Shown one piece after another: positions 1 through 64,000 of a DNA stretch of 64,000 nucleotides (position 1 is its first letter; the number at the start of each line of letters is the position of its first letter). Source of the stretch: Gammaproteobacteria bacterium (lineage in GTDB: Bacteria > Pseudomonadota > Gammaproteobacteria > Arenicellales > Poriferihabitantaceae); contig VYFG01000124.1 in NCBI GenBank assembly GCA_009842505.1, forward strand, positions 1 to 64,000, in the 5' to 3' direction. A model generated the notes under the pieces. The model ran no database searches, was not told the origin of the DNA, and was given only the letters and a program-made list of their open reading frames with translations. The position numbers were made by a program, and so were the translations under genes.

Positions 1-343
1 TATTTTTGTAATTCAGTAGTTTATACTAATTTATCCTATTTCCACCCGTTCCATGAGCATTAGGTTCAGCCCTGAATAGCGAATGACGTAAAGGGTCCAT
101 GCCGCACCAGCAAGTATGCATGGTCGTCATTCCGAGCTGGGTCGTGGCCCTTGGCGTCTACCCCGACCCCGGTGTTGCCATAAGCATGACATCCTGATTC
201 CTTACAATCCCATTGGTATACAAGGTTTTCAGCATTCCTTGAGATTGAAGTTCCGGTTTAATTTGGGCTAACGCTCCACCCTTGCCCGAAATTCCTTCAA
301 TGCGTGATGCCGCAAAGGGCGGGAATCACGGTCCGTCCGTTCC
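1..343. other. Leading non-coding stretch
   Basis: I see no convincing gene here. The first 50 bases are AT-rich, as an intergenic or promoter segment would be, and the rest returns to the G+C of the window. Short reading frames on both strands lack a ribosome binding site and family-like composition. The first supported gene starts at 344. Confidence 0.5.
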
Positions 344-1273
344 ATGACCCGCCACACCGACCGTTCACGAAAAGCGGCCGGAACGGCCGGTACTGTTGTG
401 GTGTTGCTCGTGATCAGCGTCCTGATCGCCGCACCATTGGCTCGGGCGGACACGAATTCCTTCTTCACCAGATATTCCTCGTTACGGATCGTCGACCGTG
501 ACGACGATCTCCAGGAACTGGTTTCGGACGGTTGGGAAGATAACTGGCATCCCGGCTGGTCAGTGCCAGGTACCGGGAACTGGCGTCTGGCTGTCGAGAC
601 GGCCATCCCATGGCGACCCGACACGGATGTTGTCGTACTCCTGCGACTGGAGATCAGCAACGCCTGCACGGGATGGTATCAGTTCGTCGTCGTGCCCGAG
701 ATGGGATTTCCGTGGGCTACAGAAGCATCTGAAACCTGTACCCTGGGGACTCTTGCCATGCGTGTCTCGCACGACGGAATCGAGATTGACACAATAGCAG
801 TGAGCCGTCCGGATCTCTCGCATATCACCTTTCGGTTCGACGGTGAGGGAACGGAGGAGATCGAGGTTGCCCGCGATGATTCCGGGGCGGAGATTGCAGG
901 GGTTGGTTCCGATGTCACCAGGTGGATCGGCACCCACCCAGCAGAAATTCTGGACGAATCCTCGGAACGGCGTCGCTTTGGTTCGATCATGCCCCCTAAA
1001 GATCTGTATGAACTGGTTCGTAACACGTATGTCGCCGTCCCCGGTGACACCCGGGCGGTGGACGGTATTCTGGTTGCCTGGGGCTGCAGGCCCCACAATT
1101 GCCCCTATGAACAGGGAGGCATCGCGCTCGAGGTGGCAACGGGGCGGCCTTACGCCGTTACCTGTTCCGAAGAACACGGTGTCAGGGCCTTCGGCGGCAA
1201 GCCCTCGGAAATTCCCGAACCGCTCCGAGCGATCGGTGCCCGGAAATGTAGTTTCTGGAGGGACACGAATTGA
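344..1273 (+). CDS. Secreted protein with C-terminal Ivy-like CRPHNC motif
   Basis: 309 residues. The N-terminus (residues 1-36) looks like a Sec signal peptide: basic start, hydrophobic stretch around residues 16-31, then an ALARA-type cleavage region, so the product is probably periplasmic or secreted. I recognise no domain over the first 200 residues. Near the C-terminus, Cys248-Arg-Pro-His-Asn-Cys253 resembles the CKPHDC loop of Ivy-type lysozyme inhibitors, which plugs the lysozyme active site, and it sits in a similar strand-loop setting (GILVAW before it, GGIALEV after it). The Ivy link is inference from one motif. The gene stands alone, with over 300 non-coding bases upstream and a possible small minus-strand gene downstream. 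ATG at 344 is the natural start because the signal peptide begins there. Confidence 0.7.
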   Translation: MTRHTDRSRKAAGTAGTVVVLLVISVLIAAPLARADTNSFFTRYSSLRIVDRDDDLQELVSDGWEDNWHPGWSVPGTGNWRLAVETAIPWRPDTDVVVLLRLEISNACTGWYQFVVVPEMGFPWATEASETCTLGTLAMRVSHDGIEIDTIAVSRPDLSHITFRFDGEGTEEIEVARDDSGAEIAGVGSDVTRWIGTHPAEILDESSERRRFGSIMPPKDLYELVRNTYVAVPGDTRAVDGILVAWGCRPHNCPYEQGGIALEVATGRPYAVTCSEEHGVRAFGGKPSEIPEPLRAIGARKCSFWRDTN

Positions 1274-1297
1274 GAATTCGACGAATCGTCCCGGCAG

Positions 1298-1483
1298 TCA
1301 GCAAACGTTCCAAACTCCATAATTGACGCGCTCGGGATCGACCAGCGCCGAAGCGATTTCCCGCACGAGCGCAGCGTCTTTCTTTCGGACCTGGACCTCG
1401 ACACGCACAAAGCCCTGCCACCAACGGCGCTTTCGCCACTGAGTGACAGGAAACGGATCGGGGTAGATCATGGGTTCCTCCAT
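1298..1483 (-). CDS. Small hypothetical, possible truncated antitoxin-like protein
   Basis: 61 residues. The segment VRVEVQVRKKDAALVREIA followed by LVDPER resembles short DNA-binding or antitoxin-type proteins found beside RelE/ParE-like toxins. Those are usually somewhat longer after this point, whereas this one ends soon after with a short unrelated tail, so it may be a truncated copy. No toxin partner is recognisable in the flanking sequence. The gene lies on the opposite strand from its neighbours in a loosely packed region. The family call is weak; that it is a real gene is only moderately supported. Confidence 0.35.
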   Translation of the reverse strand: MEEPMIYPDPFPVTQWRKRRWWQGFVRVEVQVRKKDAALVREIASALVDPERVNYGVWNVC

Positions 1484-1759
1484 TTCCGGAAAATTAACCG
1501 GAATTGGAAGGGCGCAGCAACGGAGTCCTGGGTCATCTCGGATCGTCCACGGCCCGATATGCTCACCTGGACATTAAGGCCTTCCCAAAGGCTGTACAAA
1601 CAAATTGTACCAATCCGTGTCAGGAAGCCGCGGCGCCACGCCAAGCGACACTTCCGCCGTATCCTCGGCAAGGTTTTGCGACACTTCGAGGTCATATTTC
1701 CGTCAGCCATCGAAATTCGATGGATCAACCCAATCATGAACCAAATCGAAAGAGAACCG

Positions 1760-2257
1760 ATGAACACGAAACTGAAAATGAAGTCACTGTCCGCCATCGC
1801 CATTGCCGCCGCACTCGGCGGAGCGGTGCTCGCAGGCGCAAGCTATGCCGGCCACCGCGACGGTGGCCACGGCAAGGGTTTTCCCGGCAAGGGACCGCTC
1901 GCGGTCTCGGCGATGGAGATGTACGACGCCATCGACACCGATGCCGACGGCAAGCTTACCCAGACCGAAATCGACAAGTTCCGCAACGACCGCCATGCCG
2001 ACCATGACGCCAACAGCGACGGCAACCTGAGCATCGAGGAATTCGCCGGTCTCTGGCACGAGACGACGCGCCCGCTCACCGTGCGCGCCTTCCAGATGCT
2101 CGATACCGACGGCGACGCGGTGGTTACCCGCGCTGAGTACGACCGCCCGCTTTCCGGCATCGTCGAACGCCTCGACCGCGACCGCGACGGCGGCCTGTCG
2201 ATGCGGGACCGCCGGTATGACGGCGATGATGACGGAAGGCGATGGGACGACGACTAG
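1760..2257 (+). CDS. Secreted calcium-binding EF-hand protein
   Basis: 165 residues from ATG 1760, chosen because an AGAGAA ribosome binding site precedes it and a signal peptide (residues 1-30, hydrophobic core around 9-27) begins there; an upstream in-frame ATG at 1559 would bury that peptide. The mature part holds four EF-hand calcium loops: Asp59-Asp61-Asp63, Asp83-Asn85-Asp87, Asp115-Asp117-Asp119 and Asp139-Asp141-Asp143, each about 12 residues long. The C-terminus is very Asp/Arg rich. It is probably a periplasmic calcium-binding or calcium-responsive protein; the partner is unknown. A cytochrome b561 gene follows on the same strand about 150 bases later, and a functional link between them is only inference. 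Confidence 0.85.
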   Translation: MNTKLKMKSLSAIAIAAALGGAVLAGASYAGHRDGGHGKGFPGKGPLAVSAMEMYDAIDTDADGKLTQTEIDKFRNDRHADHDANSDGNLSIEEFAGLWHETTRPLTVRAFQMLDTDGDAVVTRAEYDRPLSGIVERLDRDRDGGLSMRDRRYDGDDDGRRWDDD

Positions 2258-2404
2258 GACGTTTCCGCCTACTCGGGCGCCGTCCGGCGGGGAGCGATTT
2301 ACCCTTGGACGGCGCGCGGAGAACCGGATTCGATCCCGAACATCCGTAACCCACGACCATACACCGCATCTGCAAGGATAATTACCCCGCTCCATCCAGA
2401 AGAA

Positions 2405-2956
2405 ATGCCGATATTCCATGAGAAATACCACCTCGCAGCACGTCTGATTCACTGGATCATGGCGGCGGGCTTCGCCTTCATGTGGGGGTGCGGCTACATC
2501 ATGACGACCCTCGTCGAGGATGACTCTCCGCTGGAGGAGTTCCTGTTCGACCTGCACATCTCGGTCGGGGTGACGCTGCTTGCCCTGCTCGTCCTGCGCA
2601 TTGCCGTCCGCCTGGTTATCACGCCGCCGGCGCTGCCCGCATCGATCCGGGGAATGGAACGCACCGCCGCGCATCTCGGACACGCCGCGCTCTATGCGCT
2701 TCCCGCGCTGGTGATCGCAGCCGGTTGGGCGGAGACGAATTTCGGCGGCCATGCCGTGCAGTGGTTCGGCGTAGACATGCCCAGGGTCTTCCCCGAAACG
2801 GGAGAGGATCTTCAGGACCTGTCCGAGGACATGCACATGTGGCTCGCCTACACCATGCTGGCGGCCGCCGTCGGCCATGTTGCGGCAGCCTTCAAGCATC
2901 GCTGGGTCGACGGGCACGATGTCATCCGGCGCATGGCCATCGGCGGCGGGTCGTAG
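2405..2956 (+). CDS. Cytochrome b561 family membrane protein
   Basis: 183 residues, the normal size for bacterial cytochrome b561 (YodB/CybB type). Four membrane segments can be read, at about residues 11-31, 50-69, 93-112 and 145-165. Candidate haem ligands are His9/His16 in the first helix, His51 in DLHISVGVT, and His residues in the last helix and after it (VGHV, FKHRW). The family carries electrons from quinol to periplasmic acceptors across the inner membrane. It follows the EF-hand gene on the same strand. The family call is firm; the physiological electron acceptor is unknown. Confidence 0.85.
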   Translation: MPIFHEKYHLAARLIHWIMAAGFAFMWGCGYIMTTLVEDDSPLEEFLFDLHISVGVTLLALLVLRIAVRLVITPPALPASIRGMERTAAHLGHAALYALPALVIAAGWAETNFGGHAVQWFGVDMPRVFPETGEDLQDLSEDMHMWLAYTMLAAAVGHVAAAFKHRWVDGHDVIRRMAIGGGS

Positions 2957-3211
2957 GTCCGTGGTCCGGGCCCCAGCGACACGGAATGCCTGCGACGCGT
3001 TCGGAACCGCCCCGAACGGGGACGGAAAACTGTTGCCTCACTGTCCTGGAAGAACACTTTGCGACACCATGGCATCACCAATTTTCAAACAACTCGGCAT
3101 ACTATTTCGCCGAGAGGCCAGTTCAGGCGCCACAACGAACAGGCAATCATCGACCTTGGGTGACATGCTGGCAGACACCGGTTCTATGGAGAACGGGAGG
3201 GGACGTACATC

Positions 3212-4489
3212 GTGAACACCAGATCGAGAGCCGTAGCGGCGGGCGTACTGCTTGCGCTCGGACTGCTTGTCATCGGTCAGTCGTCTGCTGCCGAGGTTTC
3301 GTCGCACAGTCCGAGTGCAACCGACGCGCGGTTTCAGCCCTCCGGGGAGGGTTTGCCGTTCGATCCCGGCCGCTATCGGGATTTCGACGACTACGTGCTG
3401 CAAACACGCGAACGGCTCCAACGCCACAAGGTGTACATGGACCCACACCGCACGGGCATGGAATTTGCCGCAGCGAAACCCTTCGAGCGGACGCCCGCCG
3501 CTGGTTGTCCGCCGTCGGCTCGCAATCGCTGGAGTCGGGGCGTTCTCCTGTTGCACGGTTTATCCGACATGCCCCTGGCCATGCAGGATCTGGCAAATGC
3601 GTTCGCTGCACGCTGCTTTGTTGTCCGGACGATACTGCTACCGGGACACGGCACGCGGGCAGGAGACCTGCTCGATGTGACGCATGGGGACTGGCTGGCC
3701 GCAACGCGGTTCGGGCTGGAGACGCTGAAAGGAGATGTCGACGAGGTCTTCGTCGGCGGCTTCTCCCTGGGCGGGCTGCTCGCCATGCACGCGGTGCTTG
3801 AAGATGCCACGGTAAGTGGCGCCTTCTTGTTTTCACCCGCTCTTGCGCTTGAGAGCGCCTGGTTGATTCGCCAGTCTCTCTGGCTGCGCCATGTCCTCGA
3901 TTGGCTGGACCGGGACGAACCCGATGACTATGCGCGCTATGAGGCGATGCCGGTGAACGCTATGGCGGAGACATTCCTGCTAGTCCGGAAGTTCACGCAG
4001 CTATTGGAACAGCGCCGCGTCCATATACCCGTATTCATGTCGATGAGCGCAGACGACTCCGTCATTGATGTGGCCGTCAACCGTGACTACTTCGAAGATC
4101 GTTTCTCCCATCCGGGAAGCCGGCTGGTGGTTTACCGCCGCGACCCGCGCGAAGGTACTGATCCGAACGACGCACGGATCAGCTACCGCAACAGCTTCTT
4201 GCCCGGGCAACGCATCGCCGGCTTCTCCCATCTGTCAGTCCACATCGCGCCTGCTAATGCGCACTATGGCACACACGGCGACTATCGAAACTGCGGTCAG
4301 GCGTCCGGCGAGCGCGCCGAGGTGGTGGAGCGCTGTCTCGACGACGCGCATCCCTGGCGTGGAGAGATGTTCGGCGACAACCGGGCGGGGATCCCGGATG
4401 GAACACCTGTGGCCCGATTGACCTACAACCCGCATTTCGACGAACTGCTTGAGCAGGTAGACGAATTCCTCACGGCGAATTCATTCTGA
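3212..4489 (+). CDS. Exported alpha/beta hydrolase (serine-hydrolase fold)
   Basis: 425 residues from GTG 3212, preceded by a strong GGGAGGGG ribosome binding site. Residues 1-27 form a signal peptide ending in SSA-A. The alpha/beta-hydrolase signature is clear: oxyanion strand VLLLHG (111-116), PGHGT (144-148), and the nucleophile elbow GFSLGG with Ser185. The region SMSADDSVID downstream supplies a plausible catalytic Asp, and a late His (LSVHIAP) could complete the triad. It resembles S33-type lysophospholipase or carboxylesterase-like proteins, but the substrate cannot be told. Unusually long for the fold, with about 85 residues before the core. It stands alone between non-coding stretches. 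Confidence 0.8.
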   Translation: MNTRSRAVAAGVLLALGLLVIGQSSAAEVSSHSPSATDARFQPSGEGLPFDPGRYRDFDDYVLQTRERLQRHKVYMDPHRTGMEFAAAKPFERTPAAGCPPSARNRWSRGVLLLHGLSDMPLAMQDLANAFAARCFVVRTILLPGHGTRAGDLLDVTHGDWLAATRFGLETLKGDVDEVFVGGFSLGGLLAMHAVLEDATVSGAFLFSPALALESAWLIRQSLWLRHVLDWLDRDEPDDYARYEAMPVNAMAETFLLVRKFTQLLEQRRVHIPVFMSMSADDSVIDVAVNRDYFEDRFSHPGSRLVVYRRDPREGTDPNDARISYRNSFLPGQRIAGFSHLSVHIAPANAHYGTHGDYRNCGQASGERAEVVERCLDDAHPWRGEMFGDNRAGIPDGTPVARLTYNPHFDELLEQVDEFLTANSF

Positions 4490-4870
4490 ACCGTGCATCC
4501 TGCCAAGGTCCGCGCTGCCGAACCCCAAGCCTCACAACACCCCACGATTGAATCCGGTAGTTCTTGAGGTTATCCCCGGACATGCTCGATGAACCAAACG
4601 GAATTCATCGCGAAGCCGTATTGGCCCAACTGATCGAGAAGATTGTTGTTGGGCCGTTTGCATTGACCCCTTCACCAGCCTGTCGGCGATGGAACAGGTG
4701 CGCTATGGAACATTCGCGACGGTGCTGTCCAGTAACCTCGAGAACATTACGACACAACTACGTTCACTTACTTGGTTGCTATCCGCCTTCGCTTTCGAAC
4801 TGCTTGCGAAAATCATATTAATTATTATATTTCAATATGTTAAAATGTATTTTCCTGTTTCGCCCGTGTC
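4490..4870. other. Non-coding gap upstream of rsmE
   Basis: About 380 bases without a supportable gene. Short frames at 4564-4821 and 4689-4874 have no family-like content. The last 60 bases become very AT-rich and hold the candidate promoter for rsmE-orn, listed separately. Confidence 0.5.
4804..4831 (+). promoter_or_regulatory. Candidate sigma-70 promoter for rsmE-orn
   Basis: TTGCGA at 4804-4809 and TATATT at 4826-4831, 16 bases apart, in an AT-rich island about 40 bases before rsmE. AT-rich sequence easily yields such matches, so this is moderate support only. Confidence 0.4.
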
Positions 4871-5626
4871 ATGACTGCCGTCGCCGACTCTCCTCTGTTC
4901 TTCCATGACCCCCTGGCGCCGGACATGCGGGAACTTACGCTGTCGGGCGACGAGGCGGTTCATGCGGGCCAGTCGAGAAGACTCGGCCCGGGCGACGGGA
5001 TCGCCCTGACCAACGGACGCGGCCTGCTGGGGATAGGGACTGTGGAGGAAGTGACCCGGCAACCGCCATCCATGCGGGTATCCATGGAACACTGCAGCCT
5101 TGTCCGTGCGCCGGCAACCGAGGTGGTTCTTGCCACCGCTCTGCCGAAGGGTGATCGGCTCAACACACTGCTGGACATGGCGACCCAGCTGGGAATGCAG
5201 GTATTCCAGCCGCTGGACTGCGTACGCAGCGTGGTGCGCCATCAGCAGAAAATGACCGACCGCTTTCGACGTGTCGTCATGAGCGCGGCGAAACAGTGCC
5301 GCCAGACCAGATTCCCCCGTATCGAGGAGCCGAGGTCCGTGCAGCAGCTCCTGGCGGGGAACGGTCACGATGCCGCCGTGATCTACGGCGAACCGTCAGG
5401 CGATTCGCTTTGTCTGGCCGCTCAGGGCATAATCCGCAAGCCCCCGAGAGTGGTGATCGTCGTCGGCCCCGAGGGCGGGTTCGATGATGGGGAGTTGGAG
5501 CTGCTTCGGAACTGCTCCGCCATGGCGGTGAACTGCGGTTCACTGATACTGCGCACTGAAACCGCCGCGCTGGCACTGCTCACCACTGCCGATCAGTGGC
5601 TGTCCACCCTGCCGGAGACTGCCTGA
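4871..5626 (+). CDS. rsmE: 16S rRNA (uracil-1498-N3)-methyltransferase RsmE
   Basis: 251 residues, normal for RsmE. The enzyme methylates N3 of U1498 in 16S rRNA using S-adenosylmethionine. The N-terminal PUA-like RNA-binding part covers roughly residues 8-75, followed by the SPOUT methyltransferase domain. Recognisable features are the [17 protein letters not shown] helix, the [12 protein letters not shown] segment, the knot loop [15 protein letters not shown] (about 195-209) and the C-terminal [13 protein letters not shown] that closes the SAM pocket. ATG 4871 gives the expected N-terminus. orn follows within a few bases to about 30, depending on its start, so the two are probably cotranscribed. 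Confidence 0.95.
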
Positions 5627-5654
5627 TCCCTTGACAACGGCAACCTGTATACAA

Positions 5655-6212
5655 ATGCCTTCCCAGAACCTAGTATGGATCGATCTTGAGATGACCGGAC
5701 TGTCTCCGGAGACCGACGTCATCATCGAGATTGCCAGCATCGTCACGGATTCGCAACTCAACATCCTTGACGAGGGACCGGTCATCGCGGTGAGCCAGCC
5801 ACTGACCCGTCTGGCACAGATGAACGAGTGGAACACCCGTACACACACCGAAAGCGGCCTGGTCAACCGGGTCAAGGAATCCACCATCAGTACCGCCGAG
5901 GCCGAAAGCCAGACCCTGGAATTCATCCGCGGCCTCGTCCCGGGGAACCATTCACCCCTGTGCGGAAACTCGATCTGCCAGGACAGACGGTTCCTGGCCC
6001 GCCATATGCCCAGGCTGGAAGCCTATCTGCATTACCGTAACCTGGACGTCAGCAGCATCAAGGAACTGGTGAGCCGGTGGCGGCCAGAACTGCTCAACGG
6101 GTTCAGCAAGCGCAATACCCATCGCGCCATGGAAGACATCCGTGAATCCATCGAGGAATTGAAGTACTACCGCAGAACCTTTCTGCGCGCGCCATTGCCT
6201 GCCACCGGCTGA
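5655..6212 (+). CDS. orn: Oligoribonuclease Orn
   Basis: 185 residues from ATG 5655. A TTG at 5631 would add eight residues, but Orn proteins normally begin just before the [12 protein letters not shown] motif. Orn is the DEDDh 3'-5' exonuclease that clears 2-5-nt RNA and the pGpG left by c-di-GMP breakdown. Visible catalytic motifs: WIDLE (Asp/Glu of Exo I), the [16 protein letters not shown] region (Exo II) and a late [20 protein letters not shown] (His and Asp of Exo III). Directly downstream of rsmE on the same strand; no strong ribosome binding site is visible, consistent with translational coupling. Confidence 0.95.
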
Positions 6213-6301
6213 TCCCCGGTCAGGAGCCCTCGTGGCGACGGCTCCCGCCCTGATCAACTACCAACGAAGTACCGTCAGCAGGAATCCGGAGTGTCTCTTG
6301 C

Positions 6302-6331
6302 ATTGAACCGGCATACGGACGACGGTTCAAT
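6302..6331. terminator. Inverted repeat between convergent orn and AOR genes
   Basis: ATTGAACCG (6302-6310) and its perfect complement CGGTTCAAT (6323-6331) form a 9-bp stem with a 12-base loop, exactly where the plus-strand orn unit and the minus-strand oxidoreductase gene converge. No T-run follows on either strand, so it may be a weak bidirectional terminator or an mRNA-end hairpin. Confidence 0.45.
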
Positions 6332-6340
6332 CGTTCCCTG

Positions 6341-8317
6341 TCATCGAAAACCGAGGGCCCGGGCTATTTTCTGCAGCACGCCCTGAGGCGGTGGCGGATC
6401 CTGGGTCGCGGGCGTCTCGTGGGCGGTTGCCGGGGCATCGGCCGTCTCCCGGGATTCCTCCGCGGACGTGCCGGAATCGGGCTCGCCGCGGTCGAACCGG
6501 ATCCCCAGCTCACCGAGCTTGCCCGCTGTCGGCACCCCGCCGGAATCCCAGCCCCGGAGTTCGTAGTACTCGGGAATCAACACCCCGAGTTCCACCACAT
6601 TGCCGTTGCCGAAGCCTCCGGGTACCGGGTCCTTCAGCATCCGCGGCGGCAGCGTATCGTCCGCGGACGTCAGACCTGCGGAGAGGTTGAACAACCGCTC
6701 TAGGTTCCAGATGCGCTCCCCGGTACTGCGCAGCCTCTCTTCATCCCAGTCCCCTGGACAGATCGCACTGATCATCCGGGAAAAGTGCTCGTATCCCCAC
6801 ACCCCGGTGGTGAACAGGCAAAGCCCCGTGGAGTCCACCATGGCAACGAAATCCTGGGAAGTGCGCGCGGCCTCCGCCTTGCCGCCGGTTCCCGGGTCCG
6901 CCATGTCCTGCTCGAAGGTGTCATGCCTGAGATGACAGGCGCCTCGATTGCTGGTGGCGTAGCCAAGCCCCATACCCTGCATGGCGCGCCCGTCGTATCC
7001 CGCGAATTCCTGGCCCTTGGCAACCATGGCGAGTTCCGGATGGCCGTACTTTTCGCAAAGGAGCCTGGAACCCAGACCCAGTTCACGGCCGAAACCTTCC
7101 TGCTTGCCGGTCTTTTCGGACATTACCACCAGGGCCTCGGCACTGCCGAAGCTGAGGTCAATGCCGTCCGTCTGTTCCCTGGTGATGGCGCCGATCTCGT
7201 AAAGCTCCATGGCCGCCGCCAGTGTGACCCCGAATGAGATCGGGTCCATCCCGTGCTCGTTCATCATGAACCCGGCGAACGTCAGTGCATCGAGGTCGTC
7301 CACCCTAACCACGGGGCCAAAGGCGAAGGTGGTCTCGTATTCCAGGCCGCCGGACGTGCCCCAGTATTCCGGTCGGTCGCGGACGCTGAAGTGTTCGGGA
7401 TCGATGCGGGCAAGCCGGCCGCAACCAATGGTGCACCCGAAGCAGGCGGCATTCCGGACGAGGTTGCGATGGCCGTTCCGGTTTTTCACCGTCACCGCCT
7501 CATGATTGATCCTGGAAGCACCATCGAAAGATACCTTGCGGAAGTTCTCTGTCGGCAGTCCCCCGAATTCCTGCATGCTGTCCAGCATCGCGTGGGTGCC
7601 GTAGCGCATCAGTCCCCGGCGGGCACTACTGCGGTTCATCTCCTCGTTGACGGTGCGGACCACTTCCATGAAGGCCTTCGCGTTATCCTCCTGAACGCCC
7701 ACCGTGCCGCGTGCCGCGATTGCCTTGAGGTTCTTGCTGCCCATGACTGCCCCGACACCGGACCTTCCTGCAGCCCGGTGAAGATCGTTCACCACGCATG
7801 CGAAACGCACGCCCTGTTCGCCGGAGACGCCAATGGCAGCAACTTTGGTCAGGGGATCCTGCGTTTTCTTGTGTATCCACTCATCGGCCTGCCAGACCGA
7901 TTTTCCCCAGATCTCATCCGCCGGCAGTACCCGGACATCATCATCCCGGATGTCCAGGTAAACCGGTGCCGGCGAGCGGCCGGTGATGATCAGCAGGTCG
8001 TAGCCCGCATACTTGAGTTCGGCACCGAACTTGCCCCCGGAATTGGATGCCGCGATCGCGCCGGTCAAGGGGCCCTTGGTCACCACGGTATAGCGTCCGC
8101 TGGTGGAGGCCATGGTTCCGGTCAGGGGGCCGGTGGCGAAAATCAGGACGTTGTCCGGTCCCATGGGATCCGCCGCCGGGTCCATTTCCTCCCACAGATA
8201 ACGCGTGGCAAGACCCCGGCTGCCCAGATACTGTTCGGCCCATTCCATGTTCAGTGGTTCGATGGATGTGGTCCCGGCGCTGAGATCGACACGCAGAATG
8301 TTCTTTTGCCAACTCAT
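6341..8317 (-). CDS. Aldehyde:ferredoxin oxidoreductase (tungsten AOR family)
   Basis: 658 residues. AOR-family enzymes oxidise aldehydes to acids (or reduce acids) with a tungsten bis-pterin and a [4Fe-4S] cluster, using ferredoxin or a similar carrier. Cluster ligands are visible as Cys292-x2-Cys295-x3-Cys299 (ACFGCTIGCG) and Cys500 (DSTGLC), spaced much as in the Pyrococcus AOR. N-terminal domain 1 has ATGPLTGT, SGRYTVVTKGPLTGA and GGKFGAELKYAGYD. Strong ribosome binding site (AAGGAGAG) before the ATG. About 45 extra acidic, Pro/Thr-rich residues follow the catalytic part and end in a short basic amphipathic segment (GVLQKIARALGFR), which is unusual. It lies downstream of hrcA and DUF1285. 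No tungsten-transport or ferredoxin gene is adjacent; the substrate is unknown. Confidence 0.92.
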   Translation of the reverse strand: MSWQKNILRVDLSAGTTSIEPLNMEWAEQYLGSRGLATRYLWEEMDPAADPMGPDNVLIFATGPLTGTMASTSGRYTVVTKGPLTGAIAASNSGGKFGAELKYAGYDLLIITGRSPAPVYLDIRDDDVRVLPADEIWGKSVWQADEWIHKKTQDPLTKVAAIGVSGEQGVRFACVVNDLHRAAGRSGVGAVMGSKNLKAIAARGTVGVQEDNAKAFMEVVRTVNEEMNRSSARRGLMRYGTHAMLDSMQEFGGLPTENFRKVSFDGASRINHEAVTVKNRNGHRNLVRNAACFGCTIGCGRLARIDPEHFSVRDRPEYWGTSGGLEYETTFAFGPVVRVDDLDALTFAGFMMNEHGMDPISFGVTLAAAMELYEIGAITREQTDGIDLSFGSAEALVVMSEKTGKQEGFGRELGLGSRLLCEKYGHPELAMVAKGQEFAGYDGRAMQGMGLGYATSNRGACHLRHDTFEQDMADPGTGGKAEAARTSQDFVAMVDSTGLCLFTTGVWGYEHFSRMISAICPGDWDEERLRSTGERIWNLERLFNLSAGLTSADDTLPPRMLKDPVPGGFGNGNVVELGVLIPEYYELRGWDSGGVPTAGKLGELGIRFDRGEPDSGTSAEESRETADAPATAHETPATQDPPPPQGVLQKIARALGFR

Positions 8318-8521
8318 GGGTTCTCTCCTTTAGCGGTATATATAGATGATCTATTGTGGTTTTTCCGGCGGACCTGCCCAGTGCCGGCATCCGGTCCGGG
8401 CCGCCGCCCGGACGGCGTCAGTCCGGCGGATCTCCGCCCACGGGATAATGCGGGATTTTGCCCGGATTTTCCAGATGGGGATTTCACTGTAAGCGCGCGG
8501 AAGGAACCGCCCGGCCCCCGG

Positions 8522-9076
8522 CTACATCAGCGGAAAGAATACACCTCCGCTGCGCACACCGTACACTTCACTGCCGGGCAACTCCCGCTCGGCCATTTCC
8601 GCCAGGTGATAGTAGGCGGAACGCTTCAGGCGGGCCTTCAGGCCGTCCCGGATCAGGACCACGGGGTCCGGCTCGCCGGTCTTCGGGTCGATTCTCGGAT
8701 CCAGGGGATGGTCGCGGTCCAGGGGAATGGTCTCATCCATGTTCGTGCGAAACCAGATGCGGCGGCCGTCATGCCCGCCTTCCACGGACACCTCCACAAC
8801 CTGGAAAGGCGTATCCTCCACACGGATCCGGTAGCCAACCGTCGGGGTGATCAGAAAGAAGTCGCCGTCCCGGCGCGCCAGCACGGTGGAGAACAGCTTG
8901 ACCAGTTCATGGCGCCCGATGACGCCGCCCTCGTGAATCCAGCTGCCGTCGGCCCGGATCTCCAGGTCGAAATCAACCATCCTTTCCGGATGCCAGGTCT
9001 GCACCGGGGGACGGCGAAAGGGCCTGACCTCGTCGAACAGCCGGTCTAGTGTCCCACGGTCAATGCAGTCGGACAT
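8522..9076 (-). CDS. DUF1285 domain protein
   Basis: 184 residues covering a complete DUF1285 protein, a proteobacterial family without a proven function. Recognisable parts: the PPVQTWHPE segment near the start, DFDLEIRADGSWIHEGGVIGR, LVKLFSTVLARRDGDFFLITPTVGYRIRVEDTPF, and RDGLKARLKRSAYYHLAEMA near the end. No signal peptide or membrane segment, so cytosolic. It begins only 22 bases after the hrcA stop on the same strand, suggesting cotranscription; the AOR gene follows after about 200 bases and may have its own promoter. Confidence 0.85.
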   Translation of the reverse strand: MSDCIDRGTLDRLFDEVRPFRRPPVQTWHPERMVDFDLEIRADGSWIHEGGVIGRHELVKLFSTVLARRDGDFFLITPTVGYRIRVEDTPFQVVEVSVEGGHDGRRIWFRTNMDETIPLDRDHPLDPRIDPKTGEPDPVVLIRDGLKARLKRSAYYHLAEMAERELPGSEVYGVRSGGVFFPLM

Positions 9077-9098
9077 GCAGCGCTCGCTACAGACCGGC

Positions 9099-10190
9099 TT
9101 AGTGGGTGCCGTGATGGCTCAGGGCGCTGCCCAGCAGACGGGCAGTGATGTCCACTGCGGAGATCACCTCGTCGTAGTGCATCCGTGTCGGGCCGATCAC
9201 GCCCAGCACTCCGACCCGCTGGTGGTCCACCTCGTAGGGTGCGGCGATCACGCTGCAATCCTCCAGGATCTTGTACCCGGACTCTTCCCCGATGAATATG
9301 TGGACACCGGACGTATCCATGCTCTTTTGCAGGAGATCGTAGAGCACCTGCTTGGTCTTGAACGTGTCGAAAAGCCTCTTGATCTTTTCCAGTTCGGCAA
9401 AATCCGGCACCGTCAGGAGATTGTTCTCCCCGCTCACTAGCACCGACTCCTGGTCGGTATCGGCATCCGCGCCGAACAGCTGGCCGGCCATCCGGATCGC
9501 GGTACGCATTTCACGGTGCATGCTCCGGTGATCGTTCCGCATGTGCACGGCCAGGTCCAGGCGGACATCATCCAGGATCCAGTTGGCATAGGTGTCGTTG
9601 AAAAAGTTGGCGGCTTCCACCAGTTCGCTGTCGGAGTACTCACGCCTGGTCGAGATCACCTGATTCTGGACCTGGCCGTCTGCCGTGATCAGGATCGCCA
9701 GCACCCGCTGCTGGGAGAGGTTCAGGAACTCGATCTGGCGGAACTTGCTGCCGGATTTGCTGGGGGTCGAGACCACCCCGGCAAACGAAGTGATCTGTGA
9801 CAGCATTTCCGTGGCGCTGGTGAGTATGCCCCGGAAGTCGGAAACCCCCTGAAGGGCAGTCCGGAAATCGGCACGAAGGTCGGCCAGGGAATCGTGGTTG
9901 ATCTGGCCGGAGCGCATCATGCAGTTGATGAACAACCGGTAGCCCTTGCGCGTCGGCACCCTGCCCGAGGAGGTGTGCGGTGCCTGTATCAGCCCCAGAT
10001 CCTCCAGATCGGACATCACGTTGCGGATGGTGGCCGGGCTGAGCGACAGGGCGGTTTCCCGGGACAGGGTCCGCGAACCCACCGGCACCCCGTCGCTGAT
10101 ATACCGCCCGATGAGCCCGAGGAGTACCTGTTCAGCACGGGGGCTCAATTCGATTCGCTCTTGCAGCTTTTCAGTACCGGATGCGGGCAT
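9099..10190 (-). CDS. hrcA: Heat-inducible transcription repressor HrcA
   Basis: 363 residues from ATG 10190, chosen because GGAAGA lies nine bases upstream; frames opening at 10214 or 10244 have weaker signals. HrcA represses heat-shock genes by binding the CIRCE inverted repeat and is kept active by GroEL. The N-terminal winged helix reads GLIGRYISDGVPVGSRTL and SLSPATIRNVMSDLEDLGLIQAPHTSSGRVPT, followed by the GAF-like middle (SFAGVVSTPSKSG, QIEFLNLSQQRVLAILI) and C-terminal VLGVIGPTRMHYDEVI. In many bacteria hrcA heads the grpE-dnaK-dnaJ operon; here those genes lie 26 kb away and hrcA is divergent from nadK. I saw no CIRCE repeat in its own upstream region. Confidence 0.95.
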   Translation of the reverse strand: MPASGTEKLQERIELSPRAEQVLLGLIGRYISDGVPVGSRTLSRETALSLSPATIRNVMSDLEDLGLIQAPHTSSGRVPTRKGYRLFINCMMRSGQINHDSLADLRADFRTALQGVSDFRGILTSATEMLSQITSFAGVVSTPSKSGSKFRQIEFLNLSQQRVLAILITADGQVQNQVISTRREYSDSELVEAANFFNDTYANWILDDVRLDLAVHMRNDHRSMHREMRTAIRMAGQLFGADADTDQESVLVSGENNLLTVPDFAELEKIKRLFDTFKTKQVLYDLLQKSMDTSGVHIFIGEESGYKILEDCSVIAAPYEVDHQRVGVLGVIGPTRMHYDEVISAVDITARLLGSALSHHGTH

Positions 10191-10374
10191 CGTTGAAATT
10201 CTTCCGGGTACCATATGATGTCGTACCTGAAAGAGAAATAGCAACCCGGCTCCGGGGTGTCAAGATTGTTTTTTGTCCGGTTGCGCATATACTGTGGTCC
10301 GTTCCAGGGATCAGTTTCACGGAATCTGCATAATTTTCTACTATAAGAATAAAAAATAACTATCTGTATTTATT

Positions 10375-11235
10375 TTGAAAATATCCAAAATCGGATTGTT
10401 CGGAAAGTTTCGCGACTCCAGCGTGGCCCCGGTCATGGATCGGGTGCGGGCACTCCTGGAGGCGCGCGGCGTACGGGTGCTGCTGGGCAGCACCACTTCC
10501 GCGGAGATTGACGGAGAACGGATAGACGAACAGCACCACCCCCTGGACCAGTTGATCGACGTCGCCATGGTGGTAGGGGGGGACGGCACCATGCTGAACG
10601 CCGCCAGGATCCTCTGTACCCACGGTGTACCCATGGTCGGCGTGAATCTCGGCAGGCTCGGCTTTCTCACCGACATCCCCCAGGGCGACCTGGAAACCAA
10701 CCTGGATGCCCTGCTGGACGGCCGCTTCAGCGTGGAAAACCGGACGCTGCTGAAGACAACGGTGCTCAAGGATGATGTATCCATCTACGAAGGCGTCAGC
10801 CTGAATGATGCCGTGATCGCCAAGGGCAATACCGGCCGGCTGATCGAATTCGAAACCAGGATCGACGGTCGTTTCGTGAGCCATACCCGCAGCGACGGCA
10901 TCATCATCGCCACACCGACGGGCTCTACCGCCTATTCCCTGTCCTCCGGCGGGCCCATTGTATATCCAACGCTCTCGGTCCTGAGCATCGCCCCGATCTG
11001 TCCGCACACCCTGAGCAACCGCCCCATTATCATCTCGGACGACGCCGTGGTGGACATCTGTGCCTTCAGAACCCCGGAAACCCGCGCCATCCTGTCACTG
11101 GACGGTCTGATCGTGCATCAGCTTTCCGGGGAAGAGACCCTTCGCCTGACCAGGGCGGACAGGAAGTTGTCCATGATCCGGATCGACCCGCACGACCATT
11201 TCGAAGTACTGAGAACCAAGCTCGGCTGGGGCTGA
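10375..11235 (+). CDS. nadK: NAD kinase
   Basis: 286 residues. It phosphorylates NAD to NADP, the cell's only route to NADP. Motifs: the GGDGTML signature (about residues 68-74), GVNLGRLGFLTDI, the NDAVIAKGNTGRLIEFE segment that binds the ribose, and SDGIIIATPTGSTAYSLSSGGPIV. The start is TTG at 10375, which gives the usual KISKIGLFGK N-terminus; no nearby ATG is in frame. The upstream 50 bases are very AT-rich, as expected for a promoter. The stop overlaps the recN start (TGATG at 11233-11237), so the two are translationally coupled. The gene is divergent from hrcA. Confidence 0.95.
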   Translation: MKISKIGLFGKFRDSSVAPVMDRVRALLEARGVRVLLGSTTSAEIDGERIDEQHHPLDQLIDVAMVVGGDGTMLNAARILCTHGVPMVGVNLGRLGFLTDIPQGDLETNLDALLDGRFSVENRTLLKTTVLKDDVSIYEGVSLNDAVIAKGNTGRLIEFETRIDGRFVSHTRSDGIIIATPTGSTAYSLSSGGPIVYPTLSVLSIAPICPHTLSNRPIIISDDAVVDICAFRTPETRAILSLDGLIVHQLSGEETLRLTRADRKLSMIRIDPHDHFEVLRTKLGWG

Positions 11236-12917
11236 TGTTCGACTGGTTGTCCATCCGCCACTTCGCCATCGCATCGGAAGTGGAGTTGGAGTTCGGTGCG
11301 GGATTCACCGCCATCACCGGCGAAACGGGTTCCGGCAAGTCGCTGCTCGTGGATGCGCTGGGCATCCTGCTGGGTGGACGGGGGGAACAGGGACTGATCC
11401 AGCAAGGCAAGGAGGAAGCCGAGATACGGGGCGGATTCAGCCTTCCGGACGGCAGCCCGGTTCTCGCCTGGCTCCGGGAAAGGGATCTGCAGGGCGGGGA
11501 TGAACTGGTTCTGCGGCGAATCCTCCGGCGTGACCGCCCCGGGCGGAGTTTCATCAACGGCAACCCGGTCAACGTGTCCCAGTTGCGGGACCTGGGGGAT
11601 CGGCTGGTGGAAATCCACGGCCAGCAGGAACACCATTCACTGCTCCAGAGAAGCGTGCAGCAGGCACTGCTGGATGAGGCTGCGGGCAATTCCGGGCTGC
11701 TGGACGAACTCGCCACCGCCTGGGACGGCCTGCGGGATATCGGGAAGCGGCTTGCGGAAATCAGTCGGGAACAGGAAAGCGTACTGGAACGCATCGAACT
11801 GCTCCAGTTCCAGCTGTCCGAACTCGATCGGCTGGATCCGGGGGACGACGAATGGGAGTCGTTGTCGCAGAAACAAAGAAGACTCGGCCACGCGGCCGAA
11901 CTCCTGGATGCGATGCATGCAGCCGTGGCACAGCTGCACGATGATGACCTGTCGGTTCACGGGCAACTGAGCCGGATTGCCGGACGCCTGCGCCAACTCG
12001 AACAGTACGATCCGGCCACCGGCGAAATCGCCGCGCTGCTGGAGGAGGCCGAAATCAACGTCGGCGAATCCGTCACCCGGCTCAGGGAGTCTCTCGACCA
12101 GATTGACCCGGGGGTGGATGAACTGCAACAGGTGGAGGAGCGGATGTCCGCCTGGCATGCAATGGCGCGGAAGTACCGGGTGCTCCCCGGCGAACTGCCG
12201 GGCATGAGAGCCGGCCTTGGCGATTCGCTGGAACAGCTGAAAAACCCGCAGGCGGAGCGGGAAAGGCTCGAGAGGCAGCAAGAGGAGGCAGGGCAGGTGT
12301 GCGAGCGGCTGGCGGATGCGGTCAGCGGGAACCGCCGCAAGGCCGCCTCGGCCCTGGCCCGGAAAATCACGGCCGCGATGCGGGAACTCGGCATGCCCGG
12401 CGGCCGTCTGGAAATTGTCCTTGAGCCCGTGAAGCCGGAACCACTGTCCCGCTCGGGCCGGGAAACCGTGACCTTCCTCGTGTCCGCGAATGCGGGGCAG
12501 GAACTGCAACCCCTGTCCAGGGTCGCCTCCGGCGGGGAAATCTCCCGCATTTCCCTGGCCATCCAGGTGATCCTGGCGGATGCCGCCGATGTGCCTACGA
12601 TGATATTCGACGAGGTGGACGTCGGCATCGGCGGAACCGTGGCCAATGTCGTGGGCGAGCGCCTGCGCCAACTCGGAAAATCCTGTCAGGTGATCAGTGT
12701 CACCCATCTCCCCCAGGTCGCTTCGCGGGCCAATCGTCATATTTCAGTCACCAAGAGGGAGCGAAAAAATATCGTGGACGTGGAACTCAGCCTGCTGGAG
12801 CGGCCCGAAAGAATCGTGGAAATTGCCCGCATGTCCGGGACCGACACACCAAGCCAGGCCTCCCGGGACCATGCCAGGCAGATGCTGGATTCGGGCGACC
12901 CGGAACGCCCGGGCTGA
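11235..12917 (+). CDS. recN: DNA repair protein RecN
   Basis: 560 residues, the usual length. RecN is an SMC-like ATPase acting early in recombinational double-strand-break repair. Walker A GETGSGKS lies near residues 31-38, followed by the LGGRGE and GQQEHHSLL segments. A coiled-coil centre rich in Glu/Gln/Leu spans roughly residues 165-370. The ABC signature SRVASGGEISRISLAIQ and Walker B MIFDEVDVGIGG lie near 430-470, with VTHLPQVASRA after them. Its ATG overlaps the nadK stop. In E. coli the order is nadK-recN-bamE; here a GNAT gene sits between recN and bamE. No LexA box is evident because the promoter is shared upstream. Confidence 0.96.
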   Translation: MFDWLSIRHFAIASEVELEFGAGFTAITGETGSGKSLLVDALGILLGGRGEQGLIQQGKEEAEIRGGFSLPDGSPVLAWLRERDLQGGDELVLRRILRRDRPGRSFINGNPVNVSQLRDLGDRLVEIHGQQEHHSLLQRSVQQALLDEAAGNSGLLDELATAWDGLRDIGKRLAEISREQESVLERIELLQFQLSELDRLDPGDDEWESLSQKQRRLGHAAELLDAMHAAVAQLHDDDLSVHGQLSRIAGRLRQLEQYDPATGEIAALLEEAEINVGESVTRLRESLDQIDPGVDELQQVEERMSAWHAMARKYRVLPGELPGMRAGLGDSLEQLKNPQAERERLERQQEEAGQVCERLADAVSGNRRKAASALARKITAAMRELGMPGGRLEIVLEPVKPEPLSRSGRETVTFLVSANAGQELQPLSRVASGGEISRISLAIQVILADAADVPTMIFDEVDVGIGGTVANVVGERLRQLGKSCQVISVTHLPQVASRANRHISVTKRERKNIVDVELSLLERPERIVEIARMSGTDTPSQASRDHARQMLDSGDPERPG

Positions 12918-12954
12918 CTGCCCATTGCTTCGCTGCTGGGGTATCATTCGCCCG

Positions 12955-13473
12955 ATGAACGAAACCGCACAAATCATCCGGGATCCCGCGCTGGCGCCCG
13001 CCGCCGTCGGCGCCATACGGCAAGCCAGGCTGGACGATGTCACGGACATCCATCGCCTGCTCACCCACTACGCTTCGCTGGAAAGACTGCTGCCCCGCGC
13101 CGAGCCGGACATCTACCAGTCGTTGCGGGAGTTTGTCGTGGCCGAGCGCGATAGCCGCGTGGTCGGCTGCGCCTCACTGCAGATATTCACCCGCGATCTC
13201 GGCGAGGTGCGCAGCCTGGCAGTGGACCCCGACGCCACCGGAATGCGGATCGGTTCGCGCCTCGTGCGGGCGCTTGAAGAAGACGCGCGCCGGCTGGGAC
13301 TTTCCCGGCTGATGGCGCTGACCTACGAAGTCAGCTTTTTCAACAGAATGGGTTATGAAGTGGTGGAAATGAAAGTCCTTCCCGAAAAGGTCTGGGGCGC
13401 ATGCATCAACTGCCCGAAATTCCGCAATTGTGATGAAATAGCGGTTCTGAAATACCTGTCTGCCACGGAATGA
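12955..13473 (+). CDS. GNAT N-acetyltransferase, short NAGS-like
   Basis: 172 residues from ATG 12955, about 35 bases after recN. The GNAT fold is clear: IRQARLDDVTDIHRLL at the start, then EVRSLAVDPDATGMRIGSRLVRALEEDARRLG, which holds the acetyl-CoA loop (R/Q-x-x-G-x-G/A-like MRIGS). The C-terminal KVWGACINCPKFRNCDEIAVL, with three cysteines, matches the stand-alone short N-acetylglutamate synthase-like group (ArgA type, first step of arginine synthesis). The exact substrate is inference. The stop overlaps bamE (ATGA at 13470-13473). Its insertion between recN and bamE is a departure from the common order. Confidence 0.8.
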   Translation: MNETAQIIRDPALAPAAVGAIRQARLDDVTDIHRLLTHYASLERLLPRAEPDIYQSLREFVVAERDSRVVGCASLQIFTRDLGEVRSLAVDPDATGMRIGSRLVRALEEDARRLGLSRLMALTYEVSFFNRMGYEVVEMKVLPEKVWGACINCPKFRNCDEIAVLKYLSATE

Positions 13474-13829
13474 AACCGCCCGCCCTCGAAATGCCGAAAC
13501 GTGTCATCCGAACCATTGTCCCCCTGGCCCTGGTCATGGTGCTGGGAGCAGCGGTTTCCGCATGCGTCTACCGGATCGACGTCCAGCAGGGAAACGAGAT
13601 CACCGCAGACATGATATCCAAACTGAATCCTGGCATGACCCGCCGTCAGGTCGTCAAGATCCTGGGATATCCCCTGGTCAGCGATCCGTTCAACCGTAAC
13701 CGGTGGGATTACTTCTATTCCTACAAGTCCGGCAAGACCCGGGAAATGACCCGCCGGTCCGCCAAGCTCCTGTTTGAAGGGGACTACCTGACCTCGGTGG
13801 AAAGCGATATCGCCCCGGAAACCGAATAG
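13470..13829 (+). CDS. bamE: Outer membrane assembly lipoprotein BamE
   Basis: 119 residues. BamE (SmpA/OmlA) is a small lipoprotein of the Bam complex that inserts beta-barrel proteins into the outer membrane. The signal peptide is followed by a lipobox-like AVSAC, with the modified Cys about residue 32. The mature part carries the family core: QGNEITADMISKLNPGMTRRQV, KILGYPLVSDPFNRNRWDYFYSYK and the strand LLFEGDYLTSVESD. It is coupled to the upstream GNAT gene by a 4-base overlap and ends the nadK-recN-GNAT-bamE unit. Confidence 0.94.
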   Translation: MKPPALEMPKRVIRTIVPLALVMVLGAAVSACVYRIDVQQGNEITADMISKLNPGMTRRQVVKILGYPLVSDPFNRNRWDYFYSYKSGKTREMTRRSAKLLFEGDYLTSVESDIAPETE

Positions 13830-13890
13830 GCCGGAAACACAATGATGCCGGGCCGGTCCGCGCGCGACCCGGCCCCGCCGGTAATTTCTC

Positions 13891-14667
13891 CTAGCCGTCC
13901 GCGCTTTGCAGTCCGGCTTCGGCCAGAAGCTTCTCGGGGGCAACGTATCCGCCCAGCACCCGCCCGTCGTCCAGCATGATGAACGGTGTGCCCTGCACCC
14001 CCAGCCGGAAGCCGAGCTGATAGTGCTCGTCAACGGGATTCTCGCAGACCTTCCGTTCGATCTCCTCCCCGGCCTTGGCCCTGGTCATGGCGTCTCCCTG
14101 GTCCGCCGCGCACCAGACCGCCACCGCCTCGCGGTAGCTGTCTGAATCGAGACCGGCCCGGGGCCACATCATGTAACGGACTTTGAGTCCACCTTCCTTC
14201 AGTGCCGGGACATCACGATGAAATTTCTGGCACCAGCCGCAATCCGTGTCAGTGAACACCGTGATATAGCGCTTGCCCTCCGGATCACCCATGATGATCA
14301 TCCGGCTCTCGGGTATCCCGTCCAGTTCCTGGATCGCAAGCTGCTGCTCCCTGTTCTGTCGCTCCCGGGTCCAGCTGACACGCCGGTCAGTGTCATACAC
14401 CTCGCCGATCAGCACGAATCCGGCATGGCTGTAGACATACAAGTGCTCGTTGCCGATGCGCACATGGTAGACCCCCTGCATGTCGGTCGGCTCCACCGAA
14501 GTGATGGTCGCCCCATCGGGAATGATTTTCAGCAGGTTCTCGCGAACCGCATCCATTTCAACAGTCACCCGGTCCTGGGCGTTCACAACCGGTGGGGCGA
14601 TCGCCAGGGCGGCGGCAAGCATCACCACTCTGGTCAGTGCCCGGTCAGGGCGGAAATTTCGTGTCAT
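13891..14667 (-). CDS. Periplasmic thiol:disulfide interchange protein, DsbC type
   Basis: 258 residues from ATG 14667, chosen for the AAGGAGAG just upstream and because a signal peptide (residues 1-30, ending VVNA) begins there. DsbC isomerises wrong disulfides in the periplasm and is reduced by DsbD. The N-terminal dimerisation part covers about residues 31-100, and the thioredoxin fold carries the active site Cys143-Gly-Trp-Cys146 (E. coli DsbC has CGYC). A second Cys pair (VWC and KVC) matches the structural disulfide of DsbC, and a cis-Pro sits in QGTPFIML. It follows the nucleosidase-like gene on the same strand after about 190 bases. Confidence 0.93.
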   Translation of the reverse strand: MTRNFRPDRALTRVVMLAAALAIAPPVVNAQDRVTVEMDAVRENLLKIIPDGATITSVEPTDMQGVYHVRIGNEHLYVYSHAGFVLIGEVYDTDRRVSWTRERQNREQQLAIQELDGIPESRMIIMGDPEGKRYITVFTDTDCGWCQKFHRDVPALKEGGLKVRYMMWPRAGLDSDSYREAVAVWCAADQGDAMTRAKAGEEIERKVCENPVDEHYQLGFRLGVQGTPFIMLDDGRVLGGYVAPEKLLAEAGLQSADG

Positions 14668-14855
14668 TGCACTCTCCTTCGAATGTGGTCTGTCGGAAGC
14701 TTGGATGCCCCGCAATCCTGAAAGTTCATGAATCAGGGAGGGTGATCGGCCTGCCGAGTAACCCGGCATTATCCATGAACGGGACGGATAACCCAAGACC
14801 TGCCGCACCGACCCGTGGGGTCCGGCGGTCCCGGACACCCGCATGCCACCCGGTG

Positions 14856-15485
14856 TCATGCCCCAAGCAGCAGCTCGCCAAGACCGGCAATCCGGTCCCT
14901 GTTACCGGCCAGCAGTCCCCTGCCCAACCGCACACCCTCCCGGATGGAAAGCCCCGGGCCATCCGCCACCAGTTTGACGATGGCCAAGCGTGAGAGCCGG
15001 TTTTCCGATGCGAGAAACCCGGCGATCCCCGCGCCCTCCATGTCATACAGCCAGGGACGGGCAAACGCGGTTTCCGGCGTATCCACGGTCCGCAGGCAGC
15101 CTCCGGTCGCGATCACCGGACCGGACCTGTCCCCGCCGGCGGGCGGTTGCATCGTGAGTGTCCAGCTTTGCGCCCGGTAATGCACCCGGTGTATCCACAC
15201 CAGCATGCCAGGCGCGTATGCTGCCTGCCCGACACCGCGCGGGTCGACCGCACTGCCTCCGTATCCCGCAACGCCGAAATTCAGCCAGGTATCCTCTGGT
15301 GTGGCGGGTCCGGCAGCAAAAAGGCGTCCGAGCGTTGCCCGGCATTGGTCCACGCCCTGCCCCGTGAGGACAAGGCGGACCCCGTCTCCGGAGTACAGAT
15401 TGGAATCATGCCTGCACCTGTCGAGGCCGAAATGTTCCACGAAGGGCATGCCCTCGGCAAGATGGGCGCAAAGGACGGTCAGCAT
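14856..15485 (-). CDS. Nucleoside phosphorylase/hydrolase-like protein
   Basis: 209 residues from ATG 15485, which directly follows the glycosyltransferase stop; a longer frame from 15596 would overlap that gene. The sequence looks like the phosphorylase superfamily (PNP/MTA-SAH nucleosidase): an early VLTGQGVDQCRATLGRL, then TWLNFGVAGYGG and the late PWLYDMEGAGIAGF, which resembles the MEGA/MEAAA substrate-binding motif. The fold call is moderate, and the substrate (MTA, SAH, futalosine or a hopanoid precursor) cannot be told. It is probably cotranscribed with the GT2 gene upstream. Confidence 0.65.
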   Translation of the reverse strand: MLTVLCAHLAEGMPFVEHFGLDRCRHDSNLYSGDGVRLVLTGQGVDQCRATLGRLFAAGPATPEDTWLNFGVAGYGGSAVDPRGVGQAAYAPGMLVWIHRVHYRAQSWTLTMQPPAGGDRSGPVIATGGCLRTVDTPETAFARPWLYDMEGAGIAGFLASENRLSRLAIVKLVADGPGLSIREGVRLGRGLLAGNRDRIAGLGELLLGA

Positions 15486-15490
15486 CCCGG

Positions 15491-16327
15491 TCAGCAGGCC
15501 GGCTGGCCGGCACTCCACCGGTTCGAGATCCGGCGATAGTGTCCGGCGCCCTCGACATTGCCGCGGCGTTCCATGCCCTGGACCAGGATTTCGCATTTGC
15601 GCCGCAGGGTGTCGATGCAGGCCCCGCGGTCCCCCGCATCCAGCGTGTCCCGCAGCAGCAGCTTGTCCAGGGAATGGACCCTGAACCGATCCATACCCCA
15701 GTGCCGCCTGGACAGCTGGTCATGGTGACCGCCGTACTTGATGACACAGGGTTCCTTCACCAGCCCGGCACGGTAACGCTGAAAGACGCGTAGCCACAGG
15801 TCATAGTCCTCGCAGGCAGGCAGATCCGGATCGAACAACCCCGCATCCGCCAGCACTGAGCCGTGCAGCAGCACGGATGACGGGGACACGCAGCAAAGCG
15901 GCAGACACTGGCGGAATATCCTGCCTTCCGGCTTTGCATGTCTTCGACCTGGGTTCACCCTGCGGCCGTTCCTGATCCAGATCTCGTCGGTGTGGCAGAC
16001 CCTGACTTCCGGATGTCCGGCAAGGAGCTTTGCCTGTAATTCGAGCTTGCGGGGGAGCCATTCGTCGTCAGAATCCAGCAAGGCGATCCATTCTCCCGTG
16101 GCAGCGTTGATGCCCCGGTTGCGCGCCGCGCTGACACCCGCATTGGCCTGGGGCAGGATCGTTACCGACGGAAATGTCCGCGCCAGGAGTGGCGCCGTTC
16201 CGTCATCGGACCCGTCGTCCACCACGATGATTTCCCGGGGCGCCAGGGTCTGGCCGAATACCGAACGGATGGCCCTTGAGACCAGGGCGGCCCGGTTGTG
16301 GGTGGGTATGACGACGCTGACATCCAC
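15491..16327 (-). CDS. Family 2 glycosyltransferase
   Basis: 278 residues from a GTG start. The GT-A fold is plain: SVVIPTHNRAALVSRAIRSVFGQ at the start, EIIVVDDGSDDGT (nucleotide-sugar binding), NAGVSAARNRGINAATGEWIALLDSDDEW with the DxD-like metal site, and a later ACEDYDLWLR acceptor-side motif (ED). It transfers a sugar from a nucleotide sugar to an unknown acceptor, such as a glycan or lipid carrier. No membrane segment is evident. It lies downstream of mdh and just upstream of the nucleosidase-like gene; no other surface-glycan genes are nearby. Confidence 0.88.
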   Translation of the reverse strand: MDVSVVIPTHNRAALVSRAIRSVFGQTLAPREIIVVDDGSDDGTAPLLARTFPSVTILPQANAGVSAARNRGINAATGEWIALLDSDDEWLPRKLELQAKLLAGHPEVRVCHTDEIWIRNGRRVNPGRRHAKPEGRIFRQCLPLCCVSPSSVLLHGSVLADAGLFDPDLPACEDYDLWLRVFQRYRAGLVKEPCVIKYGGHHDQLSRRHWGMDRFRVHSLDKLLLRDTLDAGDRGACIDTLRRKCEILVQGMERRGNVEGAGHYRRISNRWSAGQPAC

Positions 16328-16371
16328 AGGGCAACCGACGGTGTCACCGCCCCCAGGCCGGCAACGGCCGC

Positions 16372-17343
16372 CTACATCAGGTGGCTGACCGCATCGCGCT
16401 CTTCCAGCAGTTCCCTCTCGGTGAGCGTCATGCGCTCCCTGCTGAAGTCATTGATTTCGAGATCCCGGCAGACATGATAGTCCCCCCCGCTGCAGGTTAT
16501 CGGGAAGGAATACATGATCCCCTCCGCGATACCGTAGCTTCCGTCCGAGGGAATCGCCATGCTGACCCAGTCACCTTCCCGCGTGCCCATCGCCCAGTCG
16601 CGCATGTGATCGATGGCGGCGGACGCCGCGGACGCGGCGCTGGACGCGCCACGGGCCTTGATGATGGCGGTACCGCGGTTCTGCACCTCCGGGATGAAGT
16701 TTTCCCTGAGCCATTCCCCGGACACATCGACCGGCAATCCATCCACCCTCACGTGGAAAACATCGGGATATTGTGTGGCGGAATGGTTCCCCCAGATGGT
16801 CATCCGCCTGACCGCATCATGGTGGACACCCACCTTGTCCGCCAACTGGGCCTTGGCCCGGTTGTGGTCCAGCCGGGTCATCGCGGTGAATCGGCGCGGG
16901 TCGAGATCCGGGGCATTGGCTGCGGCAATGAGCGCATTGGTGTTCGCCGGATTGCCCACCACCAGGACACGGACGTTCCGTGATGCATTGTCATTGAGGG
17001 CCTTTCCCTGGACCGAGAAGATCTTGCCGTTGTCCTTGAGCAGGTCGCTGCGCTGCATGTCCGCCGTCCTCGGCTTGGAACCCACGAGCAACGCATAGTC
17101 CGCGTCCCCGAAGGCCACGTTGGGATCATCGGAGGTTTCTATCCCGGACAGCAACGGAAAAGCGCAGTCCATCAGTTCCATCACCACCCCCATGACCGCA
17201 CCCATCGCAGGGGGGATTTCCAGCAACTGCAGGATGACAGGCTGATCCCTTCCCAGCATGTCGCCGGCGGCGATTCTGAACAACAGTGCATAGGAAATGT
17301 TACCGGCGGCTCCGGTCACCGCAACTCGGACGGGTGGTTTCAT
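16372..17343 (-). CDS. mdh: Malate dehydrogenase (NAD-dependent)
   Basis: 323 residues, cytosolic TCA-cycle enzyme interconverting malate and oxaloacetate. The N-terminal [21 protein letters not shown] is the NAD-binding glycine motif, LLVGSKPR is the mobile loop, [12 protein letters not shown] the cofactor strand, and [14 protein letters not shown] with [13 protein letters not shown] supplies the catalytic Asp/His pair and substrate arginines. This is the LDH-like group-2 type (323-330 residues) rather than the E. coli 312-residue type. Divergent from the lytic transglycosylase gene. A run of [10 protein letters not shown] near residue 230 is low in complexity but belongs to the normal helix. 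Confidence 0.95.
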
Positions 17344-17748
17344 GGTATTTCTCGAAGGTGTTTGGGTACCGTGGAAGAGCGGGGATTATAGTCAATGCCG
17401 GCATTGCTGTCCCTCGCCCGTAAGTTCCACCTGCAGCGTCCGCCCCGGGATATCCGCCGTTTCGCGAACGGGACCCGCAGGACGGGGCCACATCCCGGCG
17501 TCCGGTCAATGGGAAAAGGCAGAGCGGCAATCCGGATTCCGCGCGGGTGCGCTCCGGATCCATTGCTGGATAGTGTATTATTATAGTAATATCAATTTAT
17601 TATAGATGAATTCTAATAAATTGAATACAATACGAAATTGAATGGCAAGATTGTCTTCCACCGGCACCGGAATCCGCGGATTGTTGCAAAACGGTCATGC
17701 GGCTTCCAGTTGACTGGGCCTTGGATGGTCCGTAGTATCCAATCGGAT
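17344..17748. other. Divergent non-coding region between mdh and the MltD-type gene
   Basis: About 400 bases with no gene I can support. The 70 bases around 17570-17640 are strikingly AT-rich against the G+C-rich surroundings and probably hold the promoter of the lytic transglycosylase gene (for example TATTAT and TATAGT near 17576-17587), but I cannot fix a convincing pair of boxes. Confidence 0.45.
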
Positions 17749-19236
17749 ATGCTCCTTTCTCTCCCCAAGTCCTTCCTGTTTTGCGCCCTGCTGCTGCTGC
17801 TGCCCGGCTGCGCCGGCGGATCGTGGCAGGCGACGCCCAGCAGTCCGGTGACGGTGTCCGCCGTGGCCCTGCCCGAACTGTCCGAGCCCGCGTCAACGGA
17901 TGGTAATCTGCTGGCGGCCAGCACCGCCAATGTCCCGGGTAGCGACCGGGAGATCGTCCCTTCCCGCTTCCTGCCTGAACTCGATTTCCCGGAAATCGAA
18001 CCGGGAATCCTGTCCGATCCGGCCCGGGAATCCGAGCCGGCAGAACCGGAGGCATTTCCGGAGTCAACGGATAACCTCTGGGATCGGCTGAACAGGGGAT
18101 TCCGTCTGGGCAACCTGGAAGAGTTGCCGGGCCGGGTGGAGAAATTCGAACGCAGCTATGGCAGCAACCCGATGTATTTCGAGCGACTGGGTGATCGCGC
18201 CTATTGGTTTCTCCATTACATCCTCGAGGAAGTCGAAAGCCGCGGCATGCCGACCGAGATCGCCATCTTGCCGGCCATTGAAAGCGCCTTTCGGCCCGAT
18301 GCAACCTCCCGTGCAAGGGCGGCGGGAATGTGGCAATTCATCGGTGCCACCGGCCGCAGGTATGGTCTTCGGCAGGACTGGTGGATGGACGCACGGCGCG
18401 ATCTGGTCCAATCTACCCGCGCCGCCCTGGACTACCTGGAATACCTGTCCCAGGAATTTGACGGCGACTGGGAACTGGCGCTGGCGGCCTACAATGCCGG
18501 CGAGGGTGCCGTTCGACGCCAGATCCGCCGGAATCGGAATCGCAATCTCCCCACGACCTATGCACACCTCAAGCTGAAACGGGAGACCAGGGAATATGTG
18601 CCCCGCCTGATGGCGGTGCGGAACATCCTGCGCGATCCGGGGAAATACGGCATTGCCCTGAAACCCTTGGAAAACCGGCCGACCTTGCGGGTGATCGACC
18701 TGGAAATCCAGACCGACATTTCCGTTGCCGCCTCTTTCCTCTCGCTGACGCTCAAACAACTCCACTTCCTGAATCTTGGCTACAAGCGGCGGGTGACACC
18801 GCCCAATGGCCCGCACCATCTGGCAGTACCGGCGGACGAGGCCCAGGTCCTGCTGGAGGGACTTGCCGGACTGACGCCCACACAACGCATGCAATGGGCG
18901 CATCACAAGGTCAAGTCCGGTGAGTATCTTGGCAAGATCGCGCGCCTGCATGGTGTTTCCATCCGGTCAATCCAGCAGGCGAACCGGCTCAAATCCGACC
19001 TGATTCATCCCGGCCAGGAACTGCGTATCCCGCTGAGCGCGGGAGCGAATCAGTATGCCGGACCCACATGGGGCTCCGGCAGTGGTGAAACCGTCACCCA
19101 TCTCGTTGTGCCGGGGGACTCTCTTTGGAAGATATCCCGCATCTACGGTGCCAGCCTTGATGATCTGCTGCAGTGGAACCAGATGACACGCAGCACCATC
19201 CTGCACCCGGGGCAGAGCATCATCGTCAGCCCGTAG
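17749..19236 (+). CDS. mltD: Membrane-bound lytic murein transglycosylase with LysM repeats (MltD type)
   Basis: 495 residues from ATG 17749, chosen because the signal peptide and lipobox (LLLLPGC) start here, making an outer-membrane lipoprotein. The enzyme cleaves the MurNAc-GlcNAc bond to a 1,6-anhydro product. The SLT domain holds the catalytic Glu178 in AIESAF, then GMWQFIGATGRRYGL and LALAAYNAGEGAVRR. Two LysM peptidoglycan-binding repeats close the protein (VKSGEYLGKIARLHGVS... and VVPGDSLWKISRIYG...). The 90 residues after the lipobox are acidic and Pro/Ser rich, probably a flexible spacer. Stands alone on the plus strand. Confidence 0.93.
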   Translation: MLLSLPKSFLFCALLLLLPGCAGGSWQATPSSPVTVSAVALPELSEPASTDGNLLAASTANVPGSDREIVPSRFLPELDFPEIEPGILSDPARESEPAEPEAFPESTDNLWDRLNRGFRLGNLEELPGRVEKFERSYGSNPMYFERLGDRAYWFLHYILEEVESRGMPTEIAILPAIESAFRPDATSRARAAGMWQFIGATGRRYGLRQDWWMDARRDLVQSTRAALDYLEYLSQEFDGDWELALAAYNAGEGAVRRQIRRNRNRNLPTTYAHLKLKRETREYVPRLMAVRNILRDPGKYGIALKPLENRPTLRVIDLEIQTDISVAASFLSLTLKQLHFLNLGYKRRVTPPNGPHHLAVPADEAQVLLEGLAGLTPTQRMQWAHHKVKSGEYLGKIARLHGVSIRSIQQANRLKSDLIHPGQELRIPLSAGANQYAGPTWGSGSGETVTHLVVPGDSLWKISRIYGASLDDLLQWNQMTRSTILHPGQSIIVSP

Positions 19237-19332
19237 CGCCGGAGGTTCCGCCGTCATTCGGGACCTTGCCGCACACGAACAGTCTGCCGTCAGTTTCCGG
19301 AACAGCCCGTCCCGGCGGAACACGGGTACGGG

Positions 19333-19794
19333 TCAGAGGGCTTTCTCCATCACGATCGCGTCATTTTCCGGGCCCGCACCCGGTCGGCCGGAATAGTAGC
19401 CCCGCCTGCGACCCACCTCGGCAAACCCCGAGGCCCGGTACAGGGATACCGCTGGAAGATTGGAACAACACACTTCCAGCCAGATCCTGTCCAGCTTCCG
19501 TGCCATGCCCAACCTGCAGAGAAGTTCCAGGAAGATTTTTCCGTATCCCATTGATCGGAAAGAGGGAAGAACCACCAGGTTGAGGATTTCCATGACCCCG
19601 GGCAACTGCCTCACGATGCAATAGCCGGCCACACCTTCCGGGGACTGGAGGGTAAAGCCCAAGTGACCGCAGTGCAGGCTCTGGCGCACTTGGGCCAGGG
19701 TCCACGAATCCTGATCCGGCGATTCCTCCTCCATGAACCGCCCGACAGACTCATGAGTCAGCTCGGCCAGGGAATACGCCGCCTCAATCGCCAA
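19333..19794 (-). CDS. rimI: Ribosomal-protein-alanine N-acetyltransferase RimI
   Basis: 153 residues from a TTG start that overlaps the upstream HolD-like gene by 11 bases. RimI acetylates the N-terminal alanine of ribosomal protein S18. GNAT features: VMEILNLVVLPSFRSMGYGKIFLELL, holding the acetyl-CoA loop, and LEVCCSNLPAVSLYRASGFAEVGRRRGYY, the RimI-type segment ending in the conserved Y. The order holD-rimI is the one found in E. coli. Confidence 0.92.
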   Translation of the reverse strand: MAIEAAYSLAELTHESVGRFMEEESPDQDSWTLAQVRQSLHCGHLGFTLQSPEGVAGYCIVRQLPGVMEILNLVVLPSFRSMGYGKIFLELLCRLGMARKLDRIWLEVCCSNLPAVSLYRASGFAEVGRRRGYYSGRPGAGPENDAIVMEKAL

Positions 19795-20425
19795 GGGACG
19801 CCATCCCGGATGCCACCATCCTTCGCCACAGTCTCTCCTTGCCGTTCGGGTCCGCCATCAAGGACCCCAGGTCGTCCCCCGTCAGCAGGGCAACCGGCCC
19901 TGCGCCGGCAGCACGATCCGATGGCCCGCCCGGCTCCACTCCGCTCATATGGGCTCGCACCCACTCACTGCAATCGCGCCCGAGCGCGACTACCTGTCTG
20001 GGTGACTTCCCGGGACGGGTCTCAAGCATATGCCGGGCGGATCTCGACGTGTTCGTGTCCGCCCGGCCATCCCCGGGGTGAAACAAGGATACGTCCCCAA
20101 GCGCGAGTCCCATGGCCGCAAGAATCTCCTCGAGGAGCCGTTTTGCGGATGGATTCGATTCCAGGAATTGCGCACTGTCCGAGCAGAAGACCCAGATATC
20201 ACGGACAGGGTCCGACTCGCCGCCGGCAAGATGCCAGCGACCTGTTCCGGCGGTGCCTGCCTGCTCCCGGTCTGCTCCGGAACGGGCGTTGGACGGTGTA
20301 TCCGGACGGGGAGCGGCGGGGAAATCCGTTTGATCCGTGCGCCGGCGCCAGACCTGGATGCCGATCAGTCCGAGGATTTCGGCCTGCCTGGGCGACAACG
20401 CGCCCATTCCCCGGGACTTCGGCAT
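19784..20425 (-). CDS. holD: HolD-like protein (putative DNA polymerase III psi subunit)
   Basis: 213 residues, longer than E. coli HolD (137). The N-terminus SPRQAEILGLIGIQVWRRR resembles the HolD chi-binding start (a short amphipathic helix followed by LGI-x-x-W-x-x-R), and the C-terminus ADPNGKERLWRRM resembles the RANPTARAALWQ end of HolD. The middle (DIWVFCSDSAQFL, EEILAAMGLALGDVSLFHP, QVVALGRDCSEW, GPVALLTGDDLGSLMADP) fits the psi Rossmann-like core. Position next to rimI, as in E. coli, supports the call. Between the N-terminal segment and the core are about 40 Pro/Thr-rich residues that probably form a linker. Psi links the clamp loader to chi/SSB. The assignment is by motif and synteny; sequence identity is clearly low. 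Confidence 0.6.
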   Translation of the reverse strand: MPKSRGMGALSPRQAEILGLIGIQVWRRRTDQTDFPAAPRPDTPSNARSGADREQAGTAGTGRWHLAGGESDPVRDIWVFCSDSAQFLESNPSAKRLLEEILAAMGLALGDVSLFHPGDGRADTNTSRSARHMLETRPGKSPRQVVALGRDCSEWVRAHMSGVEPGGPSDRAAGAGPVALLTGDDLGSLMADPNGKERLWRRMVASGMASLGD

Positions 20426-20445
20426 CTCAGGCGGTCATGCTGGGG

Positions 20446-21255
20446 TCACTGACCGGATTCGGTGTCGTCGGGTGAATCCGTCCCTCCGTCTCCGCCCTCG
20501 TCATCGTCGGGCAGGAAGGCCGGGCTTTCCTGGTGGCCCTTCCGCCACCGCATGAGCCATCCCCACGGGCCCGAAAGGACGTATCCGAGGGCCATGACGA
20601 ACAATACGGTGGACGGATCAAAGTAGATCAGCACCAGCATCAACAGCAGTGCAATCAGCACCACGAAAGGAATCCTGTCCTTGTAGTCAAAATCCTTGAA
20701 ACTGCGGAACCGGAGATTGCTGACCATCAGGATCGACGCCGCCAGGGTGACACCGGCACTCAACCAGGATACGCCTTCGCCGGAAATCCCGAATTCGTAC
20801 ATGCACCAGACCCAGAACACCACAAATGCCGCGCCTGATGGGGACGGCAAGCCGTAAAAGTAGCGCTTGTCCTTGATGGTGAGGGTGTTGAACCGGGCCA
20901 GCCGAAGCGCCGTGGCGGCCACGTACAGGAATGATATCGCCGCCCCCGCCCGACTGATGCTTTGCAGTGACCAGAAGTAGACCATCATCGCCGGCGCAAC
21001 TCCAAAGGCGACCAGATCCACGAGACTGTCGTATTCCTTTCCGAACTCGCTGGTGGTGTTGGTCCAGCGCGCCACCCGGCCGTCAAGGCCGTCCATGATC
21101 ATTGCCACGAAAATCCAGATCGCCGCGAGATCGAATCGCCCATGGGTTGCCTGGATGATGGCAATGAACCCGAACAGCAGTCCCGCCGTGGTAAACAGGC
21201 TGGGAAGAAAGTAGATACCCTTGCGGCCTTTGCCGCTGTCACCCTCTGAATACAT
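20446..21255 (-). CDS. pssA: CDP-diacylglycerol-serine O-phosphatidyltransferase PssA
   Basis: 269 residues, integral membrane enzyme making phosphatidylserine. The CDP-alcohol phosphotransferase signature D-G-x2-A-R...G-x3-D-x3-D appears as MDGLDGRVARW...FGKEYDSLVD (about residues 54-79). Several hydrophobic helices follow. The KDKRYFYGLPSPSGAA segment is typical of the type II (Bacillus-like) PssA. An acidic tail of about 25 residues (DDDEGGDGG...) ends the protein. It is followed by psd upstream and holD downstream on the same strand. Confidence 0.94.
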   Translation of the reverse strand: MYSEGDSGKGRKGIYFLPSLFTTAGLLFGFIAIIQATHGRFDLAAIWIFVAMIMDGLDGRVARWTNTTSEFGKEYDSLVDLVAFGVAPAMMVYFWSLQSISRAGAAISFLYVAATALRLARFNTLTIKDKRYFYGLPSPSGAAFVVFWVWCMYEFGISGEGVSWLSAGVTLAASILMVSNLRFRSFKDFDYKDRIPFVVLIALLLMLVLIYFDPSTVLFVMALGYVLSGPWGWLMRWRKGHQESPAFLPDDDEGGDGGTDSPDDTESGQ

Positions 21256-21308
21256 GCCGGATTCGGGTTATCGCCTCCATGGACGGATCAGGGGGTAATG
21301 ATACTCCA

Positions 21309-21959
21309 TCAGGTACCCAGGTTCCCGATCACATCATTTCCCGAAGCCACCCACTGGTTCAGGGTCACCTGCAGCGCCGCACTCTCCGGCAGGTACAGGT
21401 CGACCCGGGATCCGAACCGGATAAAGCCGTAGCGCTGCCCGGTTTTCACCTCGTCTCCCGTCCGGACATAGCAGAAGATTCTCCGGGCAATCAGGCCCGC
21501 GATCTGCACAGCGACCACATCCTTGCCCTCATCGGTGTGGATCCAGACGGCATTGCGCTCGTTCGATGCGGACGCCTTGTCCAGGCAGGCGTTGAAGAAG
21601 GAGCCGCGGTGATAGGAGCAATCCCTGATCGAGCCGCCGACCGGAATCAGGTTGGAATGCACGGAGAAAACGTTCATGAATATGCTGATCTTCCGCATCC
21701 TCGGGCGCCCCTTGAGGTAGGGGTTTTCCTCTTCCCCGATAAACACGACCTTGCCGCTTGCAGGGGCAACCACGTCTCCGGGCTTTTCACTGACGAGGCG
21801 CGGGGGGTCGCGGAAGAACTGGATCACGAACAGAACCAGCAGCCACACCGGTGCGGACCACCAGCCAAGCTGCCAGGTGGCCAGAGCCCCCAGGCACAGC
21901 ACCAGAACCAGGTGAAGCCGGCCTTCCGGTGCAAATATAGGGTATCGGGCTGTCTGCAT
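21309..21959 (-). CDS. psd: Phosphatidylserine decarboxylase, type II
   Basis: 216 residues from ATG 21959; a TTG at 21968 would add three residues. It decarboxylates phosphatidylserine to phosphatidylethanolamine with a self-made pyruvoyl group. A hydrophobic N-terminal membrane segment (about residues 14-45) precedes IQFFRDPPRLV, which is typical of the short type. VFSVHSNLIPVGG and the RFGSRVD motif mark the self-cleavage site at Gly-Ser. Located directly upstream of pssA, whose product is its substrate. A strong terminator separates it from ilvC, so the psd-pssA-holD-rimI unit must have its own start. Confidence 0.94.
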   Translation of the reverse strand: MQTARYPIFAPEGRLHLVLVLCLGALATWQLGWWSAPVWLLVLFVIQFFRDPPRLVSEKPGDVVAPASGKVVFIGEEENPYLKGRPRMRKISIFMNVFSVHSNLIPVGGSIRDCSYHRGSFFNACLDKASASNERNAVWIHTDEGKDVVAVQIAGLIARRIFCYVRTGDEVKTGQRYGFIRFGSRVDLYLPESAALQVTLNQWVASGNDVIGNLGT

Positions 21960-21985
21960 GACGGGCAAACCGGGGGCGGTATGAC

Positions 21986-22008
21986 AAAAAACCGGGGATG
22001 AACCCCGG
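21986..22008 (-). terminator. Rho-independent terminator after ilvC
   Basis: On the minus strand CCGGGG-TTCAT-CCCCGG is followed by six T. It lies about 27 bases after the ilvC stop and ends the ilvI-ilvH-ilvC transcript. Confidence 0.85.
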
Positions 22009-22034
22009 CCTTCAGTACCGTGGTCCGGCGAAAC

Positions 22035-23051
22035 TCAGTTCCTGGACTTGTCCACGACCTTGGATTCCCCGATCCAGGACATCATGGAGCGCAGCTTTTC
22101 GCCCACTTCCTCGATCTGGTGCTTCCGGGCCTGGTCCCGCAGTTCCGGAAAACGCTTCCCGCCGCTTTCGTTCTCATCCATCCATTCCCTGGCAAATTCA
22201 CCGGACTGGATCTCTGCCAGTATCTTTTTCATCTCTGCCTTGACCTGTTCGTTCACGATCCGCGGACCCCGGGTCATGTCGCCGAATTCCGCGGTATTGG
22301 AAATGGAATAGCGCATGTCCGCAATCCCCCCCTCGTACATCAGGTCCACGATCAGCTTGAGTTCATGCAGACATTCGAAGTATGCCATCTCCGGCGAGTA
22401 GCCCGCCTCCACCAGGGTTTCAAAACCGGCCTGGACCAGGCCGGTTGCACCGCCGCAGAGAACCGCCTGCTCACCGAACAGGTCGGTTTCGGTTTCCTCA
22501 CGGAAAGTGGTCTTGATGATACCGGCGCGGCCGCCGCCAATGGCGGAAGCATAGGCCACGCCAACGGATTCCGCGTCACCCGTGGCGTCCTGATGAATGG
22601 CCACGAGGCAGGGCACCCCGGCACCCTGCTCGAAGGTGGAGCGGACCAGGTGACCCGGACCCTTGGGTGCCACCATGATGACGTTCACGTCCTGCCTGGG
22701 GTTGATGTATCCGAAATGGATGTTGAAACCATGGGCAAAGGCCAGGGTGCTTCCAGGCTTCAGGTTTTCCTCCACCTCCTGTTTGTAGATGGCGCCCATG
22801 AGTTCGTCCGGTGCCAGCATCATGACGAGATCGGAGGACCTGACCGCCTCACCCACCTCCGCCACATCGAGACCCGCGGTCTCGGCCTTGACCCGGCTTG
22901 CGGAGCCCTCCCGCAATCCGACCACCACATCAATACCGGAATCCTTGAGATTGTTGGCATGGGCGTGCCCCTGGGATCCATAACCGATGACGGCCACCTT
23001 GCGACTCTTGATCAGTTCGGGATCGGCATCTTTGTCGTAAAAAACTTGCAT
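22035..23051 (-). CDS. ilvC: Ketol-acid reductoisomerase (class I)
   Basis: 338 residues from ATG 23051, preceded by GGAG eight bases away; the frame opens a few codons further upstream without a better signal. It converts acetolactate or acetohydroxybutyrate to dihydroxy acids of the branched-chain pathway using NADPH. The N-terminal [17 protein letters not shown] is the NADPH-binding motif, with HGFNIHFG and the Mg-binding acidic residues of [12 protein letters not shown] and the [12 protein letters not shown] segment. Length is that of the short class I enzyme. Downstream of ilvIH in one operon, ended by the terminator at 21986-22008. Confidence 0.96.
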
Positions 23052-23194
23052 GGAAATATCTCCGGTTTTCAATACTACAGGTCTTCAAAACAACCAAACG
23101 TCATCCTGGTCAGACCTCTTGTTCTGCAAGACGGCTAACTGGGGAACACCGCCCGGCCGGGCGCGGGATTATACACGGACTGAGCCGGGACGGA

Positions 23195-23689
23195 TTACAC
23201 CTTGAGCGCGCGTTTTCCCCGTCCGATGCCGGAGATGCCGGACCGCACCACTTCGATAATTTCCACCTGCCCCAAGGCCAGAATGAAGGCATCCACCTTG
23301 TCGCCGTTTCCGGTCATCTCCAGGGTGTAGGTGCTGTCGGTGACATCGATGATCCGTCCCCGGAAGATATCCACCAGCCGCTTGACCTCCTCGCGCTCAT
23401 CATTGCCATGTGCGACCACCTTCACCAGCATCAATTCCCGTTCAATATGCTGGCCCTCCGTGAGATCGATGAGCTTGACCACGTCCACCAGCTTGTTGAG
23501 CTGCTTGGTGATCTGCTCGATGATGCTGTCACTGCCACGGGTTACAATGGTCATCCGGGACAGTGTCGGATCCTCCGTGGGCGCCACGGTCAATGACTCG
23601 ATGTTGTAGCCGCGGGCGGAAAACAGTCCGGCCACACGGGACAGGGCACCGGATTCGTTCTCCAGCAACAGGGAAATGATTCTACGCAT
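23195..23689 (-). CDS. ilvH: Acetolactate synthase small (regulatory) subunit
   Basis: 164 residues, typical. The ACT domain MRRIISLLLENESGALSRVAGLFSARGYNIESLTVAPTED (residues 1-40) binds valine for feedback inhibition, and the C-terminal half stimulates the catalytic subunit. The ATG overlaps the ilvI stop (TGATG), so the two subunits are coupled. Paired with ilvI upstream and ilvC downstream, as in Pseudomonas. Confidence 0.96.
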   Translation of the reverse strand: MRRIISLLLENESGALSRVAGLFSARGYNIESLTVAPTEDPTLSRMTIVTRGSDSIIEQITKQLNKLVDVVKLIDLTEGQHIERELMLVKVVAHGNDEREEVKRLVDIFRGRIIDVTDSTYTLEMTGNGDKVDAFILALGQVEIIEVVRSGISGIGRGKRALKV

Positions 23690-25419
23690 CAGGCCAGTTC
23701 CCGTTCCTGATGTTCCTCCTGGTCAGGCTGCAGGTGCATTTCGTTATGCCCCTTGCCGGCGGCAATCATGGGATAGACGTTTACGGTCGGATCGGTGATC
23801 ACGTCGACGAACACAAGCCGGTCCTTCATGGAAAATGCACGGTTCAGGGCTTCGTCGAGGTCCGCCGGATCCTCCACCCGTATGCCGACATGTCCATAGC
23901 TCTCGGACAGCTTCACGAAATCCGGCAACGCATCCATGTAGGAATGCGAGTAACGGCGATCATAGAAAAATTCCTGCCATTGCCGCACCATGCCCATGTA
24001 CTGGTTGTTGAGGTTGATGATCTTGACCGGCAGTTCATACTGCAGGCAGGTGGAAAGTTCCTGGAGACACATCTGGATGCTGGCATCGCCGGAAATGCAG
24101 ATCACGGTGTCATCGGGATAGGCCAGCTGGATTCCCATGGCTGCCGGCAGCCCGAATCCCATCGTGCCGAGCCCGCCGGAATTGATCCAGCGGCGGGGCT
24201 TGGAAAAGCCGTAATACTGCGCGGCCCACATCTGGTGCTGTCCCACATCGGACGACACGAACGCCTCTCCATCGGTGATCTGCATCAGTCGTTCCACCAC
24301 CAGCTGCGGCACGATCTTGTCTTTGCTGGGCTGGTAGTCGAGTGATTTGACTGCCCGCCACTTGTCCACCTGGGCCCACCATTCGCCGACAACGGTCCGA
24401 TCGATTTCCCCCAGGCGGGCATCCAGCTGCTCGAGCATCTGCTCAAGGACCTGCCCGCAGTCGCCGACGATCGGCACCTCCACGGGAACATTCTTGCCGA
24501 TGGATGACGGATCGATGTCGATCTGGATGATGCGGGCATCGGGGGCGAACTTGCTGAGCTCACCGGTCACCCGGTCGTCGAAACGCGCACCGATGGCGAA
24601 CATGACATCGCACTGATGCATCGCCATGTTGGCTTCATAGGTACCATGCATACCCAGCATACCGAGAAAGTTCGGATCGTCATGGGGAATGGCTCCAAGG
24701 CCCATCAGGGTACTGGTGGAGGGGAAACCAAGCTTGGAGACGACCTTGCGCAGGGGGGCGGACCCGTCCCCGAGCACCACCCCGCCGCCGGTGTATACCA
24801 CCGGTCTTTTCGCCTGCACAAGCAGGTCAAGCCCTCGGGAAATCTGTTTGATATGTCCCCGGGTCCGGGGTTGGTAGGAACGCATGTCCACCACTTCGGG
24901 ATAGTGATATTCCGCGACTTTCGCGGTTACATCCTTGGGAATGTCCACCACCACCGGGCCCGGACGGCCGGACTCGGCGATATAGAAGGCCTTTTTCATG
25001 GTCTCCGCCAGCTTGTTGACATCGCCGACCAGGAAATTGTGCTTGACGCAGGGCCTGGTTATGCCGACGGTGTCCACCTCCTGGAAAGCGTCATCCCCGA
25101 TCAGGTGGGACGGCACCTGTGCGGTCAGCACCACCATCGGGACGGAATCCATGTATGCGGTGGCGATTCCGGTTACCGTGTTGGTGACACCGGGACCTGA
25201 TGTCACCAGGACGACCCCGGCCTTTCCCGTAGCCCGGGCATAGCCGTCCGCCATATGGGTGGCACCCTGTTCGTGGCGGACAAGGATATGCTTTACCTTG
25301 TCCTGCTTGTAGAGCGCGTCATAAATATGAAGTGCCGCGCCGCCGGGATAACCAAATATATATTCAATGCCTTCATCCTGAAGACATCGGACAACAATGT
25401 CAGCGCCTGTCAATTGCAC
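23689..25419 (-). CDS. ilvI: Acetolactate synthase large (catalytic) subunit
   Basis: 576 residues from a GTG start with AGAGG six bases upstream. It condenses pyruvate with pyruvate or 2-ketobutyrate, using thiamine diphosphate and FAD. The N-terminal domain has YIFGYPGGAALHIYDAL and the catalytic Glu in HEQGATHMADGYARATGKAG; the C-terminal domain has SGDASIQMCLQELSTC...NNQYMGMVRQWQ, the GDG-x-NN-like ThDP/Mg motif (here GDAS...NN). Named ilvI by its pairing with a short ilvH-like subunit. First gene of the ilvI-ilvH-ilvC operon. Confidence 0.95.
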   Translation of the reverse strand: MQLTGADIVVRCLQDEGIEYIFGYPGGAALHIYDALYKQDKVKHILVRHEQGATHMADGYARATGKAGVVLVTSGPGVTNTVTGIATAYMDSVPMVVLTAQVPSHLIGDDAFQEVDTVGITRPCVKHNFLVGDVNKLAETMKKAFYIAESGRPGPVVVDIPKDVTAKVAEYHYPEVVDMRSYQPRTRGHIKQISRGLDLLVQAKRPVVYTGGGVVLGDGSAPLRKVVSKLGFPSTSTLMGLGAIPHDDPNFLGMLGMHGTYEANMAMHQCDVMFAIGARFDDRVTGELSKFAPDARIIQIDIDPSSIGKNVPVEVPIVGDCGQVLEQMLEQLDARLGEIDRTVVGEWWAQVDKWRAVKSLDYQPSKDKIVPQLVVERLMQITDGEAFVSSDVGQHQMWAAQYYGFSKPRRWINSGGLGTMGFGLPAAMGIQLAYPDDTVICISGDASIQMCLQELSTCLQYELPVKIINLNNQYMGMVRQWQEFFYDRRYSHSYMDALPDFVKLSESYGHVGIRVEDPADLDEALNRAFSMKDRLVFVDVITDPTVNVYPMIAAGKGHNEMHLQPDQEEHQERELA

Positions 25420-25481
25420 GTTTCACCTCTGTATCACGGGGTTTTCCCATGTCGGGAAACCCGGAAAAATTCGGAGGCGGA

Positions 25482-25511
25482 AGTATAGCGAGAATACCCC
25501 CGGGATTCCAA
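25482..25511 (-). promoter_or_regulatory. Candidate promoter of ilvI-ilvH-ilvC
   Basis: On the minus strand TTGGAA (25511-25506) and TATACT (25487-25482) are 18 bases apart and would start transcription near 25475, about 55 bases before ilvI. The leader holds an imperfect hairpin (GGGTTTTCCC/GGGAAACCC, around 25439-25467). I see no leader peptide rich in branched-chain codons, so classic attenuation is not supported. Confidence 0.6.
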
Positions 25512-25663
25512 ACGCTCAGCCTGAAAGGATGATGCGCATCAGAGATATCGGTTCCGGGAAACAACCGTCATTTCGGCCTGTCCGTGAAGCCGCAGGGCCT
25601 TTATCCCGGCGGCCTGCTCCGGTCACGAGGTTGCCGGCCCTTCCCGGCAGGCCCGTGGATGCG

Positions 25664-26464
25664 TCAGGAAGAATCCAGCCCCGCCAGCCACTGGCCGACG
25701 AGCTCCACCAGCGTTTCATCGAGCCCGTCGAAAAAATGGTTTGCCCCGTCCACCATCATCTGGCGATAGCCCTTGTTCCCGCCGGTATAGGCCGCACTGG
25801 CCTTGCGCGCGGCAAAATCAACCACACCCGGCAGGTCATCACTGCCGTAAAGTTCCAGAACGGGCAACTTCACCTTGTTCAGTGCCGATACGTTGTCGTG
25901 GACCATGTTTTCCCGGCCACCCTGCATACCGACCAGAACCAGCGCCTTGACCGGAGGCTCCGCGACATCGTCCATATACCGCATCGTCATGGATGACCCC
26001 ATGCTGTGGGCAATGATGACAATCTCCCGGTTTCCCCGGGCCTGCAGGAAATCGATTGCCGCCTCGAACCTGCCGGCCACCTCATCGAAAAGCGGAACAT
26101 ATTCCAGTCCGCCGGCCTCGTTGGGGAGTATCGGCATCTGGATCGACAGCGTATGCCACCCGTATTCCGTGAGTCCAACCCGAAGCGGCCTGATTACCTG
26201 CTCCCAGTTGGGATGCACACCGATTCCATGCACCACGATGGCCGCGCGGCCGGTATGCCCGTCGAAACCCTCCATTTCGATGCCGAGGAAATCGTGCCCG
26301 TCCGCCTCCAGCCAGATCGTTTCGCCATCGAACAGGGTGTCGACGATCTGTACCATCCAGCGCCGCTCCTTTTCGGTATCGGAAAGGGTTTGCGCAAACA
26401 GCGTTGCCGGTACACACAGGCCCAGAAACAATACCAGTATCACTCGCTTGGCGGACTTCATCAT
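25664..26464 (-). CDS. DUF3530 family exported alpha/beta hydrolase
   Basis: 266 residues with a signal peptide (hydrophobic residues 8-22, ending LFAQ). DUF3530 proteins are proteobacterial alpha/beta-hydrolase-like proteins without a proven substrate. Visible: ETIWLEADGHDFLGIEMEG near the start, AAIVVHGIGVHPNWEQVI (oxyanion strand with HG), VIIAHSMGSSM with the nucleophile Ser, VLELYGSDDLPGV with a candidate Asp, and GANHFF with the candidate His, so the triad seems complete. It lies between ffh and the ilv operon on the same strand but is probably independent, since the ilv promoter lies downstream of it. Confidence 0.8.
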   Translation of the reverse strand: MMKSAKRVILVLFLGLCVPATLFAQTLSDTEKERRWMVQIVDTLFDGETIWLEADGHDFLGIEMEGFDGHTGRAAIVVHGIGVHPNWEQVIRPLRVGLTEYGWHTLSIQMPILPNEAGGLEYVPLFDEVAGRFEAAIDFLQARGNREIVIIAHSMGSSMTMRYMDDVAEPPVKALVLVGMQGGRENMVHDNVSALNKVKLPVLELYGSDDLPGVVDFAARKASAAYTGGNKGYRQMMVDGANHFFDGLDETLVELVGQWLAGLDSS

Positions 26465-26583
26465 GCTTTACTCTCGTGAGAATGGCGAAATCATCTGACA
26501 GGCAGACAAGTATAGCAGCCTGCCTCTGATTCCGGGAAAGGTAGCCAATCCGGCCATCCTGGGGTATGCATCGACAGGCCGGA

Positions 26584-27954
26584 TCAGAACGGCATGCCCG
26601 GCATGCCCCCGCCCCCGCCGCCCTTCATCTGCTGCATCAGTGACCGCATCCCGCCCTTCTTCTTCATGCGCTTCATCATCTTCTGCATCTGCATGAACTG
26701 CTTCAGCAGGCGGTTGACGTCCTGAACCTGGGTTCCCGACCCTGCGGCAATGCGTTTTTTCCGAGAACCACGAAGCACCGCGGGAAAACGCCGTTCGTGG
26801 GGGGTCATGGCGTTGATAATGGCAATTGTCTGGCGGGTCTGGCGGTCGCCAACGCGGTCGAGGGCCTTTTGCGGAATCCTGTCCATCCCGGGGAGCTTGT
26901 CCAGCATGCCCGCCATCCCTCCCATGTTCTCCATCTGGACCATCTGTTCACGGAAATCCTCGAGATCGAATTCCCTTCCCTTGACCAGTTTCTTCGCCAG
27001 TCTTTCCGCCTTTTGCCTGTCGACCTTCCGTTCCGCTTCCTCGACCAGGGACAGCACATCCCCCATTCCGAGGATTCGCGAGGCGATCCTGTCCGGATGG
27101 AAAGCCTCCAGGGCATCCATCCCCTCTCCCACCCCCAGAAACTTGATCGGCTTGCCGGTAACGGCTCGGACGGACAGGGCGGCGCCTCCCCTGGCGTCGC
27201 CGTCGGTCTTGGTCAGTATGACGCCGGTCAGCGGCAGCACCCCGTCAAATGCCCGGGCGCTGTTCACCGCATCCTGGCCGGTCATGGCATCCACCACGAA
27301 CAGGGTCTCCACCGGGTCTATGGCGGCATGGACCTGTTTCACCTCCTCCATAAGGTCCTCGTCGACATGCAGACGACCCGCGGTATCCACGATCAGCACG
27401 TCCACGCCGGACCGCTTTGCCTGCGCCAGTGCGCCCCGGACGATTTCCACCGCGGACTGGGAGGCTTCGCTGGGATAGAACACCGCATCGACCTGTCCGG
27501 CAATCGTCTCCAGCTGCCGGATGGCGGCGGGCCGGTAGATATCGGCGCTGACCACCATCAGCGATTTCCCCTCCCGCTCGATCAGCCGTTTCGCGAGTTT
27601 GCCCACGGTGGTGGTCTTGCCGGACCCCTGCAGGCCGGCCACCAGCACCACCGCCGGCGGACGGGCGGCAAGGTCCAGCGCATCATTAGCGCCGCCCATC
27701 AGCGACTCCAGTTCCTCCTGGACCACCCTGATCACGGCCTGCCCTGGCGTCAGGCTGCCGAGAACCTCCCGTCCCACGGATCTCTCGCGCACCCTGGCGA
27801 CGAAATTTCTGGCAACCTCGAGGGAGACATCCGCCTCCAGCAGGGCGATGCGCACCTCGCGCATGGCTTCGGTAATGTTGTCCTCGGTCAGGCGTCCCCT
27901 GCCGCTCAGGTTGCGGAACGTGGACTTGAGCTTGTCACTGAGTTGTTCAAACAT
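26584..27954 (-). CDS. ffh: Signal recognition particle protein Ffh
   Basis: 456 residues. Ffh with 4.5S RNA targets membrane proteins cotranslationally to FtsY. The N domain (residues 1-90) is followed by the GTPase domain: G1 GLQGSGKTTTVGKLA (about 107-121), G3 DTAGRLHVD, the TKTDGDARGG G4 region and GVGEGMDAL. The Met-rich M domain (about 300-456) has FREQMVQMENMGGMAGMLDKLPGM, then MTPHERRFPAVLRGSRKKRIAAGSGT, the RNA-binding part, and ends in a Gly/Met-rich tail. No ffs RNA gene was recognised nearby. The usual gammaproteobacterial partner, a ccsA/ypjD-like gene, lies divergent next to it. Confidence 0.97.
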   Translation of the reverse strand: MFEQLSDKLKSTFRNLSGRGRLTEDNITEAMREVRIALLEADVSLEVARNFVARVRERSVGREVLGSLTPGQAVIRVVQEELESLMGGANDALDLAARPPAVVLVAGLQGSGKTTTVGKLAKRLIEREGKSLMVVSADIYRPAAIRQLETIAGQVDAVFYPSEASQSAVEIVRGALAQAKRSGVDVLIVDTAGRLHVDEDLMEEVKQVHAAIDPVETLFVVDAMTGQDAVNSARAFDGVLPLTGVILTKTDGDARGGAALSVRAVTGKPIKFLGVGEGMDALEAFHPDRIASRILGMGDVLSLVEEAERKVDRQKAERLAKKLVKGREFDLEDFREQMVQMENMGGMAGMLDKLPGMDRIPQKALDRVGDRQTRQTIAIINAMTPHERRFPAVLRGSRKKRIAAGSGTQVQDVNRLLKQFMQMQKMMKRMKKKGGMRSLMQQMKGGGGGGMPGMPF

Positions 27955-28166
27955 TTTTCATCGGAATCTTGCTGAACGGTTCCGGACCATTTCCTCTACC
28001 GCCCCCACCCGGGTGCCCGTTCGGTGTGCAACGGAAAGCTGTCGTCGTCCGCCGCCCGCGGCAGCCACCGAAACGCCCGGAGTGTATAATTGCATGCCAC
28101 CACCACGGTCCCCGGGCCGCGCTGATTGTAGTGTAATCATCCCCGTCCACCAAATACCAACCCGGC

Positions 28167-28997
28167 GTGCCCCAATTCGTCCTCATCATCCTTGCCCTGG
28201 CGGCTTACCTGGTCACCTCCGCCTGGTTCTGGCGCCGGGTTCATGCCAGTCCAGGTGCCGGTACGGGAACCGGCGGAGCAAACGGAAGCAACCTGTATCC
28301 ACTGCTGGTCGGCTGGGCGGCCGCCGTACTGCACGCGTGGCTGCTTGCACGGGGAATGCTGTCCGCCTCGGCTCTCAATCTGTCCCTGGGCTACGTGTTT
28401 TCCCTGGTGACACTCATGACAGTTTTCGTATTCCTGCTGTCAACCCTTGCCCGGGACATGTTCAACCTGGGGCTGTTCGTGATGCCGGTCGGACTCCTGG
28501 GGTTGCTCGTGGGCCTGTTCCTCACCGGTCAGCCGGTGCCGGTGGAAAACCCGTCCGCACTGCAGTGGTGGCATCTGGGGATTGCGCTGGTGGCATTCGG
28601 TTTTCTCTGCATCGCCGCCGCCCAGGCACTGCTGCTGTACCTTCAGGACAGGCATCTTCACAGCCATCGGCCGGGCAACCTGCTGCCCTCCCTGCCACCC
28701 ATACAGACCATGGAACACAACCTGTTCTGGCTGACCATGATCGGCGTCATCCTGCTCACCATGAACCTGGTGGTCGGCATGGTCTACCTGTATCACCAGC
28801 AGGGACGGACCCTGGCGTTCAATCACCATATCCTGCTGTCCTTCCTCGCCTGGCTGGGATTCGCCGGTCTGCTCTACGGACACAGGATTTACGGGTGGCG
28901 CGGCACCGTGGCTGCCCGCTGGACGCTGGCGGCTTTCGGGGTCCTGATCCTGGCATATTTCGGTACCCGGTTCGTCACCTCGGTGGTTCTGTCCTGA
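28167..28997 (+). CDS. ypjD: YpjD/CcsA-like cytochrome c assembly-family membrane protein
   Basis: 276 residues from GTG 28167. About eight hydrophobic helices cover most of the protein. The conserved Trp/His features of the CcsA-like family are visible: the HSHRPGNLLPSLPPIQTMEHNLFWLTMIGVILLT region and HHILLSFLAWLGFAGLLYGHRIYGWRG with His in the membrane helices. YpjD (CorE-like) proteins are found beside ffh in many gammaproteobacteria; the exact role is unproven, with haem handling inferred from the family. Divergent from ffh. Confidence 0.88.
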   Translation: MPQFVLIILALAAYLVTSAWFWRRVHASPGAGTGTGGANGSNLYPLLVGWAAAVLHAWLLARGMLSASALNLSLGYVFSLVTLMTVFVFLLSTLARDMFNLGLFVMPVGLLGLLVGLFLTGQPVPVENPSALQWWHLGIALVAFGFLCIAAAQALLLYLQDRHLHSHRPGNLLPSLPPIQTMEHNLFWLTMIGVILLTMNLVVGMVYLYHQQGRTLAFNHHILLSFLAWLGFAGLLYGHRIYGWRGTVAARWTLAAFGVLILAYFGTRFVTSVVLS

Positions 28998-29226
28998 AGC
29001 CCGTCCCCGGAAGGTTCACGGTACCCCTGCAGGTGCCGGGATCCACGGCAAGGACCTGGCCCGACTGATGGCATGGCATGGGATCGGGGTGCGCACGCGG
29101 GACACCTACGAAATCAACCGACTCGACGAGGACTATTTAGACCAGAAGCACTGCAGTCCATGCGTCCTTCGTGGAACGAGACCCGTGCCCGCGCCGCCGA
29201 CTTGCCGATGAGCGGCGCGATGCATC
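28998..29226. other. Intergenic stretch holding a restriction-enzyme remnant
   Basis: Between the ypjD-like stop and the convergent end of the nuclease-helicase gene. Apart from the Mrr-like fragment listed separately, I see no gene, and no clear terminator. Confidence 0.5.
29035..29139 (+). pseudogene. Remnant of an Mrr-type restriction endonuclease (C-terminus only)
   Basis: Reading in frame from 29035 gives AGIHGKDLARLMAWHGIGV and then RTRDTYEINRLDEDYL, which closely resembles the C-terminal end of Mrr-family restriction endonucleases (the LIDG-x-x-LA-x-LM-x-x-x-x-GVGV... Y-x-x-x-x-D-D-Y/F segment). No start codon, catalytic PD-(D/E)xK core or DNA-binding domain lies upstream, because the conserved ypjD-like gene ends only 38 bases before, and after the DEDY motif the frame continues into unrelated sequence. 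It is therefore a decayed fragment. Mrr enzymes cut methylated DNA and belong to defence islands; the next gene is an accessory nuclease-helicase. Confidence 0.6.
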
Positions 29227-32200
29227 CTATGCGAAAGCATCCGGAAGCGCGCAAAGCGCGTTCACCAAACGCATCTGCTCTACGGTAGTGCAGTTCGTGT
29301 GCATGAGCCGTGGCGATGCGAAAACCAGGCTCAGCCCCTTTCCCCTGCTCACGGCAACATTCAACCGTTCCCGGGACAACAGGAAATCCAGTCCCCGGGT
29401 AGTCTCCTCGGAAGACGAGGCGGTCATCGAGACTAGGGCAACCGGTGCTTCCTGCCCCTGGAACTTGTCGACGGTACCGACACGGATACCGGACAGGGCA
29501 TCGGACAATGCGTTAACCTGCGCATTATAGGGAGCAACCACGATGATATCGCTCATCTGGATTGGCCGGCTAATTCCCTTACCATCTGTCCATGTGCCGT
29601 CGAGCAGGCTTTCGATCGTATCGGAAACTGCTTCCACCTCTTCCGGGCAGACCTGGGCGCAGCCTTCATGAGCGACAGACACACGCCAGGCACCGCATCG
29701 GGGCAGGTTCCTGGCCTCTATGGACTGAAAGGCAGTCGAGGAATGGCTATTCAGGCGATCTTCGTAGAACTGGGAGGAAACATAGGCACACAAATCGGGA
29801 TGCATTCTCCAGGTTTCCGGCAGGAATATGCCACGCGCCGGGTCGACATTCCGGCCTTCGCCCAGAATCCAGTCGAGACAGGAACGGTTGGCCGGATAGG
29901 GATGCGCTCCCTGGAGGACTTGCGGGAGCTGCCGGGGATCGCCGACGAGAACAAGGTTGTCCGCCGCATTGGACATCGCGACCAGGTTCGCCAAGGAAAC
30001 CTGGCCCGCCTCATCAACGAAGAGATAATCAAACGCCCCCTCCAGCTCGTCCCTCGAAAACAGCCATGCCGTGCCTCCGACAACATGGGCAGTTTCGATG
30101 GCGGGCGCATTGTTATCAGTCACACAGTTGATTGCCGAGCGGACTTCGCCCGGAAGATCCGTATCGCGCGAGATCTTGTGGGTGATGCGCACATCCCCGG
30201 CGGAAAGACCGGTATCGTCCGTTCGAAGTGCACGGGCACATCCCATCAGTACGTTGCGGATGGCCTCGTGGCTGTTGGAGGACACCGCAATGCGCTTGCC
30301 GTCCCGAACCAGCGCGAGAATCGTCCGTACCGTGACATGGGTCTTGCCGGTGCCGGGCGGCCCCTGGACAGGCAGAACAGTCTTGTCCATCGCCCGCACG
30401 GCCCGGATCATGCCATCGATCGTCCCGTCACCTTCTTCCAGCGGCAGTGGCGACGGACCGTGGAATCGGGGAGGGTTCTGCGAGAGTAGATCTTCCGCGG
30501 CTGTATTGGATTTGGACCGGCATTGATCATCCACCACTTTCCTGATGGCGGCTGGAATCGAACCCGGGTGCAGGGCAAAACCGGGAAGAAGGTCCAGTGC
30601 GTCCGGCATACAGGTACCCCAACTGGGCCCCATCTTCAGGGAGACCCGCCTGCGGCTTCGGTCCAGGTCGATAATTCCGACCGTTGCGAATCCGTCCCCG
30701 TCCACGAAGAGGGCATCTACCCCCTTTCGCAATTTTGTCTCCTGGGGCGGATAGGAATAGTCACGCCCCACTGATCGTTTCACCGGATACTCACCCCCAT
30801 CCGCAACCAGTCCGGCCAGACAATCCATGTCGTCGCTCAATTCCTCGAAGTCTTTCGCGGCAGAGTCGAATACGGCCCAGGCCTGGGGTTTGCTTTCGCG
30901 CCAATGGAATACCCCCAGGTCGTAGAGCGCCTGCTGACGATCCTGAGTTAGGTCAGAGTCTGCGAGGAATCTGGCGAGCTCGTCATTTTGGGCCTGCTGC
31001 GACTCAGATTTCTCGGTTTCTCCCTGGCCGATCTCAAGCCAGGGCCCCTCGGGACGAATCTTGAGCAGCCAGTTGCGCAATTGCTCAAGAGAAATGCAAT
31101 CGAGACGGTTGTACTCTTCGATTTCCGAGAGAATCCCATCATCACCGGACTCTCTCCACTTCTCGTAGGCGACGATAGAGCCACCCGCAGTCACTACCTC
31201 TCCCTCACGTTTCATATCGTAAAACACCTCCATGTCCTTCAGGGAATAGGAGGGCTCGGATGCAAATATTCCCCCTCGGACCACCGCATACAGGTCTACG
31301 AACCGCCGCTCCCGCAACCAACGATCCAACTGTGTTTCCCCTACTCCATGCCTCGTGGCGAGCTTCCGAAGGGCAGTGATTTCGTAGGGTGCGTAATGGT
31401 ATATGTGCGCGCGCGGAAATTGCCGAAGACGTTCTCCAAACCGGTCAATGAGGGAAGCCAGGGCTTTCTTTTCCTCTACGAGGTTATGCGACCACAAGGC
31501 GGCGAATTCCTCTCCATCCCAAATGCCGTGAAGGTATTCGAGACCCTCGGAACCGGTCTCTGCGTAGAAAGGGTCTCCCTCGATATCATAGAAGAGATCC
31601 CCGGAATCCGGGCGCGGCAACAGGTCGAAGCCCTTGCCGAGGACATGGGCACGCAGTTCATAGGCTGGATCACCTGCCTTTCGGGCAGTCTGCAGCCGCG
31701 CCTGGGACCGCAGCTTCCCGGCCGTTGAATCCGCCAGCCTGCGTACCCGCCCACTGTGCTCGGCCAGGGAGCCCATGGTCCTGATGCCGAAACTCTCAAG
31801 CTTGGCAACCTGACTTCGGGTGATGCCGGCAGTGAGATAAAGGCTGTCAGTCTCCCGCCATTCGGTGGCACATGCCTCTCGCCAGCGGCAGAGTTCGCAA
31901 AGTGAACAGGGAACCGGGCGGGTACTGGGCGGGTTTTGGACAAACCCCTCGAGGCGATCACGCAACAGGCGCACATAATCGGAATACTCCGATAGCCGGA
32001 AGCTGACCCGTTCTCCTGTGCCGAGTTGCACGTGGGCATATTCGGGCGCCCTGCCCTGGAGATCCGCGAGTAGATCCGAGTAGAGTGACAGTTGAAGTAC
32101 GTGGCTCGGAGCGGGTTTGCGCTTGAGCTTGGTATCCACAACCTCGTAGGAGAACGTGCCAAGCCCGGATGGAATCGGCACGCGCTCAAGGAAGTCCGCG

Positions 32201-32535
32201 TAGCCACCCCACATCCCACCAGCGAGCGCGCCCTGAAAGACGATATCCGACCCGGAACCAAGTGCATTCCTGGTGGCGTTTACCGACTCTGCAAAGGGCA
32301 CACCGTCAGTTTCAATTCGAATGACATGCTTGTGTTCAGCCTCGAGTGTTTGAAGATACTCGGCTTCATGCCGATCACCGTGTCGTTGCAGCAAGGCTGA
32401 ATCTTCACTGTCATCAACAGGAACAGGCGCCTTACCCTGAAGATAAGCAAGGTCAAGTCGAACCGAATGCGGACATGCCGTGAACCGCATGAGATCAGTT
32501 GCTGATAACCTGACCCCTACTCCATCATGTCTCAT
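29227..32535 (-). CDS. TM0106-type RecB-like nuclease fused to SF1 helicase
   Basis: 1102 residues with three recognisable parts. Residues about 10-225: RecB/Cas4-like nuclease with Asp114 and the VVDTK motif (Asp134, Lys136), plus Cys21 and Cys210/213/216/222, likely iron-sulfur ligands. Residues about 312-500: RNase H-like exonuclease of the YprB type, starting FYDIEGDPF (Asp317, Glu319) and ending with EYNRLDCISLEQL. Residues about 700-1090: superfamily 1 DNA2/UPF1-like helicase with Walker A GPPGTGKTHV, DEAGQ Walker B, VGDPRQLPQV, ETWRMHPDL and VDKFQGQEAPVALVSMT plus LLSRERLNVAVSRGK. Cytosolic. It is an accessory gene between housekeeping blocks, next to an Mrr remnant; by eye its G+C is a little lower than its neighbours. 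Role in repair or phage defence is inference. Confidence 0.88.
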   Translation of the reverse strand: MRHDGVGVRLSATDLMRFTACPHSVRLDLAYLQGKAPVPVDDSEDSALLQRHGDRHEAEYLQTLEAEHKHVIRIETDGVPFAESVNATRNALGSGSDIVFQGALAGGMWGGYADFLERVPIPSGLGTFSYEVVDTKLKRKPAPSHVLQLSLYSDLLADLQGRAPEYAHVQLGTGERVSFRLSEYSDYVRLLRDRLEGFVQNPPSTRPVPCSLCELCRWREACATEWRETDSLYLTAGITRSQVAKLESFGIRTMGSLAEHSGRVRRLADSTAGKLRSQARLQTARKAGDPAYELRAHVLGKGFDLLPRPDSGDLFYDIEGDPFYAETGSEGLEYLHGIWDGEEFAALWSHNLVEEKKALASLIDRFGERLRQFPRAHIYHYAPYEITALRKLATRHGVGETQLDRWLRERRFVDLYAVVRGGIFASEPSYSLKDMEVFYDMKREGEVVTAGGSIVAYEKWRESGDDGILSEIEEYNRLDCISLEQLRNWLLKIRPEGPWLEIGQGETEKSESQQAQNDELARFLADSDLTQDRQQALYDLGVFHWRESKPQAWAVFDSAAKDFEELSDDMDCLAGLVADGGEYPVKRSVGRDYSYPPQETKLRKGVDALFVDGDGFATVGIIDLDRSRRRVSLKMGPSWGTCMPDALDLLPGFALHPGSIPAAIRKVVDDQCRSKSNTAAEDLLSQNPPRFHGPSPLPLEEGDGTIDGMIRAVRAMDKTVLPVQGPPGTGKTHVTVRTILALVRDGKRIAVSSNSHEAIRNVLMGCARALRTDDTGLSAGDVRITHKISRDTDLPGEVRSAINCVTDNNAPAIETAHVVGGTAWLFSRDELEGAFDYLFVDEAGQVSLANLVAMSNAADNLVLVGDPRQLPQVLQGAHPYPANRSCLDWILGEGRNVDPARGIFLPETWRMHPDLCAYVSSQFYEDRLNSHSSTAFQSIEARNLPRCGAWRVSVAHEGCAQVCPEEVEAVSDTIESLLDGTWTDGKGISRPIQMSDIIVVAPYNAQVNALSDALSGIRVGTVDKFQGQEAPVALVSMTASSSEETTRGLDFLLSRERLNVAVSRGKGLSLVFASPRLMHTNCTTVEQMRLVNALCALPDAFA

Positions 32536-32629
32536 CGTAAGGCTATTGCGAATGAATTGTTCCTGTTGATATACCCCATTTCCTTACTCCGGATGCATCT
32601 GACTGCCGAACGGAAAAGGCAGTCCCCTT

Positions 32630-33319
32630 TCAGGACTCCGGCGTGCCTGCTCCGCCGGACATTACTTCCGCCACCCGGTTACGCACGTAGGCCACCTCCA
32701 GTCCAAGCGGTGAGACCCGTTCTGCCGGCCCGACTGATGCAGCAAGCTGGGCAATCTGCAGTGCCTCGGGCAGGTGTTCGCCCCGGATTTCCAGGGGCCT
32801 GCCCGCCAGTTCGACCGGCATGGAATCCGGATAGGCTGTCCAGCCGTTGCCGATACCCATCGGCGTATCCGGCAGCGACAGGGATGCCAGCTCCGATTCG
32901 AGACGGCACGGATCATCCACATGCGGCTGAACGATGCACTCGCCTGCCCGGTAAACGCCCCAGTAGACCTGATTCATCCTGGCATCCAGTGCCGGGATTA
33001 CTGTTTGCTGCGGATAGGCACCGCTCAATGCAGCCAGCGAACCGATTCCCACCACGGGCAATCCGGCAGCATAGGCCAGCCCCTGGGCAATGCCGACACC
33101 CACACGGAGACCGGTAAAGGACCCGGGTCCCACGTCCACGGCAACGAGATCAAGGTCGCCCAAAGTCATCTCCCGGTTGCACAACAGCTCCCGGATCATG
33201 CCGAGGATCAGGCTGGAATGCCTGCCGGAAGAATCCTGCATGCGCTGGCCGTTGCCGGAACCAGTGCACAGGGCCACCGAACAGCGGGCGGTTGCGGTGT
33301 CAATGGCCAGGACGTTCAC
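32630..33319 (-). CDS. tsaB: tRNA threonylcarbamoyladenosine biosynthesis protein TsaB
   Basis: 229 residues from a GTG start overlapping the yoaA stop (GTGA). TsaB partners TsaD in forming t6A37 on ANN-decoding tRNAs. The ASKHA-fold N-terminus reads MNVLAIDTATARCSVAL, then SSLILGMIRELL and the hallmark VAVDVGPGSFTGLRVGVGIAQGLAYA. Lacks the metal-binding His motif of TsaD, as TsaB should. The tsaB-yoaA pairing is the one in E. coli. Confidence 0.95.
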   Translation of the reverse strand: MNVLAIDTATARCSVALCTGSGNGQRMQDSSGRHSSLILGMIRELLCNREMTLGDLDLVAVDVGPGSFTGLRVGVGIAQGLAYAAGLPVVGIGSLAALSGAYPQQTVIPALDARMNQVYWGVYRAGECIVQPHVDDPCRLESELASLSLPDTPMGIGNGWTAYPDSMPVELAGRPLEIRGEHLPEALQIAQLAASVGPAERVSPLGLEVAYVRNRVAEVMSGGAGTPES

Positions 33320-35274
33320 TGGAAGAACCGGGTCACATCCTCAATGCGTTCACAGGTCGGCATCGGGGGCAGGCTCTGCAGGAACAGGGCACCATATCGG
33401 CTGGTACGGATCCTGGGATCGCAGATGACGAGTACACCCCGGTCCTGTTCGGAACGGATCAGGCGTCCGGCCCCCTGCTTGAGGGCCTGGACGGCAGCAG
33501 GCACCTGGATGTCCATGAACGGATTGCCGCCCTCCTCCTCGCAGGCCCTGAGCCGGCTTTTGAGAACCGGATCCGAGGGTGCGGCAAACGGCAGTCGGTC
33601 GATGATCACGCAGGAAAGCGCTTCTCCCGGCACGTCAACCCCTTCCCAGAAGCTTGCAGTGCCGAACAGTACGGCGTCACCCGATTGCCGGAAACGATCC
33701 ATGAGTTCACTGCGCGGCGCCTCGCCCTGCAGCAGCATTGGCCACGGGAGCCTGTCTCGGAGCTTCGTATGGATTCGATTCATCATGCCGTAACTGGTAA
33801 ACAGGCAGAACGCCCTTCCCCTGCTCGCCTCGAGGACATCCTGAATCACGGCGGTCATCCGATCCGGATACTCCTTGTCCCTGGGGTCCGGCATCGATGC
33901 CGGGAGATACAGCAGCGAACGGCTGCGAAAATCGTAGGGACTTCCCCAGCACCTCTGTGATCCGTCAATGCCGAGCTGCGTCGTGTATGCGGAAAAATCA
34001 TTCCCCACGGCCAGAGTGGCCGAGGTGAATATCCAGCTCCGGGCATGCTGCATCATCTCCCGGAACCGGGCGTCGATCCTAAGGGGCGTGGCACGGAGTC
34101 TGAACCACTGGCGCGACCTGGACAGCCAGCGAACCAGGTTGCGGTCCCGGCCATGGGCCCACTCGTCCAACAGCCCCTGCAGATGCACGGCCCTTTGGTG
34201 ACACTTGTCCAGGGCTTCACCGGCCGGGGCGGCGAGTTCAAGGGACGCCCTCAGGCTCTCCAGGCTGCGGTTCAGTTGATCCAGCGACTGCCGGAATGGA
34301 ATTTCATCCAGCACCCCGTGGTCCAGGATCTGCTCCTGGCTGCCATGAAGCGCCGTGTTGACCTGTACCACCGCCCGTGTCATCGCGGGCAGCGCGTCGG
34401 CAAAATCCACGGCACTGCCCTCTTCCCTCTCTGCCACGACAACGTCCCGGCACAACTCCTCCAACTGGAAGCTGGACAGGGAAAATCCGAAAAAGTCCGA
34501 AGCGACCGAGGGCAGGCTGTGGGCCTCGTCGAAGATCACCGCATCGCAATGGGGCAGCAGTTCCCCGAACCCGTCATCCTTGAGCGTCCGGTCGGACAGG
34601 AACAGGTGGTGGTTGACCACGACGATGTCTCCCTGAAGCGCCTTCTGCCTCGCCTTCATCACATGGCACCCGGCATGTTCGGGACATTTCCCGCCCAGGC
34701 AGTTGTCGGACGTGGACGTGACCAGGCGCCATACCGGCGCTTGCTCGCCGACGCCCTGCATCTCCGCAATGTCTCCTTCACGGGTACTGGCAGCCCAACG
34801 CGCGATCTCGGCAAGCGCCGGATCATCGTCTCCGGTCAGACTGGTCTGGGACATGGCCTGCCGCAGGCGGTACCGGCATAGGTAGTTGCTGCGGCCTTTC
34901 AGCATGACTGCATTGACGCTGCGCCCCAGGACCCTGCCCACCTCGGAGATGTCGCGGTGGAAGATCTGGTCCTGCAGATGCCGCGTCCCGGTCGATATCA
35001 CGGCCCGCACCCCCTGCTCGATCACCGGAACCAGGTAGGCGTAGGTTTTGCCGGTCCCGGTACCGGATTCCGCCACCAGCGTGCCCCCCTCGGCCAGTAC
35101 GCGTCCCACTTCCAGCGCCATTTCCTGCTGCGCCCTGCGGGGCACGAACCGCGGCAGCCTACTGTGAAACAGCCCGTTGTCCGACAATGCGTCGCTATGG
35201 TACTCCGGTCCGGTCACCGACCCGCGGAACAGCCGATGTGAAACTTCCGGCAGGGAGGGAATGCCCGATTCCAT
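33316..35274 (-). CDS. yoaA: DinG-family ATP-dependent DNA helicase YoaA
   Basis: 652 residues, an XPD-like superfamily 2 iron-sulfur helicase linked to replication-fork repair (in E. coli it acts with the chi subunit HolC). Walker A is AESGTGTGKTYAYL (about residues 68-81), the DEAH box is VIFDEAHSLP, and the four cluster cysteines are the Cys in SNYLCRYR and the three in DNCLGGKCPEHAGCHVMK. Later motifs include FTSYGMMNRI, FGTASFWEGVDVPGE and QGAGRLIRSEQDRGVLVICDPR. Cotranscribed with tsaB downstream by a 4-base overlap. Confidence 0.94.
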   Translation of the reverse strand: MESGIPSLPEVSHRLFRGSVTGPEYHSDALSDNGLFHSRLPRFVPRRAQQEMALEVGRVLAEGGTLVAESGTGTGKTYAYLVPVIEQGVRAVISTGTRHLQDQIFHRDISEVGRVLGRSVNAVMLKGRSNYLCRYRLRQAMSQTSLTGDDDPALAEIARWAASTREGDIAEMQGVGEQAPVWRLVTSTSDNCLGGKCPEHAGCHVMKARQKALQGDIVVVNHHLFLSDRTLKDDGFGELLPHCDAVIFDEAHSLPSVASDFFGFSLSSFQLEELCRDVVVAEREEGSAVDFADALPAMTRAVVQVNTALHGSQEQILDHGVLDEIPFRQSLDQLNRSLESLRASLELAAPAGEALDKCHQRAVHLQGLLDEWAHGRDRNLVRWLSRSRQWFRLRATPLRIDARFREMMQHARSWIFTSATLAVGNDFSAYTTQLGIDGSQRCWGSPYDFRSRSLLYLPASMPDPRDKEYPDRMTAVIQDVLEASRGRAFCLFTSYGMMNRIHTKLRDRLPWPMLLQGEAPRSELMDRFRQSGDAVLFGTASFWEGVDVPGEALSCVIIDRLPFAAPSDPVLKSRLRACEEEGGNPFMDIQVPAAVQALKQGAGRLIRSEQDRGVLVICDPRIRTSRYGALFLQSLPPMPTCERIEDVTRFFQ

Positions 35275-35431
35275 GCCCGCGCCCGGGGATCAGGGATCAA
35301 CATCCCAGATTCCAGGGCCGATGCCGGTGTATTTTCGCTCCAATTCAGCGCTTTCGCCGAGAACGCGAAATCTGTTGTCGTACCCGGGAGGAATGCGGGC
35401 TTGCCGCCTGTTCTCATCGCCAAGGACCACG

Positions 35432-35447
35432 GCACACCATGGTGTGC
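35432..35447. repeat. Perfect 16-bp palindrome
   Basis: GCACACCATGGTGTGC is self-complementary over all 16 bases. It lies in the 257-base gap between dnaJ and yoaA, well upstream of yoaA. It could bind a dimeric regulator of yoaA-tsaB or be chance; no second copy was noticed. Confidence 0.35.
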
Positions 35448-35531
35448 GGGCGGGTGAATCCTGGTCTTTTCAACCTGCAACAGTCGGTCCCAGTTTCAGG
35501 TGAACCGAATTATATAGGCCGGGAAGCCCCG

Positions 35532-36656
35532 TCAGGTCACCAGGTCGTCAAAAAACGATTTGATGCGGCTGGTCCAGTTGCCCCACCTGGGGGAATGCCT
35601 GTCGCCGCCTTCTATGAGCGACTGGTCGAGTTCCTTCAGCAAATCCTTCTGATGACGGGTCAGGTTCACCGGGGTCTCGACGGCAATCTTGCAATACAGG
35701 TCACCCTGATGGCCGTTCCGGACATTGCGCACGCCCTTGCCGCGCAGCCGGAACATCTTTTCCGATTGCGTCTCCGGCGGCACCTTGATCGTGGCGCGCC
35801 CGGACAATGTGGGAATTTCCACGCTGCCTCCCAGAACCATGGTGGCAAAACTGACGGGCACTTCGCAATACAGGTTGTCGCCGTCGCGCCTGAAGATATC
35901 GTGCGGTACCAGCCGGACCTGCACGTAGAGATCGCCGGGCCGCGCCCCGGGGCCGCCGCTCTCGCCCTCGCCGGACAGTCGGACCTGGTCACCATCGTCA
36001 ACACCCGCGGGAATCTTGACCGACAGGGTCTTTTCATCGCGCACCATGCCCTGTCCCTGGCAATTGCCGCAAGGATCGGTGATGACCTCTCCCCGGCCCC
36101 GGCATTGCGGACAGGTCTGCTGCACCGAAAAGAAGCCCTGCTGCATCCTGACCTGACCTTGGCCATGGCAGGTTCCGCAGGTCTTCGGTTCGGAGCCCGG
36201 CCGGGAACCCGAACCATTGCAGGCCGCGCAGTCCGACATGCGCGGGACCCGGATCTTCTTTTCTGTTCCCTGGACCGCCTCCTCCAGGCTCAATTCGAGG
36301 TTGTAACGCAGGTCCGCGCCCCGGCTCTGGCGCCTGCCACCTCCGCCGCCGCCGAAGATATCGCCGAAAATGTCGCCGAAAATGTCGCCCACGCCCTCGC
36401 TGAAACCGCCCCCTCCCATGCCGGCGGCATTCTCCACGCCGGCATGTCCGAACTGGTCGTAGGCGGCCCGTTTCTGGGTGTCGGACAGGATGTCGTAGGC
36501 CTCCTTGGCCTCCTTGAAGCGGGCTTCCGCCTGGGCATCACCCTGGTTGCGGTCAGGATGATACTTCATCGCGAGCCGCCGATAGGCCTTCTTCAACTCG
36601 TCGTCACCGGCGCTGCGATTGACGCCGAGAACCTGGTAGTAGTCTCTTTTCGACAT
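35532..36656 (-). CDS. dnaJ: Chaperone protein DnaJ
   Basis: 374 residues. DnaJ delivers substrates to DnaK and stimulates its ATPase. The J domain (1-70) contains KYHPDRN with the HPD triad. A Gly/Phe region follows, with a GDIF triplet repeated three times in a row ([12 protein letters not shown]) before a poly-Gly run. Four CxxCxGxG zinc motifs are intact ([32 protein letters not shown]), then the C-terminal client-binding domains. Downstream of dnaK with a small gap holding a hairpin. Confidence 0.97.
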
Positions 36657-36679
36657 CTCTTCTTGTGCCCGACAGGAAA

Positions 36680-36702
36680 AGCGGGACCTCTCAGATCCCG
36701 CT
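36680..36702. terminator. Hairpin between dnaK and dnaJ
   Basis: AGCGGGA (36680-36686) pairs with TCCCGCT (36696-36702) across a 9-base loop. There is no T-run, so it probably protects the dnaK message or attenuates dnaJ rather than ending transcription. Confidence 0.45.
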
Positions 36703-36790
36703 CCGCCAGCCCGTCACGTCACCATGCCGCGCCTCGAGGCCATCCGGACCGTGGGCCGTGTACGATATGCGGCGGCGGCAGGCGCTTTTC

Positions 36791-38725
36791 TCAGGATTTC
36801 TTGTCGTCGTCCACCTCTTCGAACTCGGCATCCACGACGTCATCATCGGACGCCGTGCTGCCGCCGCCTTCCCCGGCGGCATCTCCGGCGGAACCCTCCG
36901 GCTCCGCGCCCTGGGCATAGAGCTGTTCGGCCATCTTGTGGCTGGCCTGGGTCAACGCCTCGGTCCTGCTGACGATCGCATCCTTGTCATCGCCCTTGAT
37001 GGCTTCCTCCAGGTCGGTGATCGCCACCTCAATCCCGGACTTCTCATTCGCATCCAGTTTGTCCCCGAGTTCGTCCATGGATTTCCTTACACCATGGATC
37101 ATTGCCTCCGCCTGGTTGCGGGCGTCCACGAGTTCACGCGCCCTGCGATCCTCATCGGCATGCTCCTCGGCATCCTGGACCATGCGTTCGATCTCCTCGT
37201 CGGAAAGGCCGGAACTGGACTTGATGACGATCTTGTTCTCCTTGCCCGTGGCCTTGTCCTTGGCGGAGACATGGAGGATGCCGTTGGCATCGATATCAAG
37301 GGTCACCTCGATCTGGGGCACGCCCCTGGGTGCGGGGGGGATCTCCGTGAGGTCAAAGCGCCCCAGGGACTTGTTGCCGCTGGCCATTTCCCGCTCACCC
37401 TGCAGGACGTGCACGGTCACTGCACTTTGGTTGTCGGCCGCGGTGGAGAACACCTGGGCGACCTTGGTGGGAATGGTGGTGTTTTTCTCGATCAGCTTGG
37501 TCATGACCTCTCCATAGGTCTCGATGCCAAGCGACAGGGGGGTCACGTCCAGTAGCAGGACGTCCTTCACATCACCGCCCAGGACCCCGCCCTGGATCGC
37601 CGCGCCGACCGCCACGGCCTCATCGGGGTTCACGTCCTTGCGCGGTTCCTTGCCGAAGAAACCCTTCACCACTTCCTGGACCTTGGGCATCCGGGTCTGT
37701 CCGCCCACCAGGATCACGTCGTTGATGTCCGATGCAGCAAGGCCCGCGTCCTTGAGGGCGGTCCGGCAGGGCTCCAGCGTCTGTTGAAGCAACTCGTCCA
37801 CCAGAGATTCCAGCTTGGCCCTGGATATCTTGAGGTTGAGATGCTTCGGACCGCTGGCATCGGCAGTGATGTAGGGCAGATTGACCTCGGTCTGGGTACT
37901 GGAAGACAACTCGATCTTGGCCTTTTCCGCGGCTTCCTTCAGCCGCTGCATGGCCAGCGGGTCTCCCCGCAGATCCATCCCCTGCTCCTTCTTGAAGGTG
38001 TCCGCCAGGTAGTCGATCAGACGGCGGTCGAAATCCTCTCCGCCGAGAAAGGTATCGCCGTTGGTGGAAAGCACCTCGAACTGGTGTTCGCCCTCGACTT
38101 CCGCGATCTCGATCACGGACACGTCGAACGTGCCGCCACCGAGATCGTAGACCACGATCTTCCGGTCACCCTTGGCCTTGTCCATGCCGTAGGCTAGCGC
38201 AGCAGCGGTCGGTTCGTTGATGATGCGCTTGACGTCAAGGCCCGCGATCTTGCCGGCATCCTTGGTGGCCTGACGCTGGGAGTCATTGAAGTAGGCCGGC
38301 ACCGTGATCACCGCGTCGGTGATTTCCTCCCCGAGGTAGTCCTCGGCGGTCTTTTTCATTTTCTGGAGAATCCGGGCGGAGACCTCCGGCGCGGCCATCT
38401 GCTTGCCGCCGACCTCGACCCAGGCGTCTCCGTTCTTTGCCTTGACGATCTTGTAGGGCATGAGATCGATATCGAGCTGTACCACATCTTCGTCGAAGCG
38501 CCGGCCGATCAGCCGCTTGACCGCAAAGACCGTATTGTCCGGGTTGGTGACCGACTGCCGCTTCGCGGACTGCCCCACCAGGACTTCACTGTCCTTGGTG
38601 AACGCGACGATGGAAGGGGTGGTGCGGTCACCTTCACTGTTCTCGATGACCTTGGGCGTACCGCCCTCCATCACCGCCACGCAGGAATTGGTTGTACCGA
38701 GGTCGATACCGATGATTTTAGCCAT
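36791..38725 (-). CDS. dnaK: Chaperone protein DnaK (Hsp70)
   Basis: 644 residues. ATP-driven chaperone central to folding and heat-shock control. N-terminal [59 protein letters not shown] and [10 protein letters not shown] mark the actin-like ATPase; [16 protein letters not shown] begins the linker and substrate-binding domain; the lid ends in a Gly/Asp-rich tail closing with [15 protein letters not shown]. Ribosome binding site AGAGGA about ten bases before the ATG. It follows grpE with about 100 bases between, in which a sigma-32-like promoter lies. Confidence 0.98.
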
Positions 38726-38775
38726 TGTGAGTTAGTCCTCTGATTATGCTTTCAATAGATCTGTACGATTCAGGA

Positions 38776-38803
38776 ATATGCGGATAACCCTTCTGAATAC
38801 AAG
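38776..38803 (-). promoter_or_regulatory. Sigma-32-like heat-shock promoter before dnaK
   Basis: On the minus strand CTTGTAT (38803-38797) and CCGCATAT (38783-38776) are 13 bases apart, against a consensus CTTGAAA-N13/14-CCCCATNT. The ATG of dnaK lies about 50 bases downstream. No CIRCE repeat is visible in the same gap. Confidence 0.55.
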
Positions 38804-38823
38804 GTTTTGTCGGTAGGGCAGGA

Positions 38824-39516
38824 TCAGCTCGCCACTACCACCATGGCGGGGCGAAGCAGCCGGTCCTTGAGCAGGAAGCCCTTCTGCATGACGCTGATGA
38901 TGTGATCCGGTGGAATGTCTTCGGATGCGACCATGCTGACAGCCTGGTGATGGTCCGGGTTGAACTTCACGCCCGGGCCGGCCTCGACTTCCACCACCGA
39001 GAACTTGGCAAGCACGGTTTCAAGCTGCTTCAGGGTCAGTTCCAGGCCCTCCTTCATCCGGGTCACAGCCTCGCCCACGGCGTCATCCAGTTCGACCTGG
39101 GTTGCCTGTTCCATGCTGTCCTTCACCGGCAGCAGTTCCTGGGCGAACACTTCGATCGCATACTTCCGGGCCGCCTGGATTTCCTTCTGGCTGCGGCGGC
39201 GGACATTTTCCATTTCCGCCTGGGCCCGCAGAAATCCGTCCTTCATCTCCTGGACCTGCTCCCTGGCTTCCACCAGGGCAGCGGCCAGGTCCTCGTCGTC
39301 CTGCGGTGTGTCTGCTGGCGTATCTTCCGGTGTGTCCTTCGCCTGTTCAACCCGGTGACCGGCAGCCTGACCGGTTTCGGATGCATCCGGGGCGGTCTCG
39401 TCGACTGCCGGCTCATCGGCAGGCTTCTCACCGTTTTGAGCCTGTTTTGCATCGGGGGACCGTGCCTTGCCCTTGGAACCCGCGGAGGTTCCGGAGTCTG
39501 CTTGCTTGACTGACAT
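38824..39516 (-). CDS. grpE: Nucleotide exchange factor GrpE
   Basis: 230 residues, longer than E. coli GrpE (197) because of an N-terminal tail of about 85 acidic and low-complexity residues (Ala/Asp/Glu/Thr repeats such as KDTPEDTPADTPQDDED). GrpE exchanges ADP for ATP on DnaK and acts as a thermosensor. The long helix (AEMENVRRRSQKEIQAARKYAIEVFAQELLPVKDSMEQA) and the beta wing (GVKFNPDHHQAVSMV, VMQKGFLLKDRLLRPAMVVVA) are intact. First gene of grpE-dnaK-dnaJ. Confidence 0.95.
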   Translation of the reverse strand: MSVKQADSGTSAGSKGKARSPDAKQAQNGEKPADEPAVDETAPDASETGQAAGHRVEQAKDTPEDTPADTPQDDEDLAAALVEAREQVQEMKDGFLRAQAEMENVRRRSQKEIQAARKYAIEVFAQELLPVKDSMEQATQVELDDAVGEAVTRMKEGLELTLKQLETVLAKFSVVEVEAGPGVKFNPDHHQAVSMVASEDIPPDHIISVMQKGFLLKDRLLRPAMVVVAS

Positions 39517-39550
39517 TGAATATGGAAGCTCTGGTTGTTTCCTGTCGCAA

Positions 39551-39578
39551 AGTGGGGACGCGACGCGCTTGCCTCAAG
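39551..39578 (-). promoter_or_regulatory. Sigma-32-type heat-shock promoter before grpE
   Basis: On the minus strand CTTGAGG (39578-39572) and CCCCACT (39557-39551) are 14 bases apart, close to the sigma-32 consensus CTTGAAA and CCCCATNT. Transcription would start about 30 bases before the grpE ATG. Confidence 0.7.
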
Positions 39579-39667
39579 CGGTTTGCCTGAAAATTTTCGG
39601 TATTTTCCGGTTTTCGGTTGATTCGCCGGCCAGCGGGAATCAGGTCCGGGAAGCCGGGCTGGCGGTG

Positions 39668-40000
39668 TCAGATCGAAAAGGAGGATCCACAGCCGCAGGT
39701 TGCGGAGGCATTGGGATTGTTCACCAGAAACCGTGATCCGATCAGATCGTCCTTGAAATCGATTTCCGCGCCGCCCAGGTACTGCAGACTGAGCATGTCC
39801 ACCAGGATCCGGATACCGGACTGCTCTATGGCGATATCGTCTTCCTGGGCCGACTCATCGAACTGGAACCCGTACTGGAACCCGGAACATCCCCCGCCCT
39901 GGATGTAGACACGCAACATCAGGTCGGGATTGTCCTTGGACGACAGGAGTTGATTGACCCGCTCCACGGCTGCGGCACTGATTGAAAGATCGGTCTGCAT
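39668..40000 (-). CDS. erpA: Iron-sulfur cluster insertion protein ErpA
   Basis: 110 residues, A-type carrier that passes [2Fe-2S] or [4Fe-4S] clusters to target enzymes. Cys38 in [14 protein letters not shown] and Cys102/Cys104 in ATCGCGSSF are the three cluster ligands, and the family core [29 protein letters not shown] and NPNA is present. About 150 bases upstream of grpE on the same strand but separated from it by the grpE heat-shock promoter. Confidence 0.94.
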
Positions 40001-40105
40001 GGGGCTTTATAGGAGGCTTACGCTGTGAAATATAAGTGCCCGCCCGCTCGAATTCAATATCAACTACTCTCACCGGCTGCCGGCTGAAACGCTCCCAAGC
40101 CCGTC

Positions 40106-40867
40106 TCAGCCCGTAATCAGCAATTCAGCGAAGTTGGCCGCGGCCCGGCGCAGCCGGGGGACATAGTCAATAGCCGCTTCCAGCGTCATCCTGATTTCCG
40201 GTGCCTGCAGGGACACCGTGCCGACGAGATTCCCACCGTCGTCCCGGATCGGCACCGCAACCGCGATCATGCCCGCCACCAGTTCTCCCCGGTCCGTGGA
40301 ATAGTCATTTGCCCTGATCTCTGCCAGTTCAGACCGCAATTGTTCGGCATCAATGGTGGTCAGGGGCGTGAGGCGTTCCATCGGCAGGATGGACAGGAGC
40401 TTGCGTTGCCGCCTCCGGTCCAGGGAGGCGAGGTACATCTTTCCGCTGGCAGTGCAATGCAGCGGCACCTTGGAACCGATCGGGAACTGGAGACGCAGCG
40501 GCCATTTTGTCTCCACGCGGTCGGCATACACCATGCCGGACCCGTCGGGATACGCCAGGTTGCAGGTTTCCCCCACGTCCTCCGAAAGACTTTCCAGAAT
40601 CGCGTGCCGTTCCATCCGGTAGGATGCGCCGGACAGTATTCCCATGGCGATGTCCCTGAGAACAGGGCCGGGCAGGTATTTCTTGCCATCGATCTCCTTC
40701 TGCAGGAAGCCCTGTCTCTCCAGCGCGGCACAAAGGCGATGGGTGGTGGATTTTGGCATGTCCAGCGTCTTGCCGATCTCCAGCAACCCCATTGCCCGGT
40801 CCGCCTGGGCAATGAACCGTACCAGTGCCAGCACCCGTTCGATAGTGGATCCGCGTTCTCTCGTCAT
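40106..40867 (-). CDS. IclR-family transcriptional regulator
   Basis: 253 residues. The N-terminal winged helix (STIERVLALVRFIAQADRAMGLLEIGKTLDMPKSTTHRLCAALERQGFL, about residues 6-55) binds DNA; the C-terminal effector domain (about 75-250) has VPLHCTASGKMYLASL, the RANDYSTDRGELVAGMIAVAVPIRDDGGNLVGTVSLQAP segment and a final helix, typical of IclR. Divergent from the GMC-TRAP-dehydrogenase series and therefore its likely regulator. Two inverted repeats lie in the shared intergenic region, one over the plus-strand -35 box. Confidence 0.93.
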   Translation of the reverse strand: MTRERGSTIERVLALVRFIAQADRAMGLLEIGKTLDMPKSTTHRLCAALERQGFLQKEIDGKKYLPGPVLRDIAMGILSGASYRMERHAILESLSEDVGETCNLAYPDGSGMVYADRVETKWPLRLQFPIGSKVPLHCTASGKMYLASLDRRRQRKLLSILPMERLTPLTTIDAEQLRSELAEIRANDYSTDRGELVAGMIAVAVPIRDDGGNLVGTVSLQAPEIRMTLEAAIDYVPRLRRAAANFAELLITG

Positions 40868-40887
40868 GGTCGATTGCTATACAAAAT

Positions 40888-40915
40888 GGATATTCAGAAA
40901 CTACTTTGAATATCC
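40888..40915. promoter_or_regulatory. Inverted repeat over the -35 box, candidate IclR operator
   Basis: GGATATTC (40888-40895) and GAATATCC (40908-40915) are perfect 8-bp complements, 12 bases apart. The right arm overlaps the -35 box TTTGAA of the GMC-gene promoter and the left arm lies 21 bases before the IclR start codon, so one site could control both directions. Confidence 0.55.
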
Positions 40916-40932
40916 CGAATTTACTATATAAT
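40905..40932 (+). promoter_or_regulatory. Candidate promoter of the GMC-TRAP-hps-like series
   Basis: TTTGAA at 40905-40910 and a perfect TATAAT at 40927-40932 with a 16-base spacer, about 60 bases before the GMC start codon. Confidence 0.65.
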
Positions 40933-40943
40933 AGAATCCACAT

Positions 40944-40964
40944 AACGGAACTGGTAGTTCCGTT
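40944..40964. promoter_or_regulatory. Second inverted repeat just downstream of the promoter
   Basis: AACGGAACT (40944-40952), GGT, AGTTCCGTT (40956-40964) is a perfect 9-bp inverted repeat with a 3-base centre, at the expected transcription start and followed by TT. It resembles GGAAC-N-GTTCC sites of some IclR-family proteins, or it could be a leader hairpin. Confidence 0.5.
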
Positions 40965-40992
40965 TTATGCGATTTCGGTATCTTGACTGCGC

Positions 40993-42603
40993 ATGGCAAA
41001 CAATTCCGACACCTACGATTTCATCGTGGCCGGAGCGGGTTCCGCTGGATGTGCCATCGCGGCGAGACTGTCCGAGGATGCCGATGTCAGGGTGCTGCTG
41101 CTGGAAGCCGGACGACGGGACACCAACCCCTGGATTCATGTGCCGGTGGGCTACTTCAAGACCATGCATAATCCGTCTGTGGACTGGTGCTACCGAACCG
41201 ATCCGGATCCGGGGCTCAACGGCAGAAGGCTGAACTGGCCCCGGGGCAAGGTGCTGGGCGGCTCCAGTTCTCTGAACGGTCTGCTGTACATCCGCGGCCA
41301 ACCCGAGGATTATAACGAATGGTCCGCCATGGGCAATCCGGGCTGGTCCTGGCAGGAGGTGCTGCCCTATTTTCTCAAGTCGGAGAACCAGGAGCGCGGT
41401 GCGAATGCCCATCATGGCTCCGGAGGGCCGCTGACGGTATCCGATATCCGCTTCCGGCGGAAGATCACCGACGCCTTCATTGATGCCGCACTGGAAGCAG
41501 GCATTCCGCCCAACGACGATTTCAACGGGGAAAGCCAGGAGGGCGTAGGCTACTTCCAGCTGACCGCCCATGGTGGCAGGCGTTGCAGCACTGCCCAGGC
41601 CTTCCTGAAACCTGCAAAGTCGCGCCCCAACCTGGACGTGGTCACCTCCGCCCATGTCACCAGGCTGACCCGCGAGGGCCGGCGCATCACCGGTGTGGAA
41701 TACCGGCGCGGCAGTCAGCTGTTCCATGGCACGAGCCGCCGGGAAACCGTGCTCAGCGCCGGCGCCATCGGCTCCCCGCAACTGCTCCAGCTTTCCGGCA
41801 TCGGACCCGGCGCTCTCAGCCGGGAAATGGGCATCGAGCCCGTGTTGGACCTGCCCGGAGTCGGGGCGAATCTGCAGGATCACCTGCAGATCCGGGCCGT
41901 GTACAAATGCAGCCAGCCCACCCTGAATGATGAAATCCGCAATCCGCTTCGCAGGCTGCTGATCGGGCTGCAGTACCTGCTTTTCCGCACCGGACCCATG
42001 ACCATGGCGGCCAGCCAGGTGGCCATTTTCACACGCACGTCCGAACGGGCGGAAAGGCCGGACATCCAGTTTCATTTCCAGCCCCTCAGCTCCGACAGCC
42101 CCGGAGAGGGCACCCACGACTTTTCGGCGTTCACATCTTCTGTCTGTCAACTGCGTCCCACGAGCACCGGGCAGGTGAAGATTACCTCCCCGGACCCGGA
42201 CGAACACCCGTCCATACAGCCGAACTACCTCAGCACGGAACACGATTGCGAGGTCGCCATCGGGGGCATGAGGGTTTCCCGGCGCATCGCATCCATGCCG
42301 GCCCTGCAGCCGTTCATTACGGATGAATACGATCCGGGGAGTCACGTGCAGACGGACGACCAGTTGCTTGAGCATGCACGCGACACGGGCAACACGATCT
42401 ACCACCCGACCGGCACCTGCCGCATGGGACCCGCCGACGACGCCCGTTCGGTGGTGGATCATCGGCTGCGGGTTCACGGGCTCGACGACCTTCGCGTGGC
42501 CGACGCCTCCATCATGCCCGCCATCGTGTCCGGCAATACCAATGCACCCAGCATCATGATCGGCGAAAAATGCGCCGACATGATCCGGGAGGACTGGGCA
42601 TGA
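40993..42603 (+). CDS. GMC-family FAD-dependent oxidoreductase (choline-dehydrogenase-like)
   Basis: 536 residues. FAD enzymes of this family oxidise alcohols such as choline. The N-terminal FIVAGAGSAGCAIAARLSEDADVRVLLLEAG binds the ADP part of FAD; GKVLGGSSSLNGLLYIRGQ and the ETVLSAGAIGSPQLLQLSGIGP segment are the two GMC signatures; His471 in YHPTGTCRMGP is the catalytic His, with SGNTNAPSIMIGEKCA near 513-525 at the second catalytic position. First gene after the IclR divergent promoter, followed by a DctP TRAP receptor. Context suggests an alcohol imported by the adjacent TRAP system, but choline itself is not excluded. Confidence 0.9.
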   Translation: MANNSDTYDFIVAGAGSAGCAIAARLSEDADVRVLLLEAGRRDTNPWIHVPVGYFKTMHNPSVDWCYRTDPDPGLNGRRLNWPRGKVLGGSSSLNGLLYIRGQPEDYNEWSAMGNPGWSWQEVLPYFLKSENQERGANAHHGSGGPLTVSDIRFRRKITDAFIDAALEAGIPPNDDFNGESQEGVGYFQLTAHGGRRCSTAQAFLKPAKSRPNLDVVTSAHVTRLTREGRRITGVEYRRGSQLFHGTSRRETVLSAGAIGSPQLLQLSGIGPGALSREMGIEPVLDLPGVGANLQDHLQIRAVYKCSQPTLNDEIRNPLRRLLIGLQYLLFRTGPMTMAASQVAIFTRTSERAERPDIQFHFQPLSSDSPGEGTHDFSAFTSSVCQLRPTSTGQVKITSPDPDEHPSIQPNYLSTEHDCEVAIGGMRVSRRIASMPALQPFITDEYDPGSHVQTDDQLLEHARDTGNTIYHPTGTCRMGPADDARSVVDHRLRVHGLDDLRVADASIMPAIVSGNTNAPSIMIGEKCADMIREDWA

Positions 42604-42681
42604 GGTCCCGGCCTCCGACCAGGTGCAGGCCCTGCGGCACGGCGGTGCCGGCGGCCCCGCACCTGCCGACAGCTTCCGCTT

Positions 42682-42707
42682 CCCCGGTCCCGGTTACCGG
42701 ACCGGGG
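42682..42707. terminator. Hairpin between GMC gene and dctP
   Basis: CCCCGGTCC (42682-42690) pairs with GGACCGGGG (42699-42707). No T-run follows, so partial termination or RNA processing between the flavoenzyme gene and the TRAP genes is possible. Confidence 0.45.
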
Positions 42708-42775
42708 GTGCACTCTTCGGTGACTAAGTGATTAGGCACCGTCTATTCATCCAACCAATCGAGGATCATCAAATC

Positions 42776-43882
42776 ATGCTACTCACCAAGAAACTCCTGG
42801 TCGGCGCTGCGGCGGGACTGGCCCTGATGGCCAGTTCCACGGTATTCGCCGAAGTCAAGATCCGGGTCCAGTCGGTGTTGCCGACCAAGGCGGACGAAAT
42901 CGTCATGCTGAAGGATTTCGCTGCCAATGTGGCCCAGTTGACCAACAACGAGGTCCAGATCGAGGTGCTGCCTGACGGCGCCGTCGTCAGCGGCCGTGAC
43001 ATCATGCAGGCAGTGGACAAGGGGCTCGTGGAAGCCGGGTTCGCCTGGACCCACTACTGGTCCGGCATTCATCCCGCCGCCATGCTGTTCGGCTCCCCCG
43101 TCGCCGGTGCGGGCGTGGGCATCGACAACATCGCGTTCATCTCCTGGTTCATGTACGGCGGCGGCAAGGAGCTGTACGACCAGCTCTGGGACGAAATGGA
43201 TCTCAATGTCCATGGTCTCATGCTGCAGCCTGTGGGCCCGGAAGCACTGGGCTGGTTCAAGGAACCCATCAACAGCATGGACGACTTCCGCAAGTACCGG
43301 TTCCGCACACCTCCCGGCATCCCCGGGCAGACCTATAAGGATATCGGTGTTGCATCCGTGGCCATGGGCGGGGGCGACATTCTCCCGGCCCTTGAGAAAG
43401 GCGTCATCGACGCCGCGGAATGGTGCTGCCCCAAGCCCGACAGCGTGTTCGGTTTCCAGAAGGTGCTCAAGCACTACTACCTGCAGGGATTGCACCAGGT
43501 CGTGGTCAATGCCGACATCTACATTAATGGCGATGTCTGGAACGGGCTGACCGAAGAACAGCGCCGCGCCATGGAAATTGCCGCGGATGCCTCCCTGATC
43601 CGTTCACTCGGCTACCGGATCTACGAAAACGGCAAAGCCCTCAAGGACCTCACCGAGAACCACGGCGTCATCCTGCACGACACGCCGGCGGATTATTTCC
43701 CGGCCTACATGAATGCCGCCAAGGCAAGCCTGGAAAAGAATGCCGCAGATAACGAGTTCTTCGCCAAGGTCTGGCAGTCGCAGAAGGATTTTGCGGATCT
43801 GGCTGTTCCTTTCTGGGCCGGTGCGCAGGCGTCCAACGCGTCTCTCGGCCAGGCGTACGCCAAGCAGAAGCAGCAGCAGTAA
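42776..43882 (+). CDS. dctP: TRAP transporter receptor, DctP family
   Basis: 368 residues from ATG 42776, preceded by GAGGA; the frame extends upstream without a signal. A signal peptide (to about residue 25, FAEVK) exports it to the periplasm. DctP receptors bind acids (carboxylates or sulfonates) and hand them to the QM permease with sodium. Typical features: IRVQSVLPTKADEIVMLKDFAANVAQLTNNEVQIEVLPDGAVV, FRKYRFRTPPGIPGQTYKDIG with the substrate-binding Arg, and LEKGVIDAAEW. In the hps-like layout it would correspond to HpsK or its equivalent. A strong hairpin separates it from dctQ. Confidence 0.93.
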   Translation: MLLTKKLLVGAAAGLALMASSTVFAEVKIRVQSVLPTKADEIVMLKDFAANVAQLTNNEVQIEVLPDGAVVSGRDIMQAVDKGLVEAGFAWTHYWSGIHPAAMLFGSPVAGAGVGIDNIAFISWFMYGGGKELYDQLWDEMDLNVHGLMLQPVGPEALGWFKEPINSMDDFRKYRFRTPPGIPGQTYKDIGVASVAMGGGDILPALEKGVIDAAEWCCPKPDSVFGFQKVLKHYYLQGLHQVVVNADIYINGDVWNGLTEEQRRAMEIAADASLIRSLGYRIYENGKALKDLTENHGVILHDTPADYFPAYMNAAKASLEKNAADNEFFAKVWQSQKDFADLAVPFWAGAQASNASLGQAYAKQKQQQ

Positions 43883-43910
43883 GGGATTTCGGTTACAGTT
43901 AACCGTTCCC

Positions 43911-43945
43911 GGCACGGGAGCGGACCTCGGGTCCGCTCCCGTGCC
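43911..43945 (+). terminator. Perfect 16-bp stem-loop between dctP and dctQ
   Basis: GGCACGGGAGCGGACC (43911-43926), loop TCG, and the exact complement GGTCCGCTCCCGTGCC (43930-43945). No T-run follows. Such intercistronic hairpins usually keep the receptor message more abundant than the permease message, by stabilising it or by partial termination. Confidence 0.75.
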
Positions 43946-44015
43946 ACATTAACCGGCGGCGGCACCTGATGCGAAGTCTGCGTCCCGTGTCCGCACGAAT
44001 ACCACTGGAGGCACC

Positions 44016-44629
44016 ATGGCGGAACCAATCAAGCCCGAAGAGCTCGAAATCGCCGACGAACTGATTGCCGAGCGGCGTTCGGCCATAGAAGCCGAGATGC
44101 CCCCGGACATGCCTGACTGGATGGCAAAGACCATTCGCGGCATCGACATTTTCAACCTCTGGACCGGGAAGATGGCGGGCTGGCTCCTGTTGCCGCTCTG
44201 CCTGGCCATGGTCTACGAGGTGATCGCACGCAAGTATTTCATTGCCCCGACCATGTGGGCCTACGACATCAGCCGATTCATGTACGGGGCCATGTTCACC
44301 CTCGGGGCGGCCTACACCCTCTCCGTCGGGGTCCACATCCGGGCGGATTTCCTTTATCGCAACTGGCATCCCCGGACCCAGGGTCTCGTGGACTCGGCCC
44401 TTTACATCCTGTTCTACTTTCCCGGCCTGCTCGTATTCCTCTGGATGTCCATCGACTATGCCTGGGATGCCGTCTCAAGGGGCGAACGGGGCATGGACAC
44501 CGCCTGGATGCCCTACATGGGCCCGATCAAGACGGTACTCCCGGTGGGTATCATATTCCTGCTGATCCAGGGCGTCTCTGAACTGCTGAAAAGTCTTTAC
44601 GCAGCGCGTAAAGGGAGGTGGCCGTTCTA

Positions 44630-44630
<1 letters not shown>
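44016..44630 (+). CDS. dctQ: TRAP transporter small permease, DctQ family
   Basis: 204 residues, ribosome binding site TGGAGG six bases before ATG 44016. Four hydrophobic helices (about residues 54-72, 92-112, 130-150 and 170-195). The N-terminal 45 residues are hydrophilic and acidic, longer than usual. DctQ holds the large permease in the receptor-docking state. The stop overlaps the dctM start (TAATG). Confidence 0.9.
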
Positions 44631-47265
<2,635 letters not shown>

Positions 47266-47334
47266 CCATGCCGGGCGGCAGTCCCCGGCCAATGGCACCA
47301 GGACATCGATGCCGGGCACCCTTCCAGGATTCCG

Positions 47335-48111
47335 ATGGTGACAGCCGCCGATCCATTACGGGACCGGTTCGGCCTTGACGGCCGCGTCTTCGTGGTCACC
47401 GGAGCCAGCAGCGGCATTGGCAGGGCGATAGCGGGATTCCTGGCAGAGGCAGGCGCCCGGGTCGTCCTCGTTGCCCGGCGTGCATCCCTGCTCGCCCAGG
47501 CGGTGGAGGAGATCGGCCCGGATTATTGCCGGAGCGTCGCCGCCGACCTGGTACAGCGGGACACCATTGCCGACACCGCCGAACAGTGCAGCGGACACTA
47601 CGGGCAGGTCGACGGCATCGTCAACGCCGCCGGCGTCAACCTGCGCCAGCCATGGGATGAGGTCACCCCGGATTCCTGGGACCGGACACTCAACCTGAAC
47701 CTCGCCGCGCCGTTTTTCTTCTCCCGCTGTTTCGTTCCCAGAATGCGGGAACGGGGTTACGGCAGGATCATCAATATCGCCTCGCTGCAGTCGGAACGGG
47801 CCTTTCCCGACAGCCTGCCCTATGGTGCTTCCAAGGCGGGCGTCTGCCAGTTGACCCGCGCAATGGCGGAAGCATGGTCGCGCCACGGCATCACCTGCAA
47901 CGCCATTGCACCCGGATTCTTCCCGACGGATCTCACTACCCCGGTATTCGACCGGGAAGAAATGCGCCTCTGGGCTGCCGGACAGACCACCATGGGACGG
48001 AACGGCGAAATGGAAGACCTCGCCGGCGTCACCATCTTCCTCGCTTCCCCGGCTTCCGGCTACATGACCGGCCAGGTCCTGCCGGTGGACGGCGGATTTA
48101 CCGCCCGCTGA
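47335..48111 (+). CDS. Short-chain dehydrogenase, candidate HpsO-like
   Basis: 258 residues, classical SDR. TGASSGIGRA (22-31) binds NAD(P); NAAG (97-100) is the structural motif; Ser150, Tyr163 and Lys167 form the catalytic set (YGASK). The end (GRNGEMEDLAGVTIFLASPASGYMTGQVLPVDGGF) is typical of gluconate 5-dehydrogenase-like members. In known hps clusters an SDR and an MDR act as DHPS 2-dehydrogenases, interconverting the enantiomers through the ketone so that HpsN receives the R form. Placed 70 bases after the HpsN-like gene. The role is inferred from position only. Confidence 0.85.
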   Translation: MVTAADPLRDRFGLDGRVFVVTGASSGIGRAIAGFLAEAGARVVLVARRASLLAQAVEEIGPDYCRSVAADLVQRDTIADTAEQCSGHYGQVDGIVNAAGVNLRQPWDEVTPDSWDRTLNLNLAAPFFFSRCFVPRMRERGYGRIINIASLQSERAFPDSLPYGASKAGVCQLTRAMAEAWSRHGITCNAIAPGFFPTDLTTPVFDREEMRLWAAGQTTMGRNGEMEDLAGVTIFLASPASGYMTGQVLPVDGGFTAR

Positions 48112-48164
48112 ACTTCATCCCCGGAGGTATGCGGTATCATCGGGCCTGAAATACGATCCGAATC

Positions 48165-49154
48165 ATGAAAGCCCTGGTCTACACTGCGGAGCGCGAAGTC
48201 ACTTACCGGGATGAGCCGGAACCCGATGGCCGTGCCGGCGATGCCCTGATATCCATTGAAACCGTGGGCATCTGCGGTTCCGACATGCATGCCTGGCTGG
48301 GGCACGACCCCCGCCGGGTCCCACCACTGATACTTGGCCACGAGGCGGTTGGCAGGGTACTGGAGGGAAGCGAGCCCGGAAAACGGGTGGTACTGAACCC
48401 CCTGATCACCTGCGGCAGCTGTGACTACTGCCTTGGAGGCCGGCAGAACCTGTGCCCCGAGCGGGACCTGATCGGCATGTACCGGCCGGGTGCCTTCGCC
48501 GAGCAGATCGCCATTCCGGAACGCAATCTCATTCCCGTGCCGGATGGGCTGGACAGCACCCGTGCGGCCCTGACAGAACCTGGAGCCACCGCGCTGCATG
48601 CGGTGACGCTGGCGGAACGAAGCCTGACAAGACCGGTGAGCGAAACCAGGGCGCTGGTCATCGGCTCGGGATCCGTCGGCCTGCTGACCGCTCTCGTCCT
48701 CAGGGACAAGGGAGCCGTTTCGGTGGAAATTTCCGAAACCAACGGGCTGCGCCGGGAAACCGTCCTGACCCATACGGACATCCCCGTTCGCGATCCGTCC
48801 ACGGATCCGTTGCCGGATAACGGTTACGACCTGGTGTTCGACGCCGTCGGCGGAGAAGTCACCCGCAACGCAGCCGTCAGCGCCGTCCGCCCCGGAGGCG
48901 TCATCGTGCACATTGGGCTCATGGACAACCGGGGTGAGATGGACATCCGCAGAATGACTCTCCAGGAGATCACGTTCATCGGTTGCTATACCTATTCCCC
49001 CCTGGACCTGCGGGTCACACTGTCAAAGATTCACCAGGGTGCACTGGGGGATCTCGGGTGGATCGAGACCCGCCCCCTGACGGAAGGCGGACCGGCATTC
49101 AACGATCTCCACGCGGGACTGTGCGGCAGCCCCAAGATCGTTCTCACACTATAG
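48165..49154 (+). CDS. Zinc-dependent medium-chain dehydrogenase, candidate HpsP-like
   Basis: 329 residues. Catalytic zinc ligands Cys37 (GICGSDMH) and His59-Glu60 (LGHEAVG), structural zinc Cys83/86/89/97 (CGSCDYCLGGRQNLC), and the NAD-binding GSGSVGLLTALVL. The sequence resembles L-idonate/sorbitol-type dehydrogenases. With the SDR before it, it could invert DHPS through the 2-keto intermediate, as proposed for HpsO/HpsP. About 50 bases downstream of the SDR gene on the same strand. Confidence 0.85.
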   Translation: MKALVYTAEREVTYRDEPEPDGRAGDALISIETVGICGSDMHAWLGHDPRRVPPLILGHEAVGRVLEGSEPGKRVVLNPLITCGSCDYCLGGRQNLCPERDLIGMYRPGAFAEQIAIPERNLIPVPDGLDSTRAALTEPGATALHAVTLAERSLTRPVSETRALVIGSGSVGLLTALVLRDKGAVSVEISETNGLRRETVLTHTDIPVRDPSTDPLPDNGYDLVFDAVGGEVTRNAAVSAVRPGGVIVHIGLMDNRGEMDIRRMTLQEITFIGCYTYSPLDLRVTLSKIHQGALGDLGWIETRPLTEGGPAFNDLHAGLCGSPKIVLTL

Positions 49155-49195
49155 CCCGCCTCGCCCGGAAACCGGAATTCAGACCCGTTCAAACC

Positions 49196-50455
49196 ATGAA
49201 CAAGCCGCCAAACAATCCCGCATCCCGCCGGGACGTCTTCGATCATGGAGAACCCCGTTTCACGCTCAGCAGGGAACAGGAAGCTCTGCGCGGAAAGGCC
49301 CGTGAATTCGCCGAGACCTTCGCCGCACCCATGGCCGCCGCCACCGACCGGACCGAGGAATACCCCTGGGACACCGTCCGGGAGATGGTGCGGGAAAAAT
49401 TCATGGGCATGACCATTCCCCGGTCGCTAGGGGGCCTAGGCGCCTCCTACCTGGACGCGGTGCTCGTGATCGAGGAATTCGCGAAGTGCTGCGGTGTCAC
49501 CGGCAGGATCATGGTCGAAGGCAACATGGGTGCGATCAGCGCCATCCTGCGCTACGGCAGCGACCGGCAGAAACAGCAGGCCTGTGAACTGGTGCTTGAC
49601 GGCGACAAGCCCGCAATCTGCATCACCGAACCCAACGCCGGCAGCGCGGCCACGTCGATGGAGTCCCGCGCCGTCGAGGAAGACGGCCATTTTGTCGTCA
49701 ACGGGAAAAAACACTGGATCACGGGGGGAGGCGTCTCCAGGCTCCACCTGATCTTCGCAAGACTCGCCCACGGCGACACCGACGTCATCGCGGGACTAAT
49801 CGCCTTTCTGGATGAACCCGGACTCATCATCGGCCCAAGGGAGCCCGCCATGGGATTGCGGGGGATACCGGAAACCGTCATCGAATTCGATGATCTCCGC
49901 CTGCCGCAGGACAGGTTGCTGGTGGATCGGGACGGCAACCCCATCGGGTTTGCCCAGCTGATGCACGCCTACAATGCCCAAAGGGTGGGTGCGGCGGCGG
50001 TCGCCCTGGGCATCGCCCAGGGTGCCTTCGACGAAGCGCGGCAATACGTCAGGAAAAGGGAGCAGTTCGGCCGCCCGATCGCGGAATTCCAGGGGTTGCA
50101 GTGGATGATCGCCGACATGGCGACGAAGCTCGAAGGGTGCCGCCTGATGTTGTGGAAGGCCGCCGCCAGCGCCGGAACGACCGAAACGGGTTTCCCGGAC
50201 CCCCTGCTCGCCGCCCAGGCCAAGCTGCACGTGTCCGAAACCGCTGTGGAGATCACCAACGACGCCCTGCAGTTGCACGGCGCCATGGGCTATTCACGCA
50301 ACCTCCCCCTGGAACGCATGGTCCGTGACGCGCGGATGTTCACCATCGGAGGGGGTACGGCCCAGATGCTGAGAAACCTCATCGCGGGGAAGGTGCTCGG
50401 CATCAAGACACCGCAGACCAGGGCCGGTTACCTCAACCTGTCCGAGAAGGAATAG
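49196..50455 (+). CDS. Acyl-CoA-dehydrogenase-fold protein lacking the catalytic base; sulfinopropionyl-CoA-desulfinase-like
   Basis: 419 residues from ATG 49196. The full FAD-binding ACAD fold is present ([62 protein letters not shown]). The catalytic base is absent: the MCAD Glu376 position is Gly386 (IGGGTAQ in place of IYEGTSQ), and the alternative base position (Glu254 in isovaleryl-CoA dehydrogenase) is Gln262. The same Gln/Gly pair is reported for 3-sulfinopropionyl-CoA desulfinase of Advenella mimigardefordensis, whose essential Arg84 corresponds to Arg104 here ([11 protein letters not shown], opposite MCAD Gln95). It likely removes sulfite from a sulfinyl-CoA rather than oxidising an acyl-CoA. 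No CoA ligase is adjacent. About 40 bases after the MDR gene. Confidence 0.7.
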
Positions 50456-50657
50456 TCGCCGGCTGCAGGGCGTTCCTGGACCCGACCATTCCCGGCGGGG
50501 CCGCAGGCACGGCAGCGGTCGGGGAATTGCTTTTCCCGGTACTTACCGGTTTTCCGTAACGATCAGCGTGTATTTTGACCTCGTTCAACTGAAACGGTTA
50601 GAATGGCTCGTTTCCGATACATTTCCCAACAGCCCATTCGGAGGGGCAAACCAAGTC

Positions 50658-51629
50658 ATGAAAAGAACCATTCTCTACACTTCGATCGTTGCAGCCGGCC
50701 TGGCTTTTGCCGGAACCACCGCACCATCATTCGCCCAGCAGCAATTCATCTCCATCGGCACCGGGGGTGTCACCGGCGTGTACTATCCCACCGGTGGCGC
50801 GATCTGCCGGCTGGTCAACAAGGACCGCAAGGAACACGGTTTCCGCTGCTCCGCGGAATCCACCGGCGGTTCCATCTATAACATCAACACCATCCGGGCC
50901 GGAGAACTTGAGTTCGGTGTCGCCCAGTCCGACTGGCAGTACCATGCATACCACGGCTCGTCAAAATTCGCCGACCAGGGTGCCTTTGAAAATCTGCGTG
51001 CCGTATTCTCGGTGCATCCCGAGCCGGTTACCGTCATCGCCAGCGATGCGTCAGGCATCAACACGCTGACGGACGCCAAGGGCAAGCGGCTCAACATCGG
51101 CAATCCGGGTTCCGGTACGCGCGGCACCTGGGAAGTAATCGAGGAGGCCCTGGGCTGGGAACGCAGCGATCTCAAGCTGGCCGCGGAAATGAAGTCCGCC
51201 GAAACCGGTCAGGCGGTCTGCGACGGGAAAATCGACGCCTACTTCTGGCTGGTGGGGCACCCGTCCGCGCTTACCCAGGAGTCCCTGGCTACCTGTGATG
51301 CCCACCTTGTCAGCGTGGAAGGCCCTGCCTTCGACAAGCTGGTGGCGGACAATTCGTTCTACCGCAAGACAGCGATTCCCGCGGGCATGTACAACAACGA
51401 AAACGACGTTCCCACCTTCGGGGTCGGCGCCACTTTCGTGACCAGTGCGGATGTTCCCGCGGATGCGGTCTACGTGGTTGTCAAGGCGGTTTTCGACAAT
51501 TTCGACCAGTTCAAGAAACTGCACCCGGCGTTCGCCAACCTGAAGGAGTCGGAGATGATCTCGGATTCCCTCTCCGCACCGTTGCATGACGGCGCAGTGA
51601 AGTACTACAAGGAGCGGGGCTGGATGTAA
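50658..51629 (+). CDS. TAXI-family TRAP transporter solute receptor
   Basis: 323 residues from ATG 50658, preceded by GGAGGGG. A signal peptide ends near residue 26 (SFAQQ). TAXI receptors bind small acids, often glutamate or 2-oxoacids, and pair with fused permeases. The family start [26 protein letters not shown] and [27 protein letters not shown] is clear, followed by [18 protein letters not shown] strong terminator-like hairpin follows immediately, before the permease gene. Substrate unknown; position next to a possible desulfinase suggests an organosulfur acid. Confidence 0.93.
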
Positions 51630-51645
51630 GCCTCGTGCACGAACA

Positions 51646-51669
51646 GGGCGGCTCCGGCCGCCCTTTTTT
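51646..51669 (+). terminator. Terminator/attenuator after the TAXI receptor gene
   Basis: GGGCGGC (51646-51652), tetraloop TCCG, GCCGCCC (51657-51663), then six T (51664-51669): a textbook intrinsic terminator 17 bases after the receptor stop. As the permease follows on the same strand, it probably works by partial read-through, giving excess receptor. Confidence 0.88.
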
Positions 51670-51746
51670 GTGCCTCCCTACGTCCACGCCCCTGACATTT
51701 CCGCCATGGCAGGAAATGCATCCACATTCGGCCCGGGAGAACGACC

Positions 51747-54344
51747 ATGGCGGAAGATCAAAAAACCCTGAGCGCCGGCGAACTGGCCGCATCCGTTGAC
51801 ACAGGCGCGCGCAATCCCGTTGGCTGGCAGCGCAACCTGATTCCGGTCATCGCCTTCACCTGGGCGGTATTCCAGCTGTACATCGCTTCCAACCTGCCGT
51901 TCCTGTTCACCGAATGGACCGGCCTCAGCCTGGTGGTGACTAACTCCAACGCCCGGCTGATCCACCTCGCCTTCGCGCTGCTGCTGGCTTCCCTGGCCTT
52001 CCCGCTGTTCAAGTCCAGCCCCCGGCATACCGTGCCCTGGTACGACTGGGTGCTCGCGGCGCTGGGGATCATGGCCTGTCTCTACATCGTGGTGTTCCGC
52101 AACGAGATTGCAGTGCGTGCGGGACTGCCCACCACCGGGGATCTGGTGATGTCGACCATCGGCATGCTGATCCTGGGAATCACGGTCTACCGTTCCCTCG
52201 GCCTTCCCCTGCTGATCGTGGCCTCCGTGTTCGTCCTGTACGTCTTCTTCGGCCACTCGGAGTTCCTCCCGGACGCCATCCGCTGGAAAGGAGCGTCCTA
52301 CGGCAAGGCCCTGTGGCATTACTGGATGCAGGGCGAGGGGGTTTTCGGGGTTGCCCTCGGGGTGTCGGCTTCCCTGATCTTCCTGTTCGTCCTGTTCGGC
52401 TCGATCCTCGAGAAGGCCGGCGCGGGCAACTTCTTCATCAAGATCGCCTTTGCCTTGCTGGGACACCTGCGCGGGGGGCCCGCAAAGGCGGCGGTCGTGG
52501 CGTCGGCTCTCAGCGGCCTGTATTCCGGCTCCTCCATTGCCAATACCGTCACGACGGGCACATTCACCATACCGCTGATGAAGAAAACCGGGTTCACCCC
52601 GGAAAAGGCGGGCGCCGTGGAAGTGGCTTCATCCACCAACGGCCAGCTCACGCCGCCGGTCATGGGCGCCGCCGCGTTCCTGATTTCCGAATTCACCGGC
52701 ATCTCCTATACGGAAATCATTAAGCACGCGCTGGTGCCGGCACTGGTCTCCTACATCGCGCTGGTCTACATCGTGCACCTCGAAGCGGTGAAACTGGATC
52801 TCAAGGGTCTGCGGAAACCGCCTTCGTCACTGACTTTCGCCACCAAGATCATCGGGTTTCTGGGCGGCTTCATCGGCATCGCCCTCCTTGGCCTGTTCGT
52901 CTATTTCGGCATGGGCTGGATCAAGCTGGTGGCCCCGGGTGCGGCATTCGCCGTGGTGGCCGTTTTCTGCTTCCTGCTCTACCTGGTGCTGCTCTGGTTT
53001 GCATCCCGTGAGCCCGACCTGCCGGTGGAATCGCGTCTCGACGAACTGCCCCGGGTGGGCCCGACCGCCATCACCGGGCTCTATTATGTCCTGCCCATCA
53101 TCATCCTGATCTGGTGCATCGTCATCGAGCGCCTCTCTCCAGGATTCTCCGCTTTCTGGGCCGCTATCGCGATGATCGTGGTGACGCTGACTCAGCATCC
53201 CATCAAGGCGGTGATGCGGGGCTCGGAGGATATCGGAAATGCATTCCGCCAGGGGGTGTGCGAGTGGATTGACGGCATGATCGCCGGCTCCCGCAACATG
53301 ATCAGCATCGGGGTAGCCACCGGCGCCGCGGGCATTATCGTCGGCACCATTTCACTGACGGGAGCCCACCAGGTTGTGGGCGAATTCGTCGAGTTCCTGT
53401 CCGGCGGCAGCCTGATCCTGATGCTGATCCTGGTGGCTGTGATGAGCCTGATCCTCGGGATGGGCCTGCCCACCACGGCGAACTACATCGTGGTGTCCTC
53501 CCTGATGGCCCCGGTGATCATCACCCTGGGTGCAGCCAACGGGCTGCTCGTCCCGCTGATCGCGGTACACCTGTTCGTGTTTTACTTCGGCATACTCGCC
53601 GACGACACGCCGCCGGTGGGCCTCGCGGCCTTCGCCGCCGCCGCGATCTCCGGCGGTGACCCCATCCGGACCGGCGTGCAGGGATTTGCCTACGATATCC
53701 GAACGGCCCTGCTGCCGTTCCTGTTCATCTTCAACACCGAGCTGCTGCTCATCGATGTCTCGCCCATGAAGGCGGTTTTCATCTTTGTCGTCGCGGTGAT
53801 CGCAATGATGCTGTTCGCTTCGGCCACTCAGGGGTGGTTCGTCACCCGCAACCGTCTGTGGGAGTCCTTTTTCCTCCTTCTGGTTGCGTTCACCCTGTTT
53901 CGGCCGGGGTTCTGGCTTGACCGTGTTGACCCGCCCTACGAGGACATCGAACCCACCCGGATCTACGAGGTCGTGGAGGCCACTCCCACGGATGGCATCC
54001 TGACAATGGTCGTGGAGGGGCCGGATTTCGACACCGGCGAGAAGGCCAGCACCACGATCCTGGTGCCCACGGGGAACCGGCAGGAGGCTACCAAGCGGCT
54101 CGAGTCCGCGGGCCTGACGGTGGTGGTGGAGGACGGACTTGCCAGAATCGAGGAGCCGTTCCCCGGCACCCCGTATTTCGAGTCCATCGGCAAGTCCTTC
54201 GACTATTACGTGGATGAACCGGTCCGGGTGGCGACCATCCGCAAGGAAAAGGACCGCCTGCCGAAGGAAGTGTTCTATATCCCGGCCCTGCTGGTGCTGG
54301 GACTGGTTTATCTGGTGCAGCGCCGCCGGAAAAACGCAGGATAA
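51747..54344 (+). CDS. TRAP transporter fused permease (DctQM, TAXI type) with DUF3394
   Basis: 865 residues; ATG preceded by GGGAGA. The small and large permease parts are fused: roughly residues 30-180 hold the DctQ-like helices and 190-700 the DctM-like helices, with GNFFIKIAFALLGHLRGGPAKAAVVASALSGLYSGSSIANTVTTGTFTIP and GMGLPTTANYIVVSSLMAPVI as hallmarks. The last 165 residues form a C-terminal DUF3394-like domain, partly hydrophilic (PTDGILTMVVEGPDFDTGEKA), ending in one more helix and a basic tail. Works with the TAXI receptor upstream. Confidence 0.92.
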   Translation: MAEDQKTLSAGELAASVDTGARNPVGWQRNLIPVIAFTWAVFQLYIASNLPFLFTEWTGLSLVVTNSNARLIHLAFALLLASLAFPLFKSSPRHTVPWYDWVLAALGIMACLYIVVFRNEIAVRAGLPTTGDLVMSTIGMLILGITVYRSLGLPLLIVASVFVLYVFFGHSEFLPDAIRWKGASYGKALWHYWMQGEGVFGVALGVSASLIFLFVLFGSILEKAGAGNFFIKIAFALLGHLRGGPAKAAVVASALSGLYSGSSIANTVTTGTFTIPLMKKTGFTPEKAGAVEVASSTNGQLTPPVMGAAAFLISEFTGISYTEIIKHALVPALVSYIALVYIVHLEAVKLDLKGLRKPPSSLTFATKIIGFLGGFIGIALLGLFVYFGMGWIKLVAPGAAFAVVAVFCFLLYLVLLWFASREPDLPVESRLDELPRVGPTAITGLYYVLPIIILIWCIVIERLSPGFSAFWAAIAMIVVTLTQHPIKAVMRGSEDIGNAFRQGVCEWIDGMIAGSRNMISIGVATGAAGIIVGTISLTGAHQVVGEFVEFLSGGSLILMLILVAVMSLILGMGLPTTANYIVVSSLMAPVIITLGAANGLLVPLIAVHLFVFYFGILADDTPPVGLAAFAAAAISGGDPIRTGVQGFAYDIRTALLPFLFIFNTELLLIDVSPMKAVFIFVVAVIAMMLFASATQGWFVTRNRLWESFFLLLVAFTLFRPGFWLDRVDPPYEDIEPTRIYEVVEATPTDGILTMVVEGPDFDTGEKASTTILVPTGNRQEATKRLESAGLTVVVEDGLARIEEPFPGTPYFESIGKSFDYYVDEPVRVATIRKEKDRLPKEVFYIPALLVLGLVYLVQRRRKNAG

Positions 54345-54366
54345 ACGACGGCTGGATCGCTGCAGG

Positions 54367-54384
54367 ATCCGGCGGGAGCCGGAT
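54367..54384. terminator. Hairpin between convergent TRAP permease and GPP34 genes
   Basis: ATCCGGC-GGGA-GCCGGAT, a 7-bp stem with a 4-base loop, 23 bases after the permease stop. A second G+C-rich stem (GGGGC/GCCCC) lies near 54412-54428. No T-run. Probably marks the end of the converging transcripts. Confidence 0.45.
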
Positions 54385-54453
54385 GTCAGCGGATGATAGC
54401 GGAGGCGAAAGGGGCCGGCTCCGCCCCAAAACCGGCCGCAAGGGCGAGGGTTC

Positions 54454-55116
54454 TCAGATTCGCGCAGCCGCCATCGTCACCTGGGCAAGCTGTCTTTCGA
54501 TCTCCCTCACGGAAACCGTCACGGCCTGACCGATCAGGTCCATGTTCCTGACCTGCTCGATCCGCTCCGCAACGCCCTTCAGCTCCCGTTCGGAAAGCAG
54601 ATACTTGAACAGGCCGCCTGCGTCCATCAGGCCGACGATCGCGATATCACGGGGGTCGGGGATTTCATCGCTGAACAGGATCGACATGATGCGAAGCTTC
54701 ACCTCCCGTTCGGCCTGTCCGTCCACTACCGGGTAGCGGCGGGACTTGAAAACCCAGAGGAACCGGTCATCCTCCTGGCTCAGTATTCCCCTTTCACACA
54801 ATCGGGCAAGCGCCTTCTCGCGAATTTCTCCGGAAAGGCTCTGGCAATGCTCGACCCAGTACTGGGCATCATGATTTTCCCCCTCTTTCGTGAGGCGTTC
54901 GAGAATCGGATCCAGAAGGTCGTCTCCGGTCGGCTCCGGGTCGATGATGACCAGGGAATCCAGGTCCGTGTCGATCTTGCCTTTCAGTGCAAGATCCATC
55001 AGAACAGCGCCGGACAGCACACATCTCAGGTAATGGTCCGGAGCATGCACAAATCTCCCGTCCTCGTCCTCGAGCAGCAGGAGCATGATCTCTTCGGCAA
55101 AACTCAGCACTGGCAC
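54454..55116 (-). CDS. GOLPH3/VPS74 (GPP34) family protein
   Basis: 220 residues from GTG 55116 (a GTG two codons later, with GAGG before it, is an alternative). The GPP34 fold is recognisable: LSFAEEIMLLLLEDEDGRF (the LTLxEEVLLLxLxDxxG start), VLSGAVLMDLALKGKI, the PEPTGDDLLDPILERL segment, ARLCERGILSQED and RFLWVFKSRRYPVVD in the place of the eukaryotic beta-hairpin. In eukaryotes GOLPH3 binds PI4P and retains glycosyltransferases in the Golgi. Bacterial members are known mainly from actinobacteria and have no settled role. No membrane segment. Convergent with the TRAP permease gene; no evident partner gene. Confidence 0.8.
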   Translation of the reverse strand: MPVLSFAEEIMLLLLEDEDGRFVHAPDHYLRCVLSGAVLMDLALKGKIDTDLDSLVIIDPEPTGDDLLDPILERLTKEGENHDAQYWVEHCQSLSGEIREKALARLCERGILSQEDDRFLWVFKSRRYPVVDGQAEREVKLRIMSILFSDEIPDPRDIAIVGLMDAGGLFKYLLSERELKGVAERIEQVRNMDLIGQAVTVSVREIERQLAQVTMAAARI

Positions 55117-55517
55117 CTCACTTAGATTTGTTCGTCTCGGCAGACGATTATATCAATCGACGTGACAGGCGTCCCCCCGATATGGAATATCTGCAGCAGA
55201 TCGCCAGCAATTTGCGCCGACCGATATACTGTAGCAGATTGGGAAACAGGTGCAATCCACGGCCCCGGGCAGCTTCAGTATTGCGGATAGAACTCCGGTC
55301 AGCACGACGGAGGGTCCGCAAGCAACCGACGGAGAAGGAATGGACAGCCAGGCATTGTATGCGGATTCCTGCCCGGGAAATTCAATGCCCCCGTTCTGGC
55401 CGAGACACGGTAGATTCGCGCCATTACCGATTTCCGGACAGTAGCGGAACAAGCCGCTGCAGTTCCAGAAGCCGGTTCCTGGCTAAGCGCATGACAACGA
55501 CCCCCGGGAATACCGGA
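55117..55517. other. Non-coding gap between GPP34 and the DMGDH-like gene
   Basis: About 400 bases with no gene I can support on either strand; the short frames present lack ribosome binding sites and family-like content. The AT-richer first 90 bases probably hold the promoter for the GPP34 gene. Confidence 0.5.
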
Positions 55518-57947
55518 TCAGGCCCGCAGCTTTTCACCTCTTGGATCGAACAAGGGCCTTTCCAGCAATGTTGCCCTGGTGGGAATACCAAGCACCCCCA
55601 CCGTGAAATCATCCCCGGGCACGGCATCGTCCCGGTCCACGTAACCGATAGCGACGGAAGTGTTGAACGTGAAGCTGTAGGATCCCGATGTCACGCGGCC
55701 GACATACCTACCGTTGCGGAATATGGCTTCACCGCCCCATGCATCCGCACCCTCCTTGCCGGACCCGGTATCAATCCGGAAGCAGCACATCAGTTGCCTG
55801 GGCGGGACATCCTTGATGGCCATGAAGGCCTCGCGGCCGTGAAACTCCGGCTTTTCCGTTTTTATAAGAAAGTCCATGCGGGATTCAGTGGGCCACCATT
55901 CCGGCGAATACTCCCTGCCCCAACTGCCATAGCCTTTCTCGATCCGCATGGAGCCAAGCGCCCGTGACCCGACAGGACGGGCATCAAGGGGCTCCCCGTG
56001 GGCAAGTATCTTGCGGTAGAGATCGAGCTGGTTCTCCTCTGCCACATACATCTCGTAGCCGAGGTCTCCCGTAAAGGAAACCCGGATGACGATAACCTCG
56101 TAACCGTCCAGGCTAATCACGCGGTTACGCATGAAGCGAAGGTCGTCGTTGCCCCATGAAAGGCCGGTCATGCTTTCCATCAGTGTGCGGGCATTGGGGC
56201 CCGCTACGTTGAACCCGCATATCGCATCGGTCACGCACTCGAAGCTGACCCCGTCCGCGGGCAGATAGCTGTTGAACAGGCGGCGGTGGTAATCCTCGGC
56301 GATGCCCGACCCGATCATGAACAGCTTCTCGTCTTCCAGCCGTGCCACGGTGAAATCCCCGGCCAGCCCGCCCCGCAGGCTCAGCAGGGGCGTCAGGCAG
56401 GTCCGGCCATTCTCCTTCGGCACATGGTTGGCAACGATCCGGTCCAGCCACTGCCTGGCGTTCGGACCCGTAATCATGTACTTGGCGAAATTCGAAGTGT
56501 CCACCACACCGACGGCATTGCGCACGGTAGCGGCCTCCTGACCCATGACGTCGAACCACCGGGGCCGTTCGAATGTGAATTCATCCTCCTGCGGCACACC
56601 CTCCGGCGCGTACCAGTGCGGATGCTCGTAGCCGAAGGAAAATCCGAATACCGCGCCCATGGATTTCTGCAGCTCGTAGACAGGACGTTTCCTGATCGGC
56701 CGGCCTGCGGGACGCTCTTCGTTGGGGAAGTGGATACTGAAACGCGTGCCGTAGGTCTCCATCGCCTTGGCCTTCGCATAGTTCGCGTCCGCCCAGGAGC
56801 CATAGCGGGTCACGTCCCAGGGAAACATGTCAAGCTCCGGCTCCCCCTCCACGATCCACTGTGCCAGGGTCAGACCCAGGCCCGCGCTCTGGCTGAACCC
56901 GGGAACGATACCGTTGCAGCACCAGTAGTTCCTGAGGTCTCGGACGGGGCCGAGCAGCGCGGAGGAATCGGGCGTCCAGATCATGGGACCGTTGATCACC
57001 TGCTTGACGCCCGCCTCGGCCAATACCGGCACCCGGTCACAGGCGCGCATGAAATTCTCGGCGATCCGCTCCAGGTCCTCCGGCAGCAGATCATGGCCGA
57101 AGTCCATGGGCGTACCCTCCTCGGCCCAGAAGCGGCCGTCCTTCTCATAAGCACCCACCAGCAGGCCCTTGCCCTCCTGGCGCATGTAGTATTCCATGTC
57201 GCGGTCCGCCACCGACGGAAGCTCGCGGTCGATGGCCGCAATCTCCGGAATGGTCTCGGTGACCAGGTACTGGTGCTCCATGGTCATGAGAGGCAGGTGG
57301 ACACCGGCCAGGGCGGCCACTTCCCTGCCCCACAGTCCCGCGGCATTGACCACATGTTCCGCATGGATGGTGCCTTTGGGGGTAACCACGTCCCAGGTAT
57401 GGTCGGGCCGCTGGTTGGTTTCCACCACCGGCGTGAACCGAAGGATCTGCGCGCCCAGTTTGCGCGCACCCTGGGCATATGCGTGGGTTACGCCGGAGGG
57501 GTCCACATGTCCGGCCATGGGTTCGTACATGGCGCAGCGCACGTCGTCCAGGTTCAGCAGGGGGTGCAGTTCCAGGGCTTCATCCCTGGAAATCTCGTAG
57601 AATTCGGCATCGAAGGCATGGGCCTTGGATGCCTGTATGCGAAGCTGGTGTTCACGGTCCCGCGAGCAGGCCAGGTAGATGGATCCGGCATGGTGCAATC
57701 CGCAGGACTGCCCGGTCTCCGCCTCCAACTCCTGGTACACGTTCATGGTGTAGTACTGCAGGCGGGAGATATTGTTGTTGTCATGCAGGCCGTGGGTGTT
57801 CGCCGCGGCATGCCAGGTGGATCCGGACGTCAGTTCATCGCGCTCCAGCAATACGACATCGGTCCAGCCGAGTTTCGTCAGGTGGTAAAGGATACTGCAA
57901 CCGGCCAGACCGCCGCCGATGACCACTACCCGGGCATGGGTTTGCAT
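55518..57947 (-). CDS. Dimethylglycine/sarcosine-dehydrogenase-like flavoprotein with aminomethyltransferase domain
   Basis: 809 residues, ribosome binding site GGAG before the ATG. The N-terminal VVVIGGGLAGCSILYHLTKLGW is the FAD-binding site, and His46 in SGSTWHAAA matches the His that covalently holds FAD in dimethylglycine dehydrogenases. Residues about 1-380 form the DAO domain, followed by an FAO middle domain and a C-terminal GcvT-like folate-binding domain (VDTSNFAKYMITGPNARQWLDRI, GDLGYEMYV, SRALGSMRIEKGYGSWGREYSPEWWPTESRMDFLI). Such enzymes demethylate N-methyl amino acids and pass the one-carbon unit to tetrahydrofolate. It lies downstream of an aminotransferase gene on the same strand; the exact amine is unknown. 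Confidence 0.9.
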   Translation of the reverse strand: MQTHARVVVIGGGLAGCSILYHLTKLGWTDVVLLERDELTSGSTWHAAANTHGLHDNNNISRLQYYTMNVYQELEAETGQSCGLHHAGSIYLACSRDREHQLRIQASKAHAFDAEFYEISRDEALELHPLLNLDDVRCAMYEPMAGHVDPSGVTHAYAQGARKLGAQILRFTPVVETNQRPDHTWDVVTPKGTIHAEHVVNAAGLWGREVAALAGVHLPLMTMEHQYLVTETIPEIAAIDRELPSVADRDMEYYMRQEGKGLLVGAYEKDGRFWAEEGTPMDFGHDLLPEDLERIAENFMRACDRVPVLAEAGVKQVINGPMIWTPDSSALLGPVRDLRNYWCCNGIVPGFSQSAGLGLTLAQWIVEGEPELDMFPWDVTRYGSWADANYAKAKAMETYGTRFSIHFPNEERPAGRPIRKRPVYELQKSMGAVFGFSFGYEHPHWYAPEGVPQEDEFTFERPRWFDVMGQEAATVRNAVGVVDTSNFAKYMITGPNARQWLDRIVANHVPKENGRTCLTPLLSLRGGLAGDFTVARLEDEKLFMIGSGIAEDYHRRLFNSYLPADGVSFECVTDAICGFNVAGPNARTLMESMTGLSWGNDDLRFMRNRVISLDGYEVIVIRVSFTGDLGYEMYVAEENQLDLYRKILAHGEPLDARPVGSRALGSMRIEKGYGSWGREYSPEWWPTESRMDFLIKTEKPEFHGREAFMAIKDVPPRQLMCCFRIDTGSGKEGADAWGGEAIFRNGRYVGRVTSGSYSFTFNTSVAIGYVDRDDAVPGDDFTVGVLGIPTRATLLERPLFDPRGEKLRA

Positions 57948-58004
57948 GATGGGATACTCCAGTGAGCGCCGTTGCGAGGGAATTGAGGGGTATGCCGAGA
58001 ATGG

Positions 58005-59198
58005 TCAATTCTTATCAACCCCCTCCCGCAAGGATTCCACGTATTCGACTATCCGTTCTGCTGCAACGACCAGCTTTTCCTCCGACGCGCAAAGGCTGAT
58101 GCGAAGCAACCCGCTCCCGCTCGGGCCGAAGCCGTCACAGGGCAGGATCGCCACCCGGTAACGATCCAGCAACTCGTCCGCGAACCGGAACCCGCTGACG
58201 GGCAGGCTGCGGATGTCCAGAACCACGAACATGCCCCCCTGGGCGTTGAAGATCCGGATTCCCGGCACATCCTTCAGGACATCCTGCAGCAGGCGGTACC
58301 GCCGATCCATGGCGTCGCGCACGACTCCGGCGGTGACATGATCTTCCTCGAGGGCGGTGACCGCGGCATCCTGTATGAACGGAGGCAGGCCATAGGACAT
58401 GCACATCGAGAGGTTGTACAGATGCTGGATCAGTTCCAGGGGAGCCACCGCCCAGCCCAGGCGCCAGCCGGTCATCCGGTGGGATTTCGACAGGCTGGAC
58501 ACCGTGACACACACCGGTGCGGCCCGCTCCAGCGAGGCAGGGCTGAAGCGATCTTCCGGCGGCAGTATTTCCTGGTACACCTCGTCGCTGATCAGCCAGA
58601 TGTCGTTGGCCAAGCAAATATCCACAACAGCCTCGAACTGTTCCTGGGTATACACCGCACCCGTGGGGTTGTTGGGCGAGTTGAGCAGGATCGCCCGGGT
58701 TCTTGGCGTGATCGCCGCCTCGATCCGGTCCGGGGCAATCCGGAAACCGTCGTCCGGCTGCACCGGAACACGAACAAGGGTGGCCCCGGAAGCCGTGACC
58801 GTGGCCGGATACGTGGTGTAGTAGGGCTCCGACAGGACAATCTCGTCACCGGCCTCCAGGACGCACTGGCAAACCGCGAACAGGGCGTTTTGCGCACCAC
58901 TCGTCACGATACAGTTCTCGGCAGAGACGGATTGCCCTGTCAGCCACTGGTGGCGCCGCGCGATCGCGGCGCGCAGGGGCTCGATCCCGGCGACGGCGGA
59001 ATAATGGTGACGGCCCGCGTGCAGGCTTTCCGTGGCGGCGGAAACGATGGGCGCCGGGGTCTGTTCCTCCGTTTCCTGGCCCACGCTCAGCAGGATGATG
59101 TCCTCACCGGCTTCCATCCTGGCCATTCCACGATAATGGACGTCCCAGACATCCACGCTGTCTCCGGAAATTCGTTCGGTCAGGCTGGAAAACTTCAT
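58005..59198 (-). CDS. Class I/II PLP-dependent aminotransferase
   Basis: 397 residues from ATG 59198, which starts the family-like sequence; the frame is open further upstream (to 59303) without similarity. Fold type I: GAQNALFAVCQCVLEAGDEIV, NSPNNPTG (173-180), SDEVYQE (Asp205, Tyr208) and the PLP lysine Lys238 in SSLSKSHRMTGWRLGW. The C-terminal arginine that binds the substrate carboxylate lies in GSGLLRISL. Resembles aspartate/aromatic-type enzymes (AspC-like I-gamma group); the substrate is not clear. About 50 bases upstream of the DMGDH-like gene, so probably cotranscribed. Confidence 0.9.
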   Translation of the reverse strand: MKFSSLTERISGDSVDVWDVHYRGMARMEAGEDIILLSVGQETEEQTPAPIVSAATESLHAGRHHYSAVAGIEPLRAAIARRHQWLTGQSVSAENCIVTSGAQNALFAVCQCVLEAGDEIVLSEPYYTTYPATVTASGATLVRVPVQPDDGFRIAPDRIEAAITPRTRAILLNSPNNPTGAVYTQEQFEAVVDICLANDIWLISDEVYQEILPPEDRFSPASLERAAPVCVTVSSLSKSHRMTGWRLGWAVAPLELIQHLYNLSMCMSYGLPPFIQDAAVTALEEDHVTAGVVRDAMDRRYRLLQDVLKDVPGIRIFNAQGGMFVVLDIRSLPVSGFRFADELLDRYRVAILPCDGFGPSGSGLLRISLCASEEKLVVAAERIVEYVESLREGVDKN

Positions 59199-59953
59199 CG
59201 GGGTAACCACATTGCTGAAATGAAAGTAAGGCGGCTGCGCCAGAGCCGGATTCCACCACAAACAGGCCCGGACGGCTGAAGCAGAACCGGCAGGAAATGT
59301 CATGCCTAAACCATGTCTACCGGAGGGCGGATAGTACCCGAAGCGGCGGCACAGATTTCCCTGGAGGGTTACGCGATAAGGATTACCTGTTCAGGATCGA
59401 CATCCGGCATTCAGGGCCTTGTGGGCGGGTATCATGACCGGTTCGGTCGGCGGGGTGAATCCCAGGGCTTTCTGGTGTGTTGATCTGCAGGACCGGTAAC
59501 CGATTTTCCGTCTCGCTGTCACTGGTTTCACGTGTAGTCCACCGGGTGTCATGGTGTATGGTAACCTGCACGACCGAAACGATGTCCCGAACGCGCAGCC
59601 GGCTACCGTGGGTAATGTTTCAGGATCTGACACCCGGCAGGTAATTTTGTCCTTTGTCCGGCTGGCGGCAATGAAATATGCATATAGGACCGGCCCTGGG
59701 TGAGTTAACATTCGGTTGCCGGTTATTTGCAGAAGTCCCGACAAGTGGTCAGTCTGGGCCGGGTGATCATTCGAGGTGCCCATGAGAGTCGAGAGAATCA
59801 GTTGCACAAGAAAAACCCCGGGCGTATACCCAGAGGCAAGGGCGGGATCCGCTTTACAGGAGAAACTTGGCAGACAGAGATCAGGATATCAACTGTAACG
59901 TCTTGATAAATAATTATAATCATTCACCATAACCATTAGTCGGGTCAGTAGAA
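59199..59953. other. Long non-coding region upstream of the aminotransferase and deacylase genes
   Basis: About 755 bases without a supportable gene between divergently transcribed genes. A minus-strand frame at 59391-59807 has unnatural-looking composition and no ribosome binding site. The last 60 bases become AT-rich and contain a promoter and a Fur-like box, listed separately. Confidence 0.5.
59909..59927. promoter_or_regulatory. Fur-like box over the promoter of the deacylase gene
   Basis: AATAATTATAATCATTCAC matches 15 of 19 positions of the Fur consensus GATAATGATAATCATTATC. It contains a perfect -10 box TATAAT (59915-59920), so a bound repressor would block the promoter; transcription would start about 27 bases before the GTG at 59954. 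The AT-rich sequence makes chance similarity possible. Confidence 0.45.
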
Positions 59954-60994
59954 GTGTCCAGCGATACCCAGATTCACTGCGAAGTCGACCTGGACCGGGA
60001 TGGTTGTCAAGGCGGATTCCTGCGGGTGCCCCATTCCGTTCACCGCTCCGCCTACGGCTGGGTCCCGGTACCGGTTGTGTCGATTCGAAACGGCGACGGG
60101 CCGGTGGTGCTTCTGCTCGGCGGCAATCACGGCGACGAGTACGAAGGCCAGGTGGCCCTCTCCCGGCTGGCCGGAGAGCTGGAACCCGACCGGCTTTCCG
60201 GACAGGTGATCATCCTTCCCATGGCAAACTACCCCGCTGCCCGGGCCGGCACCCGGACGTCTCCCCTGGACGGGGGGAACCTGAACCGGAGCTTTCCGGG
60301 AAGCCCCCTGGGCGGCCCCACGGCCATGATTGCGCATTTCATCGAGTCCGAACTCATGCCACGCGCGGATTTCCTGCTTGACATCCACTCCGGCGGCAGT
60401 TCAATGCAGTACAGGAAACCGACCCTGCTGGTGGCGAAGCCTGATGATCCCGCCCACCAGGAGCGTTTGATGGAGCTGGTGGCGGCGCTGGATTTTCCCC
60501 AGGCGGTGCTGTACACGGAATCGCGCGGCGCGAGTTATTCCACCTCGGCGGCGAGGCGGAATGGGGTACTGGGGATGACGGCGGAAATGGCCGGGGGCGG
60601 CGGTGTGAGCCGGGCGGCGATGTCGCTGCTGGACGTCGCACTGCCACGCTACCTTGCCGCCTGCGGCGTTTACAACGGGCCCGCCGCGGAGGCTCCTGCC
60701 AGGATCGCCACCGAGCTGTTCGCCGACTGCGGATACCTGTACGCCCGCAACGAGGGTGTCTTCGAACCGGCAGAGGTGACCGACGACCCGGTGGAACCGG
60801 GAGATAGTGCCGGATGGATTCACTATCCGGATGTCCCCTTCACGGAACCCGTTGAACTTCGATTCGAGATTTCGGGGAAGGTGCTGTCCGTGCGGATGCC
60901 GGCCAGGGTGGAGCGTGGGGACTGCCTCTACGAACTCGGTTTTCCGATCAGCGGCCAGCCCGGTAACTGGACCGGTCTTCCCTCAAACCACTGA
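59954..60994 (+). CDS. Succinylglutamate desuccinylase/aspartoacylase-family deacylase (DoeB-like)
   Basis: 346 residues from GTG 59954. Zinc carboxypeptidase-like fold: GGNHGDEYEGQ (zinc His/Glu), GNLNRSFPG (substrate Arg) and LLDIHSGG (third zinc ligand His), with a late EMAGGGG holding the catalytic Glu. The layout resembles DoeB, which deacetylates N2-acetyl-2,4-diaminobutyrate in ectoine breakdown, and related N-acyl amino acid hydrolases. No other ectoine genes (doeA, doeC, doeD) are present, so the DoeB name is not used. A Fur-like box covers its promoter. Confidence 0.85.
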   Translation: MSSDTQIHCEVDLDRDGCQGGFLRVPHSVHRSAYGWVPVPVVSIRNGDGPVVLLLGGNHGDEYEGQVALSRLAGELEPDRLSGQVIILPMANYPAARAGTRTSPLDGGNLNRSFPGSPLGGPTAMIAHFIESELMPRADFLLDIHSGGSSMQYRKPTLLVAKPDDPAHQERLMELVAALDFPQAVLYTESRGASYSTSAARRNGVLGMTAEMAGGGGVSRAAMSLLDVALPRYLAACGVYNGPAAEAPARIATELFADCGYLYARNEGVFEPAEVTDDPVEPGDSAGWIHYPDVPFTEPVELRFEISGKVLSVRMPARVERGDCLYELGFPISGQPGNWTGLPSNH

Positions 60995-61092
60995 ATGACG
61001 GGGCGCGGCCCGTTGCTTATCCCGCCTTTGGAGGTCAGCGGCACCGGGCAAGGCGGCCATCATATCCGGGTCGGGTAAATATGGATGCGGTG

Positions 61093-62499
61093 TCAGAGCA
61101 GTTCCGCCGCGAGGGTGGCGATTTCAGAGCGTTCACCCTGGGTCAGGTTGACGCAGGCAAATATGTCATGCCCGCGCATATTGCCGATGACATGGGTCAG
61201 GCCGCAGGACCGCCGGCTGAGGAACCGGTTGTCGATCTGGTCCGGATCCCCGGTGATGAAGATCCGGGTGTTCCGCCCGGCACGCGTCAGCAGTGTCTTC
61301 ATCTGGTGAGGAGTGAAATTCTGTGCCTCGTCGATGATGACCAGCGAGTTGTGAAGGGTGCTGCCGCGAATGAAGTTGATCGGTAGTACGGGCATTCGGC
61401 CGCCGCTTTGCTCATTGGTCAGGGAATCGAAATCAACGAGCCTCTTGCCCTTCTTCGAGCCCTTGACGGTATCCTGGATGATTTCGAAGGCATCGCGAAT
61501 GGGCCGCTTGTAGGGACTGAACTTCTCGTCCAGCCGACCGGGCAGGAAGCCGATGTCATCCGCGAGCTGATCATTGGGACGGAAAACATAGACCTTGCCG
61601 GGCGAGGTGCCGAGCAGTTTCTGTTCCACGGCTGCTGCCAGGGCCAGGATGGTCTTTCCGGTTCCGGCCTGCCCCACCAGGGCCGCCACCCTGACCTGCT
61701 GGTCATACAGCACCTGCAGGGCCAGTTCCTGCTGATGGTTGAGGGGCTGCACCAGGGTACCCGCAAGGCTGCCATACTGGTGAACCGCTCCGTTCCGAAA
61801 ATAGCCTGTATGGACATGGCCTCCATTCACACGCACCAGTACCGGCTCGTCATGTCCGTTTGCATGTTCCCCGGAAACCGTCACGGGCTTCCCGCCATGC
61901 CAGCGCATGGCTTCCTCGTCTGACAGCTCAAACGTTGTGGGATCGCGGTACAGTTCATCCAGGCGGCTGCGGTAGTTGACCGCCTCGTACTCCTCGGAGG
62001 CGAGTCCAAGCGAGTGCGCCTTGATGCGGACCGCCGCGTCATTGGTGACGATGACCACCCGGTCGGGATAGGCCGGGTCCTTCTTGAAGCGCATTGCAAG
62101 CGCCAGGAGGCGGTTGTCGGGCTTGTCCAAGGTAAGGTCGTATCCACGAATGTCACTGCCGCCCAGTTCAGCGGCGTCCAGAATGAATGTGCCTCCGGAG
62201 CGTAACCTGATGGGTTCGCCGGGACGGTGCCTGGTTGTGAGATACAGGATACGGTTGATCGCCTGACGGGCCTCGTATTCCGTCGAAGACCTGCGTTTCA
62301 ACCCATCCAGTTCTTCCATCACCATCATGGAAACCACCACGACGTGCTCCTTGAAATTGTCCACCGCGGATGGATCCACCAGCAGGACATTGGTGTCCAG
62401 GATGAAAACCCTGCGTTGTCCGTTGCGCGTCCGGGATGGATCGGGTTCCTCGACGGGACCGTCTCGGGAATCGGTCAGTGGCGGCAGGTTCTGGGACAA
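61093..62499 (-). CDS. PIN domain-PhoH fusion protein (PhoH2/YlaK type)
   Basis: 468 residues from a TTG start. The N-terminal PIN nuclease domain (about 30-190) begins VFILDTNVLLVDP with the first acidic residues and continues to VIVTNDAAVRIKA. The C-terminal PhoH ATPase (about 240-468) has Walker A GQAGTGKTILALAAA and Walker B LVIIDEAQNFTPHQMKTLLTRAG, then ITGDPDQID. PhoH2 proteins are reported as RNA helicase/RNases. Transcribed away from the Tat-protein gene. Confidence 0.92.
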   Translation of the reverse strand: MSQNLPPLTDSRDGPVEEPDPSRTRNGQRRVFILDTNVLLVDPSAVDNFKEHVVVVSMMVMEELDGLKRRSSTEYEARQAINRILYLTTRHRPGEPIRLRSGGTFILDAAELGGSDIRGYDLTLDKPDNRLLALAMRFKKDPAYPDRVVIVTNDAAVRIKAHSLGLASEEYEAVNYRSRLDELYRDPTTFELSDEEAMRWHGGKPVTVSGEHANGHDEPVLVRVNGGHVHTGYFRNGAVHQYGSLAGTLVQPLNHQQELALQVLYDQQVRVAALVGQAGTGKTILALAAAVEQKLLGTSPGKVYVFRPNDQLADDIGFLPGRLDEKFSPYKRPIRDAFEIIQDTVKGSKKGKRLVDFDSLTNEQSGGRMPVLPINFIRGSTLHNSLVIIDEAQNFTPHQMKTLLTRAGRNTRIFITGDPDQIDNRFLSRRSCGLTHVIGNMRGHDIFACVNLTQGERSEIATLAAELL

Positions 62500-62685
62500 A
62501 TGACAGACGGGGCCCGGAAAGGATCAGGAGGATAGCCCTGGTATGTTACAACCGTAGGTATCTGGTTGGATCAATCTTATCCAATCAGTACGCCCATCGC
62601 CAGAAGAGCCTTGTCCGATGGTGCAGGAAACTGGAAGGCGAAGCGTCATTCCGACGGCGAATGAGCCCGGCGGATTGGGCGTATA

Positions 62686-64000
62686 ATGAATATCGTGAAT
62701 CGTCGGAAATTTCTACGCGCCACCGGAAGTGCGGCGGCCCTGAGCCTGGGTGGCAGGCTGGGTCAGGCACAGGCCCTTCCCGAGGTCGGTCCCCTGCATC
62801 GCCTCATGGAAGAGACGCCCCGCGAACGCGTCGCGTCAGAGCTTGCATCCCTGATCCGGAACGGTCTCGATCACCGCAGGGCCCTGGCCGCCCTGGCCGT
62901 CGCGACTTCGCGCAGCGTACAGCCCTTCCCCCATGTCGGCTTCAAGTACCACACGGTGCTTGCGCTGCAGTCCGTCCACCTGACGGCGCTGAACCTGCCG
63001 GACGAAGAGCGTTGGCTGCCGGTATTCTGGGCGCTCGATTATTTCAAGCGCGCCCAGGGACAGGAGCGCCGTGCGAGCGGCTGGACGATGGGGCCGCAGC
63101 CGGAACCCGTGGCCGGAACGGCCGGACAGGCCCGGAGAAATCTGATCGACGCGTTGGATCGCTGGGACCTCGAGGCTGTCGATCCTGCCATCTGCGATTT
63201 CGCCAGGCTCGCGCCCCCGGGGCAACTCTACGAGCTCCTGTTCAGATACGGCGCCCGGGATCTTCGTGCGATCGGTCACAAGGTCATTGCGGTGCAGAAT
63301 GTACATCGCCTCTCGCCGGTCATCGGCCCCGAAAACGCACCTGCCATGCTTCGCTCCCTGGCCGCGGCACTGCAGAATCACGGCTACGACGCGAATCCCG
63401 CCACTCGCGACCTGCCCGCCGATCGAACCTGGCGGGAATTCCGGACGATGCTTGGAGAGATTCCGAAGACCTGGGAAGAGGGCCGCCGGGATGACGCCGG
63501 ACGCAATGAACTCGTCCGCACCCTCCGCGAGGTTTCGGAACTCGATGCGGGCCGGGTGGTCATCGACCTCCTGAAGCACGGGGTGTCCACTGACTCGATC
63601 TGGGAGGCCCTGTTCGCCACGGCCGCGGAATTGGTGATGCGCCAACCGAGGGTGGTGCCGGTGCATGCCCAGACGTCCGCCAACGCGTTTCACTATGTGT
63701 TCCGGCATGCGCGGACCGAGGAGACGAAGCTCCTGGCGCTCCTGCAGTCCGCGGCCTTCATGCCGGAGTTCCAACGCCATGTAGGCAGCGCGCAACCCGG
63801 TCTGCGGATTGAAGACCTGGAACCTCTTCCGGTCTCCGGTGACGGCGGGGAAGCGTTGCAGGACGCATTTTCCGAGTTACCACGCGATCACATCTCCAGC
63901 GCCGGTAAGGCATTGCACTACCTGCGACGTGGTGGCTCAGCGTACCGGCTTGTCGCTACTGCACGTCGTCTGCTCGCCCGCAACGGCCGGCAGTCCCACG
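62686..64000 (+). CDS. Tat-exported protein of unknown function (3' partial)
   Basis: Open from ATG 62686 to the window end without a stop, at least 438 residues. The N-terminus MNIVNRRKFLRATGSAAALS is a twin-arginine signal (RRKFL), with a hydrophobic stretch and a cleavage site near residue 30 (GQAQA), so it is exported folded, typical of a cofactor-binding enzyme. Repeated His-bearing segments (GFKYHTVLALQSVHL, AIGHKVIAVQNVHRL, NAFHYVFRH) suggest a metal- or haem-binding protein, but I recognise no family with confidence. GTG at 62695 is an alternative start. Divergent from the PIN-PhoH gene. Confidence 0.75.
   Translation, partial: MNIVNRRKFLRATGSAAALSLGGRLGQAQALPEVGPLHRLMEETPRERVASELASLIRNGLDHRRALAALAVATSRSVQPFPHVGFKYHTVLALQSVHLTALNLPDEERWLPVFWALDYFKRAQGQERRASGWTMGPQPEPVAGTAGQARRNLIDALDRWDLEAVDPAICDFARLAPPGQLYELLFRYGARDLRAIGHKVIAVQNVHRLSPVIGPENAPAMLRSLAAALQNHGYDANPATRDLPADRTWREFRTMLGEIPKTWEEGRRDDAGRNELVRTLREVSELDAGRVVIDLLKHGVSTDSIWEALFATAAELVMRQPRVVPVHAQTSANAFHYVFRHARTEETKLLALLQSAAFMPEFQRHVGSAQPGLRIEDLEPLPVSGDGGEALQDAFSELPRDHISSAGKALHYLRRGGSAYRLVATARRLLARNGRQSH

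Follow-up and report, generated by a model that had tools for sequence, protein, structure and literature searches.

In the interval between the ypjD-like and tsaB-like genes of the window (the whole stretch of 64,000 nucleotides analysed here), two small ancestral genes have likely given way to acquired defence DNA, which comprises a stand-alone Dna2-like nuclease-helicase gene and a leftover of an mrr-mmeI restriction operon (Table 1). Housekeeping blocks border the interval on both sides, as the original prediction had stated; ffh and ypjD lie to the left, and tsaB, yoaA, dnaJ, and dnaK to the right. The nuclease-helicase gene is convergent with the mrr part of the leftover. The leftover and the enzyme look like two unrelated cargoes that may have arrived separately, and are best treated separately.

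Table 1. Features of the ypjD-tsaB interval and its flanks (positions are those of the window)
Feature	Position	Strand	Remarks
ypjD-like gene	28167..28997	+	conserved left flank; adjoins tsaB in relatives
Spacer between ypjD and the restriction remnant	28998..29040		no match among the loci compared (DNA comparison)
Mrr-like type IV REase, C-terminal end, 35 codons	29041..29145	+	5′ part gone; profile, protein and DNA matches
MmeI-like type IIG restriction-methyltransferase, first ~25 codons	29160..29235	+	frameshifted, cut off; DNA alignment with contig C64
Nuclease-helicase, 1102 aa, intact	29227..32535	-	TM0106 RecB/Cas4-like nuclease, RNase_H_2 and SF1 helicase
RecB/Cas4-like nuclease, residues 11-230	31846..32505	-	invariant catalytic residues; Cas4 profile matches
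RNase H-fold domain, DEDD-type, residues 314-490	31066..31596	-	PF13482 2e-27; D317, E319, D479 invariant
SF1B Upf1/Dna2-like helicase, residues 711-1079	29299..30405	-	GPPGTGKT, DEAGQ, GDPRQLPQ, VGTVDKFQGQE, RLNVAVSR
tsaB-like gene	32630..33319	-	conserved right flank

The ypjD-tsaB interval was opened in 13 genomes, namely the window genome (G000) and 12 relatives. In the four congeners (G001, G002, G003, and G004), it holds a lipoprotein-like gene and a gene encoding a small secreted protein (YLT); the same two genes are found here in G010 and in G029, where a CNNM-type gene accompanies them, and the YLT gene is also found here in G013 and G024. Both genes therefore look ancestral to the interval. 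DNA homology to congener G004 stops at the ypjD stop codon (28997), neither small gene has a match within the window, and the YLT protein of G004 had no match in the window genome, although this is a weak test. The acquired DNA thus took the place of resident genes, and the interval carries acquired genes that the congeners lack.

The restriction remnant begins with a stretch whose 35-codon translation, IHGKDLARLMAWHGIGVRTRDTYEINRLDEDYLDQ, aligns with residues 282-315 of the 317-position PADLOC profile mREase_IV (E = 5.5e-4) and shows 63% amino acid identity over 38 aa (E = 6.8e-11) to a Mrr_cat protein encoded on contig C64 of the same genome. The core observation of the original prediction, that 35 codons from the C-terminal end of an Mrr enzyme are present, was therefore right, and the piece is a true Mrr remnant of a restriction locus; Pfam and NCBIfam searches with this piece alone gave no match, the piece being too short. 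The start codon and the Mrr_cat catalytic core are both absent, again as predicted, and the last 34 profile positions are all that remains. The remnant is larger than first reported, combining an mrr end with an mmeI start: positions 29056-29235 form one unbroken DNA alignment with C64 (182 bp at 84.6% identity; E = 4e-51 with the compared loci as database), where the counterpart spans the junction between the end of an mrr-like gene and the beginning of an MmeI-like type IIG gene. In the remnant, the mrr frame carries a 1-nt deletion downstream of the stretch listed in Table 1, and its usual TAG stop is now CAG; the mmeI frame opens with an ATG at 29160 and has its own 1-nt deletion after ~13 codons. 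The nuclease, methyltransferase, and target recognition domains of MmeI are absent from the remnant, which retains only the first ~25 codons, and an intact copy is present on C64. The restriction genes at the interval have been mostly deleted and are non-functional.

The mmeI stub also matches MmeI-like starts in G015 (79%) and G021 (73%) and a fragment in G023 (74%). Compared with C64, the mrr part of the remnant shows 13 differences at 90 sites, spread 3/3/7 across the codon positions; with this divergence, the remnant is no recent copy of C64. No mrr gene was present in the 1.5-kb flanks ahead of the MmeI-like genes of G015, G021, G033, G011, and G005; an mrr-mmeI junction was therefore observed in no genome but this one, which ties the remnant to a composite operon of the C64 type. 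On C64 itself (L078, positions 3-4755), an mrr-like gene that is nearly complete but truncated at the contig end and the MmeI-like type IIG gene are accompanied by genes for proteins of 270 aa and 164 aa. The MmeI-like enzyme encoded there is intact (932 aa), with the Pfam domains MmeI_N, hel, Mtase, TRD, and C and a PADLOC REase_MTase_IIG match of 1109 bits, while the 270-aa and 164-aa proteins belong to no Pfam or PADLOC family; the 164-aa protein resembles a PIN-type toxin by eye. A second Mrr C-terminus, also decayed-looking and with no intact frame seen upstream, is located at positions 1691-1813 of L079 (G020:C195). Short MmeI-like fragments, several of them with internal stops, are found in relatives as well (L181, G018:C10; L182, G023:C80; G020:C244; G011:C18), suggesting frequent turnover of such genes within the family.

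The nuclease-helicase gene is intact and encodes a Dna2-like enzyme with an extra RNase H-fold domain: its catalytic motifs are invariant and the best folds found with its structural model are those of Ighmbp2, Dna2, and Upf1. The protein matches TIGR03491 (TM0106 RecB-like nuclease) over profile positions 2-462 of 462 with 249.8 bits (cut-off 97.45), and, besides RNase_H_2 (2e-27), AAA_12 (7e-24) and AAA_11 (2e-19). In an alignment of 30 homologues, the PD-(D/E)XK and QxxxY motifs are intact, with D114, D134, K136, Q148, and Y152 invariant; the three RNase H-fold residues given in Table 1 and the cores of the helicase motifs are likewise invariant, and four cysteines (C21, C213, C216, and C222) are conserved at ≥90%. 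The AlphaFold2 model has a mean pLDDT of 88.7, and its top matches among solved structures are the three helicases named above; the match to Dna2 (5ean) has an E-value of 4e-25 over ~1100 columns, with a global TM of just 0.36. PADLOC matches to Mokosh MkoA/MkoC were set aside, as their best stretches (residues 899-1090) represent the helicase part common to Upf1-like helicases.

The distribution of this enzyme is patchy and discordant. Rather than being universally present at this place, the gene is found in none of the four congeners and in five of the 24 family genomes, where it occupies other places. At the protein level, the window enzyme is 79% and 83% identical to the copies in G018 and G020 of genus g8, while the housekeeping protein YoaA of these genomes is only 46-57% identical to that of the window, so the nuclease-helicase gene was acquired horizontally; its GC3 (0.64) is lower than that of neighbouring genes (0.71-0.81). 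The G018 copy adjoins an adenosylhomocysteinase-like (ahcY-like) gene, identified by eye, and the G020 copy adjoins McrC and the end of McrB, with McrC convergent to the nuclease-helicase gene. A FastTree phylogeny places the window copy with those of G020 and G018 (support 0.998-0.999), and copies from an alphaproteobacterial contig (L082; 73% identical to the window enzyme) and a gammaproteobacterial one (L083) join this group with support of 1.0. A transposase-like gene (IS1595-type, by eye) is located directly upstream of the nuclease-helicase gene on L082 (positions 52-657). The nuclease-helicase gene probably spreads horizontally as a single gene.

We also inspected the flanks of nuclease-helicase loci found in a scan of reference genomes, applying profile searches to the best 80 of at least 586 relatives. 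Among these best 80 loci, 39 have a WYL/WCX regulator as a neighbour, 24 McrB, 22 McrC, and 19 an unnamed protein of ~221 aa; the nearest WYL match is <1 kb away in 32 loci, as is the nearest McrB match in 21, and rarer neighbours include SbcD-like (5/80), SbcC-like (4/80), and sacsin-type (3/80) proteins. McrC occurs five times in 24 relatives, or ~1 per 15 Mb by our own rough estimate, and 22 occurrences in ~1 Mb of flank therefore represent a strong excess, although the 80 loci come from other taxa. A recurrent cassette, seen in L086-L145 (e.g., L088, positions 5740-16276), consists of the ~221-aa protein and the WYL regulator, a divergent nuclease-helicase gene, and then McrB/McrC; SbcD/SbcC-like genes take the place of McrB/McrC in L089, L092, L099, and L103. 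No defence partner, WYL included, adjoins the window copy, and no McrC was found in the whole assembly, so a defence role has to be drawn from relatives, mostly of distant clades. BrxR-type WYL regulators are known to occur with diverse defence systems (PMC9122601), and Cas4-like/UvrD helicase fusions are predicted defence components (PMC5704561). No functional study of TM0106 nuclease-helicases was found in the literature searched, and the titles and text passages covered contained no description of a McrBC/WYL/nuclease-helicase pairing. Taken by analogy with these loci, the nuclease-helicase probably has a defence (antiviral) function. We put forward more tentatively, as a possibility short of an even chance, that the family may represent an undescribed modular defence system, with a divergent WYL-domain regulator, often the ~221-aa protein, the Dna2-like nuclease-helicase as its constant part, and downstream partners that vary between McrB/McrC, SbcD/SbcC-like, and sacsin-type proteins, of which stand-alone copies, such as that of the window, would be spreading as single genes.

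Neighbourhoods of this kind could also mean that the nuclease-helicase is the survivor of a larger WYL-regulated nuclease-helicase/McrBC cassette and that the mrr-mmeI remnant is a scrap of the same island. The frequencies of WYL, McrB, and McrC among the best 80 of at least 586 relatives speak for such a cassette, as does the closest copy (G020) with its adjoining McrC/McrB. However, in the window's sub-clade, which has seven further members, McrBC is found only in G020 and L084, and WYL only in L084, the rest being stand-alone, so that a loss of partners at the window site need not be assumed; moreover, the interval holds no trace of WYL or McrBC, the McrC of G020 is convergent to the gene, and Mrr-MmeI is not among the recurrent neighbours in the best 80 of at least 586 relatives. 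We consider this survivor reading improbable. The claim that the site once held more defence genes can accordingly be kept for the mrr-mmeI operon only, and not for the nuclease-helicase, which looks complete and whose close relatives are mostly stand-alone. Somewhat less improbable, but still unlikely, is that the enzyme is a bacterial Dna2 with an accessory role in DNA repair, acting in recombination or end processing rather than in defence. A protein built in this way could work in DNA repair, the best folds are Dna2 and Upf1-like helicases, and some relatives have SbcD/SbcC-like neighbours; against this, the distribution is very patchy and horizontally mobile, and the gene often adjoins genes typical of defence loci, namely McrBC and WYL regulators (PMC9122601).

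The interval had further been proposed to be an integration hotspot, and we regard a true hotspot for defence islands as very unlikely. Cargo beyond the ancestral genes is present in only two of the 13 intervals (G000 and G005), the other 11 having ancestral genes only or being nearly empty; no clear flanking repeats were seen as insertion scars, the short direct and inverted repeats present being chance-like, and there is no integrase gene within the interval. What favours a hotspot is the different cargo of 5.5 kb at ypjD-tsaB in G005 (L068, positions 1284-6419), which includes a MotA/ExbB-like protein with weak ZorA similarity. The other three of the four genes in that cargo encode an FGE-sulfatase-like protein and two proteins without a family. 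Gaps of ~2.4 kb in G026 and G035, both outside the 13 opened intervals, fit the CNNM arrangement. A chimaeric assembly or a chance match as the source of the restriction remnant is scarcely credible: the assembly is fragmented (157 contigs), but 182 bp at 85% cannot be chance, the divergence from C64 speaks against a misjoin via shared k-mers, and each junction sits deep inside a 68-kb contig.

Under the preferred reading, acquired DNA took the place of the ancestral pair at ypjD-tsaB, and the mrr-mmeI operon was largely deleted to a leftover of 180-195 bp, with a relative still present on C64; a single step or a series of steps may lie behind the insertion and deletion, whose order is conjectural. 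In its putative antiviral role, the nuclease-helicase would most likely load on foreign DNA where its ends are exposed or damaged, the enzyme's Upf1/Dna2-like motor would unwind this DNA, and its Cas4/RecB-like and DEDD-type nuclease sites would degrade the strands.

Turnover of defence genes at single intervals is well known, and the present case fits such turnover rather than a new kind of system. Its value as an example is that it is small and clear, with the lost ancestral genes, the scrap, its same-genome relative, and the incoming gene all nameable; its wider value lies in the enzyme family, whose neighbourhoods point to phage defence. Among known restriction systems, the remnant resembles Mrr type IV REases in matching the last 34 positions of the family, but differs in having no start, catalytic core, or normal stop and in being frameshifted; likewise, it shares with MmeI-like type IIG/IIL enzymes, by DNA homology, the start codon and first ~25 codons, but is a frameshifted stub only. 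The nuclease-helicase corresponds to the TM0106 family (TIGR03491) fused to an SF1 helicase, with a full-length domain match, all motifs, and no notable difference, the window copy having no adjoining partner gene. With eukaryotic Dna2 it shares an N-terminal RecB/Cas4-type nuclease with four conserved cysteines, followed in the same chain by a Upf1-like SF1B helicase at the C-terminus; however, sequence identity is only ~15%, and the window enzyme has an RNase H-fold DEDD-type domain between nuclease and helicase. The UvrD-Cas4 fusions found in defence loci (Hudaiberdiev et al. 2017, PMC5704561) are similar in combining a Cas4-like nuclease with an SF1 helicase, in their patchy occurrence, and in their location near restriction and WYL genes, whereas the helicase of the window enzyme is Upf1/Dna2-like rather than UvrD-like and is joined by an RNase H-like domain.

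Follow-up and report, generated by a model that had tools for sequence, protein, structure and literature searches.

In eukaryotes, GOLPH3 binds the membrane-near basic tails of Golgi enzymes, according to the accessible text of PMC8421267. GOLPH3-like proteins were said to be undescribed in prokaryotes before PMC12402492, whose accessible portion lists actinomycetes as 129 of the 218 bacterial species with a GPP34 domain, a proportion that agrees with the initial annotation, in which the known bacterial members were described as mainly actinobacterial. The same portion describes the actinobacterial SCO4440 of Streptomyces, a stand-alone GPP34 protein like the one analysed here; its gene adjoins a carboxypeptidase gene, whereas the gene studied here does not. 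Additionally, steroid gene clusters of sponge bacteria are reported from many phyla, with lateral transfer, and show an ERG24-CYP51-cyclase order with SMT nearby (available parts of PMC9531527 and PMC10070321). The main texts of these two papers contain no mention of Golgi, and GPP34 is absent in the one so searched.

The window, that is, the whole analysed stretch of 64,000 nucleotides, carries an intact open reading frame assigned to the GPP34/GOLPH3 family, with a GTG as its listed start (Table 1). The true start is probably at 55110 rather than 55116, giving 218 aa, since relatives begin with "MLSFAEE" and a GAGG lies 5 nt upstream of the second GTG. The protein matched the Pfam family PF05719 (GPP34) with an E-value of 5.3e-47 and 160.9 bits against a curated cut-off of 29.1 bits, covering profile positions 2–200 of 201. 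The Pfam search found no second family in the protein, and NCBIfam returned no family for it. In single-sequence phmmer searches, the only PDB chains matched were Vps74 and GOLPH3 (E 1.2e-8 to 2.6e-6), and GOLPH3 reached E 3e-23 when the protein was searched as an alignment profile. The AlphaFold2 model (pLDDT 84, pTM 0.81) aligned with GOLPH3 over 202 residues with an rmsd of 2.6 and a Z of 21.4. The GOLPH3 and Vps74 rows spanned Z 17.6–21.4, and the first unrelated row stood at 4.9; MarR-like and other weak rows up to that value were discounted as common arrangements. The hairpin stretch can be aligned with GOLPH3 in sequence, yet the model is weakest there (pLDDT below 50 at residues 118–124). 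Both the family and the fold named in the initial annotation are thus borne out, and the gene encodes a true GPP34/GOLPH3-fold protein.

Table 1. Location of the GPP34 genes of the analysed genome, of the genes flanking the window copy and of the comparison features.
Feature	Location	Strand	Length	Remarks
GPP34/GOLPH3-family protein	54454..55116	-	220 aa as listed	ORF, Pfam, phmmer, AlphaFold2 model
DMGDH-type flavoprotein	55518..57947	-		DAO, FAO_M and GCV_T domains; flank of GPP34 gene
TRAP transporter large membrane protein	51747..54344	+		DctM, DUF3394; flank, convergent with GPP34 gene
TAXI-type TRAP substrate-binding protein	50568..51629	+		NMT1_3; flank
ORF ending in CxxCH motif	L057 4697-5149	-	150 aa	Congener G002, interval matching window GPP34
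GPP34-P450 fusion	own C50		675 aa	GPP34 15-217, P450 248-646
GPP34 with hydrophobic tail without Pfam name	own C31			Multihaem cytochrome c gene adjacent
Stand-alone GPP34	own C108
Stand-alone GPP34	own C7
Squalene epoxidase and oxidosqualene cyclase domains (SE-OSC), one frame	L210 (G000:C101) 5492-9007	+	1171 aa

The fold is held in common with GOLPH3 and Vps74 at about 24% sequence identity, and the window protein aligns only from human residue 57, so that it misses the N-terminal extension of eukaryotic GOLPH3, which is presumably used for COPI binding. Furthermore, W81, R90, R171 and R174 of human GOLPH3 (full-length numbering, taken from chain 9qpq_A), which we take to be the residues of the PI4P pocket, align with P26, S35, G96 and R99 of the window protein in the profile alignment. 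On this alignment, the eukaryotic pocket appears mostly lost, with one of these four residues kept. Among 25 genomes searched, an inositol-1-phosphate synthase domain was found neither in the window's own genome nor in 16 other genomes of the same order, and it was present in five of the eight genomes from outside the order. Because the pocket residues are mostly changed and this domain was not found, Golgi-style PI4P binding seems unlikely. A GOLPH3-like phosphoinositide effector that recognises PI4P, whether in the bacterium's own membrane or in a host membrane, would suit the common fold and the retention of R174 as R99; the three other pocket residues and the failure to find a synthase domain in these genomes argue against it and make it improbable, even though inositol could be supplied by import. 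A role of the protein inside an animal host appears still less credible. Eukaryote-like proteins are indeed enriched in sponge symbionts (PMC8163846, PMC9531527, available text), which would fit an export of the protein to act on host membranes, but the predicted protein begins at the first helix of the fold with no signal-like leader, and among its relatives are fusions with bacterial enzymes and with a transporter.

The occurrence of GPP34 in a proteobacterium, which the initial annotation had considered unusual, was rare at the scale of the phylum: matches over the Pfam cut-off were present in 9 of 398 genomes of the Pseudomonadota sample and in 8 of 369 of the class sample, genomes with weaker matches only (5 and 3, respectively) being left out of the counts. 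Within the window's own order, 15 of 109 genomes passed the cut-off, and the window's own genome holds five copies on five contigs, two of them fused. All three samples include the window's own genome.

The flanking DMGDH-type gene has orthologues at 81–87% in all four congeners, and the TRAP large membrane protein has an 82% orthologue in congener G002. The DMGDH-type gene is also part of a large set, with 29 matches in its own genome. No GPP34 was detected in the four congeners, whose genomes are 83–92% complete. In G002, the stretch that separates the corresponding TRAP and DMGDH genes contains an ORF with a CxxCH motif instead, and no degraded GPP34 was found in this gap, where the best profile score was negative; this comparison is confined to G002, as the interval was not visible in the loci taken from the remaining three congeners. 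Given the absence in the congeners and the different gene in G002, the GPP34 gene varies within the genus, having been either acquired in this genome or lost from the congeners and replaced there. This variation would be expected if the gene were accessory and mobile and did little in this genome, an explanation that we regard as unlikely: the frame is intact, five paralogues are kept, and comparison with L188, its closest relative at 62% over 209 aligned residues, shows 30, 20 and 57% of codons differing at codon positions 1, 2 and 3, a pattern that indicates purifying selection.

Among the loci compared, no conserved neighbours of window-type stand-alone GPP34 genes were found, and an operon-based function for the window gene was rejected for this reason. 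In several g18 loci (L051, L052, L053, L055), as in the window, a gene for a TRAP large subunit occurs close to GPP34. This proximity was given no weight, since the GPP34s of the g18 loci belong to a separate branch. The possibility that the window gene reached the MAG by contamination was set aside, as the adjoining DMGDH gene has congener orthologues, and the recurrence of both fused and stand-alone types in other genomes of the order also counts against it. For the short contigs C50 and C108, contamination is set aside less firmly.

The fused copies offer a further line of evidence. In the C50 fusion, the surrounding genes are of squalene/phytoene-synthase, KshA-like Rieske, sterol-methyltransferase and LolA-like types. 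The hydrophobic tail of the C31 fusion looks cytochrome-b-like by eye only. Contigs C31 (right end of L034) and C108 (left end of L036) end in 53 identical bases, beside or in the C31 GPP34 frame; these probably represent an assembly repeat, and the start of the C31 fusion is therefore unsure. Outside the order, GPP34 is joined to an MFS transporter in G125 (by Pfam) and in G420 (by sequence). In all three kinds of fusion, the GPP34 domain sits at the N-terminus.

A quick tree of the GPP34 domain was built from 92 of 164 domain rows: 14 drawn from the L088-L167 fusions, and all of the remaining rows except eight loci omitted as near-copies. The tree contained no eukaryotes and had no bootstrap. 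The window copy and L188 form a pair (support 95) within a branch of 63 rows (support 94), which holds all P450 fusions as one branch (support 97) together with the membrane-domain fusions. MFS fusions, g18 stand-alone copies, and actinobacterial and cyanobacterial rows fall outside it, and several rows of the tree are on long branches. The Streptomyces plasmid copies, which are 24–28% identical to the window copy, lie in another branch. According to this tree, the window protein belongs to a GPP34 branch common to bacteria of several phyla.

When the contigs of named genomes were scanned for GPP34-P450, 477 pattern stretches and 415 relatives were obtained. The best 80 of the 415 were all nearly full-length against the query, with 61–70% identity. 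By the titles of the MAG records, which give ten phyla in all, these 80 comprised Chloroflexota (30), Gemmatimonadota (17), Pseudomonadota (14), Latescibacterota (3), Thermodesulfobacteriota (3, titled Dadabacteria), Nitrospirota (2), Binatota (2), Actinomycetota (2), Verrucomicrobiota (1), Poribacteria (1) and five without a phylum. In a quick tree of 89 fusions, 20 changes of phylum label were counted, compared with a minimum of 11 and a shuffled mean of 53, so that inheritance of the fusion gene is mainly along lineages, with repeated crossings between phyla. Some of these crossings could be due to mis-binned contigs. With support 98, the fusion of the window's own genome groups with one Poribacteria and three Dadabacteria rows. 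L208, L209 and L027 carry another, divergent kind of GPP34-P450; these loci come from two genomes of Palauibacter and from one belonging to the window's family.

Many of the bacteria that share the GPP34 branch of the window copy are sponge-associated MAGs by title. The demosponges Rhopaloeides, Coscinoderma and Ircinia are listed in PMC8163846 (accessible text), and we read the isolate codes RHO, COS and IRC as these genera. A sponge origin is likewise presumed for other MAG series, and the window's own organism may be sponge-dwelling, judging from genomes of the same family.

Genes of sterol type were common around the P450 fusion. Among the best 80 of the 415 loci, 76 had at least one sterol-type neighbour family, a tally that stands without a random-locus control and in which 33 of the 80 loci are shorter than 19.9 kb. 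At these 80 loci, the neighbours included Rieske (59), FAD amine-oxidase type (49), SMT (48), any RND/MMPL transporter (59), ERG4/ERG24 type (11) and LolA-like (10) genes. A tblastn tally with a 50% identity limit gave SMT at 45 loci, Rieske at 62 and neither at 13. AcrB-type transporters alone, at 18 loci, would be little informative; MMPL representatives near the fusions match the Pfam sterol-sensing domain, and one also matches Patched. For instance, about 25 kb of a single contig of G033 encompasses a GPP34-membrane fusion, a multihaem cytochrome, 3bHSD-type, VanA_C-type Rieske and ERG24 genes, a CYP51-type P450, SE-OSC, LolA-like, SMT and MMPL genes, and GPP34-P450.

In the window's own genome, contig C101 carries ERG4_ERG24, p450 and then the SE and SQHop cyclase domains side by side, in the order of the published sponge-bacteria clusters, which the contig resembles. 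The p450 is probably of CYP51 type, as judged from its context and from the AGQHTS motif, which we take to be a CYP51 mark, rather than from a family model. Ten further genomes of the order have frames similar in length to the C101 SE-OSC. Within the order, the SE-OSC frame was present in 10 of 11 carriers of unbroken frames of GPP34-P450 length versus 1 of 98 others (G022); the carriers are related genomes, and the fusion of G055 was counted by frame length only. The carrier without a cyclase is G018, and a twelfth fusion, in G046, carries a stop in a genome that is also without a cyclase. Beyond these, 40 further fusion genomes were reached via 41 of the 80 loci, with G879 and G884 seeming to repeat G020 and G018. 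SE-OSC-length frames were found in 3 of the 40, G879 among them, and any strong cyclase match in 12; the idea that fusion carriers generally synthesise sterols de novo was rejected on the count of these frames. Given so few cyclases, in most carriers the island would use outside sterols or another substrate.

In the fused P450, neither the GTHxCxG haem stretch nor the E and R of EXXR vary across the nine rows of an alignment; a pattern script failed to detect EXXR in 23 of 78 fusions and the haem stretch in 4 of 78. The I-helix sequence is mostly YLGD-x-F/L-S/G and lacks the threonine normally found there, and the chemistry of the enzyme may be unusual for this reason. Among solved structures, CYP51 chains come closest to the fused P450 (E 2e-23), and its own genome also has a separate CYP51-type gene adjoining ERG24. 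GPP34-P450 is thus a second P450 beside the CYP51-type one in this genome, in L096 and in G033, unlike the published steroid clusters. In the literature searched, the available portions of which leave most subscription papers outside their coverage, no description of GPP34-P450 was found.

A direct tie of the window protein to sterols, in which it would serve GPP34-P450 and the surrounding island as a free partner or as a sterol-responsive helper, would be in keeping with the presence of that fusion and of a sterol cluster in the same genome. It would also agree with the additional GPP34 match that 28 of the 40 fusion genomes have in an open frame shorter than 400 aa. We consider this doubtful. 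Unlike the genes of the published sponge-bacteria clusters, the window gene lies outside any steroid cluster; no cyclase was found in genomes of other lineages that carry GPP34 without the P450 fusion (G160, G176, G757, G763 and G769); and 28 of the 40 fusion genomes gave no strong triterpene-cyclase match.

The reading that we prefer, at somewhat below an even chance (about 0.45), is that the window protein acts as a membrane-side adaptor for membrane enzymes, without PI4P as its anchor. It would reside at the cytoplasmic face of the membrane and gather or anchor membrane enzymes there, much as GOLPH3 holds Golgi enzymes by their tails, minus the PI4P anchor; the stand-alone copy would act in trans and the fusions in cis. 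Such a role is suggested by the N-terminal fusion of GPP34 to a P450 within sterol-type islands, to a hydrophobic domain whose gene adjoins that of a multihaem cytochrome, and to an MFS transporter, all membrane-associated partners, together with the GOLPH3/Vps74 fold and the place of the window copy in the branch of the P450 and membrane-domain fusions. Against it, the window gene stands alone in an unconserved neighbourhood, four congeners live without GPP34, and the role of a fused domain need not equal that of the free one.

The window gene is a new member of a known family, whereas the wider branch, with the P450 fusion in sterol-type islands, represents a new form of it. As a broader and more tentative proposal, GPP34 might be an old membrane-adaptor domain that places bacterial membrane enzymes, with the window protein as its trans-acting form. 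The fusion island would then remodel sterols, made in the cell or taken from the host and neighbours, through GPP34-P450, a KshA-like Rieske oxygenase, a flavin oxidase, a sterol methyltransferase and Patched/sterol-sensing-type transporters, and would be exchanged laterally among ten or so phyla, many of its carriers being sponge-associated. The natural fusions point to possible partners of GPP34 in bacteria and make it a testable question whether a Golgi adaptor fold positions membrane enzymes in cells that have no Golgi. Furthermore, GPP34-P450 adds an enzyme that goes unmentioned in the available text of the sterol-cluster papers (PMC9531527, PMC10070321), and it is relevant to the question of which organisms produce or modify sponge sterols, a matter disputed for steroid fossils.
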